DNA of 47,522 nucleotides, taken from positions 1 to 47,522 of the forward strand of contig NZ_BMOQ01000011.1 in the NCBI RefSeq assembly GCF_014647155.1. Direction: 5' to 3'. The DNA comes from Halarchaeum nitratireducens (GTDB lineage Archaea > Halobacteriota > Halobacteria > Halobacteriales > Halobacteriaceae). The notes beneath the pieces are model-generated. The model was not told where the DNA came from. It worked only from the letters and a program-made list of their open reading frames with translations, and ran no database searches. The translations under genes were made by a program, and so were the position numbers. Of this stretch, positions 1-47,522 are shown in pieces (positions within the stretch are counted from its first letter, which is position 1; every line of letters begins with the position of its first letter).

Positions 1-45
1 GGTTAGCTTGACGGAATCTTCCCGGGAGAGCGTCTGAAACTTCCC

Positions 46-195
46 TCAATCGGTGGCAAAACAAGGCAGCTCTCCTTCTTCATCCACCTCCCAATTCAGG
101 GTCCCGAAGTAATGTGCTTCGCAGAGCTGGCGGACTGCCTGTGCATCCGTTACGACTGCGCCGGTCGATGTCGTCGCTGCTTGGAGTGTTGCCAT
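46..195 (-). CDS. 49-aa hypothetical protein
   Basis: I do not recognise a family. The reading frame could start further upstream, but the ATG at 195 was chosen because it sits 10 nt after the second stem of the leader element at 206-250, the same spacing seen before other genes here. The product is small and acidic, with two cysteines (C24, C45) and no obvious membrane segment or paired zinc motif. It is the first of a run of minus-strand backbone genes. That a shared leader precedes it is the best argument that it is a real gene. Function unknown. Confidence 0.5.
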   Translation of the reverse strand: MATLQAATTSTGAVVTDAQAVRQLCEAHYFGTLNWEVDEEGELPCFATD

Positions 196-205
196 TGTTC
201 GTACT

Positions 206-250
206 CGAGGGCGTTTATCTGGCCCTCGCACCCCTTTGGGGATAACAAAC
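206..250 (-). promoter_or_regulatory. T-tract/tandem-hairpin leader, copy 1
   Basis: In gene sense this reads GTTTGTTAT, then a CCCC/GGGG stem with a 3-nt loop (231-241), then a perfect 7-bp stem CGAGGGC/GCCCTCG (arms 222-228 and 206-212, 9-nt loop), and the ATG 10 nt later. It has the same architecture as the leaders at 11339, 22592, 27279 and 31310. It could act in the mRNA or as a DNA operator. Confidence 0.55.
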
Positions 251-296
251 TGACCGTGAGAGATGTTGGATCGGTGGTGTGCGACTAAGTCTTCGC

Positions 297-485
297 TCAG
301 GAGTCGACCGTGACGTTCGCTTCCGCCGAAGCACCTGGTTGGCTGAGCAGTCCCACCTGTTCCAGAAGCATCGTAGCTTTCTCGATTCGCTCTTGGTCGG
401 GCGAGTCCAGTTGCTCGGTGTCGATGCTGTTGAGGTTGCTGAGCGCGCGATGCAGCCGGTATCCAGGTGTGTCTCGTGGGTCCAT
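297..485 (-). CDS. 62-aa hypothetical protein
   Basis: Small acidic, mostly helical-looking protein with no cysteine motif and no membrane segment; family not recognised. The ATG at 485 was preferred over an upstream in-frame ATG because the leader element at 492-522 ends 6 nt before it, and an upstream start would place that leader inside the coding region. It follows the zinc-ribbon gene on the same strand, separated by an inverted repeat (565-605). Likely a plasmid accessory micro-protein; function unknown. Confidence 0.5.
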   Translation of the reverse strand: MDPRDTPGYRLHRALSNLNSIDTEQLDSPDQERIEKATMLLEQVGLLSQPGASAEANVTVDS

Positions 486-491
486 GATGTA

Positions 492-522
492 CGCCTCCGC
501 CGACTTCTGGCGCAGAAAAAAC
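492..522 (-). promoter_or_regulatory. T-tract/hairpin leader, copy 2
   Basis: In gene sense: CGTTTTTTCT, then GCGCC...GGCG (arms 509-512 and 498-501, 7-nt loop), then GAGGCG, then ATG. It closely matches the leaders at 12474 (HNH gene) and 31310. The second stem of the fuller copies is missing here. Confidence 0.55.
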
Positions 523-564
523 GGGAGAGACGCTGATGTCTCCCGCCGAAGCCCTGTACCTGTA

Positions 565-605
565 TTAACCAACAACTTCGGGAAGCCTCATTCTACGTTG
601 GTTAA
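565..605. repeat. 9-bp inverted repeat R3, copy 1
   Basis: Perfect arms TTAACCAAC (565-573) and GTTGGTTAA (597-605) separated by 23 nt, lying 22 nt past the stop of the zinc-ribbon gene. The same arms recur at 21577-21619 just past the TFB-2 stop, with a different loop. It may mark the 3' end of the TFB module, act as a terminator, or be a tiny mobile remnant. Confidence 0.5.
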
Positions 606-626
606 GTCGTTGTTCTGCTGAGTATT

Positions 627-1511
627 CTACTCGGGGGTTGGTCCGTGACGAGGCGACTGACACACCTGGCACTCCCACATCGGCTGGCCAGACCACTCGT
701 CATCAGAGACAGTCTCGAACTCCTGGAATTGATGCTCAGTCTTTCGACCGCACTTGCGACATTCAAGATGTGTTCTCGAGGGAACGCTGGGTTGCCGATC
801 CTCGGAGTGCTCGTCAATGATAGCGCGCTGGAGTGCAATGGCTGGCACCAACCAGACGTCGTTCTCGGCGCTCTCAAGTAGGACTGTAAGCCGATCTCCC
901 TCACGAACGTTGCGGCCTCCCTCATCGTAGAGGAACGTCGTGTGCGCCCCATCACTCCGCGACTGGTTCGACTCTGTCTGTCCCGTCCGTTCACGAGCGA
1001 CTGCGAGAAGCTGTTCGCCGCTTTCGGAGGTGACTCGAACTGCTTCGGGAAGCGAGGGCCACTGCTCGGTCAACTGTGCGGCGGGCTCTGCATCAAGGTC
1101 GTAGATCAGCTGGCAGTCATCGACCGCTGGATCCCTGTCAGCCTTCGTAAGGAGCGTGGCCGCAGCAGCACCCTTCGCGATGGCGGCGTAGAACGTCGAC
1201 GCCTCGACGAGTAGATGGACGACATGGAGGAGTGTCCACTCCGTATCTGAGGTGGATCTCTCGTCGCTGGTTCCATCAAGATGGTTCGAGAGGCAGAACC
1301 GGCACTTCGTCTGGGCAGTAGGAATGGAAGTACCACAAGAGGAACACTCCTTCTGTGTCGATCTCGTTCGGTTTGGATACGATTCCTGCGTTTCTCTTCT
1401 CCGCTGTCCTATTCGCCTAGAAGTACCACGTCCAGAAAGCTTGTCGTCGGGAACGTGGGTCGCCTCACCAAGTGGTCGCAGTTCTTCAAAGTCAGATTGT
1501 CGCCCGTTCAT
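627..1511 (-). CDS. double zinc-ribbon plasmid protein (biosurfactant protein 1-like)
   Basis: 294-aa protein with two treble-clef style cysteine pairs: C56/C59 with C70/C73 near the N-terminus, and C251/C254 with C281/C284 at the C-terminus. The middle is acidic and helical, with no membrane helix. From memory it resembles haloarchaeal plasmid proteins annotated as biosurfactant protein 1, a name I would not read as function; two zinc ribbons suggest a DNA-, RNA- or protein-binding role. The ATG at 1511 fits a TATA-like box at 1545-1552 giving a very short 5' UTR. It lies downstream of TFB-1 on the same strand but has its own promoter. Confidence 0.7.
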   Translation of the reverse strand: MNGRQSDFEELRPLGEATHVPDDKLSGRGTSRRIGQRRRETQESYPNRTRSTQKECSSCGTSIPTAQTKCRFCLSNHLDGTSDERSTSDTEWTLLHVVHLLVEASTFYAAIAKGAAAATLLTKADRDPAVDDCQLIYDLDAEPAAQLTEQWPSLPEAVRVTSESGEQLLAVARERTGQTESNQSRSDGAHTTFLYDEGGRNVREGDRLTVLLESAENDVWLVPAIALQRAIIDEHSEDRQPSVPSRTHLECRKCGRKTEHQFQEFETVSDDEWSGQPMWECQVCQSPRHGPTPE

Positions 1512-1544
1512 AGAGTGGTCTGGCAGCACTTTCTTTCGTTTCTG

Positions 1545-1552
1545 TATTTAAA
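1545..1552 (-). promoter_or_regulatory. TATA box of the zinc-ribbon gene
   Basis: In gene sense the box reads TTTAAATA, 34-41 nt before the ATG at 1511. With the usual archaeal 25-nt box-to-start distance the mRNA would begin about 10 nt before the ATG. Confidence 0.55.
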
Positions 1553-1605
1553 CCTCAGCCACAAACTCTGAATCTCCGCCGGAAGAAGATTCGCAGATAG
1601 CGTCT

Positions 1606-2532
1606 TCAGACCGCTAATTCGTTCAATGTGTCTCGATGCGACCGGATGGTCGTTGACGTGACGCTCGCCGCCTCAGCGACTTCTGCCTGCGTTAGCCATC
1701 GTCCCTCTTCGCGACCCGCTTTGTAGAGACAGGCGGCTGCGAATCCTGACGGGTTGACACCCGACGCGGCTCCTGACGATTCTGACTGTTCAGCTAACCT
1801 CCGAGCCCGCTGTCGGATGTACGCTGGAACATCGAGTTCTGACGCGAGACGGGGGATGTATTCACTCGGGCGAACTGGCTGAGTCGGGAGCCCAAGTTCT
1901 GTATTCAGGGTCTTGTACGCATTCGCGACTCTCGATTGTTCGACGCGTGCTGTGTCGACGACGTCGTCGAGTAACCGCGAGTGGCCGTTACAGCGACAGG
2001 CTCCGTACACGCTTGCTGCAGCTATCGCCTCGATCGACCGGCCTCGAAGCAGGTCTTCATTCTGAGCACTCCGGAACAGTTGACACGCTTGGTCACGAAT
2101 CGAGTCGGAGAGTTCGAGGACACTTGCGACTCTTCGAACTTCGCCCAGCCCGTGTGCGAGGTTTCGCTCGGCTTTCGACTGGAATCGACCACGGTTCTGT
2201 TCCCGCCGCATTCGAGATAGCCGCTGGCGCTTTTGCCCAGAGAGTTCGTTCCCGTTCGCATATTTTCGCCGACCGATTTCCGTTGACAGCCCTCGGTCGT
2301 GACGTGCCGCAGTCAGTGGAGCGCCCGTCCGCTTTTGCTGGTCTTGATCGTGAGCTCTCCATTCAGGGCCATGATCGATTCGTTGCTCATCGATGACCAG
2401 GCCACAGTCCTCACAGGTCGTTTCGATAGCGTTCGTAGTGACCCGCCCGTCGCACTCGGGACATTGGTTCGCGTTCGAGTCCGTACGGACGTCCTCGTCG
2501 AAGCCCGTTTCGTAGATGTCTCTGGTTGCCAT
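1606..2532 (-). CDS. tfb: transcription initiation factor IIB-like protein (TFB-1)
   Basis: 308-aa TFB. It has an N-terminal zinc ribbon (C24, C27, C40, C43), a B-reader/linker region with the conserved PLT..RHDRGLSTEIG block, and two cyclin-like repeats; the final helix-turn-helix (WLTQAEVAEAASV region) is typical of the second repeat. TFB recruits RNA polymerase to the TBP-bound promoter; haloarchaea carry several paralogues that define alternative promoter specificities. The ATG at 2532 is preferred over ATGs 3 and 16 codons upstream because it aligns with TFB-2 (21661-22584). A degenerate hairpin leader may lie upstream. Plasmid-borne, so probably serves plasmid genes (inference). Confidence 0.93.
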   Translation of the reverse strand: MATRDIYETGFDEDVRTDSNANQCPECDGRVTTNAIETTCEDCGLVIDEQRIDHGPEWRAHDQDQQKRTGAPLTAARHDRGLSTEIGRRKYANGNELSGQKRQRLSRMRREQNRGRFQSKAERNLAHGLGEVRRVASVLELSDSIRDQACQLFRSAQNEDLLRGRSIEAIAAASVYGACRCNGHSRLLDDVVDTARVEQSRVANAYKTLNTELGLPTQPVRPSEYIPRLASELDVPAYIRQRARRLAEQSESSGAASGVNPSGFAAACLYKAGREEGRWLTQAEVAEAASVTSTTIRSHRDTLNELAV

Positions 2533-2557
2533 TGTTCTCATCGTGTTACGGGGAACC

Positions 2558-2600
2558 CACCAGTACGGTGAGCCCCCCACCCATTGAGGGGACGAAAGAC
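2558..2600 (-). promoter_or_regulatory. possible degenerate tandem-hairpin leader, copy 3
   Basis: In gene sense: GTCTTTCGTCCCC, a short CCC/GGG pairing, then a CACC/GGTG hairpin (2558-2570) 25 nt before the TFB-1 ATG. The stems are short, so this is the weakest member of the leader family. Confidence 0.3.
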
Positions 2601-2714
2601 TCTGTGCAGGACTGCCGCATCTACTGAGGGATTTGGCGGGATTGAATTACGGTGTCGTAGTCCTCGAAAACGTAATGAAGGGCACTATGAGCGCCGAGGC
2701 CGTTTCTCCTATGT

Positions 2715-2730
2715 ATGCCCATACGGGCAT
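2715..2730 (-). terminator. hairpin after the SMC operon
   Basis: Perfect 6-bp stem ATGCCC/GGGCAT with a 4-nt loop, 7 nt past the stop codon of the SMC-like gene. There is no strong T-tract in that direction, so termination is only suggested. Confidence 0.35.
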
Positions 2731-2737
2731 CAACTTT

Positions 2738-4771
2738 TCAGATATGTTGCTCAACCGGCTCCAAGGCGTAGGACTCCTCCAGTTTGTCCCGGCCGGTCAG
2801 GTTTGAATCCGCCATCGCCACAATCAGTTGGTAGCTTTCCAGAATTTCAGGAAGCTCCAACAAGAAGTCCGTAACGTCTGCTGCGTTCTCATCGTCCGGA
2901 CCATTCCCGTACGGCGAATCAATCAACAGCAGTTTGAGCGGAACCGTCTCGCGCTCCTCCTCTAACTCTGCCAAAACCGTAGTGTGGAAAAGCAGCATAT
3001 GCAGAAGGAGCTCTGCATCAGTCTGTCCCAACAGTCCTGGCGATTTCTGTGTGTTGTCTGTCCGGTGGATCGTGTAGCTGTACGAATCGCCTCTGTCGAA
3101 GCGGACACCGGTGGCATTGGCAAAGGTGCCGCGTGTGAAGACGTCCAAGAGGGATTCCATCCGTTCTTCCAGCCTGTTCTTCAACCGTCGACGGGCTTTC
3201 TTCCGCTCCTCGGATATAATGCTTTGATAGGACTCCAACGCATCCATCCGCTGTTCCTTCCTCTGTCTTTCCTCGTCAATTTGGTTCCACTCCCATACCT
3301 GCCGGGCAACACCATGCAACGTGCCCTTCTTTGCGTCAATACTGAGCTCAAGAGAAGTGTTCTTGTCCCGCAAATTTTCGATTTCCTGCTCTATCTTCTC
3401 CTTCTCACGCTTGTACTCTGCAAAGCCAGACTGCTCCTCCCGCGATTTTAGGGTTTCAAGCTGGTCTCTCTTCTCCTCCAGTTCCTCTTCCAAGAACTTG
3501 ATCTCACCCTCCAGTGTCCTCTGCCGGCTCTCCAATTCTTCCAGCTCTTCCTGCCTTTTCTCCCGCTCCATTATCTCGCCTTCCTCGTCAACCTCAGACA
3601 CCGTTTCGTAACGGTCGTCCGGAACATCCTTTCCACAGAGTGGGCAGTCGCCGTGGTCGTTGAAACGTTGCTGCTGCTCCGGATCAACATCCCGGGTGCA
3701 GACCGGACACCGGTTCGGCAGCGAGATCAGCTGCTGAATTTCCTGTAAAGCAGGGGCAATCTCGTCGGTTGCGGTCTCATCCTTCAACTTAGAGATCTCC
3801 TGCTTCACACTCCGGAACTCGTCCTCCTTCTCTTGGAGACGAGACTGAGTATCCGATATCTCATCCTTCAAATCGATTTTCTCGGAGAGAGCTGAGTCTG
3901 CCTCGCTCTTATCGAGAAGCCGGTCAAGTTCCTCCCGTCTTTCTACCTTCTCGGAAAGTTGGTCCTCTACCTGTTCCTGCTCCTGCCGCAGTTCCTGGAT
4001 TTCGTCATTGATCCGTTTAGCCCGCTGCTTGTACTCCAGCAACCGGGTCTTCGCTTCCTGTTCCTCGTCCTCCAACTTGCACTCATCAAGTTCACTGCGT
4101 ATCGCCCTATCCACCTTGGTGAGCTTGATACCGAACAGCAGATCAATCAGATCCGTGGCCTCGTCCCAACCATAGAAGCTGCGGAGATCGCCGGAGATAA
4201 TGCTGAACAAGGAGAATATGTTGAACCGGTTGAAACCCTGCTCATACAGTGGTGTGATTCCGATTAGGTCGTCGACTTCTGACTGGGTGCGCTGTTCCGC
4301 CTCGCTGTGTTCACTGTCCTCCGGATTTTCGATGACGTTGGGCTTATTGTGGCCTTCATAGCTCTGATTCCGCTCCATCTCCCGGTGGACTAGGTAGTTG
4401 CGGCGGCCCTTCCGCCAGTACCCGTCGGTTTTCAGCTTCTTGTAGTTCCGGTTGATCGGTCTCGTGATCAATGGATCGTCATTATCTCTGCCGAAAAGGT
4501 TGAACCGGGTGGCCTCAATGAAGCTGCTCTTTCCTTTCGAGTTTCGTCCGTGAATGATGGTGGCCCGGTCAGAAATGGAAACGTCCAACTCATCGATGAC
4601 TTTGAACCCTTCAATATCCATCCGTGTCAAGGAGACCAGCTCATCGTCAAACTCGAGGTCCCGGTACTTGGCGTCCAATAGGTCGATGAACTCGTCTACG
4701 TACTCGTCGTCGATTGCCTCATCTTCCCGTATCGACTGTCGGACTTCTTCCTTAATTCTGGGTTCAGACAT
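2738..4771 (-). CDS. SMC/Rad50-like ATPase with zinc hook (defence operon ATPase)
   Basis: 677-aa ABC-type ATPase. Walker A is GRNSKGKS at residues 75-82; long coiled coils (about 230-345 and 395-540) flank a zinc hook with CPVC (C355/C358) and CPLC (C376/C379); the C-terminal Walker B reads LLLIDSP near residue 610, with Ser where many SMC proteins have the catalytic Glu. This is the layout of Rad50-like proteins and of the ATPases of Lamassu/ABC-three-component defence systems, though shorter than Rad50. It is the last gene of a four-gene operon, overlapping its upstream neighbour by 8 bp. It likely senses or bridges DNA and switches on a partner; system membership is inferred. Confidence 0.85.
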   Translation of the reverse strand: MSEPRIKEEVRQSIREDEAIDDEYVDEFIDLLDAKYRDLEFDDELVSLTRMDIEGFKVIDELDVSISDRATIIHGRNSKGKSSFIEATRFNLFGRDNDDPLITRPINRNYKKLKTDGYWRKGRRNYLVHREMERNQSYEGHNKPNVIENPEDSEHSEAEQRTQSEVDDLIGITPLYEQGFNRFNIFSLFSIISGDLRSFYGWDEATDLIDLLFGIKLTKVDRAIRSELDECKLEDEEQEAKTRLLEYKQRAKRINDEIQELRQEQEQVEDQLSEKVERREELDRLLDKSEADSALSEKIDLKDEISDTQSRLQEKEDEFRSVKQEISKLKDETATDEIAPALQEIQQLISLPNRCPVCTRDVDPEQQQRFNDHGDCPLCGKDVPDDRYETVSEVDEEGEIMEREKRQEELEELESRQRTLEGEIKFLEEELEEKRDQLETLKSREEQSGFAEYKREKEKIEQEIENLRDKNTSLELSIDAKKGTLHGVARQVWEWNQIDEERQRKEQRMDALESYQSIISEERKKARRRLKNRLEERMESLLDVFTRGTFANATGVRFDRGDSYSYTIHRTDNTQKSPGLLGQTDAELLLHMLLFHTTVLAELEEERETVPLKLLLIDSPYGNGPDDENAADVTDFLLELPEILESYQLIVAMADSNLTGRDKLEESYALEPVEQHI

Positions 4772-5690
4772 GGCCTATCTCTCCTCCAGCAGAAATCGTG
4801 ATCCAGGGTTCAGAATCATACTTCACTCGTCTCCCTCTTAGCAGCAGGTCCCGGTCCTCTGCTTCCTTGACCGGGTCCAAGTCCATGATGTATTCGTGGA
4901 GTTCTTCCACGGTCATGTGACCGAACTGGAGGACGACGTGGTCAATTGCATCCTCCCAGTCCGACAAGACCTCTGTCTCCAATGATTCAAGCTGGGAAGC
5001 GAAACGGTCCATCACCACTTCACCCGACCGTCCCAGTGTGATCCGGTACCGGCAGTTCTCCTCGTTTATCTCCGGTGTCTCCACCTTCGCCATCACCTCC
5101 TCATCAATTAGATTGGAGGCGTAGAGACGGCGTTTATCCTCTTCCAATGTCTTGGCGAAAGGTCCGGAGCTCCGCATCCGGTATGTGTAGCGGAATCCGG
5201 TTTTCTCCAACTTGCCGTGATCGTATGGCGCAGTGTCACGGTCCATCCGATTCTGGTCTGCGAGCTCTTGGTTCACCAGGTAGACCAGTTTCTGGAACTT
5301 GTACCGGCTATCAATCCCCTGAGAAAGGGTTTCCGGGTTTTCCGAGCAAGAGTGAACCAGTTTAAGCAGCATCGTTAGATCCAGAATCTCGTTAACCGAG
5401 TACCGAATCTCATTCCAGCTCTGGTAGACCTCGTCGAAAGGAATCTCTCCGGAACTGAAATCCTGGACGATGTCTTCCCCGATGCCGGCCTCCTCCAAGT
5501 AGCTGAGTACCTCATCGTGGGTGAAGACATCCTGTTGTAGATGCTGTAAATACTGCTCGTCATAACGGGTGTATGTCGTTTCCTGACGAGAGGAGACCCT
5601 TTGAGCCGTATCGATGAACTCCTGACGCCCCGAACGCGAAAGATCCAACCACTGAGACACTCTGAGCAAGGCTTTCTCGTGGCGAGCCAT
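4764..5690 (-). CDS. YwgA/Panacea-like partner protein
   Basis: 308-aa soluble protein. Residues about 127-200 carry the pattern SRYKFQKLVYLV...YTYRMRSSGPFAKTL, a long helix followed by Y-x-x-GP-F/Y-x-x-x-L, as in YwgA and SocA/DUF4065 (Panacea) proteins, which are winged-helix modules found as antitoxins and in phage-defence loci. The N-terminal 120 residues are helical and not recognised; the C-terminus ends in an acidic domain. It overlaps the SMC gene by 8 bp and starts 1 nt after the upstream stop, so it is probably translationally coupled and made in proportion. The YwgA-like call rests on motif reading only; a middle component of an ABC-three-component system is an alternative. Confidence 0.6.
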   Translation of the reverse strand: MARHEKALLRVSQWLDLSRSGRQEFIDTAQRVSSRQETTYTRYDEQYLQHLQQDVFTHDEVLSYLEEAGIGEDIVQDFSSGEIPFDEVYQSWNEIRYSVNEILDLTMLLKLVHSCSENPETLSQGIDSRYKFQKLVYLVNQELADQNRMDRDTAPYDHGKLEKTGFRYTYRMRSSGPFAKTLEEDKRRLYASNLIDEEVMAKVETPEINEENCRYRITLGRSGEVVMDRFASQLESLETEVLSDWEDAIDHVVLQFGHMTVEELHEYIMDLDPVKEAEDRDLLLRGRRVKYDSEPWITISAGGEIGHV

Positions 5691-5691
5691 G

Positions 5692-6219
5692 TTAATTTTC
5701 TACCCTGTGGTACGCGCCTTGGCACCAGCTGAGAACCCATGTGCGAGCGGCTCGACCACTACACTCTGGGCAGATAGTCCGGAAGTAGTCCTTGGCTTCG
5801 TCCATAATGTCCTGCTTCGATGACGCCCTCTCAATCGGGCGCTGGATCTGGTTCAACTTTAGACCTGGATTCGGGTGGTCTGAATCGTCTATAATGGCTA
5901 CAACACGGGACGCTTTAGGAATTGTTGTCCCATTGAGATAGTCCTCCATCTTCGTCCCAATGATGAGATCGCAGTGTACCAGGATCAAGCTATTAGGGAT
6001 AATCTCCTTGTCCCTCTCGATATTGGTCTCGGGTAACCTCTGAGTGTCCGCAGAGAGATCGTTATCTACGTGCCTCCCATCCCCGTTCAGATGTTCACAG
6101 TCTAGGACCTCTGCCATGACATCGCCGATTGGCTCTCCAAAACAGGTGTCTGAGCCCGTCAAGAAGAGAACCATCTCCGTATGTGGCCAGACAGACTCGA
6201 CATCCACAGGTTCATCCAT
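5692..6219 (-). CDS. unknown 175-aa protein in the SMC operon
   Basis: Family not recognised. The first 130 residues alternate hydrophobic strands and helices (MVLFLTG, SLILVHCDLIIG, RVVAIIDD), suggesting a small Rossmann-like alpha/beta fold; the C-terminus has CPEC followed by a third cysteine, possibly a zinc site. It overlaps the membrane-protein gene upstream by 8 bp and ends 1 nt before the YwgA-like gene, so it belongs to the same transcript. A nucleotide- or signal-binding sensor or an effector are both possible; I see no catalytic signature. Confidence 0.6.
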   Translation of the reverse strand: MDEPVDVESVWPHTEMVLFLTGSDTCFGEPIGDVMAEVLDCEHLNGDGRHVDNDLSADTQRLPETNIERDKEIIPNSLILVHCDLIIGTKMEDYLNGTTIPKASRVVAIIDDSDHPNPGLKLNQIQRPIERASSKQDIMDEAKDYFRTICPECSGRAARTWVLSWCQGAYHRVEN

Positions 6220-7015
6220 GATTGGCGATCCTCTTTATCCGTTTAATTACTGAGTTAAGCTCCTGTCTCCGATCTTTTAATTCTTGCTGCTCTGGAGATT
6301 GCGAACTCCCGGCGATCAGATGCTTCGATGGCTCTGGTCGACCACGGAGATCATCCAAGCAAGCCTCAACATCCTGAGCTAGCCTTGATCCGTCCCGGGT
6401 CTCTGCCTTCTTCAGCACATCCGCAGTCTCCTGCATCGAATTTTCCAGTGCTTTGTACCTCCCGGTCAAGTCGATAGGCGGTAGCTCGGTTTTCTCTAAG
6501 AATTCCTTCGCCTCGATTAGCCCCTCAGAGGCCTTTTCAAACTGGTAGTAGTCATCTGGAGCTTCGATCTCGTATCGGTCGAAGTAGAACAGAATTGAGA
6601 ATCCGAAGATCACTCCGATGCAAAGGCCGACCCAGATCTCATTGTTGGTCGGGGAAAGCGACGTCTGGTAAACCCAGGTATGGAGCAAATATCCGACTCC
6701 AGTCGCCAATCCACCAAGAAACAGGTAACCTGCTGCGATAAGACCCGGGACAAAATCCGTGTGTAGAATGGAGGAGAACGAGTCCTTGGCAGCACTCCGT
6801 GATATGAGATATACGCCGAGACCGGTTACAACGGCGGCAACAGTGAGCACCTCTGTAAACCGCGGCACGACACTGGTATCCAGTAATCCTTCCGAGGTGA
6901 AGCTGAAAAGACCGAGAAGGAATACACCTTCCAGAATAACAGCGTAGAAGATACGTCGAGGTGGACCTCCAAACGTGAAGCAGTCCAGATAAAGAGAAAG
7001 CCGGTTATCAGACAT
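6212..7015 (-). CDS. four-helix membrane protein heading the SMC operon
   Basis: 267-aa protein starting at the ATG at 7015. Four hydrophobic segments lie at about 22-40, 53-72, 86-108 and 126-146, followed by a 120-residue charged, helical cytoplasmic tail that looks coiled-coil. No enzyme motif is visible. As first gene of the operon and the only membrane part on this strand, it could be a membrane-disrupting effector or an anchor for the SMC complex (inference from other defence systems). A divergent gene for a membrane HExxH protease starts 103 bp away and may share its control region. Confidence 0.7.
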   Translation of the reverse strand: MSDNRLSLYLDCFTFGGPPRRIFYAVILEGVFLLGLFSFTSEGLLDTSVVPRFTEVLTVAAVVTGLGVYLISRSAAKDSFSSILHTDFVPGLIAAGYLFLGGLATGVGYLLHTWVYQTSLSPTNNEIWVGLCIGVIFGFSILFYFDRYEIEAPDDYYQFEKASEGLIEAKEFLEKTELPPIDLTGRYKALENSMQETADVLKKAETRDGSRLAQDVEACLDDLRGRPEPSKHLIAGSSQSPEQQELKDRRQELNSVIKRIKRIANHG

Positions 7016-7118
7016 TTTCCAGCAGTAGATGATGTATCCGCCTGTGATTAACCCATTGGAAAGACTATCCCGTGACTGATTCCCTCCGTCAGTTTGTTTA
7101 AACGTCAGGTTCTCGTAG

Positions 7119-7778
7119 ATGCTGAAAAGAGGGATCATCGTGGCCGTGCTCGGCAAAATACAGTCAGGGCTGACTCACCAATATGCCAAAATCCGGGGCG
7201 GAGTAACCGATACCAGCGAATACACTGCGGGCGGGGTCTCACGGACAGTATACTGGTTCCGCAACGACAGCAAGCGGATGGGAGACTACTCTCCGCTCGG
7301 AACGCTGCTGATGAACGAACAGGCCAAAGACGATTTTTCAATGAACGTCGTTGACTACGTCTTCCTCCACGAAGTCGGACATGACCAAATGGGTTCGATC
7401 GGAAGAACCCTTTTCTGGGCGATCTACCTTTCCTCGGGACTGCTCCTCATCGCAGGAATCATAGCATTACCAAGTACTCTTCTGAAGGCAGTCGAATCTG
7501 CACCGTCAACCGTGATGCTCCCTGTCTACATTGCAGTCGCAGTCGGGATATCTCTCGGAGCTGTCATACCCTTCACCTTGGTCTGCTGGGTCGATGAGAC
7601 TCTGGCTGAACTGTTCGCTATCTCCAAAATCGGGATCTCACAATACAGGTCTGTCCTGAAGGAAGTCAAAGAAGAATCTGAGGCCGGACTCCTCCGCAAG
7701 ATCTGCATCCGAATCCAGTACCCGCCGGAAGCACTCATCTTCTGGGTCGCACGGAAGCGAGGATTCGGCGACACATAG
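7119..7778 (+). CDS. membrane HExxH metalloprotease-like protein
   Basis: 219-aa protein. The zinc motif HEVGH (H84, E85, H88) is followed by two membrane helices (about 97-119 and 131-156) and then by WVDETLAELFA, where E160 or E164 could be the third zinc ligand, as in M48 (HtpX/Ste24-like) membrane peptidases. It is much shorter than typical M48 proteins. It is divergent from the SMC operon, with only 103 bp between the starts, so co-regulation is likely. A protease beside an SMC ATPase and a membrane protein suggests an effector or a processing role (inference). The start at 7119 lies close after a GTTTAAAC box. Confidence 0.75.
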   Translation: MLKRGIIVAVLGKIQSGLTHQYAKIRGGVTDTSEYTAGGVSRTVYWFRNDSKRMGDYSPLGTLLMNEQAKDDFSMNVVDYVFLHEVGHDQMGSIGRTLFWAIYLSSGLLLIAGIIALPSTLLKAVESAPSTVMLPVYIAVAVGISLGAVIPFTLVCWVDETLAELFAISKIGISQYRSVLKEVKEESEAGLLRKICIRIQYPPEALIFWVARKRGFGDT

Positions 7779-7907
7779 ATTTCAGCCGTGGGTTGATTTC
7801 CCCGATCAATAATTTTCAACGAGGGTCGCTTCTCTTCTTGTGTCAATTTACCCTGGCAAGCTAGGGAATGCATCATTTTACAGCAATTGGACGACCACGT
7901 CCCTGTA
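7779..7907. other. short spacer with no feature seen
   Basis: The stretch between the protease gene and the HEPN-like gene contains no clear promoter, repeat or reading frame with coding character. Confidence 0.4.
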
Positions 7908-8627
7908 ATGAGCGACTCCAACGAATCATTTTTCGGTCTCTCAGAGGAGACCCTCCGGGCAGCAACCGACGCACTCCCTTCTCAAGAGGAACTGGACAGC
8001 TTGGTAGAAGCTGTCCGCCGAGGACAAGAACGATTAGAACGATCAAGAGAGCACGCAGAAGAATACATCAACATCGGACCTCCCTGGAACTACGACCCTG
8101 ACAATTACTCCCCCAGCGAGGAAGCAATTCTCACAGCGATGAAGTGGACGTACGAGGGACGTGAATACCTCGAAGGCACTGGTGATCCAGACCTCGAAAT
8201 AATCGCAGGACGCATCGAAGAAGGCTCGAAATCTTTTGCAGAAGAATCTGACGACTCCGACACCGAATATCCGTACAAAGGACTCCACCTCCTGCTCTCA
8301 TCGCTTGATGGGCTGATCACCTGGCTATGCGAGAACGATCCGGATATCGATCCCAACCACTGCAACGACGGGGACGAACCGGTTTACCTCGGTCGGCAGA
8401 AGAAATCGGCCCTAGAGAAATGGTACGACGAACACGCCATCTTCGGCGTAGAAGACGACGAAGGAGATGCCTTCCGAGAAAAGTGGAACGACTTCTGGCA
8501 TCACCGACACCGCATCATGCACGGCTCCCCCTATGCCTACTACGACGAAAACATCGGAGTCGCAACTCTCTTTTTCGTTGGACTGACCGCGCACGTCGTA
8601 AAAGAACGCTACGACGAACTCAACTGA
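7908..8627 (+). CDS. HEPN-like protein, possible RNase effector
   Basis: 239-aa acidic protein. The C-terminal third contains FWHHRHRIMHG with R200 and H205 in the R-x4-H spacing of HEPN RNases, followed by a polar stretch and a hydrophobic helix, which is the usual HEPN ending. The N-terminal half is a charged helical region without known motifs. HEPN proteins commonly act as toxins or abortive-infection RNases. The ATG at 7908 is used instead of the in-frame ATG at 7887; neither is clearly favoured. It converges on the next gene with a 6-bp gap. Call by motif and context only. Confidence 0.6.
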   Translation: MSDSNESFFGLSEETLRAATDALPSQEELDSLVEAVRRGQERLERSREHAEEYINIGPPWNYDPDNYSPSEEAILTAMKWTYEGREYLEGTGDPDLEIIAGRIEEGSKSFAEESDDSDTEYPYKGLHLLLSSLDGLITWLCENDPDIDPNHCNDGDEPVYLGRQKKSALEKWYDEHAIFGVEDDEGDAFREKWNDFWHHRHRIMHGSPYAYYDENIGVATLFFVGLTAHVVKERYDELN

Positions 8628-8633
8628 CGTACC

Positions 8634-9599
8634 TCAAAGTGTTGCTTCTTCCAGGTACTCACAGTCCCCCATGTAGAGAGGGTGACCCTCATACTCAACA
8701 AGCTTCGCCTTCAACTCCTCAATTGTTTCCGCCATCTTATCCAAGATCTCCGCTGCTTCGACAGCGTGACTGTAGACTCCTTCGCTGTCAATGTCTTCGA
8801 TTGCATCGTAGTAGAGTTCAAGAACCTGCTCCTTGATCTCATCATCCAATCCGCTCAGGACATCTAGGTCACCGGACTTCAACTGTGCCTCGTAGGTAAT
8901 CACTTTCGACCCTCCACGGGCGTCAGCCGAATACGACACAATAGCAGGGTCTGGTCTTGCCGAAGTCTCGTTCTCCACGCTGTCTTCTGCTATCGCCCGC
9001 AACCGCTCCTTGTCCGATTCTAGGTGTTCACGGTGAAGCTTCACCGCTGACTTAAACACCCATAAATCGAAATACTGCGTCGACGTCAGTGTATAATCGT
9101 CTGTCTCGGCACTGGGTGCTTCAGGGAACTCGTTGCGGAACTGTGCCTTCTTGTCTTCGAACTCCCGATGCCGCTGTTCGATTTCCTCCTTTATTTGCTT
9201 GAGTTCGGGAGCGTGATTCTCCAATAGGTCTTGCAGATACCGATCATCCTCAATGGCTTGTGGAACAACTCGAAACTCGGTGTCTCTCCCGACAACATCA
9301 ATCAGGGCAGGTGCAGGCTGGACAGAGGCACCATGAACCCTCGGAAGATTCGTGTTATCACTGAAGAACCCAGCATCATCGCTTACACCCAACTCGTCGA
9401 TATCGCCATGCCATGAACGGATACGTTTCCGAAGCGTGTCTGTGTGGCTGTTCCGCACCTCACGGTTGAGTTCCCGCTTCAACAAACCCTGCTGCTGCCG
9501 GTAGAGATAGACCAGGCCACCAGTGAGGAAAAGAGAACCAAGCCCTGCGATGACCTGAGACCATTCCTGCAACCAATCAAAAATAGGTTCAAGAGACAT
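8634..9599 (-). CDS. membrane-anchored coiled-coil protein
   Basis: 321-aa protein with one N-terminal membrane helix (about residues 14-36) followed by a long charged helical region with coiled-coil character. No enzyme motif or known family is recognised. It sits between a HEPN-like gene and a Shedu gene, is transcribed toward the former and is divergent from the latter with 123 bp between starts, so it may share regulation with Shedu. A role in defence is only suggested by its neighbours. Confidence 0.65.
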   Translation of the reverse strand: MSLEPIFDWLQEWSQVIAGLGSLFLTGGLVYLYRQQQGLLKRELNREVRNSHTDTLRKRIRSWHGDIDELGVSDDAGFFSDNTNLPRVHGASVQPAPALIDVVGRDTEFRVVPQAIEDDRYLQDLLENHAPELKQIKEEIEQRHREFEDKKAQFRNEFPEAPSAETDDYTLTSTQYFDLWVFKSAVKLHREHLESDKERLRAIAEDSVENETSARPDPAIVSYSADARGGSKVITYEAQLKSGDLDVLSGLDDEIKEQVLELYYDAIEDIDSEGVYSHAVEAAEILDKMAETIEELKAKLVEYEGHPLYMGDCEYLEEATL

Positions 9600-9692
9600 A
9601 CAACTATCCGAAACCTCCAGTATGATGAACTTTTACTGTTGAGAATGATCTTCGAATAGCTTCTCACTGAAGTTCCTCGTCAGAAAGTATGC

Positions 9693-9700
9693 TTATAATA
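9693..9700 (+). promoter_or_regulatory. TATA box of the Shedu gene
   Basis: TTATAATA lies 23-30 nt before the ATG at 9723, the spacing expected for a leaderless haloarchaeal transcript. Confidence 0.6.
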
Positions 9701-9722
9701 GCTCAGTCTGTCGTCACATATA

Positions 9723-10796
9723 ATGGTAGATATCGATTTGGACGGAGATGAGTACGTTGTCAAGGAACCGTCTACCGACAAGGAGAATCCAGCGCTCGAT
9801 CCTGTTGTAGAACTCCGAATTAAGGAGACCGGTAAAACTCAGAAACGCATCTCGATCTGGGAAATTGTGAACCCGGGAGACAAGTACGTATTCAACTTCC
9901 AGGTCTGGAAAAAAGGGGGTAGTAGGTACGAACCTTTCCAGCAGGAAGAAGAGATTCAGATAACTGGAACTGATGCTGATGTTTTCCGTGAGTTCATCAA
10001 AGAGTTTGAGCAGGTAGAGGACATTGACTCCCAGGCCTATCTATTAACTGAGAACGACCCTGATTTTGCTGACCTACTTTCTCAGATCATCTCCCACGTA
10101 GATGGGGCAGACACAGATACAGCTCAAGCCGTCCTCACCAAGATGGTAGAAGGAATCGCAGAGTTCGGAGGAGGGGCAGATCAGATCGAACTCTCTGACG
10201 ACATTCTCGAAGGCGAACAAGCACTGAAAGCGGAAGGAATGATTCAGCACGCCCGGATTCGACAAGGTGTGGAAGGACTTGAGAAGTTAGTTGAAGCTGA
10301 AGAGGTAGAACAAGAGTTTCAAGACCACTTGGACGACCACAAATGGTTCTTCGGGAGTCGATACATTAGGGACCACGATCGGTATATCCTCGGTAAAAAA
10401 GAGGTTGATTTCGCACTTGAATCGATCAACGGCTACCTGGACATTATCGAGCTTAAACGGCCCCAACACACAGCAGTTCGGTTTGACGATTCCCACGAGA
10501 TGTACTACCCGAGTGGCAAGCTCAATCGAGCCACAGCACAGTTACAGAACTACATGAGGAAAGCCGAGAAGAAAGAGACCCATATTCTGGATGAGCATGA
10601 CGTCCGACCCCTCAAACCCAGGGGAACCGTAGTAATCGGGGCTGATCTGAACGAGGAAGAACGAGAAGGTGTCCGCGTCATCAGCTCCCACCTCAACAAC
10701 ATTGAGATCATCACCTACACAGATCTGGTTAAAAGAGGTCGGCAAATGCTCAACTTTTACGAAAGGGACGACAATGAGAATGGTGAGGAGAAGTAG
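9723..10796 (+). CDS. sduA: Shedu anti-phage nuclease (DUF4263 family)
   Basis: 357-aa protein whose C-terminal half matches the Shedu nuclease core. E196/E198 precede a DHKWFFG stretch, then KEVDFAL with D229, then GYLDIIELKRP with E243 and K245: a PD-(D/E)xK active site. Shedu proteins give single-gene phage or plasmid resistance and cut nucleic acid; an N-terminal domain of about 190 residues, variable in the family, is thought to sense the trigger. The ATG at 9723 fits a TATA box at 9693 and a leaderless mRNA. It stands alone at the end of the defence island. Confidence 0.9.
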   Translation: MVDIDLDGDEYVVKEPSTDKENPALDPVVELRIKETGKTQKRISIWEIVNPGDKYVFNFQVWKKGGSRYEPFQQEEEIQITGTDADVFREFIKEFEQVEDIDSQAYLLTENDPDFADLLSQIISHVDGADTDTAQAVLTKMVEGIAEFGGGADQIELSDDILEGEQALKAEGMIQHARIRQGVEGLEKLVEAEEVEQEFQDHLDDHKWFFGSRYIRDHDRYILGKKEVDFALESINGYLDIIELKRPQHTAVRFDDSHEMYYPSGKLNRATAQLQNYMRKAEKKETHILDEHDVRPLKPRGTVVIGADLNEEEREGVRVISSHLNNIEIITYTDLVKRGRQMLNFYERDDNENGEEK

Positions 10797-11120
10797 CGTA
10801 TAACAGAGTGAAATACCCGATGAGTGCCGAAGTAAGCTATTTATTCATACTACTCTGTTGAACCCGTAGATGGTAGCGAGATTTACTTGATCGGTTGAGT
10901 AATTCTGTGCATTCAAAGGGATCATCCGATGTCACCGTTTACAGCGTTCGGCAGGATCACTTACGATCCTGTTTTGAGAAGTGTCACTGACGGGCTTGCT
11001 GAGAAACATGCTGAGAGACAATCTCTACGCCGTCAGTTGATTCAACAGAATAAAGATATAATACTGGGTTCGGTTATCCAGTACCGTACAGCTAGCTTCA
11101 CTCTGCTATCACCGAAGTCC
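10797..11120. other. 324-bp spacer with one inverted repeat
   Basis: No convincing gene is seen; an 86-codon open frame lacks coding character. An 8-bp inverted repeat (10802-10809 and 10852-10859, AACAGAGT/ACTCTGTT) sits just past the Shedu stop and may be a terminator or the island edge. Confidence 0.4.
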
Positions 11121-11330
11121 CTACTCGCATCTGTGTTGTTGAATCCGTTCTGGCAATCCAACTTTCTCACAGATCGGACACTCCTGTAACGGCGTTGGCG
11201 GCAGGTCGCCCCAGACGCCCAATGCGGCCGTCAACTGTGCCTCGACGACGGGAGAGGTGGTCGCTCGTCTCGCTTCTTCAAGATGAATTCGGAGTCGTTC
11301 ACGGGCTGTAAGAGTGATTTCCTTGGACAT
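11121..11330 (-). CDS. 69-aa zinc micro-protein
   Basis: Small protein with a helical N-terminal half (an ERLRIHLEEARR stretch) and a C-terminal zinc-finger pattern C51-x2-C54...H66-x-C68. The ATG at 11330 was chosen because a tandem-hairpin leader ends 8 nt before it; the in-frame extension upstream would run through that leader. Haloarchaea encode many such single-finger micro-proteins, several of which affect gene regulation; the specific target here is unknown. It is followed by no gene on the same strand before the defence island. Confidence 0.65.
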   Translation of the reverse strand: MSKEITLTARERLRIHLEEARRATTSPVVEAQLTAALGVWGDLPPTPLQECPICEKVGLPERIQQHRCE

Positions 11331-11338
11331 GCTTCGGT

Positions 11339-11390
11339 GAGGGCACGCTATTGCTGTGCCCTCTGCCCTTCGGGGGGCAGAAAAACACAC
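11339..11390 (-). promoter_or_regulatory. T-tract/tandem-hairpin leader, copy 4
   Basis: In gene sense: GTGTTTTT, a perfect 6-bp stem CTGCCC/GGGCAG (11375-11380 with 11363-11368), then a perfect 8-bp stem GAGGGCAC/GTGCCCTC (11356-11363 with 11339-11346, 9-nt loop), then ATG after 8 nt. TGCCC can pair with either GGGCA segment, so alternative folds are possible. Confidence 0.65.
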
Positions 11391-11464
11391 TCTCCACGGT
11401 GATTACGGGACCATCGGCGTTCACCAGTTGACCTCTCGCGAACGCCGGATCTGAGTTGCTCGTT

Positions 11465-12445
11465 TTAGTCTAGAGGTGACCGGTTCGTCTCTAGCCTAAG
11501 TGGGGAGGCTCGTTCCCATAGGCGATGATGCTGAACGCACACCGTCACGAGATTCTCAAGCCGATTGGCCCGCTCGAAGTCCACATCGTCATCCCTGTCC
11601 TCGAATGAACTGAGCGGCTGGATATGGTGAACGTGCAGCCCCTTCCCGAACGCCTCCCGATGGGCAGTCTGTGACCAGTCACAGCCCGGCGTTTGACATA
11701 CGTATTTGTCTCGCTCAAGCGCCTTCGCTCGTTGGGCCTTCCAGTTCGGCCCATAGTATCGTCGCTCATCCTTTGAGTCTGCTTTCCAGTTGCCGTTGGC
11801 AGGGCCCGATGGACGACCAACTGGCTCGTAGCCAGCAGCTCGAACTGCGGCCTGCCAGCCGTCCCATCGATCAAAATAGCACCGACAAGAAAACCGACCG
11901 TACTCGTCCATATCGCTCGCTGTTGGGACCTTCCCCAGTGCCTCGACGAGCGTCCGGATTTCATCGAGAAGAGCATCGTCGGGGATTCCGTGTTCAAACT
12001 GCGGCTCTAACCCAGCAGCTGCTAGTGACTCATTCCAACTCCCAAACAAATTTTGCGCAAGGCTAACAGAGAAATCTCCTTGTTCACGGTACTCTGGCGA
12101 TGTCGGTGGACGTCCAAGTTTTGTTGCGATTGTTCGGATGTCTTCTTTGACTTCCGTTGGCGGGATGTCGTATCTGTTGTTCGGTGGTAGGCCGATCGCC
12201 CGTAGTGCATCGGCCCAGGTACCGAACCGTTGCTTCACACAAGCTGCAGAATACGCACCTCGTTCATCCATCATCTTCGTTGTCGGTGAGCGTCCCGAGA
12301 CGCTCGCCAGTCGCCGGAGTTCCGTCAGTAACTCTTCCCGGCTGATCTTGAGCTGATGCGCTCGTTTGTGACCGCCCTTTGCTCCTGGTGTTTCGAACTC
12401 GGCTCCACAGAGCTCACAGGTATACACTCGCTTCTCTGATTCCAT
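11465..12445 (-). CDS. HNH endonuclease with C2H2 finger and three homing-type repeats
   Basis: 326-aa modular nuclease. It has a C2H2 finger at residues 10-30 (C10, C13, H26, H30), three homologous repeats at about 38-86, 97-147 and 157-207 (each with GR/GK-x-P-T ... F-G/W-x-W ... A-x-G), as in the DNA-reading repeats that accompany homing endonucleases, then an HNH domain at 244-310 with C250, C255, HVHH (271-274), N298, C303 and H306. It probably cuts a specific site set by the finger and repeats. It is a free-standing gene, not inside another gene. A leader of the shared family precedes the ATG by 28 nt, suggesting co-regulation with other plasmid genes. Confidence 0.85.
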   Translation of the reverse strand: MESEKRVYTCELCGAEFETPGAKGGHKRAHQLKISREELLTELRRLASVSGRSPTTKMMDERGAYSAACVKQRFGTWADALRAIGLPPNNRYDIPPTEVKEDIRTIATKLGRPPTSPEYREQGDFSVSLAQNLFGSWNESLAAAGLEPQFEHGIPDDALLDEIRTLVEALGKVPTASDMDEYGRFSCRCYFDRWDGWQAAVRAAGYEPVGRPSGPANGNWKADSKDERRYYGPNWKAQRAKALERDKYVCQTPGCDWSQTAHREAFGKGLHVHHIQPLSSFEDRDDDVDFERANRLENLVTVCVQHHRLWERASPLRLETNRSPLD

Positions 12446-12473
12446 CGAAAATCAGGACGCCGACGAAAGGTCA

Positions 12474-12505
12474 GCGCCTCGCCGCTTACGGCGCAGAAAA
12501 ACACC
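12474..12505 (-). promoter_or_regulatory. T-tract/hairpin leader, copy 5
   Basis: In gene sense: GTGTTTTTCTG, stem CGCCG/CGGCG (12489-12493 with 12480-12484, 4-nt loop), then GAGGCGC. A weaker second stem with a bulge may form toward the ATG at 12445. Nearly the same wording as the copies at 492 and 31310. Confidence 0.6.
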
Positions 12506-12558
12506 ATCTGGTCGGCTTTCGACACCGGCCCTCCGCGAATCCTTGACCTGCGTAACAA

Positions 12559-12655
12559 GGTCGTGGCTGCGCGCGCAGCGAAGCGAGCACGGAGCGGAGG
12601 GTGGGGAGGTGGGGTCTGGGTCGGTCCGGCACGTAGCAAAAAAGGAGACCGCGAC
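12559..12655. repeat. GC-rich repeat R2, copy 1
   Basis: About 95 bp shared with 21283-21420 and 22705-22800: GGTCGTGGCTGCGCGCGCAG at one end, AGCGAGCACGGAGCGGAGG in the middle, then a GGTCCGG block and an A-tract. It lies just 3' of the first OB-fold gene. Confidence 0.75.
12638..12643 (-). terminator. T-tract terminator of OB-fold gene 1
   Basis: Six T in gene sense, 18 nt past the stop codon. Archaeal termination commonly uses such U-tracts. The second OB-fold gene has seven T at the matching place. Confidence 0.5.
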
Positions 12656-12661
12656 GACTGG

Positions 12662-13558
12662 CTATTCCCACCACCGACCGCGCTCAGGGAAATGTATGGT
12701 GGTCCACCCAGTGACGGCCAGTGAGACGCGTCCTTCGTACCAGTTCCGTGCCGCCCCGTGAATGCGCACCTGCTCGCCTTCCTCGATCCACGGAGCATCT
12801 GACGCCTCCCAGATCGTCACCCGCGTCTGGCCACTGTCGTCCGCAATGAGTCCGACCTGGGCGATGCTCGGATGTGAGGGATCCCACAACGTCTCGACCC
12901 GACCTTCAATGCTCACCTCTTTGCGATTGACGTCCTCGAGCTTCCCGATGGGAACCACCGTCCCGGGCGCCGTCTGCAACTCCTCGAACACCCCGACGAC
13001 CGCACTCATCATGTCTTTCCCCGTGACGACCGCCTCGGCCAGCCGCCGACTGATCGCCGCCCGCGACCATCCATCCAGCTTTTCGGCCAACCGCATCGAT
13101 TGTTCGTTCACCGCTGCCAACTGCTCCTGTTCGAGTTCTGCACGCGGGTCAGCCCGTTCTGGGTCTGCCAGCGGGTCCACGCTCGCTCGCCGCTTCTGGA
13201 ACTCTGCACGCCGCTCAGCGCTCCGCTTCGCCGCGATGTCTCGCGTTCGTTTTTCTCGCCCCTCTTGCGTCCCGAGTTCGGCTTGGGCACTGATGCGCTC
13301 TAGCTCAGCCTCTTGCGCCTTGATACGCTCTTCCTGTTCGAGGGTCTTCCCGAACATGTGATCCGGTCCTTCCTCGACTCGTGCGTCCGGATGGTTTGAA
13401 TCGACTTTCGCCTGCACTTCCATGTCGACCGTCGCCTGGAACTCCGGTGTCTCATCGACGACTTCGAAACCGTCCTCATCGACCGTCGCTTCATCGTGTT
13501 TCTCGAATGCCTGTTCATCGACCGAAACTACTTCACTGGAGACGTTCTTACTTGACAT
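12662..13558 (-). CDS. OB-fold DNA-binding protein (RPA-like), copy 1
   Basis: 298-aa protein. The N-terminal region is acidic; residues 70-130 form a long charged helix (EQEERIKAQEAELERISAQ), then a helical region, and the last ~95 residues (about 205-298) form an OB-fold with VSIEGRVETLWDP, DDSGQTRVTIW and GRVSLAVTGWTTI strands, as in archaeal RPA/SOSS-B-like single-strand binding proteins. Haloarchaeal plasmids often carry this type, annotated as DNA-binding protein. It probably binds single-stranded DNA in plasmid replication or transfer (inference). It has a close paralogue at 22816-23715; both share the upstream hairpins, a large palindrome and repeat R1. Confidence 0.8.
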   Translation of the reverse strand: MSSKNVSSEVVSVDEQAFEKHDEATVDEDGFEVVDETPEFQATVDMEVQAKVDSNHPDARVEEGPDHMFGKTLEQEERIKAQEAELERISAQAELGTQEGREKRTRDIAAKRSAERRAEFQKRRASVDPLADPERADPRAELEQEQLAAVNEQSMRLAEKLDGWSRAAISRRLAEAVVTGKDMMSAVVGVFEELQTAPGTVVPIGKLEDVNRKEVSIEGRVETLWDPSHPSIAQVGLIADDSGQTRVTIWEASDAPWIEEGEQVRIHGAARNWYEGRVSLAVTGWTTIHFPERGRWWE

Positions 13559-13559
13559 T

Positions 13560-13620
13560 GGAACTCACTGGTTCCTGAAGGCGCTCACGCGTCCGACACC
13601 GCGATGCTGCTACATCGCGG
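13560..13620 (-). promoter_or_regulatory. two-hairpin leader of OB-fold gene 1
   Basis: In gene sense: an 8-bp stem CCGCGATG/CATCGCGG with a 6-nt loop, then a 5-bp stem GGAAC/GTTCC that ends 1 nt before the ATG. At the paralogue the second stem is GGTCT/AGACC: three base pairs differ yet all pair, which is compensatory change. Blocking of the start codon or autoregulation by the OB protein are possible. Confidence 0.6.
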
Positions 13621-13656
13621 ATTTCTCTACGACGACAACGGCCAATAGACTCGTCT

Positions 13657-13712
13657 GCGCGCTCTCGCTCGCGCCTTCGCGAGCGCCCTCTTGGGCGCGA
13701 GCGAGAGCGCGC
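13657..13712. repeat. 19-bp perfect palindrome upstream of OB-fold gene 1
   Basis: Arms at 13657-13675 and 13694-13712 (GCGCGCTCTCGCTCGCGCC and its complement), 18-nt loop. The same palindrome (17 bp) is found at 23809-23860 upstream of the second OB-fold gene. It is a candidate replication or binding site. Confidence 0.75.
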
Positions 13713-13854
13713 CCGAGGCGGCCAACCATCCAGCCGCGCGCGCCGACCCGCCCGGAGCGAGCGGCCAGCGCATTCCCCGTTCGCCGCGACGCAACCACTG
13801 TCCGTCGCGGTCGGCGGAGCCGAGGTCCGGAGGACCCGGACGGGTGAAGCGCTG

Positions 13855-14147
13855 GCGTCGAGACCATATTCATTTTAGCCCGGAACGGGCGCGGGCGGTG
13901 CAGAGAGCGCCCGCATGCCCGGAATGGTCGGTCGCGAGCGACGCGGAGGGCGGCAGCGGCGAGCGGGGCGAGCCGTTACGAATCACCTGTTCATCCACTC
14001 TCGACGCTCTGTGCTCCAGCCACTACCTGGTGGACTCAGAAAGGGCGAGGCCGCTTCGGTCGTCCCCCGACTCCGCAAGCACCGAGGGACGAGGCGCGCA
14101 GCGTGGGGCGTGGGATGCCGAGCGGCTGAGGGCTTTCGGAATGAGGG
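13855..14147. repeat. repeat R1, copy A (full length)
   Basis: About 290 bp, closely similar to 29166-29462 and, for its first 125 bp, to 23975-24100. Shared landmarks are CATTTTAGCCCGG, GGAATGGTCGGTCGCGAGCG, AAGGGCGAGGCC and GAGGGCTTTCG. It sits 3' of the PIN gene. The block from 13559 to 14159 otherwise holds only hairpins, the palindrome and GC-rich spacer, with no gene seen. Confidence 0.75.
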
Positions 14148-14159
14148 TCACTACTCGGT

Positions 14160-14690
14160 CTAGATCAGCCGCATCGAGTCGCCCGGGTCGTCGCCGATGA
14201 TGTCCGCCAAGCCGTAGACCGTGATCGCGTCCGTGTACCCTTGCGCTCGAACGGCATTTTTGATGCCTTTTCTGGCGGGCTGATCGTCTGTGAGCACGAC
14301 GACACCCGTTGTCGAGCGGTCTCTCACATACTGAATGACTAGGCCCGCAAGAATTGCGTCCGTCTTCTCGACCTCGTGCTCGGCTTTAGTCGTTTCACTC
14401 GCGATGGTCCGTCTGGCGATATCGCTTGCCGCGACAGCGTCCCCGTCCGTTGGTGATGGCGCATCGATGATCTCGGCCCATCCTTCGTCGAGCGCCGTCC
14501 GGACACGATCCGTCTCTGAGCCACCGAGTTCGCCGATCACGCGCCGGGGGAGTTTGCAGACGACGCCGGCGTGCTGGATGGCTCGGCGAAATCGTTGGTA
14601 CTGCGGATTCGAGGGCTGGCCGATCGCGTAGAAGATGTTCGCGTCGACGAGGACGTCCTGGTCAGCGGATAATGGCGTGTCTCGACCCAT
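14160..14690 (-). CDS. PIN-domain RNase, copy 1 (intact)
   Basis: 176-aa PIN-fold protein. Acidic active-site residues are visible at D16 (LVDANIF), E54 (VIGELGG), D111 (KTDAILAG) and D135/D136 (VLTDDQ). PIN proteins are metal-dependent RNases, often toxins of VapBC-type pairs. It is 9 nt downstream of a wHTH-like regulator gene in the same operon, which could serve as antitoxin or regulator instead of a classic VapB. A second, frameshifted copy lies at 29518-30019 next to a homologous regulator, so regulator and PIN form a conserved pair in this replicon. Confidence 0.8.
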   Translation of the reverse strand: MGRDTPLSADQDVLVDANIFYAIGQPSNPQYQRFRRAIQHAGVVCKLPRRVIGELGGSETDRVRTALDEGWAEIIDAPSPTDGDAVAASDIARRTIASETTKAEHEVEKTDAILAGLVIQYVRDRSTTGVVVLTDDQPARKGIKNAVRAQGYTDAITVYGLADIIGDDPGDSMRLI

Positions 14691-14699
14691 CCGATGAAC

Positions 14700-15407
14700 T
14701 CACCTATCGGGGTCCGACGAATCCGTCGGGGCACCAGCTATCTCGTCAAGATCGGGAAGATCCATCTCGTCATGCACATCCGGGAAGAGGTACTCGAAGA
14801 ACGGATCGTGCTCCCGGCCGACGGCAAGCGCGGGTTTGAGCGCGTAGATGATCATCATCGCTTCCGTCTCGCGCACGTCGATGTCGCTGGCGACCATCCG
14901 CTGAGTCGTCTTCCCCGCGAAGTGGAGCCCGGCGCCGCGCAATGCAGCGATGAGCTTCCCGAGGCCGTACCGGTCCACGAAGTACTTGATGTCCTCATCG
15001 ACCTCCTGGAGCCCGAGGGCGTGGAGGGCGGTCGGCGTGATGACGATCGGGACGTACTGCTCGACGATGATGATCGGGTCGGCGGTCAGCTGCTGGGGGC
15101 GTGTCGAGTCGTCGCGGTCGACGAGGCCGAGATCGACCAGTCGGTCGACGTACTCGTAGGCCGTCGATTTCGAGAGATCGAGCGCCTCCATAGTTTCCGG
15201 TGGGGTGACCGGGCCCCAGTAGCAGATGTAGATGTAGACGCGGGCGAGTGCTGGGCGGTTGAGCAGTTCCACGACTGTTTCGAGCCGGGGCGCGTTCTCG
15301 GCCAGCGTCTCCGGCTCGAGCGTGTCTTCGGTGAGGATGTCGATCGGTGGCGGGTCCAGCGTGTCGATTCCACCATCTGGGCGAATGTGCTCGTGATCAG
15401 GAGCCAT
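14700..15407 (-). CDS. winged-helix regulator paired with PIN protein, copy 1
   Basis: 235-aa protein. Residues about 40-105 read as a winged helix (RPALARVYIYICY, TMEALDLSKSTAYEYVDRLVDLGLV), followed by a 90-residue helical domain (residues 130-210) that is also present in its paralogue at 30016-30615. The C-terminal tail is acidic. It precedes the PIN gene by 9 nt, and its start is next to an 11-bp near-perfect inverted repeat (15414-15441) that looks like an autoregulatory operator. It may silence the PIN operon; whether it also neutralises the PIN protein is unknown. Confidence 0.75.
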   Translation of the reverse strand: MAPDHEHIRPDGGIDTLDPPPIDILTEDTLEPETLAENAPRLETVVELLNRPALARVYIYICYWGPVTPPETMEALDLSKSTAYEYVDRLVDLGLVDRDDSTRPQQLTADPIIIVEQYVPIVITPTALHALGLQEVDEDIKYFVDRYGLGKLIAALRGAGLHFAGKTTQRMVASDIDVRETEAMMIIYALKPALAVGREHDPFFEYLFPDVHDEMDLPDLDEIAGAPTDSSDPDR

Positions 15408-15413
15408 AGGAGT

Positions 15414-15441
15414 TAGTCCGAAGTCCGTGTACTTCAGACTA
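15414..15441 (-). promoter_or_regulatory. candidate operator of the PIN/regulator operon
   Basis: Inverted repeat TAGTCCGAAGT (15414-15424) and ACTTCAGACTA (15431-15441), one mismatch in 11 bp, 6-nt centre, 7 nt upstream of the regulator start. Well placed for autorepression. Confidence 0.5.
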
Positions 15442-15512
15442 TCGGTGCGGCAAGTGACGTGCTACTGGCTTATGTGAACGGACGCTGAGGGACGCTCCAC
15501 CGAGTTAACCGG

Positions 15513-15869
15513 CTACTCGACAACGTGTGACTCGAAATCTCGCGTCCAGTACGTCGCGGGCCCGCCGGGACTACATCGCCCACACAGCTGCAACGACCCC
15601 TCGAGATGGCCGAGTTCCACCCGGAACCGCGTGAGCGCCGCGAGGGCGTCGACGACGAGGCCACACCCGTCGCAGGCGTGATGATCGCGCTCCTCGGGAT
15701 CAGGCCGCTCTTGGAGCGCACAGTCGACGCAGATCGGGTGGGTGACCCGCTCGTCTTGCCCCCAGGTGTGGGCCTCGCCAGTCTCGGTACCTGGCGGGGC
15801 GTCGCAGAACGCACATCCGTTGAGTTCCCGGCAGGTCCATGCAGGAATGTTCGCTTGCTTCCCCGACAT
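15513..15869 (-). CDS. cysteine-rich zinc protein, copy 1
   Basis: 118-aa protein with four cysteine pairs: CAFC, CVDC, CDGC and LCGRC, spaced like two or more zinc knuckles, plus the conserved stretch LAALTRFRVELGHLEG and a PGGPATYWTR motif. It is about three-quarters identical by eye to 30672-31010. No enzyme motif. The family is a haloarchaeal domain of unknown function as far as I recall. It is upstream of the regulator/PIN pair with a 105-bp gap. It probably binds nucleic acid or protein partners. Confidence 0.7.
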   Translation of the reverse strand: MSGKQANIPAWTCRELNGCAFCDAPPGTETGEAHTWGQDERVTHPICVDCALQERPDPEERDHHACDGCGLVVDALAALTRFRVELGHLEGSLQLCGRCSPGGPATYWTRDFESHVVE

Positions 15870-16040
15870 CTGCTCTCAGCGTCGCTCCAGTTCCTACTCC
15901 TGCCAGAAATGACGTCTCCCGCGCGAACCGATTCAGTGTGACAGCACACTAATTATCCCGCTCTCCCCCGACCGAACAGCTCTGGAAGGGAAGACTACTG
16001 CCGGCGGAACAACCCTATGCGACCCCACATCCGGGCCGGA

Positions 16041-18224
16041 CTACTGTGTATCGAGTAGCCGTACCGGATGTGCGGGCCGGCGCGTGAGGAGTGCGTCGAG
16101 TTGCTCGAGACACGACGTCCCGCTGGCGACGACAGTACGGTCCGCGGTGTCTTCTGTTGTGAATTCATCGACGAGCGTCTCGCCGACGTCCACGCTGAGC
16201 TCGTAGTACTCGGACTTGTAGCCGAAGCTTCCAGCCATCCCGCAACACTCCACGTCCGAGGTCGTCACGTCGAACCCGCAGTCTTCGAGCACCGCCACCG
16301 TGTACGGTTCGAGATCGAGCGTCCGCTGCTGGCAGTGGCTGTGGTAGGCGATCCGCTCGTCGTCGCCGCCAGGGAGTACATCGATATCCCCCCCGTTCTC
16401 CAGCAGGCCGTAGACGTACTCCATGAGTTCGTAGCTCTGCTCGTGCAGCGCGGCGTAGTCGTCTTCCGGAAGGAGCCGTTCGTACTCGCGGTGGAACATC
16501 GCAAGATCTGACGGCTCGATGACGACGACATCGTGACCTGCCGCGATGGCGGGCGCGAGCGCGTCGTAGACGGCATCGGCGTTGGACTGGGCCGTCGACA
16601 CCATCCCCTGTGAGAGCGGGGCGCGCCCGCTCTCGCCTGCGGGCGGAACGTCGACGCGGATGTCGAGCGCTTCGAGGACGCGGACGGCCGCCTTCCCGCG
16701 CTCCGTGCGCACGTAGTTCGTGTACGCGTCGGGGTAGAGTGCGACCTGTCGGCGTGCCTCGTCGCGACCGACGTGTGGCCCCCGCTTCTCGAACCACTCC
16801 ACGAGTGATTCACGTTCGAACTCCGGGAGTTCACGGCGGCTGTCGACGCCGAGAGTTCGCTCCAGCAGCGAGCGCGCGGGACCGGTCCGTGCGGCCCAGT
16901 TCGAGAGCGGTGCGAACGCCGACCCGAGTTTCGCCAGGGTGTCGAAGTTCCCGAACAGCCGTTTCTGGAGGTCGACCCCACCGGGCTCCTCGTCCGGGGT
17001 GAGCCCCTCCACGAGGAAGTCGAAGTCGCCGTCCTCCCCGCGATTGATGCGGTCTCGGACGACCGTGTTGATCCACGGGATGTCGATGTTCACCGGACAC
17101 TGGTTCACACACCGACTACAACCCGTACAGAGGTCGTTGAACTCGGCGGTACTGTCCTCGCCGTGGACGCCGGCCTCCCAGCCGGTGGCGATGCCGCCGG
17201 AGTACGTCTCGCCACCGAAGGCGTGGCCGCCGACGTGCTGGAAGTTCGCACAGGAGTTCGCACACGCCGAACACCGGATGCAGTACAGCGTCTCGCGGAG
17301 CTGATCGTCCTCGCGCATCTCCATCCGCCCGTTGTCGATGAGCACGAGGTGGAACTCGCGGTCGTCGCCGGATTCGAGTTCGTTCCCGCCGAAGGTGGGG
17401 GAGTCACTAGGTGGGGTGAACAGCGAGATGTAGGAGGTAATGTCCTGGCCGGTCCCGGATCGCCCGATCAGTTCGACGAACGGTTGGAGATCCTCGACAC
17501 TCGGGACGAGTTTCTCGACACCCGCGACTGCGACGTGGGTGTCCGTCGCCTGCACGCACTTGCGGGCATTCCCCTCACTCGTGACCAGCGCGAGCGTGCC
17601 GGTGTCCGCGGTGACGAAGTTCGCGCCCGTCATCCCGACCTCGGCGTCCAAGATCTTCTCGCCGAGGTACTCGCGAGCGAATCGCGTCAGCTCCTCGGCA
17701 GTCTCCAAGGGCTCTTCGGGATCGAACACCTCGTTGAACAGGGCTGCGATCTCCTCGCGGGACTTGTGGATCGCCGGGGCGACGATGTGTGAGGGAGCCT
17801 CGTCGGCGACTTGGAGGACGAACTCTGCGAGGTCGGTCTCCCAGACGTCCCCGTCGCGTGCCTCGAGCGACTCGTTGACCTCGATCTCCTCGCTCGTCAT
17901 CGACTTCGACTTCACCACGTCGCGGCCGTCGACGACCTCCTCGATGTATCGGTTCGCGTCGGCGGCGTCGTCGGCGACGTAGACGCTGCCGCCGTTGGCT
18001 TCGACGGCCTCGGTGACTTGGTCGACCAGTTCAGGGAGGCGTTCGATAGCGTCTTCCTTGATGGCACGAGCCTCGTTTTTCAACTCGTCGTAGTCATCGA
18101 GATTCGCGGTGGACTCGTACCGGCCCTCGTTGAAGACCTGGGTGTTCTCGTGAACGGCGTCGCCCTCGGTGTCGAGGAGATGGCGGATGCGCTCGGCCTT
18201 CTGCCGGCGGGTGTCGGCGCTCAT
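16041..18224 (-). CDS. LUD-domain/iron-sulfur lactate oxidation protein (LutB fused to LutA-like CCG domain)
   Basis: 727-aa protein. Residues about 60-270 form a LUD domain as in LutB, followed by two 4Fe-4S clusters (C315/C318/C321/C325 and C366/C369/C372/C376), and a C-terminal LutA-like region with HSHCQQRTL and the CCG motif at C660/C661 plus C705. In bacteria LutA, LutB and LutC together oxidise L-lactate to pyruvate at the membrane. Here A and B are fused, as often seen in haloarchaea. Only one full CCG motif is visible, where LutA usually has two. Immediately upstream lies LutC (no gap), and a lactate permease is divergent. Confidence 0.85.
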   Translation of the reverse strand: MSADTRRQKAERIRHLLDTEGDAVHENTQVFNEGRYESTANLDDYDELKNEARAIKEDAIERLPELVDQVTEAVEANGGSVYVADDAADANRYIEEVVDGRDVVKSKSMTSEEIEVNESLEARDGDVWETDLAEFVLQVADEAPSHIVAPAIHKSREEIAALFNEVFDPEEPLETAEELTRFAREYLGEKILDAEVGMTGANFVTADTGTLALVTSEGNARKCVQATDTHVAVAGVEKLVPSVEDLQPFVELIGRSGTGQDITSYISLFTPPSDSPTFGGNELESGDDREFHLVLIDNGRMEMREDDQLRETLYCIRCSACANSCANFQHVGGHAFGGETYSGGIATGWEAGVHGEDSTAEFNDLCTGCSRCVNQCPVNIDIPWINTVVRDRINRGEDGDFDFLVEGLTPDEEPGGVDLQKRLFGNFDTLAKLGSAFAPLSNWAARTGPARSLLERTLGVDSRRELPEFERESLVEWFEKRGPHVGRDEARRQVALYPDAYTNYVRTERGKAAVRVLEALDIRVDVPPAGESGRAPLSQGMVSTAQSNADAVYDALAPAIAAGHDVVVIEPSDLAMFHREYERLLPEDDYAALHEQSYELMEYVYGLLENGGDIDVLPGGDDERIAYHSHCQQRTLDLEPYTVAVLEDCGFDVTTSDVECCGMAGSFGYKSEYYELSVDVGETLVDEFTTEDTADRTVVASGTSCLEQLDALLTRRPAHPVRLLDTQ

Positions 18225-18731
18225 CTACTTGTCCTCCAGGAGTACGACCGTCACATCCATCGGGCCGTGAGCGCCCGTCACGAGCGAGCCCATGTCCGCG
18301 GTTGCGCTCGGCCCCGTCGCGATGATGGACTGTCCGACGCCGTTCCGGATATCCTCGGCGAGCTGGTCGAACGTCGCGTCCATGTCTGGCAGCACGTCGC
18401 TGGCGGCGACGACGGCGACGTGTTCGTCCGCATAGAGACTCACCGGCTCCTCGCCGTCGGTACCGCCCTGGATGATCACCGAGCCGTAGTCGGCGATACC
18501 GTAGCCGGCAGCAGTGACGCCGGTCGCCGCGGCCTCGAGGTCCGCGATCGACGGATCGGTATCGACGCTGTCCGGCAGCGAGACGGTCTCGAAGGGGAGT
18601 GAGGTGCCGACCGTAGGTGCGTCGAGCAGGGGTGAAAGCGTCGACGCGAACTCGTCGGCCGTGGTTCGCACGAGTTCGACGCCGATCTCGTCGAGCGACG
18701 ACTCGAAGGTCGCAATTGCCTCAGCTGACAT
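18225..18731 (-). CDS. lutC: LUD-domain protein, LutC type
   Basis: 168-aa single LUD domain. Characteristic stretches are GIADYGSVIIQGG, the middle DEHVAVV strand and GPSATADMGSLVTGAHGP near the C-terminus. LutC works with LutA/LutB in iron-sulfur-dependent lactate oxidation. The ATG at 18731 was chosen because earlier in-frame ATGs run into the promoter region; the protein then begins MSAEAIATFE and matches the usual LutC length. It abuts the fused LutA/B gene with no gap, so the two are one transcription unit. Confidence 0.85.
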   Translation of the reverse strand: MSAEAIATFESSLDEIGVELVRTTADEFASTLSPLLDAPTVGTSLPFETVSLPDSVDTDPSIADLEAAATGVTAAGYGIADYGSVIIQGGTDGEEPVSLYADEHVAVVAASDVLPDMDATFDQLAEDIRNGVGQSIIATGPSATADMGSLVTGAHGPMDVTVVLLEDK

Positions 18732-18828
18732 GTTCCCCAATATTGAACCAACAGTTAATGGATGTTTCCTCTCCAGCCTAAACATCTCCTTTCTTTCGTT
18801 ATGAATATCCGCCGGCCGTATCTGCAGG

Positions 18829-18860
18829 TATATATCATATAGAAAGTAAATCATATATGG
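18829..18860. promoter_or_regulatory. AT-rich divergent promoter of the lactate genes
   Basis: An AT-rich patch in GC-rich surroundings between lutC and lctP. The 8-mer ATCATATA occurs twice (18834-18841 and 18850-18857), 16 bp apart. The second copy is 41-49 nt before the permease ATG and could be its TATA box; the pair could also be a regulator site. Confidence 0.45.
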
Positions 18861-18898
18861 CTGGTTGTTCGATGGACCAATAGTGGAGAGATCCAACC

Positions 18899-20611
18899 AT
18901 GCCTGATGTTCTCACACTAGCTCTCGTCGGCGTCGTCCCGATCGGCGTCGCGTTCGTACTGCTCGCTGGGTTCCGGTGGTCCGCCGCTCGCGCAATGGGT
19001 GTCGGGTGGCTGCTCGCGGCCGGAATCGGACTCACGTACTGGAGCATGGAGCCCACCTGGTTGGTAGCGTCGGCCGTCTACGGCGCGCTGCAGGCCGTCG
19101 ACATCATCCTCATCGTCTTCGGTGCGATCCTCCTGATGAACTACTTGGAGGGCAGTGGCGCTATTGCTACGATCAGGTGGTACTTCGGGCAGATCGAAGG
19201 AGACCGGCGCATCCAGGTGCTGCTCATCGGTCTCGGATTCATGACCATCATCGAAGGTGCAGCCGGGTTCGGGACACCGGGAGCACTCGCCGCACCACTG
19301 TTCATCGGCCTCGGATTCCCCCCATTGGCCGCTGCGGTGTTCGGGCTCTACTTCAACGCCCCGAACCCGCCGTTCGGTGCCGCCGGCACGCCTGTCATCG
19401 GCGGCACCGGTGCCGTCATCAACCCAGCGCTGTCCGGGTCGGTGAGTGTATCCGAGTTCCTCTCGATGGTCTCTGCGTGGACTGGCGTCATCACGGGACT
19501 GACGTACGTGTTCTGGGGACTGCTCGGCGTGTTCTTCCTGACGTACTGGTTCGGGAGCGGTGACGGTGAACGCAGCATTGGAGCCGCCATGCGTAGTACT
19601 CTCCCCATCGCGCCGTTCGCGCTCGTACTCGGCGTCGTCACTGGTGGCACACAGCTGGTAATCGCGTGGTTCGTCGGGCCTGCACTCCCCGATATCGCCA
19701 CGGGGTTCGTGGTGCTCGGCATCGGTCTCCTGCTCGCAAACAACGATATCCTCATCCCTGATGACCAGTGGGATTTCCCCGAGGAATCGACATGGAGCGA
19801 CACGTGGCTCGGCGGCCTCGATCTTGACGAGGTGTCCCGTGATCAACCCAAACAGGAGATGTCCGTGCTGTTGGCGTGGACACCGTATCTGCTCGTTGCG
19901 CTCGCACTGCTCGTCACGCGGTGGCCGGACCTCACCGTCGCCGGCGTCGCTGTCCTTGACTGGATCCAGAGTTTCTCCGTCGGTCTCGATTCGATCCTCG
20001 GTACTGAACTTGGATACACCCTTCAGTACCTCTATCTTCCCGGAACGATGCCGTTCATCCCCATCGCGATTCTCACTGGCTTCCTTCACAAGATGGACAC
20101 CACACAGATGGGGGCAGCGTGGCGACGGTCGATCCAGCAGATCGCTCCGGCCGCCCTCACGCTCATTATCGCCGTCTCGATGACGCAGATAATGATTCAG
20201 TCGCAGACGAACACCGCCGATCTCCTCGGCATGATGGAGGCCCTCAGCCGCGCGCTTGCGATGGGCGCCGGCGGTCTACTCCCGCTCATCTCGCCGTGGA
20301 TCGGCGCTATCGGCTCGTTTATGACGGGGAGCAACACGTCCTCGAACATCCTCTTCAGCGTACTCCAGTACAACGCCGCCGAGACGGTCGGCGTCTCCCG
20401 GGTGATCGCCGTCAGCCTGCAGAACGTCGGCGGCGGCCTCGGAAACATGGTCTCGGTGTTGAATGTGGCCGCTATCTGTGGTGTCGTTGGAATCACTGGG
20501 CGTGAAGGCGACCTCCTGCGGAAAGCGATCATCCCAATGGCGCTGTTCGCCGTATTCGCCGGCCTGTTCGGGATGCTACTGACGTACGTTCTGGTCCCCG
20601 GCCTGTTCTGA
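18899..20611 (+). CDS. lctP: L-lactate permease, LctP family
   Basis: 570-aa polytopic membrane protein with about 13 hydrophobic helices. The conserved LctP region with GAAGFGTPGALAAPLFIGLG and FNAPNPPFGAAGTPVIGG is present around residues 120-175, and the C-terminal GSFMTGSNTSSNILFS and NVGGGLGNM motifs are typical. It imports lactate (or related 2-hydroxy acids) with protons or sodium. Divergent from the lutC/lutAB unit across a 167-bp promoter region, so import and oxidation are probably induced together. A wHTH regulator follows on the opposite strand. Confidence 0.93.
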   Translation: MPDVLTLALVGVVPIGVAFVLLAGFRWSAARAMGVGWLLAAGIGLTYWSMEPTWLVASAVYGALQAVDIILIVFGAILLMNYLEGSGAIATIRWYFGQIEGDRRIQVLLIGLGFMTIIEGAAGFGTPGALAAPLFIGLGFPPLAAAVFGLYFNAPNPPFGAAGTPVIGGTGAVINPALSGSVSVSEFLSMVSAWTGVITGLTYVFWGLLGVFFLTYWFGSGDGERSIGAAMRSTLPIAPFALVLGVVTGGTQLVIAWFVGPALPDIATGFVVLGIGLLLANNDILIPDDQWDFPEESTWSDTWLGGLDLDEVSRDQPKQEMSVLLAWTPYLLVALALLVTRWPDLTVAGVAVLDWIQSFSVGLDSILGTELGYTLQYLYLPGTMPFIPIAILTGFLHKMDTTQMGAAWRRSIQQIAPAALTLIIAVSMTQIMIQSQTNTADLLGMMEALSRALAMGAGGLLPLISPWIGAIGSFMTGSNTSSNILFSVLQYNAAETVGVSRVIAVSLQNVGGGLGNMVSVLNVAAICGVVGITGREGDLLRKAIIPMALFAVFAGLFGMLLTYVLVPGLF

Positions 20612-20707
20612 CCCCGGTCGACAACGTACCGGGGCTCCGCTGCTTCCGGTATAGAAGCGAGATATACGAATAGATCGGCCCGTACTCGCCGGCGCGGTCG
20701 TCGTCGT

Positions 20708-21220
20708 TCATACGACGAGCTGGTGGCTGGCCTCATCGTAGGCGAGTGCGGCTTGCGCGACGGCGAGATTCTGCCGCGTCGTGCGCCATGCCGTGAGATC
20801 GTCCCAGCCCTCCGTCTCGTCGGCGTCGAGTTGCTGGGCAAGTTCCTCCGGTGACACCACGTCGTAGCGGTCCTCGTAGCGCCGGATTTCGGCCTTCATG
20901 TCCTGGATGCTGTCGAGCAACTCCGGCCGATCGACTTCTTCACGCAGCTCACGGATCCGGGACATCAACACCCGGTCGCTGTTTCGCTTGTACAGCGTCG
21001 TTTGGCCGTCCGGTTCCGTCTCGGCGAACCCTGTGTTCACCAGCGTCTTGCAGTGGCGACGTGCCGTCGGCTCGCTCACGAGGGCGCGGTCGGCGATCTC
21101 GGCCGCCGACTGCCCGTCGTGGGTCTGTTCGACGATTTCGTACACCCGCTCGAACGGTGTCGTGTCGTCTTTCCAGTCCGCCTTGACCTGTTCGTTGACG
21201 TCGTCCCACGTCTCGGTCAT
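20708..21220 (-). CDS. winged-helix regulator next to the lactate genes
   Basis: 170-aa protein. Residues about 15-80 form a winged helix (SAAEIADRALVSEPTARRHCKTL followed by a wing with DGQTTLYKRN), then a long helix with coiled-coil character (RIRELREEV...IQDMKAEIRRYEDRYD). This ArsR-like arrangement is common in haloarchaea. It converges on lctP and could control the lactate unit, though no operator match was found. Repeat R2 copy 2 lies 62 bp upstream of its start. Confidence 0.75.
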   Translation of the reverse strand: MTETWDDVNEQVKADWKDDTTPFERVYEIVEQTHDGQSAAEIADRALVSEPTARRHCKTLVNTGFAETEPDGQTTLYKRNSDRVLMSRIRELREEVDRPELLDSIQDMKAEIRRYEDRYDVVSPEELAQQLDADETEGWDDLTAWRTTRQNLAVAQAALAYDEASHQLVV

Positions 21221-21282
21221 ACTGGATGCTACGTATTACGTGCGCAAATAGTTTTCTGAGGAAATTATCCTTTCTCCCCAAC

Positions 21283-21420
21283 GGTTGTGGCTGCGCGCGC
21301 AGCGAAGTCCTCGTGAGCACAGCGACGAGGGCACGTGAGACGAGCGAGGCGAGTCTCACGGAGCGAGCACGGAGCGGAGGGTGGGGCGGTGGGGCTTGGG
21401 CCGGTCCGGGGTCCAGCAAA
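21283..21420. repeat. GC-rich repeat R2, copy 2 (with insertion)
   Basis: Same ends as the copies at 12559 and 22705 but with about 45 extra bp in the middle. The extra part holds an 8-bp inverted repeat, CGTGAGAC (21334-21341) and GTCTCACG (21353-21360). It is the only R2 copy not beside an OB-fold gene; together with copy 3 it brackets TFB-2. Confidence 0.7.
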
Positions 21421-21576
21421 ATGAGGGCCGCTGTTCTCCCAACAAATTACCCTGCTGGCAAATATCGTTTTGAACACCGTGAATACCCGGTAGAAGCGCA
21501 ACTATTGGTGGGGAAGGAGACTCTGAGAATTCTTTGACGTCCTCCCATTCCTGAAGGAGTGTGCTTTGGGGAGGTG

Positions 21577-21619
21577 TTAACCAACAAATCCGTGATTTCC
21601 CGTTTGTGCTGTTGGTTAA
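21577..21619. repeat. 10-bp inverted repeat R3, copy 2
   Basis: Arms TTAACCAACA (21577-21586) and TGTTGGTTAA (21610-21619), 42 nt past the TFB-2 stop. The arms match the copy at 565-605. A GC-rich hairpin (CCTCCC...GGGAGG, 21541-21574) lies directly beside it. Confidence 0.5.
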
Positions 21620-21660
21620 AACCACGACAGTGATTCTGAAGTTCGAAGGCCAATACCGCC

Positions 21661-22584
21661 CTACTCCACGACAGAAAGCAACGTGTCACGATGATTCCGG
21701 ACTGTCTCAACCGTCACCCCTGCCGCCGCCGCAGCGGCAGCTTGCGTCAACGGCGCATCGTGGGCACACGCCGCCATGTACAGGCAGGCGGCAGCGAATC
21801 CCGCTGGATGTACGCCAGTCGTGACGCCGGCGTCGACGGCCTGCGCAGCAAGCGTCTCCGCCCGACGTCGAACGACGTCGGTACAGCCGAGCTCGGAGGC
21901 GAGCCGTGGGACGAACTGTGTCGGACGTACTGGCGGCGTTGGGAGGCCCAGCTCCTCGTTGAGCACGGTGTAGGCGTTCTCGACACGATCCTGTGGAACC
22001 TGTGCCATCGGCGCCACGTCGGCGAGGAGCCACGATTGTCCGTTGCACCGACAGGCGCCGAAGACGCTCGCGGCGGCCATCGCCTCGATAGACCGACCTT
22101 TGAGGAGTCGTTCGTTCTGTGCCGTCCGGAACAGCTGGCACGCCTGGTCACGTACTGAATCCGCGAGCCCGAGTGCACTCGCGATCCGCCGGATCTCCGT
22201 GAGGCCGTGCCCGTGGTTGCGCTCCTGCTTTGATCGCCAGCGTCCCCGGGACTGCTCGCGACGCATCCGAGCAAGGCGCCGACGCTTCTGGCTCGAGGTA
22301 TCAGTATCTGTCGCGCCTCGTCCGGTACCGATCACCGTCGATAGTCCGCGGTCGTGCCGTGCTGGAGTGAGTGGTGCCCCTGTTCGCTTTGCCGTATCGT
22401 CGTCGTCGCCGTACCACTCCGGTCCGTGGTCGATCGACTGTTCGTCGATGACGAGTCCGCAATCTGCACACACCGTTTCGGCTGAATTCGTTCGTACCGG
22501 ACCCCCACACTCGGGACACGGCTCAGTTGAACCACGCTGGACATCTTCGTCGAACGCACGCTCGTAGGGTTCACTCGTCGTCAT
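21661..22584 (-). CDS. tfb: transcription initiation factor IIB-like protein (TFB-2)
   Basis: 307-aa TFB paralogue of the gene at 1606-2532, similar in length and sequence throughout. Zinc ribbon CPECGG...CADCG at about residues 24-43, the PLTPARHDRGLSTVIG reader/linker region, then two cyclin repeats ending in a helix-turn-helix (LTQAAAAAAAGVTVETVRNHR). The start MTTSEPYERAFDED aligns with TFB-1. It should direct RNA polymerase to a subset of promoters. A leader of the shared hairpin family precedes it, and repeat R2 lies on both sides. Confidence 0.93.
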   Translation of the reverse strand: MTTSEPYERAFDEDVQRGSTEPCPECGGPVRTNSAETVCADCGLVIDEQSIDHGPEWYGDDDDTAKRTGAPLTPARHDRGLSTVIGTGRGATDTDTSSQKRRRLARMRREQSRGRWRSKQERNHGHGLTEIRRIASALGLADSVRDQACQLFRTAQNERLLKGRSIEAMAAASVFGACRCNGQSWLLADVAPMAQVPQDRVENAYTVLNEELGLPTPPVRPTQFVPRLASELGCTDVVRRRAETLAAQAVDAGVTTGVHPAGFAAACLYMAACAHDAPLTQAAAAAAAGVTVETVRNHRDTLLSVVE

Positions 22585-22591
22585 CGGTCTC

Positions 22592-22650
22592 ACCTGATCG
22601 AGGTCACGCCAGTTCGGCGCGCCCCGCACCCCTCGTGGGGGAAACAAACC
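22592..22650 (-). promoter_or_regulatory. T-tract/tandem-hairpin leader, copy 6
   Basis: In gene sense: GTTTGTTTCCCCC, stem CCCC/GGGG (22637-22640 with 22629-22632), then GCGCC...GGCG (22616-22619 with 22607-22610), then ACCT/AGGT (22592-22604) and the ATG 7 nt later. The first part resembles the leader at 206-250. Confidence 0.5.
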
Positions 22651-22704
22651 TGGTCGCACACCCCTTGCCGCGGTTTGAGGGATAAATCTCAGACCCGATC
22701 TCGA

Positions 22705-22800
22705 GGTCGTGGCTGCGCGCGCAGCGACGGTAGGAGCGAGCACGGAGCGGAGGGTGGGGCGGCGGGGTCAGGGTCGGTCCGGCACACAGCAAAAAAAGAA
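22705..22800. repeat. GC-rich repeat R2, copy 3
   Basis: Close match to 12559-12655, in the same position just 3' of an OB-fold gene and including its T-tract. Confidence 0.75.
22791..22797 (-). terminator. T-tract terminator of OB-fold gene 2
   Basis: Seven T in gene sense, 18 nt past the stop codon, matching the first OB-fold gene. Confidence 0.5.
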
Positions 22801-22815
22801 GGCTGCTCCGACTGG

Positions 22816-23715
22816 CTATGCGTCCCACCACCGGCCGCGCTCCGGGAAGTGGATGATGCTCCACCCCGTCACAGCCACCGAGATCCGGCCCTCGTACCAG
22901 TTCGTGGCCGCTTCGTGGATGCGCACCGTCTCGCCTTCCTCGATCCACGGCGCGTCCGATGCTTTCCAGATCGTCACCTTCGTTTGTCCGCTCTCGTCCG
23001 CGATCAGCCCGACTTGCTGGATGGCCGGCGAATCACTGTCCCAGAGCGTCTCCACACGACCTTCGATCGTGACCGTGCCGCGATCGACGTCCTCCAGAGC
23101 GTCGATGGGCACGGTACCCCCCGGGGCCGTCTGTAACTCCTCGAACACCCGCACGACCGCACTCGTCATGTCTGTGCCGTCGACGACCGCTTCGGCCAGG
23201 CGTCGACTGACCGCCGCACGCGACCAGCCATCCACCCGCGTCGCGAGTCGGTCTGCCTCCGTGTTCACCGTCGCCAGTTCATCCTGGGAGAGCTCCGCTC
23301 GGGGATCATCCCGTTCGGGGTCGGCCATCGGGTCCACGCTCGCGGCCCGCTTCTGGAACTCCCGCCGGCGCTTCGTGCTCCCGTGCGCGGCGACCGCCCG
23401 CGTGCGCTGCTCCCGACCGTCCTGCGTTCCTAGCTCGGCCTGGGCACTGATGCGCTCCAGTTCGGCTTCCCGCGCCTGAATGCGCTCCTCCTGTTCGAGG
23501 GTGACGCCGTGAATCCGATCCTCGCTCGTGTCCGCGATCCCATCCGGGTGATTCGCATCGACCTTGGCCTGCGTCTCCTGCTCGACCGCGGCCTCGAACT
23601 CCGGCGTCTCGTCGACGACCGGGAAGCCGTCTTCATCGACTGCCTGTTCGCCCGCTTTCTCGAATGCCTGTTCATCGACCGAAACTACATCCGTGGTGAC
23701 GTTCTTACTTGACAT
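22816..23715 (-). CDS. OB-fold DNA-binding protein (RPA-like), copy 2
   Basis: 299-aa paralogue of 12662-13558, clearly similar over its whole length: acidic N-terminus, charged helix at about residues 75-130, helical middle, OB-fold in the last 95 residues (VTIEGRVETLWDS, DESGQTKVTIW, GRISVAVTGWSII). The ATG at 23715 aligns with MSSKNV of copy 1; an upstream in-frame ATG would read through the leader hairpins. Probably a single-strand DNA-binding protein of the replicon. Two copies with the same flanks suggest a duplicated or fused plasmid backbone. Confidence 0.8.
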   Translation of the reverse strand: MSSKNVTTDVVSVDEQAFEKAGEQAVDEDGFPVVDETPEFEAAVEQETQAKVDANHPDGIADTSEDRIHGVTLEQEERIQAREAELERISAQAELGTQDGREQRTRAVAAHGSTKRRREFQKRAASVDPMADPERDDPRAELSQDELATVNTEADRLATRVDGWSRAAVSRRLAEAVVDGTDMTSAVVRVFEELQTAPGGTVPIDALEDVDRGTVTIEGRVETLWDSDSPAIQQVGLIADESGQTKVTIWKASDAPWIEEGETVRIHEAATNWYEGRISVAVTGWSIIHFPERGRWWDA

Positions 23716-23716
23716 T

Positions 23717-23776
23717 GGTCTCAACCAGACCTGAAGGCGCTCACGCGCCCGACACCGCGATGCTACAACATCGCGG
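23717..23776 (-). promoter_or_regulatory. two-hairpin leader of OB-fold gene 2
   Basis: Stem CCGCGATG/CATCGCGG (23769-23776 with 23755-23762) and stem GGTCT/AGACC (23717-23721 with 23727-23731) ending 1 nt before the ATG. Compare GGAAC/GTTCC at copy 1: the sequence differs, the pairing is kept. Confidence 0.6.
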
Positions 23777-23808
23777 TTCTTCGACGACAACGCCCGACAG
23801 ACTCGTCT

Positions 23809-23860
23809 GCGCGCTCTCGCTCGCGCCTTCGCGAGCGCCCCTGGGCGCGAGCGAGAGCGC
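23809..23860. repeat. 17-bp perfect palindrome upstream of OB-fold gene 2
   Basis: Arms lie within 23809-23827 and at 23844-23860, the same sequence as at 13657-13712 with a slightly shorter loop. Confidence 0.75.
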
Positions 23861-23974
23861 CAAAGGAAGGTCACCTAACCAGCACCGCGCGCCGACCCGC
23901 CCGGAGCAAGCGTCCAGCGGAGAAAGCGTGGGGGGTGAGCAGCCACGCCGCGCAACCCCTCGCGCTTTCCCGCT

Positions 23975-24100
23975 GGCGTCGAGGGCACATGCACTTTAGC
24001 CCGGCAGCCCGCCCGCTACTGCAGGCAGGCAGCCCGGAATGGTCGGTCGCGAGCGACGCGGAGGGCGGAACGCGGCGAGCGGTGCGAGCCGTAACGACTC
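23975..24100. repeat. repeat R1, copy B (truncated)
   Basis: Matches the first ~125 bp of R1 copy A, more diverged at its start, then stops abruptly at about 24098 where AT-rich cargo begins. The remainder of R1 appears at 29166-29462. No gene is seen between 23716 and 24176. Confidence 0.65.
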
Positions 24101-24176
24101 ATATCAACAAGACAACCCCGGAAATGAATGCTGTACCTATAGAATCCGTACATAGCGCAACTTGAACAATTATAGT

Positions 24177-25442
24177 CTATTCGAATTCGACAACACCTTT
24201 CGGACTAATATCAATCAGTTCATTAAAACCAGATCCTCCTTCTACTGGTCCAACTAGTTGGTTTCTGATGATTCGTTGAAGGAGTGTTAACGCAGCCTCA
24301 AAATCATCTCGAAGTTCACTCCAAGTCGGGTTATTATCTCCGTGAACTACATATTGGCGAGAATAATTGTAAAAATACGTTGACGATACGGCTCGATCAG
24401 ACGTTCCTGCGAAGTCGACAAGGTCGTCTGTTTCGACCTCTAGCTCCTCAACCAGATATTCGATTCTGTCCTGTGTTCTAGATTGTTGCTTAAATAGATC
24501 TGAATACCGTTTTGCAAGCAATTCAATCGCACTACATACACTCAAATAGCGCCCTTCAACGGGCCGCGTCGAATTTAATGCATCCCAGTAGTATCCTAAG
24601 ACATGTCGAAGTTGAAGTTCGTCTTGGACATGAGAATCATAATTAGCATATGCTATGTCTAGATATTGTGGAAATTCATCTCCCCAGACTAACCTTTCTG
24701 ACGTGAATGCACCACCAATATCTCCTTGTGTAGACCACAGTTTTGTAAATCGAATTCCGTTATCAACAGTATCGGGGGACTCTCCATCGATGCTGATTAC
24801 TTCTCCTCGGACGAAATTTGGCCCTATCCCCTGTACAAATCCTGACAAGGATAGTACATCACTCAGCTTTTCGCGAGCTTGATCTACTTGATGTGAGAGA
24901 CATCCAGGAATATCTAATGTAACTACAACCTCTGCTGTTCGGAGAAGAGTTTTGTGAGACTTGATGAAATCAATTCGCTCATCTATCTCATTTACTGATG
25001 ATGCTGTCAGACGCCACGTATCCCGATTTATAAGTTCGATCTCGTCTACCGCATTGTGTGGGATGAATGGCTTGAAACCCAGAACATCGAACTGCACACT
25101 AACTTCCTCACCCTCGTAGGACACATATCCAACAGAACCGTCAATCACTATTTCGGAGGGCGGTGACAGAGAACTAATGTATCGGTGACTGCCTTCATTC
25201 CTACTTGATTGTAAGCCAAGAGAAACTATGACATTAGAGAATTCAACTCTGTCGCCATCCAAGGTTGTTCCTCCAATGGCACCGATATTTTCTGAGAGCT
25301 CTGAGGAGACACCGAATCGAGGACTATCGATAACCTCCACATCTATATTCCCTGCTTCTGAGAGTGAGACCTCTGCGCGGACATCTTTGTCATGAATATC
25401 TAGATCCACCGTTTCTTGAAAATAGGGGGTTGATGCGTCCAT
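24177..25442 (-). CDS. HEPN-domain (ApeA-like) defence protein candidate
   Basis: 421-aa protein. The N-terminal ~270 residues are strand-rich and not recognised. The C-terminal region reads as a HEPN domain: SVCSAIELLAKRYSDLF, then DRIEYLVEELEV, then RQYVVHG with R362 and H367 in R-x4-H spacing, then a final amphipathic helix. This resembles the Apea-like HEPN family, which acts as an RNase in abortive infection. Visibly AT-richer than the backbone, so probably acquired. Transcribed away from tnpB, which ends 149 bp upstream of its start. Confidence 0.7.
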   Translation of the reverse strand: MDASTPYFQETVDLDIHDKDVRAEVSLSEAGNIDVEVIDSPRFGVSSELSENIGAIGGTTLDGDRVEFSNVIVSLGLQSSRNEGSHRYISSLSPPSEIVIDGSVGYVSYEGEEVSVQFDVLGFKPFIPHNAVDEIELINRDTWRLTASSVNEIDERIDFIKSHKTLLRTAEVVVTLDIPGCLSHQVDQAREKLSDVLSLSGFVQGIGPNFVRGEVISIDGESPDTVDNGIRFTKLWSTQGDIGGAFTSERLVWGDEFPQYLDIAYANYDSHVQDELQLRHVLGYYWDALNSTRPVEGRYLSVCSAIELLAKRYSDLFKQQSRTQDRIEYLVEELEVETDDLVDFAGTSDRAVSSTYFYNYSRQYVVHGDNNPTWSELRDDFEAALTLLQRIIRNQLVGPVEGGSGFNELIDISPKGVVEFE

Positions 25443-25444
25443 TA

Positions 25445-25590
25445 CCGAAGGGACATCTGTACGTCTATTAGTTCTAAGGGACCACACGTACGAAAAGCAA
25501 GCGACCAGCGGGTCGACATCCACTCCACAGATAGGAGCGTCCGCTCGCTAGCGTCGAGGACGCTACGGCGGCACCTCGCGGGTCTGCGCG
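25445..25590 (-). ncRNA. possible omega-RNA / right end of the tnpB element
   Basis: A GC-rich strip after the tnpB stop that turns AT-rich at about 25490, near the HEPN gene. In TnpB elements the guide RNA ends at the element boundary. A self-complementary stretch (GTCCTCGACGC...GCGGACG region, 25535-25570) could be its scaffold hairpin. The exact boundary is not visible. Confidence 0.3.
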
Positions 25591-26832
25591 CTATTCGTTG
25601 GGCGTCACTGTGGCCCCCTCGACAGGATACCACTGGTGATCGTCCCACTGGAACCGCACGGGCCGTGCCGTCGGCCTGACTGGTTTGTCCGTCGCCCTTT
25701 CGAGCAATGTTCTCGACGCAACGAGATCCGCATGGCCGTCGAAACCACACGGGCAAGTAAGCGTCTCTCGATGACGACGCGTTCGTTCTCGCTCACCGCA
25801 GTCTGGACACGTCTGGGACGTCCAAGCCTCTGAAAGTGCTTTCACGTCGATGCTGTACTCTTCACAGACTGATTCGAGTCGATCAATACACCGTCGGTGG
25901 GCCCAGAACGACTGTGCTTTGAGATTCGCCTCCACCGACCAGTACTCACCGAGCACTCCGGTGAGATCGCCGTGGTAGAGCGTTGTAACACCAGCTTCGT
26001 CTAACCGTTCAACTACGTCACGGAGGAGTGCGTTCACCGCATGATCGCGCCGTCGAGAGCGCTTGCGATAGAGACGCTTGATTCGCTGACTGGAGTGTTG
26101 TCTGTCGGGGAGTTTCGCTTGAGCGCTGGCGATAACGTTAGTCGTCTCTCGAAACTGCTCGAACGGCTGGTGGCCACTGTAGATATACTGCCTACCGGTT
26201 GTTGTCGTACAGGCAACGAGCACGTTTGCACCGAGATCGAGTGCAGCGGCCTCGGAGCCATCTGATCTGCTCTCTTCGATATCGTCGATGGTTACGGATT
26301 GGTGCACGCGGTACGTCTCTTCGACCGAGTCGTACGAGATTTCGAGCCGACCACTGTCCCCATGCCACTTCGGATTGCCCCGAACCGGTAACCGAAGCCG
26401 TTCGTACATTCCGAATCCGTACTCGTCTTTGAGATCCATGCCGATGCGGATTTCCAGTCGGGATCGCCTATTCCACTGAATGGTGTACGAATCGTTTCGA
26501 ATGTAGGTGCGGAGCTCTCGGCCATCGTCTTGATTCCCCCAGTAGCCGGGGGGACTCGGATCGTACTCAGGATTGTCGAGAAGTTCGAAGAAGGATCGCC
26601 ACGCAGTATCGTTCACGCGAGCGATCTGTTGGGTCGTCGCTCCGCTTAGCACGTCGACGTACTCGTCGTAGTAGCCGTCGCACTCCCAGACACTTTCGCC
26701 GTCGAAGAACTGCTGGCGGCGGTCGTAGGTGAGTTTGTTCCACAGGCTTGCTGACGCGTCCAGCACTCGCGTAAGGATCTCTTCTGTTGTTTCAGAGTCG
26801 GGAGCGATATCGAACGTATTCGTTCGTTTCAT
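25591..26832 (-). CDS. tnpB: TnpB-like RNA-guided nuclease (IS200/IS605, tnpB-only element)
   Basis: 413-aa TnpB of the haloarchaeal style. RuvC-I is ALDLGANV with D199; the zinc ribbon is C342/C345 and C360/C362; RuvC-III is DGHADLVAS with D369. At RuvC-II, where most TnpB proteins have Glu in E-D-L, this one reads HGDL (287-290) with Gly in the Glu place; E296 or E301 nearby could substitute. No tnpA is present, so the element would not move alone. The guide RNA normally spans the 3' end of tnpB and the strip just after it; here that is 25445-25620. The start overlaps the stop of a 35-aa ORF (ATGA). Confidence 0.85.
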   Translation of the reverse strand: MKRTNTFDIAPDSETTEEILTRVLDASASLWNKLTYDRRQQFFDGESVWECDGYYDEYVDVLSGATTQQIARVNDTAWRSFFELLDNPEYDPSPPGYWGNQDDGRELRTYIRNDSYTIQWNRRSRLEIRIGMDLKDEYGFGMYERLRLPVRGNPKWHGDSGRLEISYDSVEETYRVHQSVTIDDIEESRSDGSEAAALDLGANVLVACTTTTGRQYIYSGHQPFEQFRETTNVIASAQAKLPDRQHSSQRIKRLYRKRSRRRDHAVNALLRDVVERLDEAGVTTLYHGDLTGVLGEYWSVEANLKAQSFWAHRRCIDRLESVCEEYSIDVKALSEAWTSQTCPDCGERERTRRHRETLTCPCGFDGHADLVASRTLLERATDKPVRPTARPVRFQWDDHQWYPVEGATVTPNE

Positions 26833-26936
26833 GGTTCTGAACGATATTGCATCCAGGGCACGCCTTCGCCGATTCCGGTTGACTGCACGATTCTCGGAAA
26901 ACTACTGTCGGATTTGGGCTGGCAACGTCGTTTCAT
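26829..26936 (-). CDS. 35-aa leader ORF overlapping tnpB start
   Basis: MKRRCQPK... of 35 residues, with an AAAGGAAT ribosome-binding-like stretch before its ATG and a hairpin leader 20 nt upstream. Its TGA overlaps the tnpB ATG (ATGA), so it may couple translation of tnpB. It could equally be the stub of a host gene cut by insertion of the tnpB element, with the remaining leader now driving tnpB. No family recognised. Confidence 0.35.
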   Translation of the reverse strand: MKRRCQPKSDSSFPRIVQSTGIGEGVPWMQYRSEP

Positions 26937-26956
26937 TTTCAATTCCTTTCTGGTGA

Positions 26957-27002
26957 AGGCACGATCACGTCGCGCCTCCGCCCGTTCCGGGCGCGAAAAA
27001 CC
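26957..27002 (-). promoter_or_regulatory. T-tract/tandem-hairpin leader, copy 7
   Basis: In gene sense: GGTTTTTCGCG, perfect 6-bp stem CGCCCG/CGGGCG (26988-26993 with 26979-26984, 3-nt loop), GAGGCGCG, then CGTGCCTTCACC with an AGGC/GCCT pairing. The CGTGCC core is shared with the copies at 11339, 27279 and 31310. Confidence 0.6.
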
Positions 27003-27030
27003 AACACCAGCAAGTCGAGTTGGGGTCACA

Positions 27031-27207
27031 TCATCGGTCGCTGTGGCCCCACATCCGCGGCACGTAGCCGAGGTGTTCGATGTCGTCAGCGTAGTCACGA
27101 AGGAGCCCGATCAGGACGATTTCCGGAACACCGTTCTCGGCTTGTTCGACTAGCCAGTCCTCCAGTTCGACTTCGGTCTCTTCAATCTCGTTCAGTTCGA
27201 CCGCCAC
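27031..27207 (-). CDS. 58-aa acidic micro-protein
   Basis: Starts at GTG 27207 (no in-frame ATG) and reads MAVELNEIEETEVELEDWL..., a compact acidic two-helix protein ending in GYVPRMWGHSDR. From memory, haloarchaea have small proteins with a similar LIGLLRDYADDIE core, but I cannot name the family. A GGAGG stretch lies upstream within a 16-codon ORF (27211-27261) that begins soon after a hairpin leader; that ORF may be a leader peptide. Function unknown. Confidence 0.55.
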   Translation of the reverse strand: MAVELNEIEETEVELEDWLVEQAENGVPEIVLIGLLRDYADDIEHLGYVPRMWGHSDR

Positions 27208-27210
27208 CGG

Positions 27211-27261
27211 TCATCGCGCCTCCTGCTGACGGTACACCTGTCGCTGGTGGTAGTGTCGCAT
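27211..27261 (-). CDS. 16-aa possible leader peptide
   Basis: ATG at 27261, 17 nt after the hairpin leader; MRHYHQRQVYRQQEAR, ending 3 nt before the GTG of the 58-aa gene. Its short length and position fit a translated leader, but a chance ORF cannot be excluded. Confidence 0.3.
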   Translation of the reverse strand: MRHYHQRQVYRQQEAR

Positions 27262-27278
27262 CTCGAATCACCTGTGCT

Positions 27279-27328
27279 GTGCAGGCACGACCGAATGCGC
27301 CTGCACTTTTTGCAGGTGCTCAAAAACA
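27279..27328 (-). promoter_or_regulatory. T-tract/tandem-hairpin leader, copy 8 (mutually exclusive stems)
   Basis: In gene sense: AATGTTTTTGAGCACC, then CCTGCA/TGCAGG (27311-27316 with 27300-27305) and GTGCAGGC/GCCTGCAC (27299-27306 with 27279-27286, 12-nt loop, perfect 8 bp). Both stems need the same middle segment, so only one can form at a time, as in an RNA switch. Confidence 0.6.
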
Positions 27329-27454
27329 TTACCGTACTACCCAGTCAGAACCCGATGCCGTAGAACTATTGTCACACTTGGATTGAAGCGGTGATTTTGA
27401 GACCGTAACTCGGCAGCCCCTCAACTTAATGCCCGTCTGGTCAATGCACCGCGT

Positions 27455-28051
27455 ATGGGATTGTTCGATAAAGTTACAGACGCTATCGGAGGTAATAGCG
27501 AGGGGGAAAAGGATACTACTGAAGTGACCGGCGCATTCGATGTTCCAGCTTGGGCCGTTGAAGATAGGGTGAACGTCGATAAACGCACAGAGATTATCCA
27601 CGAACACTACCACGTAACTGAGGAACAAGCACATACCATTGCTCAGAAACTGAAGGAAGAGCTAGAAAGTACAGAAGGATACAGCCAGCACTCAATCATC
27701 TCTAATTTAGAAGACGATCTTGATCTTGACTATGACCTTCTTGAAACCATTGTCTGGACCGAGAGAGCTTCAATTGAAACGATGGACAGGGTGAATACCT
27801 ATCTCGAACAAAACGACCCTGATAAGCTCTACAAGATTTCTGGTCCAGATGATGATCGTACTCACCCGATTACTCGTGAGGCAATGGAAGAGATTGAAGA
27901 GAAGGGTGGAGTAACAATGGAAAAATTAGCGAGGATCTTAATCAGGAAAGCTGAGAAGTATGAAGATGAAGGGGGTACTCCAGAGCGAATGGAACATTGG
28001 GTTCCTCATGAGAAGTTCCGATTCTCTATCGTCGCTCACGTTGACTTCTAA
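27455..28051 (+). CDS. 198-aa hypothetical protein, possibly phage-head-related
   Basis: Acidic, helical protein. The C-terminal part has SGPDDDRTHPITREAMEEI and later EHWVPHEKFR, a distant echo of the C-terminal region of phage head-morphogenesis (SPP1 gp7-like) proteins, but the cysteines usual there are missing. The N-terminal 30 residues look disordered. The ATG at 27455 follows a CTTAAT box at about 27424, fitting a leaderless mRNA. AT-richer than the backbone. Function unknown. Confidence 0.6.
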   Translation: MGLFDKVTDAIGGNSEGEKDTTEVTGAFDVPAWAVEDRVNVDKRTEIIHEHYHVTEEQAHTIAQKLKEELESTEGYSQHSIISNLEDDLDLDYDLLETIVWTERASIETMDRVNTYLEQNDPDKLYKISGPDDDRTHPITREAMEEIEEKGGVTMEKLARILIRKAEKYEDEGGTPERMEHWVPHEKFRFSIVAHVDF

Positions 28052-28053
28052 AG

Positions 28054-28539
28054 CTACTCGCCCCCAAGGATCTCCTCTCTCCAGTCCTTCTTTGCCCCGG
28101 TAGGCGTCTTCATCTCTTTCTGTATGGTCGCATAGAGAATTCCGAGGGGGAGTAGCAAAATGAAACCAAAGAAGCCTGTTGCGATGAGTCCGTCTGTGAT
28201 TGAGAGGGAACTCCCAATCACGACTATCCAAATGATGAGGATAAGCCCTCCCAAGAGTATAGAAGCGCCTGCTGCAAGTCCAATTCCAATCGAACCAAGG
28301 ATTCCGTGTGCTGCTGGTTCATAGCCACACTGCGGGCACTTATCTGCCTCTACCGATATTTTTGAGTCACATTTCTCACATGGCCCAGTTTCCTTAGCCG
28401 TCGATTCCTCTGTTTCTAATTCTCCCCCCGGTTCAGGCTCAGATTCCGCTTCATCTGGTCCGGTGAGATCGGCACCACACTCCGCACAGAATGAGTCATT
28501 TAGCTCATGTTCGGTTCCACAATTCGAGCAGTAGGGCAT
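28054..28539 (-). CDS. double zinc-ribbon membrane protein
   Basis: 161-aa protein. N-terminal zinc ribbon CSNCG...CAECG (residues 4-22), an acidic linker, a second ribbon CEKC...CPQCG (about 54-73), then two membrane helices at about 82-108 and 115-136 and a basic cytoplasmic tail. Such zinc-ribbon/two-helix proteins are common in archaea without a settled role. It converges with the 198-aa gene (2-bp gap) and is divergent from the next membrane-protein gene, whose start lies 62 bp away. Confidence 0.75.
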   Translation of the reverse strand: MPYCSNCGTEHELNDSFCAECGADLTGPDEAESEPEPGGELETEESTAKETGPCEKCDSKISVEADKCPQCGYEPAAHGILGSIGIGLAAGASILLGGLILIIWIVVIGSSLSITDGLIATGFFGFILLLPLGILYATIQKEMKTPTGAKKDWREEILGGE

Positions 28540-28601
28540 ATCTCAGCTGTTTACCATCTACTCTCATAAACGTGGGTCTCCGAGTTGTCCATAGAATAAG
28601 G

Positions 28602-29147
28602 ATGAGTGATGACGATGAGTACATAGAAAGAATGCGAGAGGTGGTTAAGAATTTGGATAGCCCGAAGTGGAAAGCGAAGTATGAAAATGAATTAGAGACA
28701 GTCGAAGAGAGTCATGAATTACTTGCACAGACGTACTATAAGGTAATTCAAGGTGTCATTATTGGCACTCTTCTTCTCCTTATCTTCCTTGTTTTAGTTG
28801 ATGTGGCACTCTATTTCCACGCTTTGATATATGGTCTGACAATCAACATCTGGGGAACTATGTTTATAATCTATCCATCATTGAGAGGGAGATACATGAT
28901 AGCTGGTATTTCAGAGAATGTGGACCGGAATGCAATCAGGAGAATTGAAACTCGACGTGTAGTATTCACACTATCTGGATTTAGTCTACTTGCGTTCGGT
29001 TTCGTACTCCAGATTCTAGCACATCAATCACTCAGAGGAAGCGAATTCATCACTCAAAACTGGTTAAGCGGGACTCTACCAGAATGGTCCGCAATACTGT
29101 TTATATTTATGGGATTTGTCTTTGTCTTCTGGCACTACGGAAAGTAA
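28602..29147 (+). CDS. four-helix membrane protein, unknown
   Basis: 181-aa protein starting MSDDDEYIERMREVV. A charged N-terminal helix is followed by hydrophobic segments at about 46-68, 72-92, 119-140 and 156-178. No family recognised. It may work with the divergent zinc-ribbon membrane protein. An upstream in-frame ATG exists but would overlap that gene. The cargo segment ends just after it, where repeat R1 copy C begins. Confidence 0.65.
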   Translation: MSDDDEYIERMREVVKNLDSPKWKAKYENELETVEESHELLAQTYYKVIQGVIIGTLLLLIFLVLVDVALYFHALIYGLTINIWGTMFIIYPSLRGRYMIAGISENVDRNAIRRIETRRVVFTLSGFSLLAFGFVLQILAHQSLRGSEFITQNWLSGTLPEWSAILFIFMGFVFVFWHYGK

Positions 29148-29165
29148 TAGAACGTCAACTCGGAC

Positions 29166-29462
29166 AGCGTCGAGACCAGATTCATTTTAGCCCGGAACGG
29201 GCGCGGGCGGTGCGGAGAGCGCCCGCACGCCCGGAATGGTCGGTCGCGAGCGACGCGGAGGGCGGAATGCGGCGAGCGGGGCGGGCCGTACCGAAGCACC
29301 TGATCAACTGAGTCCCACGCTTGGTGACCCAGCCGCTATCTTGGCGGATTCAGAAAGGGCGAGGCCGTCTCGGTCGTCCCCCGACCCTGCAAGCACCGCA
29401 GGCACGAGGAGCGCAGCGTGGGTCGCGGGATGGCGAGCGGCCGAGGGCTTTCGAGACGAGCA
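29166..29462. repeat. repeat R1, copy C (full length)
   Basis: Nearly the same as copy A over about 290 bp, but preceded by cargo DNA instead of an OB-fold upstream region. It lies 3' of the PIN pseudogene, as copy A lies 3' of the intact PIN gene. The 370-bp stretch 29148-29517 contains only this repeat. Confidence 0.75.
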
Positions 29463-29517
29463 CGACTGTCGTTGACGGACTACCAGCAACCGGTCGACGG
29501 GCTGGCCCGGAAGCGGA

Positions 29518-30019
29518 CTACTCGAGCAGGTCCTGGACGAACCGGAAGCCATTCACGAACGTCACCGAGTCGCCGTACCCCTCACTTGCGAGGACGGTCT
29601 CGGCACCCTCTCCAGCGAGCGTATCCGTCGTGTAGATGTACGCTTGGTCTGCAGCCCCCTCGACAAACGCATGGGCAGCGACGCCTGCCAGCGCTGGATC
29701 GGCACGCCCGATCTCGTCGGCCGGCCGGTCATCCGCGTTCGCGATGTATCGCTGGACGCCATCCATCGTCCGCGACACCAGTCCCAGCGAGTAGTCCAGC
29801 GGCGCTGCCACACGCGCCCATCCCTCCTCGATCGCCGTGTCGATCGGCGGGGTGTCGACGCCGTCCACCTCAGTGGTCAACTCGTCGTAGACCCGCTCGG
29901 GGAAGACGAATGTGATGTCGTTCCGGCGGGCGAACGTGCGGACGGCCTGATACCGCCGGTTCGACGGCTGGCCCAGTCGCGACGAACAGGCTGGTATCCG
30001 CGATATGGATGGCGGTCAC
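29518..30019 (-). pseudogene. PIN-domain RNase, copy 2 (frameshifted)
   Basis: Homologue of 14160-14690. It starts at GTG 30019, overlapping the regulator stop (GTGA), and encodes MTAIHIADTSLFVATG, then shifts frame; removing one G of the pair at 29971-29972 restores GQPSNRRYQAVRTFARRND and joins the downstream frame, which runs to 29518 with the C-terminal acidic residues (TTDTLAGEGAE). So it is either a one-base insertion that inactivates the toxin or a sequencing error. The regulator next to it is intact. Confidence 0.75.
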
Positions 30020-30615
30020 GCGTCGTCGACGTCGTCCTCGTCGGCATCTTCGATATCCGCAACCGACGCGCCCGACGTCTCGATGTCGAAGTGCTCGAGG
30101 ACGACGGGCCGGAGTGCCTGCAGAATGATTTCGGCTGCGAGCGGCGAGATATCGAGATCCTGGGCCATCAGCCGGTGGGTGATCTCGCCCTGTTCGCGGT
30201 CGACCGCGTAGGTGAGCGCCGTCGCCAGCCCGGCGATTCCGTGCCGGTCGATGTACGTATCGATGTCGTCGTCGGTCGCCCGCCGGCCGACGGCGTCGAT
30301 GAGCGCCGGCGTGATCGTGTACTCGCGAGTGCCATCGGCCGTTGTCACGGTCAGGTCGATCTCCCGCGCAACGTACCGCCGGGGCTGTTCCTCGCTGGTA
30401 GCCTCAATGACGCCGGCGTCGACGAGCCGGTTGACGTAGGTGTAGGCTGTGCCCTGCGCGAGGTCGAGGGCGTCCATCAGTTCCTGGACGGTCGAGTCGC
30501 CCTCACGAGCGAGATACGAATACAGCTGGGCGAGGGCTGGTTCTTCGAGGAGGTCCGCGACCGAGAGGAAGTCGCGGATGACCTCGCCGTCGGCCCGGTT
30601 CGAGGTTCGGGACAT
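30016..30615 (-). CDS. winged-helix regulator paired with PIN protein, copy 2
   Basis: 199-aa paralogue of 14700-15407: winged helix with EPALAQLYSYLA, LMDALDLAQGTAYTYVNRLVDAGVI at about residues 27-75, then the same helical domain (DIDTYIDRHGIAGLATAL ... RLMAQDLDIS) and an acidic tail. Identity by eye is roughly 30 percent, so the two blocks are old paralogues. Its stop overlaps the start of the PIN pseudogene. A TATA box (30647-30654) and an inverted repeat over the expected transcription start suggest autorepression. Confidence 0.75.
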   Translation of the reverse strand: MSRTSNRADGEVIRDFLSVADLLEEPALAQLYSYLAREGDSTVQELMDALDLAQGTAYTYVNRLVDAGVIEATSEEQPRRYVAREIDLTVTTADGTREYTITPALIDAVGRRATDDDIDTYIDRHGIAGLATALTYAVDREQGEITHRLMAQDLDISPLAAEIILQALRPVVLEHFDIETSGASVADIEDADEDDVDDA

Positions 30616-30627
30616 GGCTTCGGCAGT

Positions 30628-30654
30628 GATTACAGTTTACAGCGAATCAATAAA
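30628..30654 (-). promoter_or_regulatory. promoter and candidate operator of regulator 2
   Basis: In gene sense TTTATTGA (30647-30654) lies 32-39 nt before the ATG; partly overlapping it is TGATT...AATCA (ends 30628 and 30650), an inverted repeat spanning the likely transcription start. Confidence 0.45.
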
Positions 30655-30671
30655 GAGTGTTGGGGGTCAGT

Positions 30672-31010
30672 TCACCCCGACTCGGGCATGGCGACGAGAT
30701 GGTCGTCGAGCTCCCGCGTCCAGTACGTTGCGGGCCCACCTGAACTACAGCGGACACAGAGGTGTAGCGGTCCCTCGAGATGCCCGAGCTCTACGCGGAA
30801 GCGAGTCAGCGCTGCGAGCGTGTCGACGACCAGTCCACAGCCGTCACAGGCGACGTGATCGCGCTCGTCGAGATCCGGTTCCGTCTGAATCGCGCAGTCG
30901 ACGCAGATCGGGTGGGTGACCCGTTCGTCCTCCCCCCAGGTGTGGGCATCGCCAGTCTCGGTACCGGGCGGGGTGTCGCAAAACGCACACCCAGAGAGGG
31001 TCTGTTGCAT
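30672..31010 (-). CDS. cysteine-rich zinc protein, copy 2
   Basis: 112-aa paralogue of 15513-15869 with the same four cysteine pairs (CAFC, CVDC, CDGC, CVRC) and the PATYWTRE ending. The ATG at 31010 overlaps the stop of the upstream gene (ATGA), showing translational coupling; the longer in-frame start is less likely. Probably binds zinc; role unknown. Confidence 0.7.
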   Translation of the reverse strand: MQQTLSGCAFCDTPPGTETGDAHTWGEDERVTHPICVDCAIQTEPDLDERDHVACDGCGLVVDTLAALTRFRVELGHLEGPLHLCVRCSSGGPATYWTRELDDHLVAMPESG

Positions 31011-31300
31011 CACGCGTCCTCCTCGCCGGCGTCCTGCGCGGCCACCCATCCTTGATGGAAGACAGCCAGCTGGCTGATCGCGTCGAACGCCTCGCCGCTC
31101 GGCTCGTGAATGAGGACTCGCTGCTCGGCGACCGCCGTCACGACACCGTTGTCGACGAGGTCACTGACGAGCTGTCGCGCCGTCGGCTCGTCGACGTCCG
31201 CCGTCGCACCGCGGGCTGCATCCCGGTCCTGGGCGAGAAGTTCGGTTTCGAGCCGTTCGTAATCGGCTGTCGTATCGTCGAATGCGTCTGGATCAGGCAT
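31010..31300 (-). CDS. 96-aa acidic wHTH-like protein
   Basis: Small acidic protein; residues 38-75 (TARQLVSDLVDNGVVTAVAEQRVLIHEP) look like the recognition helix and wing of a winged helix. ATG 31300 is preferred over one 6 codons upstream because it lies 9 nt after the hairpin leader at 31310. First gene of the four-gene operon zinc protein/regulator/PIN. There is no counterpart in the first block. Confidence 0.6.
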   Translation of the reverse strand: MPDPDAFDDTTADYERLETELLAQDRDAARGATADVDEPTARQLVSDLVDNGVVTAVAEQRVLIHEPSGEAFDAISQLAVFHQGWVAAQDAGEEDA

Positions 31301-31309
31301 GGAAATCAC

Positions 31310-31355
31310 GCGAGGCACGGTCAGGAGCGCGCCTCGCGCCTCCTGGCGCAGATAG
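31310..31355 (-). promoter_or_regulatory. tandem-hairpin leader, copy 9 (T-tract degraded)
   Basis: In gene sense: GTCTATCT in place of GTTTTTCT, stem GCGCC/GGCGC (31345-31349 with 31336-31340, 4-nt loop), then perfect 7-bp stem GCGAGGC/GCCTCGC (31331-31337 with 31310-31316) carrying the CGTGCC core, then ATG after 9 nt. Confidence 0.55.
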
Positions 31356-31462
31356 ACATGAAGCAGAGATCGGGAGCGAAGGGAGGTAACTGCAGGACGC
31401 AGACTCGTCCACTACCTCGACGGGAACCTCACAACGCGGTTTGCTCCACCGGTGAGGCGATG

Positions 31463-31469
31463 ATATATT
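31463..31469 (+). promoter_or_regulatory. TATA box of the beta-lactamase-fold gene
   Basis: ATATATT lies 29-35 nt before the ATG at 31498, fitting a nearly leaderless mRNA. Confidence 0.55.
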
Positions 31470-31497
31470 GTGCCGGCCGCTGATAGGACAGATATCG

Positions 31498-33216
31498 ATG
31501 GAGATCCAGTTCCAGCACGCGAACCCGTACTCCGGGCGCGAATCCGTCGTTCTGCGGATTGATGGGTTGCTCGCCGACCAGACGGTCTGCGTGCTCGTCG
31601 ATGCCGGCCAGAATGTCTCAACCGACGATCTCCTCGACGACGACGCCGACGAATATCTCGCCGCGATCTGTCTCACCCATGCCCACCTCGATCACTACCA
31701 GTCGCTCGGCGACGCCCTCGCCCACGGCGCGCCGGTGTACGCCGCCACCGAGACGGCCACCATGCTTGAGGACGTCTTCGCCGCCGGGGCGGACCACTAC
31801 GACCTCTCGAACACGGACCGCGTGCTCGACCAACTGGACCCGATCGGGGGGTGGACGCAGATCGTGCCCGACCTCCGCGTCCATCCCGTGCCAGCCGGCC
31901 ACACGCCGGGTGCCGCGGGCTTCCTCTTCGAGGTCACGGCCGCCGACGAGCGCCGAACGATTCTCGTCACCGGTGATTTCACGACCCGACGCGCCGCCGG
32001 CTATCCCGGCTTCGACCGCGACCTCCCCGTGGACGTCGACGTCCTCGTGCTGACCGCTGCGACCAGCGAGGACTTCGAAGCGACGCTCACCGACGCTGTC
32101 GGGACGATCTGTGAACGCGTCTGGGCCGGCTCGACCGTCCTCACGACTGCCAGCGGCCTGACTGGGCTGCATCTCGCGTACCTCCTCGGACAGCTCGCCG
32201 ACCAGTGGGACGAACGACTCCCCATCACGCTTGCTGGCCACGTTGCGAAGCTCTACGACCGCCTCGAGTACACCGTCCCGAACGTCGAGACGACCGCCGA
32301 GTTCGCTGACCCAGCAGCGGTATTGGAGGAGGATGGCGTGACGATCGCCGGCCCGGAGGTGCCGATCGACGGGAGCGCAAAACGCCTCTTCGAGACGATT
32401 GCCGACGACCCCGGCGCGACGCTCGTTCAGCTCATCAACAGCGGTACTGATCCGGTGACGAGCGCGGCGTGTACGACCCACCAGTTCTCGCTCAGCAACC
32501 ATCCGACGCCGAAGACGATCGACGACGTCGTCGAGGCGCTCTCGCCGGTCCACGTCGTCATCACGCATCAACAGGGTGCCGCTGCGAACCAGTACAAGGA
32601 CAAGTACGCCAGTTACGTCTGGGCGACCGACGACACGGACTGCTACACGCTCCTGGACGACTCGGGCTGGACGCCGCCCCCATGGGTGACGGCGTCGACG
32701 AAACGTCGGGTGCAATCCGGGCCGACCACGATGGGTGGGACGCTCGGCGACGCGATCGCGGACGCGGAGATTCCGCTGCCGTCGGTAACGCGACGCGAGG
32801 ACGTGGATCTCGAGGCGGAAGGACTCGACCTCGCAGCGCTTCGCGACCGGCTCTCGGTGGAGCCCGAAGCGCAGGCGCACCAGGAGACAGCTGCCACACA
32901 GCAGGATGCCGACGGAGGGGTAGACGCGACAGGCCCGGCGAGGGCTGACGGGTCGGCCGAGGACTGGGCGGCGACAGACGACGACCCGGACATCGAGACG
33001 GTCCTCGCGGGAATGGATGCTCGGCTCGACCGGATCGAAGCGGCCGTCACCGACCGCGGTGTCGACGCCCGCGTCGTCGATGCGGGCGACGGCACGCTCC
33101 TGCTTCGCCTCGAAGACCCACCAGACGATCTCGAACACGGGCAACGTCTACGGGTTGTTCTCCCGGGCGGACGGGCTTCGGACGCCGCTGCCGACCACGC
33201 TGACCAGGATTCATAG
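31498..33216 (+). CDS. metallo-beta-lactamase-fold hydrolase with acidic tail
   Basis: 572-aa protein. The first ~220 residues form an MBL domain with HAHLDH (H61, H63, D65, H66), PAGHTPG and TGDFTT metal-binding motifs. A middle region resembles the beta-CASP arrangement of RNA-processing nucleases (TTASGLTGLHLAYLLGQL, VHVVITHQQ). The last ~170 residues are acidic and low complexity and end in a small strand-rich unit. It may process RNA or DNA; no specific substrate is evident. Divergent from the PIN/regulator operon. The ATG at 31498 fits the TATA box and excludes an upstream start. Confidence 0.75.
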   Translation: MEIQFQHANPYSGRESVVLRIDGLLADQTVCVLVDAGQNVSTDDLLDDDADEYLAAICLTHAHLDHYQSLGDALAHGAPVYAATETATMLEDVFAAGADHYDLSNTDRVLDQLDPIGGWTQIVPDLRVHPVPAGHTPGAAGFLFEVTAADERRTILVTGDFTTRRAAGYPGFDRDLPVDVDVLVLTAATSEDFEATLTDAVGTICERVWAGSTVLTTASGLTGLHLAYLLGQLADQWDERLPITLAGHVAKLYDRLEYTVPNVETTAEFADPAAVLEEDGVTIAGPEVPIDGSAKRLFETIADDPGATLVQLINSGTDPVTSAACTTHQFSLSNHPTPKTIDDVVEALSPVHVVITHQQGAAANQYKDKYASYVWATDDTDCYTLLDDSGWTPPPWVTASTKRRVQSGPTTMGGTLGDAIADAEIPLPSVTRREDVDLEAEGLDLAALRDRLSVEPEAQAHQETAATQQDADGGVDATGPARADGSAEDWAATDDDPDIETVLAGMDARLDRIEAAVTDRGVDARVVDAGDGTLLLRLEDPPDDLEHGQRLRVVLPGGRASDAAADHADQDS

Positions 33217-33302
33217 TCGCCTTTTTGAGGGCCAGTTGAGAGAGTGATTGTCTCTCGACGCACACCCGAATTCCTAACCCCTGGCCGTCGTATACTGAAC
33301 TA

Positions 33303-33536
33303 ATGCGGGGTTCGGGAACGCCGATTAATTCCAGTGAGGAAGCCGCGCTCGAGCACCTTGAGCAGTACGTCGACACGTTGGGGGGTGACGAACGCCTCAC
33401 GCGAGCGGACGCAGTCGCGCATCTCGTGGAGCAAGGGAGTGAACGGCCCGACGCACGAGAACACATCGAGCAACTGCTCTTGAAGGGCTATCTGTACGAA
33501 GTCGACGACCACCTGCGGATTCCGTCACGACCCTGA
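33303..33536 (+). CDS. 77-aa wHTH-like protein
   Basis: Small acidic protein; RADAVAHLVEQ and AREHIEQLLLKGYLYEVDDHLRI read as helices followed by a wing, as in tiny winged-helix proteins. It lies alone between the beta-lactamase-fold gene and the primase. No family name known. The 190 bp after it contain nothing recognisable. Confidence 0.55.
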   Translation: MRGSGTPINSSEEAALEHLEQYVDTLGGDERLTRADAVAHLVEQGSERPDAREHIEQLLLKGYLYEVDDHLRIPSRP

Positions 33537-33727
33537 CGAGGGAGGACAATAACTGCTCCTTGCTGCCAGCCGTTCTAGCCAGATTGTCGCGACGACGACA
33601 GTGATGACCTCGAGTGCAATCCCCGACTCGTGGTCCAGCGCGTCGATCCCGCATCCGGGGCGAACCGCATTGCAGCTGACTGTCGTTTCGTGCCAGCCGA
33701 GACGCACGCTTCGTCGCAGTTTCGCTG

Positions 33728-35005
33728 TTACTCGGAGCTACTCCCGAACAATCCTTTTGCCCGGCCCCAAACGGACACGGTCTCGGACTCGTTATCGCCC
33801 TCACCAGCATCGTCAGAATGCGCGTCTTGGGGATCCCCTGACTCTCGGTCGCGACTTGCGAGTTCCTCGGTGAGTCGCTCGACTTCTGCTTCAAGGGTGT
33901 CGATTCGCTCGTTCTTCTCTGCCAGTGTCGCCTCGAGTTCGTCGACGCGTTCGGTCAGCAGCCGGTTCTTCTCAACCAAGTACGCGCGATTCCGCTCCGA
34001 GTCATCGGTATCACAGTCTGAGGAAGAGTCGGTAGCGGGGTCGTGGGCGTCCGCGGTGTCGTCGCCGGCGTCTGGCTCGTAGAACTCCGAGGTACTCGTG
34101 ATTGCTCGCTCGATGGTCTTCTCTCCATACGTTGATCCATCCGCGTAGTGGACCTCATCCCACTTCTCGCGAAGCAACCCGGACTCACGGAACAGGTGGT
34201 CCATCTGCGTCCGGTCGCCGCCGGTCCAGAACGCCAGCAGACAACACAGCGCCATATCTGCCTCGGAGTGGCTGTCGTAGCCGCCCGTGTCTCCGTTCCA
34301 GAGCCGCTCGAACTTCTCGCCGTTCGACGCATTCCGTGCTTTCTCGAGGAGTTCCTCATCCTCGAGGTCGACATTGACGTCGGCGTCGACCGTATCGGTC
34401 GCCGTTGACTGGTCGTCAGTGCCATCACGCTGCTCGGACTCGGAAGCTGTGGCACGCTCGGTATCCTGGACGTACTCACGGTGAATCGCTGTGAGCGCGT
34501 CCTGCCGGCGTGCTACACGATTCGGTGTCCGCTCTACGTGGTCGCCAGTGACGGTGAAAAAACGTGCCGTATCGTACAGTTCGACGCTCCCACGGCGGTT
34601 CCGACCCTCCGGGAGTTCCCCCTTGATGAGGACGTGGTAGCCGGTGCCGGACGGCGACACCTCCGTGTAGGAGTCCAACCGGTCGATGATGTCCCGCGCG
34701 GCATCGTCGACGTCCCCAGTCTCTGGATCGCGACAGTCGTCCAGGTCGACACCGACGATAGGGTCGTCGTCGGTGAATACGAACCCGACCCCGTCCGCGT
34801 GCTCTGTCTCGGTGTACTCGAGTGCCGTCTCGAACTCACACCAGGTATCGGATTCCGTCGACGACGCGAACTCGCCACTGCCTGGCGTCACCGGAATCTT
34901 CGTTGGCTTGCCGTCTCGCTCCTCTTCGCGCCAGCACACCCACTGCTCGCGTTCGCGCAACGCCTCCGGAATCGCCTCCGGCTCGTCGATGATAGGCTCA
35001 CTCAT
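33728..35005 (-). CDS. primase-polymerase (NrS-1-like) replication protein
   Basis: 425-aa protein. The N-terminal Prim-Pol domain has the acidic pair in GVDLDDC (D87, D89), SGTGYH (H124) and the RFFTVTG strand (148-154). Residues about 235-310 contain the small domain with LWNGDTGGYDSHSEADMALC and the FWTGGDRTQMDHLFRESGL helix found in NrS-1-type phage primases. A long coiled coil (345-400) and an acidic tail follow. No helicase domain is fused. It probably starts plasmid replication, and an iteron-like cluster lies directly upstream of it (35130-35306). ATG 35005 preferred over one 2 codons earlier. Confidence 0.85.
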   Translation of the reverse strand: MSEPIIDEPEAIPEALREREQWVCWREEERDGKPTKIPVTPGSGEFASSTESDTWCEFETALEYTETEHADGVGFVFTDDDPIVGVDLDDCRDPETGDVDDAARDIIDRLDSYTEVSPSGTGYHVLIKGELPEGRNRRGSVELYDTARFFTVTGDHVERTPNRVARRQDALTAIHREYVQDTERATASESEQRDGTDDQSTATDTVDADVNVDLEDEELLEKARNASNGEKFERLWNGDTGGYDSHSEADMALCCLLAFWTGGDRTQMDHLFRESGLLREKWDEVHYADGSTYGEKTIERAITSTSEFYEPDAGDDTADAHDPATDSSSDCDTDDSERNRAYLVEKNRLLTERVDELEATLAEKNERIDTLEAEVERLTEELASRDRESGDPQDAHSDDAGEGDNESETVSVWGRAKGLFGSSSE

Positions 35006-35129
35006 CCTCACATAGCACCTCGCATGGCTCTCACTGGCTGTGAGCCAGCACAGAATTCACGCTGCTCTGCGTCTCGATCCAATCCCTTGGTCCCAACGGG
35101 GATCCCCCGTTCTATCCTAGTTGGTTGTT

Positions 35130-35306
35130 GGGTGGAACACTCGCTAAAGCTGGTTGAAAATCGCTGGACGTGAGTGTGTTCCACCCATTTCGGTCGTTTC
35201 GTTGGTGTTCCACCCATTGAGTATTTGGGTGGAACATGCCGCCGTCGGGTGATTCTCGACCAGAGGGTCTGATCGGGTGGGATCATGATTCAGTTTGGGT
35301 GGAACA
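35130..35306. repeat. iteron-like cluster of five GGGTGGAACA boxes
   Basis: The 10-mer occurs at 35130-35139, 35227-35236 and 35297-35306 in one orientation and at 35177-35186 and 35206-35215 in the other. Boxes 3 and 4 form a palindrome with an 11-nt centre. The stretch 35006-35356 holds no gene, only these boxes, between the primase and the transfer operon. Candidate replication origin, transfer origin or operator of the primase. Confidence 0.65.
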
Positions 35307-35356
35307 GCTCCCGAGAATTTGCGATGATACCGGGAATTGAACCGTGTACCTCCATT

Positions 35357-38300
35357 TCATGGTTGTGAATCCTTCTCAGGGCGGAGGCGGACACCAGTGT
35401 AATGCCGGACGGGTTCCCCGTCGATTCGCTTCTTCGTGGAGTCCACCTCGATGTGGGTGTTGAGCTTCCGTGTGAACCAGCTCTTGTTCAGCGGACCCTC
35501 GATGTCATGAGCCTCTGCCCAGTCGTTGTAGAGGCCGAATACGTCATCTTTCGGCACGGCTCCATCTGCGTCTTCGATAAGATATTCGTCGACGAACGAT
35601 TCGAACGACGGTGGCGATGAGATTTCCTGCTGTTCCTCGACCGTGCTATCTGGTTGAGGAGTCTGGTCAGGTTCTTCAGTGGCCGCTGAACCAGATGATA
35701 CTGGGTGGAGCGACTCATCGGTGATTGCCGAGAGTGGTCGCTTCTCACCGTCTTCATACACGACCGATTCCGCCTCATCGTGAAGGATAACGATGCCGTA
35801 CGTCGAACGTGTGTAGTCTGGTACGGGGAGTTCGGCTTCGGGGACGAATGGCTTCTTGATACGCACCCAGTCGTCCTCAAACGCCGATTTCGTCTCGTAT
35901 ATCTGTTGCTCACCGTGCTCGTATACGACGTACTCGTCGGCAGCGTGGTCGTAGCTGTAGATGGCTGGCACACGATCCTTCGAGAGGTTTCCAAGCGACG
36001 GGAGGCGGATGTGTTCCGTCCCGCTGGTATCACGGAGGACGATCTCGTCGCCATCACGCTGCCAGATATTGTGAGTCCCGTTCTCGTTGTCGTTCGCCGG
36101 TCGCACGGCCGTCACTCCACCTTCTTCGGTCGCTCCACCGTTGAATGTGAGATTCGAGTCAGTCGTGTAGAACCGGGTCTCGTCATTCTGGAGGGTGCGA
36201 ACGGGTGGTGTGAGAATGCCGTCAACGCGCTTGGCCCACTCAGTTTCGTCGTTTCCAGGTTGAACGACAAACAGCGGGATATCCCCTGCTGCTTGGGCCT
36301 TCCGGAGGTTCGTGAGTACCTTTGCGGGATTCTCGGGCGTCGTCGTCTCGACCTCGATAGCGAATCGGTCGTCAACCTCGGGATGGCTCGCCCTCGCGTC
36401 AGGTTTCTCGCTGCCATCCTGGGCGAGGATTGAGACGGTGCAGCCGAGTTCGCTGAGTTCTTCTTCGATCTGGAGGAGTGCCGTATCGTGGTCATGTCCG
36501 CCGGCGGCTTGTACGCCCCCAGTCTCGGGTGTCGCGATGTCTTCGCCAGCGTCGGTCAATCGAATCCGTATTTTGTCTGCTTCGATATCGACGGTCGTAT
36601 CGAGATGGCGTGATCGCTCGCGGATATCTGCTAGTTCCTCATACGACGGTGGTTCGGCATCGACTTCTTCGAAGAGCCGCCTGAGTTCCTCGTCAACCGC
36701 TTCGACATCTACCCAGCCATTCTCTTCCCGACAGCCGTCTCGAAGCTGGCGGCTTCGAACCACCTTCGCTAGCGCGACGTCTAGGTCGTCGCTTTCGATG
36801 CTGAGTACCTCGTGTAATTCGGCAGGTGCGCTCGCTGTGGACACATCTGATTCCGCTGGCACCCCGTAGTCGTCACTGATGTCCTCGTGCATCGAGGCGA
36901 GCGTCTCAGTGAACTGTTCTTCTTCACGCTGTGTCAGCGGGTACTCACTCTCGGGATGGCCCGGCGGGATTTCGAGCGGTGTGAGACTGAACGGATACGG
37001 CCCGGTTTCTCCGAATGCTGGGCTCGGGACGCTGCCGATCCACTCGCCACGGGGTAACGAGCGAATCCGGTTGGCGAAATCGTCCGGGTCCATCTCCTCG
37101 TGGGCCATCGCCCGAGCCAGTTCTCGGTCGACGTTGATCTTGCTGACGAGTGAGGTCCCGATGTTGTTCAGGGCGTTCAGGTAGACTTTCCGCCCACCTT
37201 CAGCTTCCAGTTGCTCGGGGAACTGCATTGAGAGGCCCACTGAAAGCCGGAATCCTCGTCCTTTCTCGAGGAGGTCGTTCATGATATCGGAGACCACGAC
37301 TGAGGCCGCTTCGTCGACGAGAAGGTTCACGACGTAGTCATCGGAGTACTGGGTGAGGTCGCGCTTGCGGTCTTTGAGCGCGTCGTCGAGATTGGTGAGG
37401 ATCATGCCCGTCATAATCCGGGCGGCCTCGTCGCGAAGATCGCCGAGGTCGAACAGGATGACTTGGTTATCGTCGAGCACTTCTCGGAAGTCGAACTGGT
37501 TCTCGGTGTTGTTGAAGATGCGGCGCAGGTGGGGGTTCTGTGAGATGTAGTTGAGGCGGTGTGTGACCCCACCCATCACGTTGTCGAAGGTGGTCGAATC
37601 GTGTTGGAATTGCCGCCGGATCATGCGGGAGACCTCCTCGTCGCTCGATCGGGGTGCGTCTGCGAGATTCGGCTGTGGCGGGCCGGCTTCCCACAGCTGG
37701 TCGATGACGTGTTCGAGCTGTCGGTGGGCGAAGTAATCGGTTGACTCCCGGTACTGGCCGTTTTCACGGCCGTATTCCTCGTCGAACAGCGCGGTGATGA
37801 GCGTCTTGATGAGGGTTGGGGCGACCGTCGCCCGCTTGTATCGGTCCTCGTCCATGACGAGCTTCAGGATCTCTTCGTAGTGGTCGGCTTTTCGCCGGAC
37901 TGCATCCTCACGGCGGCGGCCACTCTCCAGCGAGGGTTCGAGATCGAAAAAGGAGAATCCGGGAAGCACGTCCGGGATCGGGAAGTGGACGACGTTCTCC
38001 TCGAGGTCGGTCATCCCGAATCGGCGCGCGTGGGCCCGCATGTAGTTCTGCGCCATCTCGTCGTTTTTCGGAAGGACGAGGATGGTCGGCCCCTCAGTGT
38101 TGTCGTACAACGAGAGCATATCGTTGAGGAGGGCTTTTGACTTGCCTGAGCCGGTGGTGCCGAATCGTCCGTAATGCATCGGCAGTAAGCGGGGCGGAAT
38201 GTGTGTCGGGACATCTTCGGGGTCGCCAGTGTCGTCGAGGGCATACCCGATAGCCATCCCGTCACGGAACTCGCTCATAATGTCCTGGTGAGGCCGGGCG

Positions 38301-39676
38301 AGCGGATTCCGACTCTGTTGTTCCGCACGCGTTCCACGTTCGCCTTCCACGGAGAGTTGGTCCGAAGAGGGAACGACGAGGAAGTTCGCGAGTTCGTGGC
38401 CGCTCAGGACGAACTCGGGTCGAGTCTTGCCACGGCCGGTCGTAAGCTCGCGGTCCAAAAGCCGTTGCAGCGCGGTTCGTGCGTACTGCTCTTTTTTGGC
38501 CTGCCGCAAGCCGTTGTCGCGCACCCGTTCGGCCTCCACTTCGTAGCACGGCCCATCGAGTGTATCGAAGACGGGGGCAAGTGACTCCAACCGCTCGTCG
38601 AGTTCCTCACGCTCGTCGTCACTGGATGGAACGCCAAGGGCGCGAATATTCGCGGTAAACGAGCGCTTCGCGTTTTTCGCCTCGATAGCTCCGACACGAT
38701 CTGCTTGTGTGTCACTCAACTCCTCCCGGCTTCGGCGGTCAGAGCCGTCGTCAAACTCCAAGAGTGGCCCCAAAAACCGCTGCGCCCAGGTATCCCGCCC
38801 CTCGATGATGTCTTCCGTACGAACTTCAGCATCGCTCTGCCAGCTCGCCCGTCGCTGGAAGACGACGTGGAACGCTAGTGGGGCACTCGCCTCCGTCAAG
38901 TCATCGACGAGCGACGCGAGCGCGCCACCAGGCTGGTCGACAGCATCAGGACTCTCGTCTACATCGTCGCCAGTGAACGGCGAGAGCGAAGACATCCAGT
39001 CCTGTTTCCGAGTCGCCGAGCCCTGCCACCGGACGCCGAGTGGGGAGACGGTATCAGTCGCTGGCCGGGCAAGTACTGTTCCCTCTGACGTCATCGTTGG
39101 TTTCGCCAGCGTTGTCACCGGCTCATCCCTGGGAATCGCATCTGGTGGGGCGAGTTCGAGGGCAGTATCCCCAATCTCGATGATGTGGTCGACAGATGGG
39201 TCAGCGACCGTCTCTCCATCCGCGGCTGATTCGGCTTCTACTAGCTCGGATTGATTGTTGTCGTCAGTCGCCAGCTCGTATTGCTCGTCAGGACCGAATT
39301 CGTACTGGAGGTCGTCCGACTCATACTGCTCGACGAATGTCTCCTGGTCGAATTCGACGGGCTGCACGAGTCGCGATGCAACGTCGACCTCGGTGCGTTC
39401 GATGTCGAACGTCTCGGGATAGATCGACCGGAGACGCTTCTTGAGAGTGTCCAGATGCTCGTTGGCCCCGTAGTAGAATTCGACGGGCTCATCTGCACCG
39501 TCACTGAGTGCGAGGAATTCGAACCGGGGCGGTGTCTCGCTATGTAATGGATTCAGTTTGTCGACCAGCCCTGTCGAGTCCGTTGCGGTCAGTTTGTGGA
39601 GGCTTTCCAGTGCTTGGGGCACACGCTCCGGCGTGAGTTGTTCGGATGTCGGCGTCACGCGAAGGTACTCACGCAT
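35357..39676 (-). CDS. VirD4/HerA-like conjugation ATPase with fused nuclease-like domain
   Basis: 1439-aa protein, last gene of the transfer operon. Walker A GTTGSGKS lies at residues 506-513 and Walker B VVNLLVDEAAS at about 782-792, with a coupling-protein/HerA core between about 490 and 900. The N-terminal 480 residues are specific to haloarchaeal relatives. Residues about 1060-1140 include PDARAS (D1093) and FAIEVETTT (E1108, E1110), which resemble a PD-(D/E)xK-like fold. The last 200 residues look like a wHTH/DNA-binding tail. ATG 39676 (or 39682) overlaps the upstream stop. It likely pumps DNA to the channel. Confidence 0.8.
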   Translation of the reverse strand: MREYLRVTPTSEQLTPERVPQALESLHKLTATDSTGLVDKLNPLHSETPPRFEFLALSDGADEPVEFYYGANEHLDTLKKRLRSIYPETFDIERTEVDVASRLVQPVEFDQETFVEQYESDDLQYEFGPDEQYELATDDNNQSELVEAESAADGETVADPSVDHIIEIGDTALELAPPDAIPRDEPVTTLAKPTMTSEGTVLARPATDTVSPLGVRWQGSATRKQDWMSSLSPFTGDDVDESPDAVDQPGGALASLVDDLTEASAPLAFHVVFQRRASWQSDAEVRTEDIIEGRDTWAQRFLGPLLEFDDGSDRRSREELSDTQADRVGAIEAKNAKRSFTANIRALGVPSSDDEREELDERLESLAPVFDTLDGPCYEVEAERVRDNGLRQAKKEQYARTALQRLLDRELTTGRGKTRPEFVLSGHELANFLVVPSSDQLSVEGERGTRAEQQSRNPLARPHQDIMSEFRDGMAIGYALDDTGDPEDVPTHIPPRLLPMHYGRFGTTGSGKSKALLNDMLSLYDNTEGPTILVLPKNDEMAQNYMRAHARRFGMTDLEENVVHFPIPDVLPGFSFFDLEPSLESGRRREDAVRRKADHYEEILKLVMDEDRYKRATVAPTLIKTLITALFDEEYGRENGQYRESTDYFAHRQLEHVIDQLWEAGPPQPNLADAPRSSDEEVSRMIRRQFQHDSTTFDNVMGGVTHRLNYISQNPHLRRIFNNTENQFDFREVLDDNQVILFDLGDLRDEAARIMTGMILTNLDDALKDRKRDLTQYSDDYVVNLLVDEAASVVVSDIMNDLLEKGRGFRLSVGLSMQFPEQLEAEGGRKVYLNALNNIGTSLVSKINVDRELARAMAHEEMDPDDFANRIRSLPRGEWIGSVPSPAFGETGPYPFSLTPLEIPPGHPESEYPLTQREEEQFTETLASMHEDISDDYGVPAESDVSTASAPAELHEVLSIESDDLDVALAKVVRSRQLRDGCREENGWVDVEAVDEELRRLFEEVDAEPPSYEELADIRERSRHLDTTVDIEADKIRIRLTDAGEDIATPETGGVQAAGGHDHDTALLQIEEELSELGCTVSILAQDGSEKPDARASHPEVDDRFAIEVETTTPENPAKVLTNLRKAQAAGDIPLFVVQPGNDETEWAKRVDGILTPPVRTLQNDETRFYTTDSNLTFNGGATEEGGVTAVRPANDNENGTHNIWQRDGDEIVLRDTSGTEHIRLPSLGNLSKDRVPAIYSYDHAADEYVVYEHGEQQIYETKSAFEDDWVRIKKPFVPEAELPVPDYTRSTYGIVILHDEAESVVYEDGEKRPLSAITDESLHPVSSGSAATEEPDQTPQPDSTVEEQQEISSPPSFESFVDEYLIEDADGAVPKDDVFGLYNDWAEAHDIEGPLNKSWFTRKLNTHIEVDSTKKRIDGEPVRHYTGVRLRPEKDSQP

Positions 39677-41879
39677 TTTCATCACCTTCCTCTGAGTCCC
39701 CATCGGTCTCCGCTGGCGTCCGCTCGGGTACAGTTTCTCCATTCCCGGTTGCTCGGGCTTCGAGGTCATCCTGGAATGTCTGGATATCCGGATTCACAGC
39801 GTCTTCACCAGCACCGGGGAGTGAGGTTCGCCGTTGCTCGGTCGGCTCGAAGTCGATGACCTGCTTCTCCTTGGCCATCGCTTTGACCTGGATGCCACGC
39901 CACTCGCCGTCGACGCCCACCAGCGCCTCGGAGAAGCCGGCGTCCTCGTTGCCGGGCACGGCATCTTGGACGAACCGCATCTGCGCGTAGTTCAGGCCGA
40001 ACTCGTCGGCCCACTCTTCGTCCATCCCGTCGAGGCGGTGGAACTGCTTGACCGCGCACTGGTCCAGAATAGCCTCGGATTCGGCGTGCTCGAAGAACTC
40101 GTCGACCGTCTGGGTGACCAACCGAATCGAGAGGTCGTGGTGCCGGTGGTGGCGGAACACCGTTTCGAGGAACGCCAGGCTCGCGGCGTCTTGCATAATG
40201 TAGCGTGCCTCGTCGATGTAGAACACGACCTCCTTGTCCGAGACTTTCGCGCGCTCGTACACCAGTGAGATGAGCAGCTGCATCGTCAGTGCCGTGCTGC
40301 TGTCGACGCTGCCCTCTTGCTGGGCGAGGTCGAGGTAGATGACCTTCTCGTCCCGAATGTCGAAGTCCGAGGATTGGCCGAGGTTGGCATGCCGACCATC
40401 CTCCTCGAAGGGGCGAAGCTGGTCGAGGAGCCACGTCGCGTCCTCCTTGATCTTCCCCGCCTCCTCGTTGGCCCGCACGACGAACTCCTCGGGCTCGTCG
40501 ACCATGTCCTCGAAGACGTCCATCATATCCCGAATTGTCGGGCTCGGGTTGTCGTGCGTGGAGATGTCGTCGGTGATGCCGTTGCGCTTGTACGCCCGCT
40601 TGAGGCCGAGTTCGAGCGTCGTCCGGCGGTCGCCAAGTGAGATGCCGCGGAGGGCGAAGAAGTTGGTGAGGAAGCTCATCGCGTCGTCGAGCTTCTCGTT
40701 GAACGGGCTCGCGTCCTCGCCCATCGCTCGCTGGACGTGCTCGGGTGTCTCCCGGATCTCCAAGGGGTTCAGCCCGAGCGTCCCACCAACAGTGATCCGC
40801 TTGGCGTCGAGTGCTTCCGCGACGCCGGCCCAGTTGTTCAGCGGCTCGAGGATGATGCCGATGCGGTCCTTGCTCTGCTCGATCGAGCGGATGAAGTTCT
40901 GCTTCGAGCTGAACGACTTCCCCGAGCCGGTGTCGCCGACGGTGAACATCGCGTACCCGTTGTCCCGGGCGAACGGGTCGATGACGACTGGGCTCTGGTT
41001 GTCCTTGTGAATCCCGAACTCGACGCCGCCCTCCTCGAGGATCGTCGCGTTGTGCGGCGAGGAGAGTAACGCCCCGACGGCGCCGCCGAGCGCGATGGAC
41101 TCGCGGCCGAACTCGTTGTCACCGATGGGTGCGGCGGACTGGAGGGCAAGGTCCTGCCGGCAGATCGCGGTCTTCGGCGTGAGGTTCGCTGGATCATCGC
41201 GGAGCGCACTCTTGACTTCCTGGACGGCGTCCCGGAGTTCCTCTTTCTTGTCGGCCCGGACGGTGATGAACATCCCCTGGTCGAAGACGTTCGCGCCATT
41301 CTCGACGGCCTTGTACGTCGCTGCGGCCTCGTTGGCGCGCTCCTGGAGGTAGGCGCTACGGACGCTCTGTTCGATATCGGCGTCGACCTGCAGGTCGTCC
41401 GCGATGTCCTGCAGTTCGTTCCGGGCCCGTTCCTGGTTCTTCGGCGTGATGTGGGCCGTCAAATCGAACTGGACGTCCGTCATCTCGAAGAGGTCGCTCA
41501 GATAGCCATCGCTGGGATAGTCGGCGTAGTCGGCGATGTACAGTGTCGTCGTCCACTGCTCGCCGACCTGGGCTGCTCGCGTCTCCCACTCGATGGCGGC
41601 CGGCGCAGTTACCGTCTTGTGCGACTCTGAGATATCGTCCAGGATCTGGCCTTCTGCGTTGCCTTCCTCCAGCGTCTCTTCGTCGAGGACGTCCGAGAAA
41701 TCGACTTCCTCCTCATCGTTGGTGCTGTGATATCGACCCCACAGAAGCTTGCCAGCGACGCCGAGGATGACGGCCAGAAGGACGTAGAGCGCTGCGCCTT
41801 CGGTCGACGTTGGATTCAGTAACCACTCGGCGACTTGATCGGTTGCCCTCCCACCGGCCTGAAGAAGGACGCTAAGCAT
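39669..41879 (-). CDS. virB4: VirB4-like type IV secretion ATPase
   Basis: 736-aa protein. An N-terminal membrane helix (about 30-48), a VirB4 N-terminal domain, then Walker A VGDTGSGKS (residues 314-322) and Walker B VVFYIDEARYIM near 545, with the arginine/QTVDEF sensor region afterwards. VirB4 ATPases power assembly of conjugative channels and are the most conserved part of them. It overlaps both neighbours by 8 bp (41872-41879 and 39669-39676), so the operon is translationally coupled. Confidence 0.92.
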   Translation of the reverse strand: MLSVLLQAGGRATDQVAEWLLNPTSTEGAALYVLLAVILGVAGKLLWGRYHSTNDEEEVDFSDVLDEETLEEGNAEGQILDDISESHKTVTAPAAIEWETRAAQVGEQWTTTLYIADYADYPSDGYLSDLFEMTDVQFDLTAHITPKNQERARNELQDIADDLQVDADIEQSVRSAYLQERANEAAATYKAVENGANVFDQGMFITVRADKKEELRDAVQEVKSALRDDPANLTPKTAICRQDLALQSAAPIGDNEFGRESIALGGAVGALLSSPHNATILEEGGVEFGIHKDNQSPVVIDPFARDNGYAMFTVGDTGSGKSFSSKQNFIRSIEQSKDRIGIILEPLNNWAGVAEALDAKRITVGGTLGLNPLEIRETPEHVQRAMGEDASPFNEKLDDAMSFLTNFFALRGISLGDRRTTLELGLKRAYKRNGITDDISTHDNPSPTIRDMMDVFEDMVDEPEEFVVRANEEAGKIKEDATWLLDQLRPFEEDGRHANLGQSSDFDIRDEKVIYLDLAQQEGSVDSSTALTMQLLISLVYERAKVSDKEVVFYIDEARYIMQDAASLAFLETVFRHHRHHDLSIRLVTQTVDEFFEHAESEAILDQCAVKQFHRLDGMDEEWADEFGLNYAQMRFVQDAVPGNEDAGFSEALVGVDGEWRGIQVKAMAKEKQVIDFEPTEQRRTSLPGAGEDAVNPDIQTFQDDLEARATGNGETVPERTPAETDGDSEEGDENA

Positions 41880-42993
41880 CGGACTCGTCCTCCCGGCGCG
41901 AATGGCCGACGATCGATTGCTCTCGAACGACGCGCTCTGCGTCGTCGTAGTCGTGTTCCCGACCGTTCCAGAAGTCCATATTCAGCACGAACAGCTCAAC
42001 CGTACTAAGGCGACGAGCGGACCAACCAGAGGATTGCTGGATGAACTCGGCCCGCAGGTCGTTGACGCGACTGTCCAGCTTCTCGAACATCTGGGTACGG
42101 CGCTCGACGTCGGTGAGGTCCTCGCGGCGGGTGACGAACGGGTTGAACAGGAACCCGATGACGGGGAACTGGGTCAGCTTCTCGACGGGGGTACCCTCGT
42201 CTTGGTAGCGATCATAGACCTCCAGGGGGCTGACCTCGACACCGATGTAGTACCGGACCTGTTGAATGCCCAGGTCACGCATTTCCTTCGGCCGCGTCTC
42301 CCGGTATTCTTCGAGAAGTTCCCGGAAGATCGGGTTCTGCGTGACGTCTTCGTCGGAGAGGCGGTTTTCGATATTTTCGATGATTTGCTCGACCGGGAAC
42401 GAGCGAGTTGTAGCGTGGACTTTGAGCTTCGAGTCGAGTTCCTTATTAGCGAATTCCTCGCCAGCCTCCTGGAGCTGTGCCCAGTCGTCGGACATGGCGA
42501 AATCCATGTTTCCCGGCTGGATCTCGACGAACGCTTCCATCGTCCCGTCCGCCCGCTGGATGGTACCAACGCCGGGCCACGCCCGCTTGACGTTCGTGAG
42601 GTCCTGGGTTCGTTCGTCGGGTTTGAACGGCGTATAGTTGGCGAGCCCGCCCTCATTCCGTGTCGTCTCATTTGTGCCGCTCTCTGCGTTGTCTGGGGCG
42701 CTGAATGTGATCTGTGGTCGCTTGGCGTACCGATAGACGTCTTTCGTCCACGTCCAGGCGTTCAAGTGATTCGGTGAGACGTAGATGACGGCAACGCCGA
42801 ACCCCAAGCCGCCAGCTACGAACGGGAGGGCAAGTGACTCGATACCGGTGAGGCCGGCGACGAACAACCCGATAATGGGGAAGGTAATGAGAACGCCGAC
42901 ATCACCCTCCTCGATGTTGAGGTACGGGATACGGCCTTTCTCTCCGAACTGATTCATAATTCGCCGTGCAGCTGCGTCTTTATCGGTTGACAT
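41872..42993 (-). CDS. PrgI/VirB3-like membrane protein of the transfer operon
   Basis: 373-aa protein. Two membrane helices at about 32-52 and 55-72 near the N-terminus, then a 300-residue soluble domain with RAWPGVGTIQRADGTMEAFVEI and NPFVTRREDLTDVERR. Haloarchaeal transfer clusters carry this type directly before VirB4, where PrgI/VirB3-like proteins sit in other systems; part of the soluble domain resembles the N-terminal region of VirB4. It probably forms the inner-membrane platform with VirB4. Overlaps virB4 by 8 bp. Confidence 0.75.
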   Translation of the reverse strand: MSTDKDAAARRIMNQFGEKGRIPYLNIEEGDVGVLITFPIIGLFVAGLTGIESLALPFVAGGLGFGVAVIYVSPNHLNAWTWTKDVYRYAKRPQITFSAPDNAESGTNETTRNEGGLANYTPFKPDERTQDLTNVKRAWPGVGTIQRADGTMEAFVEIQPGNMDFAMSDDWAQLQEAGEEFANKELDSKLKVHATTRSFPVEQIIENIENRLSDEDVTQNPIFRELLEEYRETRPKEMRDLGIQQVRYYIGVEVSPLEVYDRYQDEGTPVEKLTQFPVIGFLFNPFVTRREDLTDVERRTQMFEKLDSRVNDLRAEFIQQSSGWSARRLSTVELFVLNMDFWNGREHDYDDAERVVREQSIVGHSRREDESDA

Positions 42994-42995
42994 AC

Positions 42996-44111
42996 TTACT
43001 GGGTCCCTCGATCAAACTCCGTATCGCGTTTGTCATTCGATGTGTTCGCTGTCGGCTCGCCCGGGTCGTTCTCGGTTCTGCGGTACGACGGCTTACCGCT
43101 GCCCTGATCTCCATTGTCTCCACGGGCGGCTGCTTTCTGGGCGACAGCTTGTCCTGCGGCCGCTTTCGGCCCCCACCGGGCGGCAGTTGTCGCGACGCCA
43201 GCACCACCGACGTAGGCTCCAGCAGCGACACCGCCGACGAGTGCCGCCCCTTTCGTAGCACCGCCGACGACCTTGGCAGTCAGCGGAGTCGCATATTTGA
43301 ACGTCTTCCACGTGACATAGAGAGCAATCAGGGGTAGTGAGACTGCTACCAAGTACTTCAGAAACACGCTATTTGGAGCAATTGCATCTTGCGAGTAGAG
43401 CAAATCGTATCCTTTGAACACTACTGCTGCCGGGAGGGGAAGAACTGCGAGCGGGACGAACCGTTTGGTAAATCCCATCGCGATATCGGAGAGAACCGGG
43501 ATATTGCCGTAGCCAAGTGCGAACGCTATCGGCATTCCATACACGTAGACGTAGAGGAGAATCTCTCGAATGAAGTACAGTGCCTCCAGGGCCCACATCG
43601 AGAGACCGCCGAGAAGGGCGAATACGAGTGCAAGCCCGGGATTCGTTAGAGAGACTTCGAGGAAATTGACCATCGCATCACCTAGTGAGCTGAGACTTGG
43701 CATCAGAGCAATCGTGAATCCATCCACTATGTAGAGGCCCAGAATACTCACCCAGTACCAGCTGATAATAAGGAATGCTCCAACCCAGGCGGTCTTCTTC
43801 GTCCGTCTGGCTTCGTATGCACTCCCGAGATTGAAAATTCGGATCGTGTGCCGTCCTTGGACGCACATCAAAAGGAGGAGCAACGAAATCAGCATGATCT
43901 CACCGCCCACCAACGCATCTCGGATACCCTGCCAGGGAGCGTTGACCGGGTCGCCGAAGACGAATGCCCCCTCCGTCTCAGGCGTCGGCGTGCCAAACAT
44001 CTCCTCTGTCAGGGTCTCGTAGCCAGCCGTCAGCCCCTCCATGAACAGGCTAATGACCCAGTCGACGGCGTCTTTGAACCCCTCTAAGAAGACATCAATC
44101 AGGTCAACCAT
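42996..44111 (-). CDS. VirB6/TrbL-like polytopic membrane protein
   Basis: 371-aa protein with about seven membrane helices between residues 70 and 290, then an Ala/Gly-rich stretch and a hydrophilic, basic C-terminal tail. This layout (helices plus low-complexity Ala-rich tail) is that of VirB6/TrbL channel proteins. It starts 2 nt after the lipoprotein gene stop and ends 2 nt before the next start, within the transfer operon. It probably forms the DNA-transfer pore. Confidence 0.8.
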   Translation of the reverse strand: MVDLIDVFLEGFKDAVDWVISLFMEGLTAGYETLTEEMFGTPTPETEGAFVFGDPVNAPWQGIRDALVGGEIMLISLLLLLMCVQGRHTIRIFNLGSAYEARRTKKTAWVGAFLIISWYWVSILGLYIVDGFTIALMPSLSSLGDAMVNFLEVSLTNPGLALVFALLGGLSMWALEALYFIREILLYVYVYGMPIAFALGYGNIPVLSDIAMGFTKRFVPLAVLPLPAAVVFKGYDLLYSQDAIAPNSVFLKYLVAVSLPLIALYVTWKTFKYATPLTAKVVGGATKGAALVGGVAAGAYVGGAGVATTAARWGPKAAAGQAVAQKAAARGDNGDQGSGKPSYRRTENDPGEPTANTSNDKRDTEFDRGTQ

Positions 44112-44113
44112 GG

Positions 44114-44971
44114 CTACGCCTCATTGATGGTGATATCACAGTTGTCAGGCTCTGTTGAAGCCGAATACTGGATAGTGTACGTTTTCGAAACTTGATTTGC
44201 TCCAACCTGGGTTTCGAGGATGAGATCGAACTCCCCGCTCTGTTGTTCGTCCGTGCAGGATGTCCCCCCGCCCGGGACGAAGGCGAACGGCGACCGAGAA
44301 CTGTAGATCGTGATTTTCTCGCCAGCGGTTATGACAACTTCGTCAACCTCCGTATCCGCATCCGCATCGTATATCCCACTCACGTCCTCGTTGGCAGCAT
44401 AGTTCGTGCCTTCTTCGTCTGAGGGATACGGCACGTCCCCAATGAAGAGTAGTTTCGTTATTGCCTCTGGACCACTGCCCTGATTCTCAACCGTCACGAA
44501 TGCTTCTTCAGCTATTTCGTCGCTTGGCCCGTCCCACATCTTATCGGGCTGGTTTCTTCCGATTCCCATCTCCACAATTCCAAGATCCGGCTGGATGGGA
44601 AGTGAGGTTTCGACAACAGTCTCATCGCCTTTCAACGCGAGTACGCGGTACTCACCGGGTGCGTAAGCGGTCCCAATTTCGAACGAAACCTGCTGGGAGC
44701 CTGTTGCGACTTCGCGCTGTCCGAACAGTTTCCCGTTCGGTTGAATGAGGTTGATCTGATCGACGTCGGCTTCCGCAGTGAGTTCGACGACGAGAGTTGT
44801 TCCATCGACGGCAATGCGCTTGAGCGTATTCTGACTGTCTGGAGAGCCATTGCCACCATTAGGTGTCTCGGTGTCCCCACCGTTGTCGAGACAACCGGCA
44901 ACGCCAGCAAGCGCGGCACCGGCGACTGTTCGAAGGGCGGTACGTCTGCTGAGTGAGCTGTGGTGAGTCAT
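44114..44971 (-). CDS. Tat-exported lipoprotein of the transfer operon
   Basis: 285-aa protein. The N-terminus has a twin-arginine signal (R9, R10) and a lipobox ending in C27 (GVAGC), so it should be exported folded by Tat and lipid-anchored outside the cell, as is common in haloarchaea. The mature part is strand-rich, with several beta-sandwich-like segments and an acidic surface; no enzyme motif. ATG 44971 was chosen as the only start that places the signal at the N-terminus. It overlaps the upstream gene by 4 bp (ATGA). Probably an adhesin or mating-pair surface part. Confidence 0.8.
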   Translation of the reverse strand: MTHHSSLSRRTALRTVAGAALAGVAGCLDNGGDTETPNGGNGSPDSQNTLKRIAVDGTTLVVELTAEADVDQINLIQPNGKLFGQREVATGSQQVSFEIGTAYAPGEYRVLALKGDETVVETSLPIQPDLGIVEMGIGRNQPDKMWDGPSDEIAEEAFVTVENQGSGPEAITKLLFIGDVPYPSDEEGTNYAANEDVSGIYDADADTEVDEVVITAGEKITIYSSRSPFAFVPGGGTSCTDEQQSGEFDLILETQVGANQVSKTYTIQYSASTEPDNCDITINEA

Positions 44972-46701
44972 GGTTTGCTGTCGAAAATGTCGTCCGGACC
45001 AAGCATCCGCAGGACCCGGCGTCCCGCGTAGAACATTACGACGAACGGGATGAGCTGCCAGCCAACCTCGAAAATGAACGCGAACCAACCGTCAATGGTT
45101 CCGAGCGAATGCCAGCGAGCGGTCGCCGTGTCGCTCACGTACGCCGGATCATGCCCAAGCCACGAACCCGGATGGTAGCGAGCCGTGTAGATGCCCGGTT
45201 CATCGATGGGTACAATCGCCACCCCCGAGGCGTTGGTCTCGACGCGCTGGTCCGCAACCGTGATGTACCCGTTCCGGGTGGTGCCGCCGATTGGATACTG
45301 ACGGCTCTCGTCGAGCGTGATCGGTGCGCCGGTTTGATTGTCGCGAAGTTCGACCCTGACCGTCGCTTGCGACTGGTTCTGCTTGATGACCCCGACAGTG
45401 AGATTGCTGCGGCGGAGCTGCCGCTCAGAGCCCCTGCCTGGCTCAGCAATTGAGGCATTCACTCCGCGAACGATGCCCGCTACCTGGAGCGCCTCACGGT
45501 CGACATTCTCGGCTCGAACGGCGACGCCGTACGTCGTCGTGTACGACTGGTTGACGATGTCGATGTTGATGTTCTCACCGATGGTGCCGACCGGTGACGG
45601 GCGGTCAGTCCCCCAGATCTCGATGAGTTCCGGCCCGTCTCGAACCGGCTCAGCACGCGGGCCGATCCGCGAGGGATACGCGTGAACGTAGACCGGAATC
45701 GCGTCCGACTGGACGGTAGCACTATCCGTGCGATTTGACCGGACGAGCGTGTCCCAGTTGGTGTTCCGAGCCGTGTAGAACCGCCAGATGCCACGGACCC
45801 GTGTCTCACCGTCCTCCGTGAGCGTGTACCCCTGCCACGGCCGCGACTGGAAGATGGCCACGCCGGCGTCGCCGTTCGGATACTCAGCGTAGTAGGGGGA
45901 CGCCGAGAGGTCGTAGACCTCGACGGCGATCGAATCGGAGACGTTGCGTGATTCCGTCCGATAGGTGATGTCGACGTCCGTCCGGTCACCCAAGTCGGTC
46001 CTGACGGTCTTCTTCAGTCGGACGCTAATCTCCGCTTCCAGCGTGAGATTCGCACTCCAGTCGTCCTCGATCTGGTAGTCGAGGGCAGGCGTATGTGATC
46101 CACCACTCTCGGCGATGGTCTCGCCGTTCTTCTTCAACCGAATTTCTTCGATCTCGTGCTCCGTGAGCGACCACGAGACAGTCGTGTTGCCGGAGGAGCT
46201 CCCGTTGGGCACGCGAACGCGGTAATCAACGAACCCGCGCATTGTCCCATTCGGCGCGATGTAGAGTGGGGTTTCACCGAACTCGAGGTGTCCACGAGTG
46301 GAGGGCTGGACTGCGAAGATCGTCGCGTGAGCATCTTCGATGAAGACGCCGTTCTCGAGGTTCGCGTGCGGCGGATGCACGGACGTATCTGGGCCGCCGG
46401 CGTCGAGGTCCTCGAAGTCGTTCCGTGTCCACGTCGCCGCGGTCGCGGGCGGGCTTTTGAACGTGACGTCGGTCCCGTTCGCGACTTGGTGGACGGCGGA
46501 GCGGTCCTCGCCGTACCGCTGGCGGTACTCCTCCTGGCTGATGTAGTTGTCCGCATCACGTGACCACAGCGTTGCCGACTCGTTTTCCGTGAGCCCGTTC
46601 CCCTCCGTACCTGGTCGCGGCGGGTCAGCGGCGACGATACCCGTGACTAGGCTCGTCGCGAGCAAGCCGGCCATGAGCACGGAGAGCTCTCGATGGTTCA
46701 T
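44968..46701 (-). CDS. large surface protein of the transfer operon
   Basis: 577-aa protein with a signal peptide (residues 1-24, cleavage likely after VAA) and a C-terminal membrane helix (about 548-565), so most of it is outside the cell. The body is strand-rich and acidic, with carboxylate-rich repeats and a carboxypeptidase-regulatory-like domain (SGVAIVPIDEPGIYTARYHPG) near the end. ATG 46701 was chosen for the signal peptide. Located between the pilin-like gene and the lipoprotein, it probably contacts recipient cells. No known family. Confidence 0.75.
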   Translation of the reverse strand: MNHRELSVLMAGLLATSLVTGIVAADPPRPGTEGNGLTENESATLWSRDADNYISQEEYRQRYGEDRSAVHQVANGTDVTFKSPPATAATWTRNDFEDLDAGGPDTSVHPPHANLENGVFIEDAHATIFAVQPSTRGHLEFGETPLYIAPNGTMRGFVDYRVRVPNGSSSGNTTVSWSLTEHEIEEIRLKKNGETIAESGGSHTPALDYQIEDDWSANLTLEAEISVRLKKTVRTDLGDRTDVDITYRTESRNVSDSIAVEVYDLSASPYYAEYPNGDAGVAIFQSRPWQGYTLTEDGETRVRGIWRFYTARNTNWDTLVRSNRTDSATVQSDAIPVYVHAYPSRIGPRAEPVRDGPELIEIWGTDRPSPVGTIGENINIDIVNQSYTTTYGVAVRAENVDREALQVAGIVRGVNASIAEPGRGSERQLRRSNLTVGVIKQNQSQATVRVELRDNQTGAPITLDESRQYPIGGTTRNGYITVADQRVETNASGVAIVPIDEPGIYTARYHPGSWLGHDPAYVSDTATARWHSLGTIDGWFAFIFEVGWQLIPFVVMFYAGRRVLRMLGPDDIFDSKP

Positions 46702-46729
46702 AGGGCTCGCAACGGGGACTGCAGAGTGG

Positions 46730-47149
46730 TTACCAGGGGACGAGGTCGACACACTGCGCCAGCGGGAGGCCCATCATCGACCCGGCGACGGTGTACAGCG
46801 GGCCGAGGACGACGAGGACGACCGCGGACTTCATCGCCGAGCGCTTGTGGCGCTTGAGACCCTTCTTCTGCTCGGGATTGAGGGTGAACATCTCGATGAG
46901 GGAGTCCGCCTGCCAGACGATGGCGAGGCCGACGATCCCCAGCGCGGTGGTCAGCTGGAAGAACCCCTCAATCATGCTCGGGAGGTTGTCGGCGCTACAG
47001 ACCGCGTTACTCTGGGCAGCGACCGGCTGGACAGCGAACAGGCTCAGGAGGACGACGGTGAGCGCTGCCTGCCGGGGGATCTTCCCGGTCAGCGGTGACT
47101 GGTTTTCGACGCTAGGCTCAGGGTCGGAGGGAGTCTGGTCCTGTGACAT
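46730..47149 (-). CDS. VirB2-like pilin/transmembrane protein
   Basis: 139-aa protein: signal-like segment QAALTVVLLSLFAVQPVAAQ (about residues 27-46), then two membrane helices (about 67-90 and 108-130) joined by a short basic loop (KKGLKRHKRS), and two cysteines (C51, C133). This is the size and topology of VirB2/TrbC pilins, placed at the start of the operon as usual. It probably forms the extracellular or membrane conduit. Confidence 0.75.
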   Translation of the reverse strand: MSQDQTPSDPEPSVENQSPLTGKIPRQAALTVVLLSLFAVQPVAAQSNAVCSADNLPSMIEGFFQLTTALGIVGLAIVWQADSLIEMFTLNPEQKKGLKRHKRSAMKSAVVLVVLGPLYTVAGSMMGLPLAQCVDLVPW

Positions 47150-47155
47150 AGCGAG

Positions 47156-47434
47156 TCAATCATCTGTGGCGTCTCCAGCTGGTGGCTGGTTCTGTTGCTC
47201 TTCGACGAGCGACTGGAGGTCGTCGAATCGGTTGGTGTCTTCTGCGATCTCGTCGAGCGTGTAGCCCTGCTCGCGGGCCCGTTCGAGGAGGTCGCGGAGT
47301 TCATCGGGGTCAACACCGCGGACTGCCATTTCCTCGCGGAGGGCGCGGCGATAGAGGGCAGAGGCGTTGATGTGGTCGTTCCACATCAGGTACAGGTCAT
47401 CGATGTCTTCGATGGTGACTGACCTCGTAATCAT
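47156..47434 (-). CDS. 92-aa helical protein, first visible gene of the transfer operon
   Basis: Small acidic, all-helical protein (VTIEDIDDLYLMWNDHIN, DELRDLLERAREQGYTLDEI); no membrane helix or known motif. It ends 6 nt before the pilin-like gene, so it belongs to the same operon. An upstream gene may lie beyond the window edge. Function unknown; a chaperone or regulator of transfer is possible. Confidence 0.65.
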   Translation of the reverse strand: MITRSVTIEDIDDLYLMWNDHINASALYRRALREEMAVRGVDPDELRDLLERAREQGYTLDEIAEDTNRFDDLQSLVEEQQNQPPAGDATDD

Positions 47435-47522
47435 ACATGCGGGTATGGGTATGCACGGCTGTGTTGAATCACTAGACGGCGTCGGGATGGGGCGCTAAAT
47501 CAAAGGAGTTGAAGCGGAGAGA

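Follow-up and report, generated by a model that had tools for sequence, protein, structure and literature searches.

A repeat array behind the coupling protein gene of haloarchaeal plasmids as a candidate transfer site read by the coupling protein

Genes and repeats of the locus

The window, the whole stretch of Halarchaeum nitratireducens DNA that was analysed (47,522 nucleotides), contains a series of transfer genes on the minus strand. These genes encode a TrbL/VirB6-like membrane protein (42996..44111), a VirB4-like transfer ATPase (39669..41879) and a type IV coupling protein (T4CP; 35357..39769), a VirD4/TraD/TrwB-like ATPase of 1470 aa. The T4CP gene stops at 35357 and is separated by a gap of 345 bp from the start, at 35011, of a primase-like gene (33728..35011, minus strand) whose product has the NrS-1 polymerase HBD domain (PF22763). 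Both genes are on the minus strand, and the gap is thus situated within one co-oriented gene series.

Five exact copies of GGGTGGAACA are present in this gap, at 35130(+), 35177(-), 35206(-), 35227(+) and 35297(+), and no sixth exact copy occurs in the 47.5-kb window. An earlier note on this DNA had described five copies in both orientations within 177 bp (35130-35306), as found here. Its placement of the boxes between the primase and transfer genes was right as to the gap; more exactly, in the direction of transcription the last transfer gene ends before them and the primase gene begins after them. The true repeat unit is TGTTCCACCCA, as seen in 47 distinct sites of the same class (class A) in relatives. 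Box 1 (35297..35306, plus strand), which reads TGTTCCACCCA on the minus strand, is closest to the T4CP stop codon. Box 2 (35227..35236, plus strand) and box 3 (35206..35215, minus strand) form an inverted pair with 11-nt arms and 9 nt between them, and box 4 (35177..35186, minus strand) forms a 12-nt inverted repeat with box 5 (35130..35139, plus strand). A candidate degenerate sixth box, TGATCCCACCC (35275..35285, minus strand), has two differences from the core TGTTCCACCCA. Matches to GGGTGGAACA with one mismatch number 10 in the window versus 2.5 expected, and 10 or more were obtained in 0 of 100 shuffles, which rules out a chance repeat. A dispersed genome motif is also ruled out: the 3.14-Mb genome contains 10 exact copies, five of which form the array, and the other five are scattered over the genome.

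Box 5 adjoins a conserved core, CCAAC-TAGGATA..GGGG..CCCC-GTTGG (35093..35124, minus strand), which lies about 5 bp from this last box, between it and the primase gene, and contains a TATA-like stretch within inverted 5-bp arms. The core of the relatives reads CCAAC-TAGTATA..GGGG..CCCC-GTTGG, TAGGATA being the variant of the window. Of 50 distinct cores from relatives, 37 have perfectly complementary arms (36 with a 22-nt loop), and compensatory versions of the arms (CCGAC/GTCGG and ACGAC/GTCGT) are found. Some of the unpaired cores belong to class D, with the 3' arm largely lost, and a few are misplaced pattern matches. The core may act as a promoter, as a nick site or in both roles.

No relaxase of the families PF03432, PF08751 and PF01076 was found on three complete related plasmids or on the window contig. 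The orc1/cdc6 genes of these three plasmids are more than 30 kb from the boxes, and none was found on the window contig, which is possibly incomplete; the absence of Orc/Cdc6 from the window, already stated in the earlier note, agrees with this search. Contig C12 of the same genome carries a small HUH-type relaxase-like ORF (40240-40536; L226, L228) that matches PF03432 above the cut-off (E 9e-6); its neighbour is a ribbon-helix-helix-like ORF, and the same contig has Orc1/Cdc6. This ORF deserves attention because archaeal conjugative plasmids are said to be relaxase-free.

Several other genes were noted in the window and in related plasmids. A TFIIB-like gene (1606-2580 and 21661-22743) and an OB-fold gene (12662-13558 and 22816-23874) each occur twice in one 24-kb stretch. 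Between the duplicated genes lies a lactate utilisation cassette (16041-20611), which encodes a LUD-domain/ferredoxin-like protein and an L-lactate permease. Two TrmB-like regulators with DUF7437 (14700-15407 and 30016-30615) are each located near a PIN-like ORF, and related plasmids contain a TrmB-annotated gene after the primase gene. Genes annotated as xseA/xseB (exodeoxyribonuclease VII) head the transfer series at L140 (47693-48930), L142 (41595-42823) and L143 (11982-13219) and are an unexpected conserved neighbour of the archaeal conjugation genes in all three plasmids examined.

Repeat arrays and their classes among relatives

Homologues of the primase are present in 244 of the 391 genomes of the class, in 80 named contigs and in 131 plasmid records, 129 of these records being typed as non-mobilizable. 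Viral contigs contain only distant homologues, which align over part of the protein with 32-48% identity.

The same gap in about 100 haloarchaeal relatives contains 3-5 repeat copies, and the repeats fall into about 10 sequence classes. One 9-mer is present three or more times in 78 of 102 homologous gaps but in none of 149 coding control stretches; the remaining 24 gaps contain two exact 9-mer copies, several with diverged copies alongside. A search at related primase genes, proposed in the earlier note, recovers the arrays, but with a sequence that varies by class. The classes are A (GTTCCACCC), B (GTTACGGCA), b (GTTACGACA), C (TTCAGGGYAA or GTCAGGGGA), c (GTCC[AG]GGGTA), D (GTCCAYGCA), E (GTCCAGGCA) and F (GTCAGGGCA), plus single cases; TGTTCCACCC is also listed among the repeat classes of these gaps. 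DNA similarity to the gap of the window extends over the full length in five plasmids and ends at 35127-35131, the edge of box 5, in 12 others, because the arrays there belong to another sequence class. Within class A, the boxes keep a stable position and orientation relative to the core element. In three plasmids, surveyed over at least 50 kb each, the boxes are confined to this one place, apart from a single stray exact match in one plasmid.

No array was found at L013, L021, L062, L074, L106, L107, L113, L114 and L120, where another gene or an insertion lies upstream of the primase gene. At L021 and L062, a TnpB-like gene directly upstream of the primase gene occupies the place that the T4CP end and the boxes have in relatives, and the array is therefore absent. 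Primase genes located directly behind a VirB4-like gene are also without arrays. Conversely, arrays of CGCCTGTCCACC (L190) and GTCCGTCCA (L193) lie directly behind a T4CP gene, and no primase homologue was found in the retrieved DNA of these two loci. The presence of an array behind the T4CP gene is not universal: in the T4CP clade L174-L189, which has a tip of the RFX kind, no box array was found in the following gap. The deviant tip of this clade reads KPKNRFTRTLRDHV, and the next gene, about 34 bp downstream, encodes a protein of about 680 aa that is similar to a short part of the primase only.

Co-resident elements of one genome can share a box class, as in L086/L087 and L059/L080. Mutual exclusion of classes among co-resident elements is unsupported, given these same-class pairs and L084/L094 (same-strain loci, compared by eye).

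Domains of the coupling protein

The Pfam profiles TrwB_AAD_bind, TraG-D_C and T4SS-DNA_transf match 34 of 34, 26 and 21 T4CP members, respectively, and FtsK_SpoIIIE is not listed among the matches of these 34 members. The protein thus has, by its profiles, a VirD4/TrwB-type ATPase core encoded inside the transfer gene cluster; the model of the core (pLDDT 37) is unusable. The T4CP of the window shows a weak match to CedB.

Residues 1070-1470 of the T4CP of the window were modelled together with 50 relatives. The predicted structure contains a confident C-terminal winged helix of the RFX/Pox_D5 type (aa about 1389-1464; 35378..35605, minus strand), referred to below as the tip. The tip model aligns with the RFX1 DNA-binding domain on the X-box (1dp7) with Z 12.2 and rmsd 1.6 Å over 75 residues, and the same domain is the first Foldseek match (TM 0.87 by target length, E 8e-4). 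The Z score is 11.4 against 8zjr, about 5 against NrS-1 and about 7 against the African swine fever virus PrimPol. Pfam assigns Pox_D5 to the tip of 42 of the 51 members. The RFX half-site is GTNRCC, which resembles the box starts GTTCC, GTTAC and GTCCA.

A second predicted domain, located at aa about 1089-1186 (36212..36505, minus strand), is PD-(D/E)XK-like. The model of this nuclease-like domain matches archaeal Hjc (1gef, Z 6.8; 2wj0, Z 6.5) and VRR_NUC (Z 5.7), values that fall below the trust level of the tool, with local pLDDT of 60-70. Residues E1102, D1124, E1139 and E1141 are invariant in the 51 members and mostly retained in a distant outgroup clade; the last position of the motif E..D..(D/E)xK is E, where K is usual. 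The domain is, speculatively, a candidate nicking enzyme. Two T4CP bodies that are about 24% identical (L043 and L041) have the C-terminal half, composed of the nuclease-like domain and the tip, in common, which suggests module exchange at a larger scale.

Box class follows the coupling protein tip

The main fact to emerge from the sequences, which was absent from the earlier note, is that the boxes covary with the winged helix at the C-terminal end of the adjacent T4CP. The primase tree contained 106 rows, and its comparison with the tree of the T4CP tip (the last ~75 residues) was limited to the 94 shared loci. The box classes of these 94 loci require 27 changes on the primase tree. On the tip tree, where the minimum is 9, they require 10. 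Near-identical primases are accompanied by different boxes at L075/L076. The primase is ruled out as the reader of the boxes by the tree comparison together with such near-identical primases, and the primase binding sites suggested in the earlier note are unsupported, here as well as at L190 and L193. That note had regarded boxes unrelated to primase genes as evidence against its reading, and this is in part what was found: the arrays track the coupling protein.

The tips carry class signatures around W-F-x-R, namely NKSWFTRKL (A), DSKPWFGRRL and relatives (B), DSKRWFTRRL (b), TNASWFGRKL (C) and TNKGWFTRKL (D). Loci retrieved later conform: L195 has a b tip and four copies of GTTACGACA, and L201 and L202 combine B tips with GTTACGGCA. 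Class A boxes recur with a divergent tip in the pair L210/L211 (box A at L211). No single wing residue is claimed to determine box class, as the best columns separate the classes yet also track ancestry. The covariation suggests that the tip binds DNA in a sequence-specific manner.

Tip and boxes also move together. In four A/B pairs, the T4CP bodies are 84-97% identical (mostly at least 90%), a stretch of about 680 bp comprising the last ~150 T4CP residues and the boxes is at chance-level similarity, and the leader and primase gene beyond it are mostly 86-100% identical. In L043/L044, for example, the T4CP body shows 91-97% identity, the region from about -800 to -120 only 14-60%, and the leader and primase gene 86-100%; the pattern of exchange is alike in L047/L069, L079/L097 and L050/L045. 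The swapped stretch extends further on both sides in C/D pairs. On these comparisons, the T4CP tip and the boxes are exchanged between plasmids as one cassette, which in the window would comprise the T4CP linker, tip and boxes (approximately 35131..35811). No separate regulator gene was found inside the exchanged cassette.

Since tip and boxes are adjacent, linkage alone would hold them together in most exchanges; the evidence that goes further consists solely of the joint change of every copy in an array, the predicted fold of the tip and the positions at which the exchanged stretch begins and ends. It is very improbable that tip and boxes merely travel together as neighbours and the boxes bind a factor encoded elsewhere: the tip-box distance of only 50-220 bp and exchange in flanking conserved blocks that always moves both would suit this explanation, but all 3-5 copies change together and keep comparable layouts, a pattern that calls for a reader whose specificity has changed; the protein part linked to the boxes is a predicted DNA-binding fold, and a reader encoded elsewhere would be mismatched after every exchange.

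Proposed function of the array

The boxes are probably a cis-acting transfer site of the oriT or clt kind that the T4CP itself recognizes through its tip. This proposal is based on comparison, namely the covariation, the cassette exchange, the predicted fold of the tip and the single location of the array in the plasmid stretches examined. The arrays of L190 and L193, which adjoin a T4CP gene without a primase gene, also speak for the T4CP tip as the reader. From these comparisons we infer tip-box binding, T4CP loading and a function in transfer, as follows. Each box of the array would be a site recognized by the RFX-type winged helix that ends the neighbouring T4CP. The T4CP would bind the array via its tip and be loaded there, and its motor would feed the DNA into the VirB4/VirB6 channel. 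The co-oriented primase gene, on the far side of the array, would occupy the position expected of a leading-region gene. Speculatively, the PD-(D/E)XK-like domain would make the initiating cut, perhaps at the inverted-repeat core. A tentative extension, possible rather than probable, is a relaxosome in one polypeptide, in which the tip reads the boxes, the PD-(D/E)XK domain nicks or cuts the core and the motor exports the DNA; a relaxase would not be needed, and swaps of the tip with its address would change the DNA that is exported.

The strongest rival is an operator, although it is rather unlikely. The T4CP tip or another plasmid regulator would act on the boxes to control transcription of the primase or leading operon, with no role in transfer. 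The end of the array about 5 bp upstream of a conserved TATA-like element (CCAACTAGTATA) that precedes the primase gene fits this explanation, as does the stable layout of the class A boxes relative to the conserved element. However, transcriptional control would be an unusual role for a coupling ATPase, the arrays of L190 and L193 have no primase gene downstream, the array is not repeated at other promoters of the plasmid stretches examined, and the exchanged cassette has no separate regulator gene.

An iteron-type origin, at which the boxes would load the primase or replisome for vegetative or conjugative replication, is improbable. Repeats with an AT-containing element and a hairpin beside a primase-like gene look like such an origin, but box class is not matched to the primase, arrays occur without a primase gene, and the protein part that is swapped belongs to the T4CP. 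The orc1/cdc6 genes are located elsewhere on the related plasmids, far from the boxes, which makes the boxes unlikely as the plasmid replication origin; the origin of replication offered in the earlier note is weakened accordingly. Among the options of that note, the origin of transfer is the one now favoured, whereas binding by the primase is unsupported and an Orc-type replication origin is unlikely.

Comparison with known systems

Streptomyces TraB reads the clt repeats by a C-terminal winged helix, and clt is located near traB. The conjugation motor of the Streptomyces plasmids pSVH1 and pIJ101 recognizes short repeats of the cis-acting locus without a relaxase (PMC12857230, PMC3218068). 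The haloarchaeal locus is comparable in its short repeats, with a motor as the proposed reader and no relaxase of the three families searched. The T4CP also has a predicted C-terminal winged helix; it is of the RFX type and is not evidence of common descent. TraB is an FtsK/SpoIIIE-type motor, whereas the haloarchaeal motor is of the VirD4/TrwB kind; the element also encodes VirB4 and VirB6 homologues, its boxes occur in both orientations and its T4CP carries a PD-(D/E)XK-like domain. By analogy, the haloarchaeal element would work like TraB at clt but would stand outside that system on account of its VirD4-like motor and its secretion components.

The locus resembles the classical oriT of R388, F and RP4 in having repeats, which are protein-binding there, and an inverted repeat beside the transfer genes, with a leading-region gene opposite. 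It differs from them in that no relaxase was found among the three families searched and the proposed reader is within the T4CP, versus accessory proteins such as TraM.

The fold predicted for the T4CP tip is like that of RFX factors (1dp7) and of the Pox_D5 domains of viral and plasmid primases. Unlike in those proteins, the domain ends a transfer ATPase and differs among plasmids together with the adjacent repeats. Haloarchaeal Orc1/Cdc6 origins likewise have repeats beside a replication-related gene on haloarchaeal plasmids, but no orc1/cdc6 gene is present at the boxes described here.

VirB4-like and VirD4/CedB-like ATPases without a recognized relaxase are described for the archaeal conjugation systems of pT33-3, pNOB8 and Ced/Ted in the portions of the reports available (PMC9905601, PMC12857230). 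The present locus shares both kinds of ATPase, with no relaxase found among the three families searched. It differs in its repeat array matched to a T4CP tip, as no cis-acting site is reported for those systems in the same portions.

Significance

How archaeal conjugative elements mark their DNA for export is an open question, as no relaxase has been recognized on them (PMC9905601, PMC12857230). No paper devoted to a coupling protein of the RFX type or to an oriT of haloarchaea was found in a search of the open-access literature. The locus offers a candidate site, a candidate reader and about 10 natural specificity classes in culturable haloarchaea, and thereby a testable answer to how archaeal conjugation chooses its DNA without a known relaxase. 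If the proposal is true, a VirD4-type motor would be joined with site recognition of the Streptomyces TraB kind, and haloarchaea would gain a new typing scheme and a mobilisation tool.
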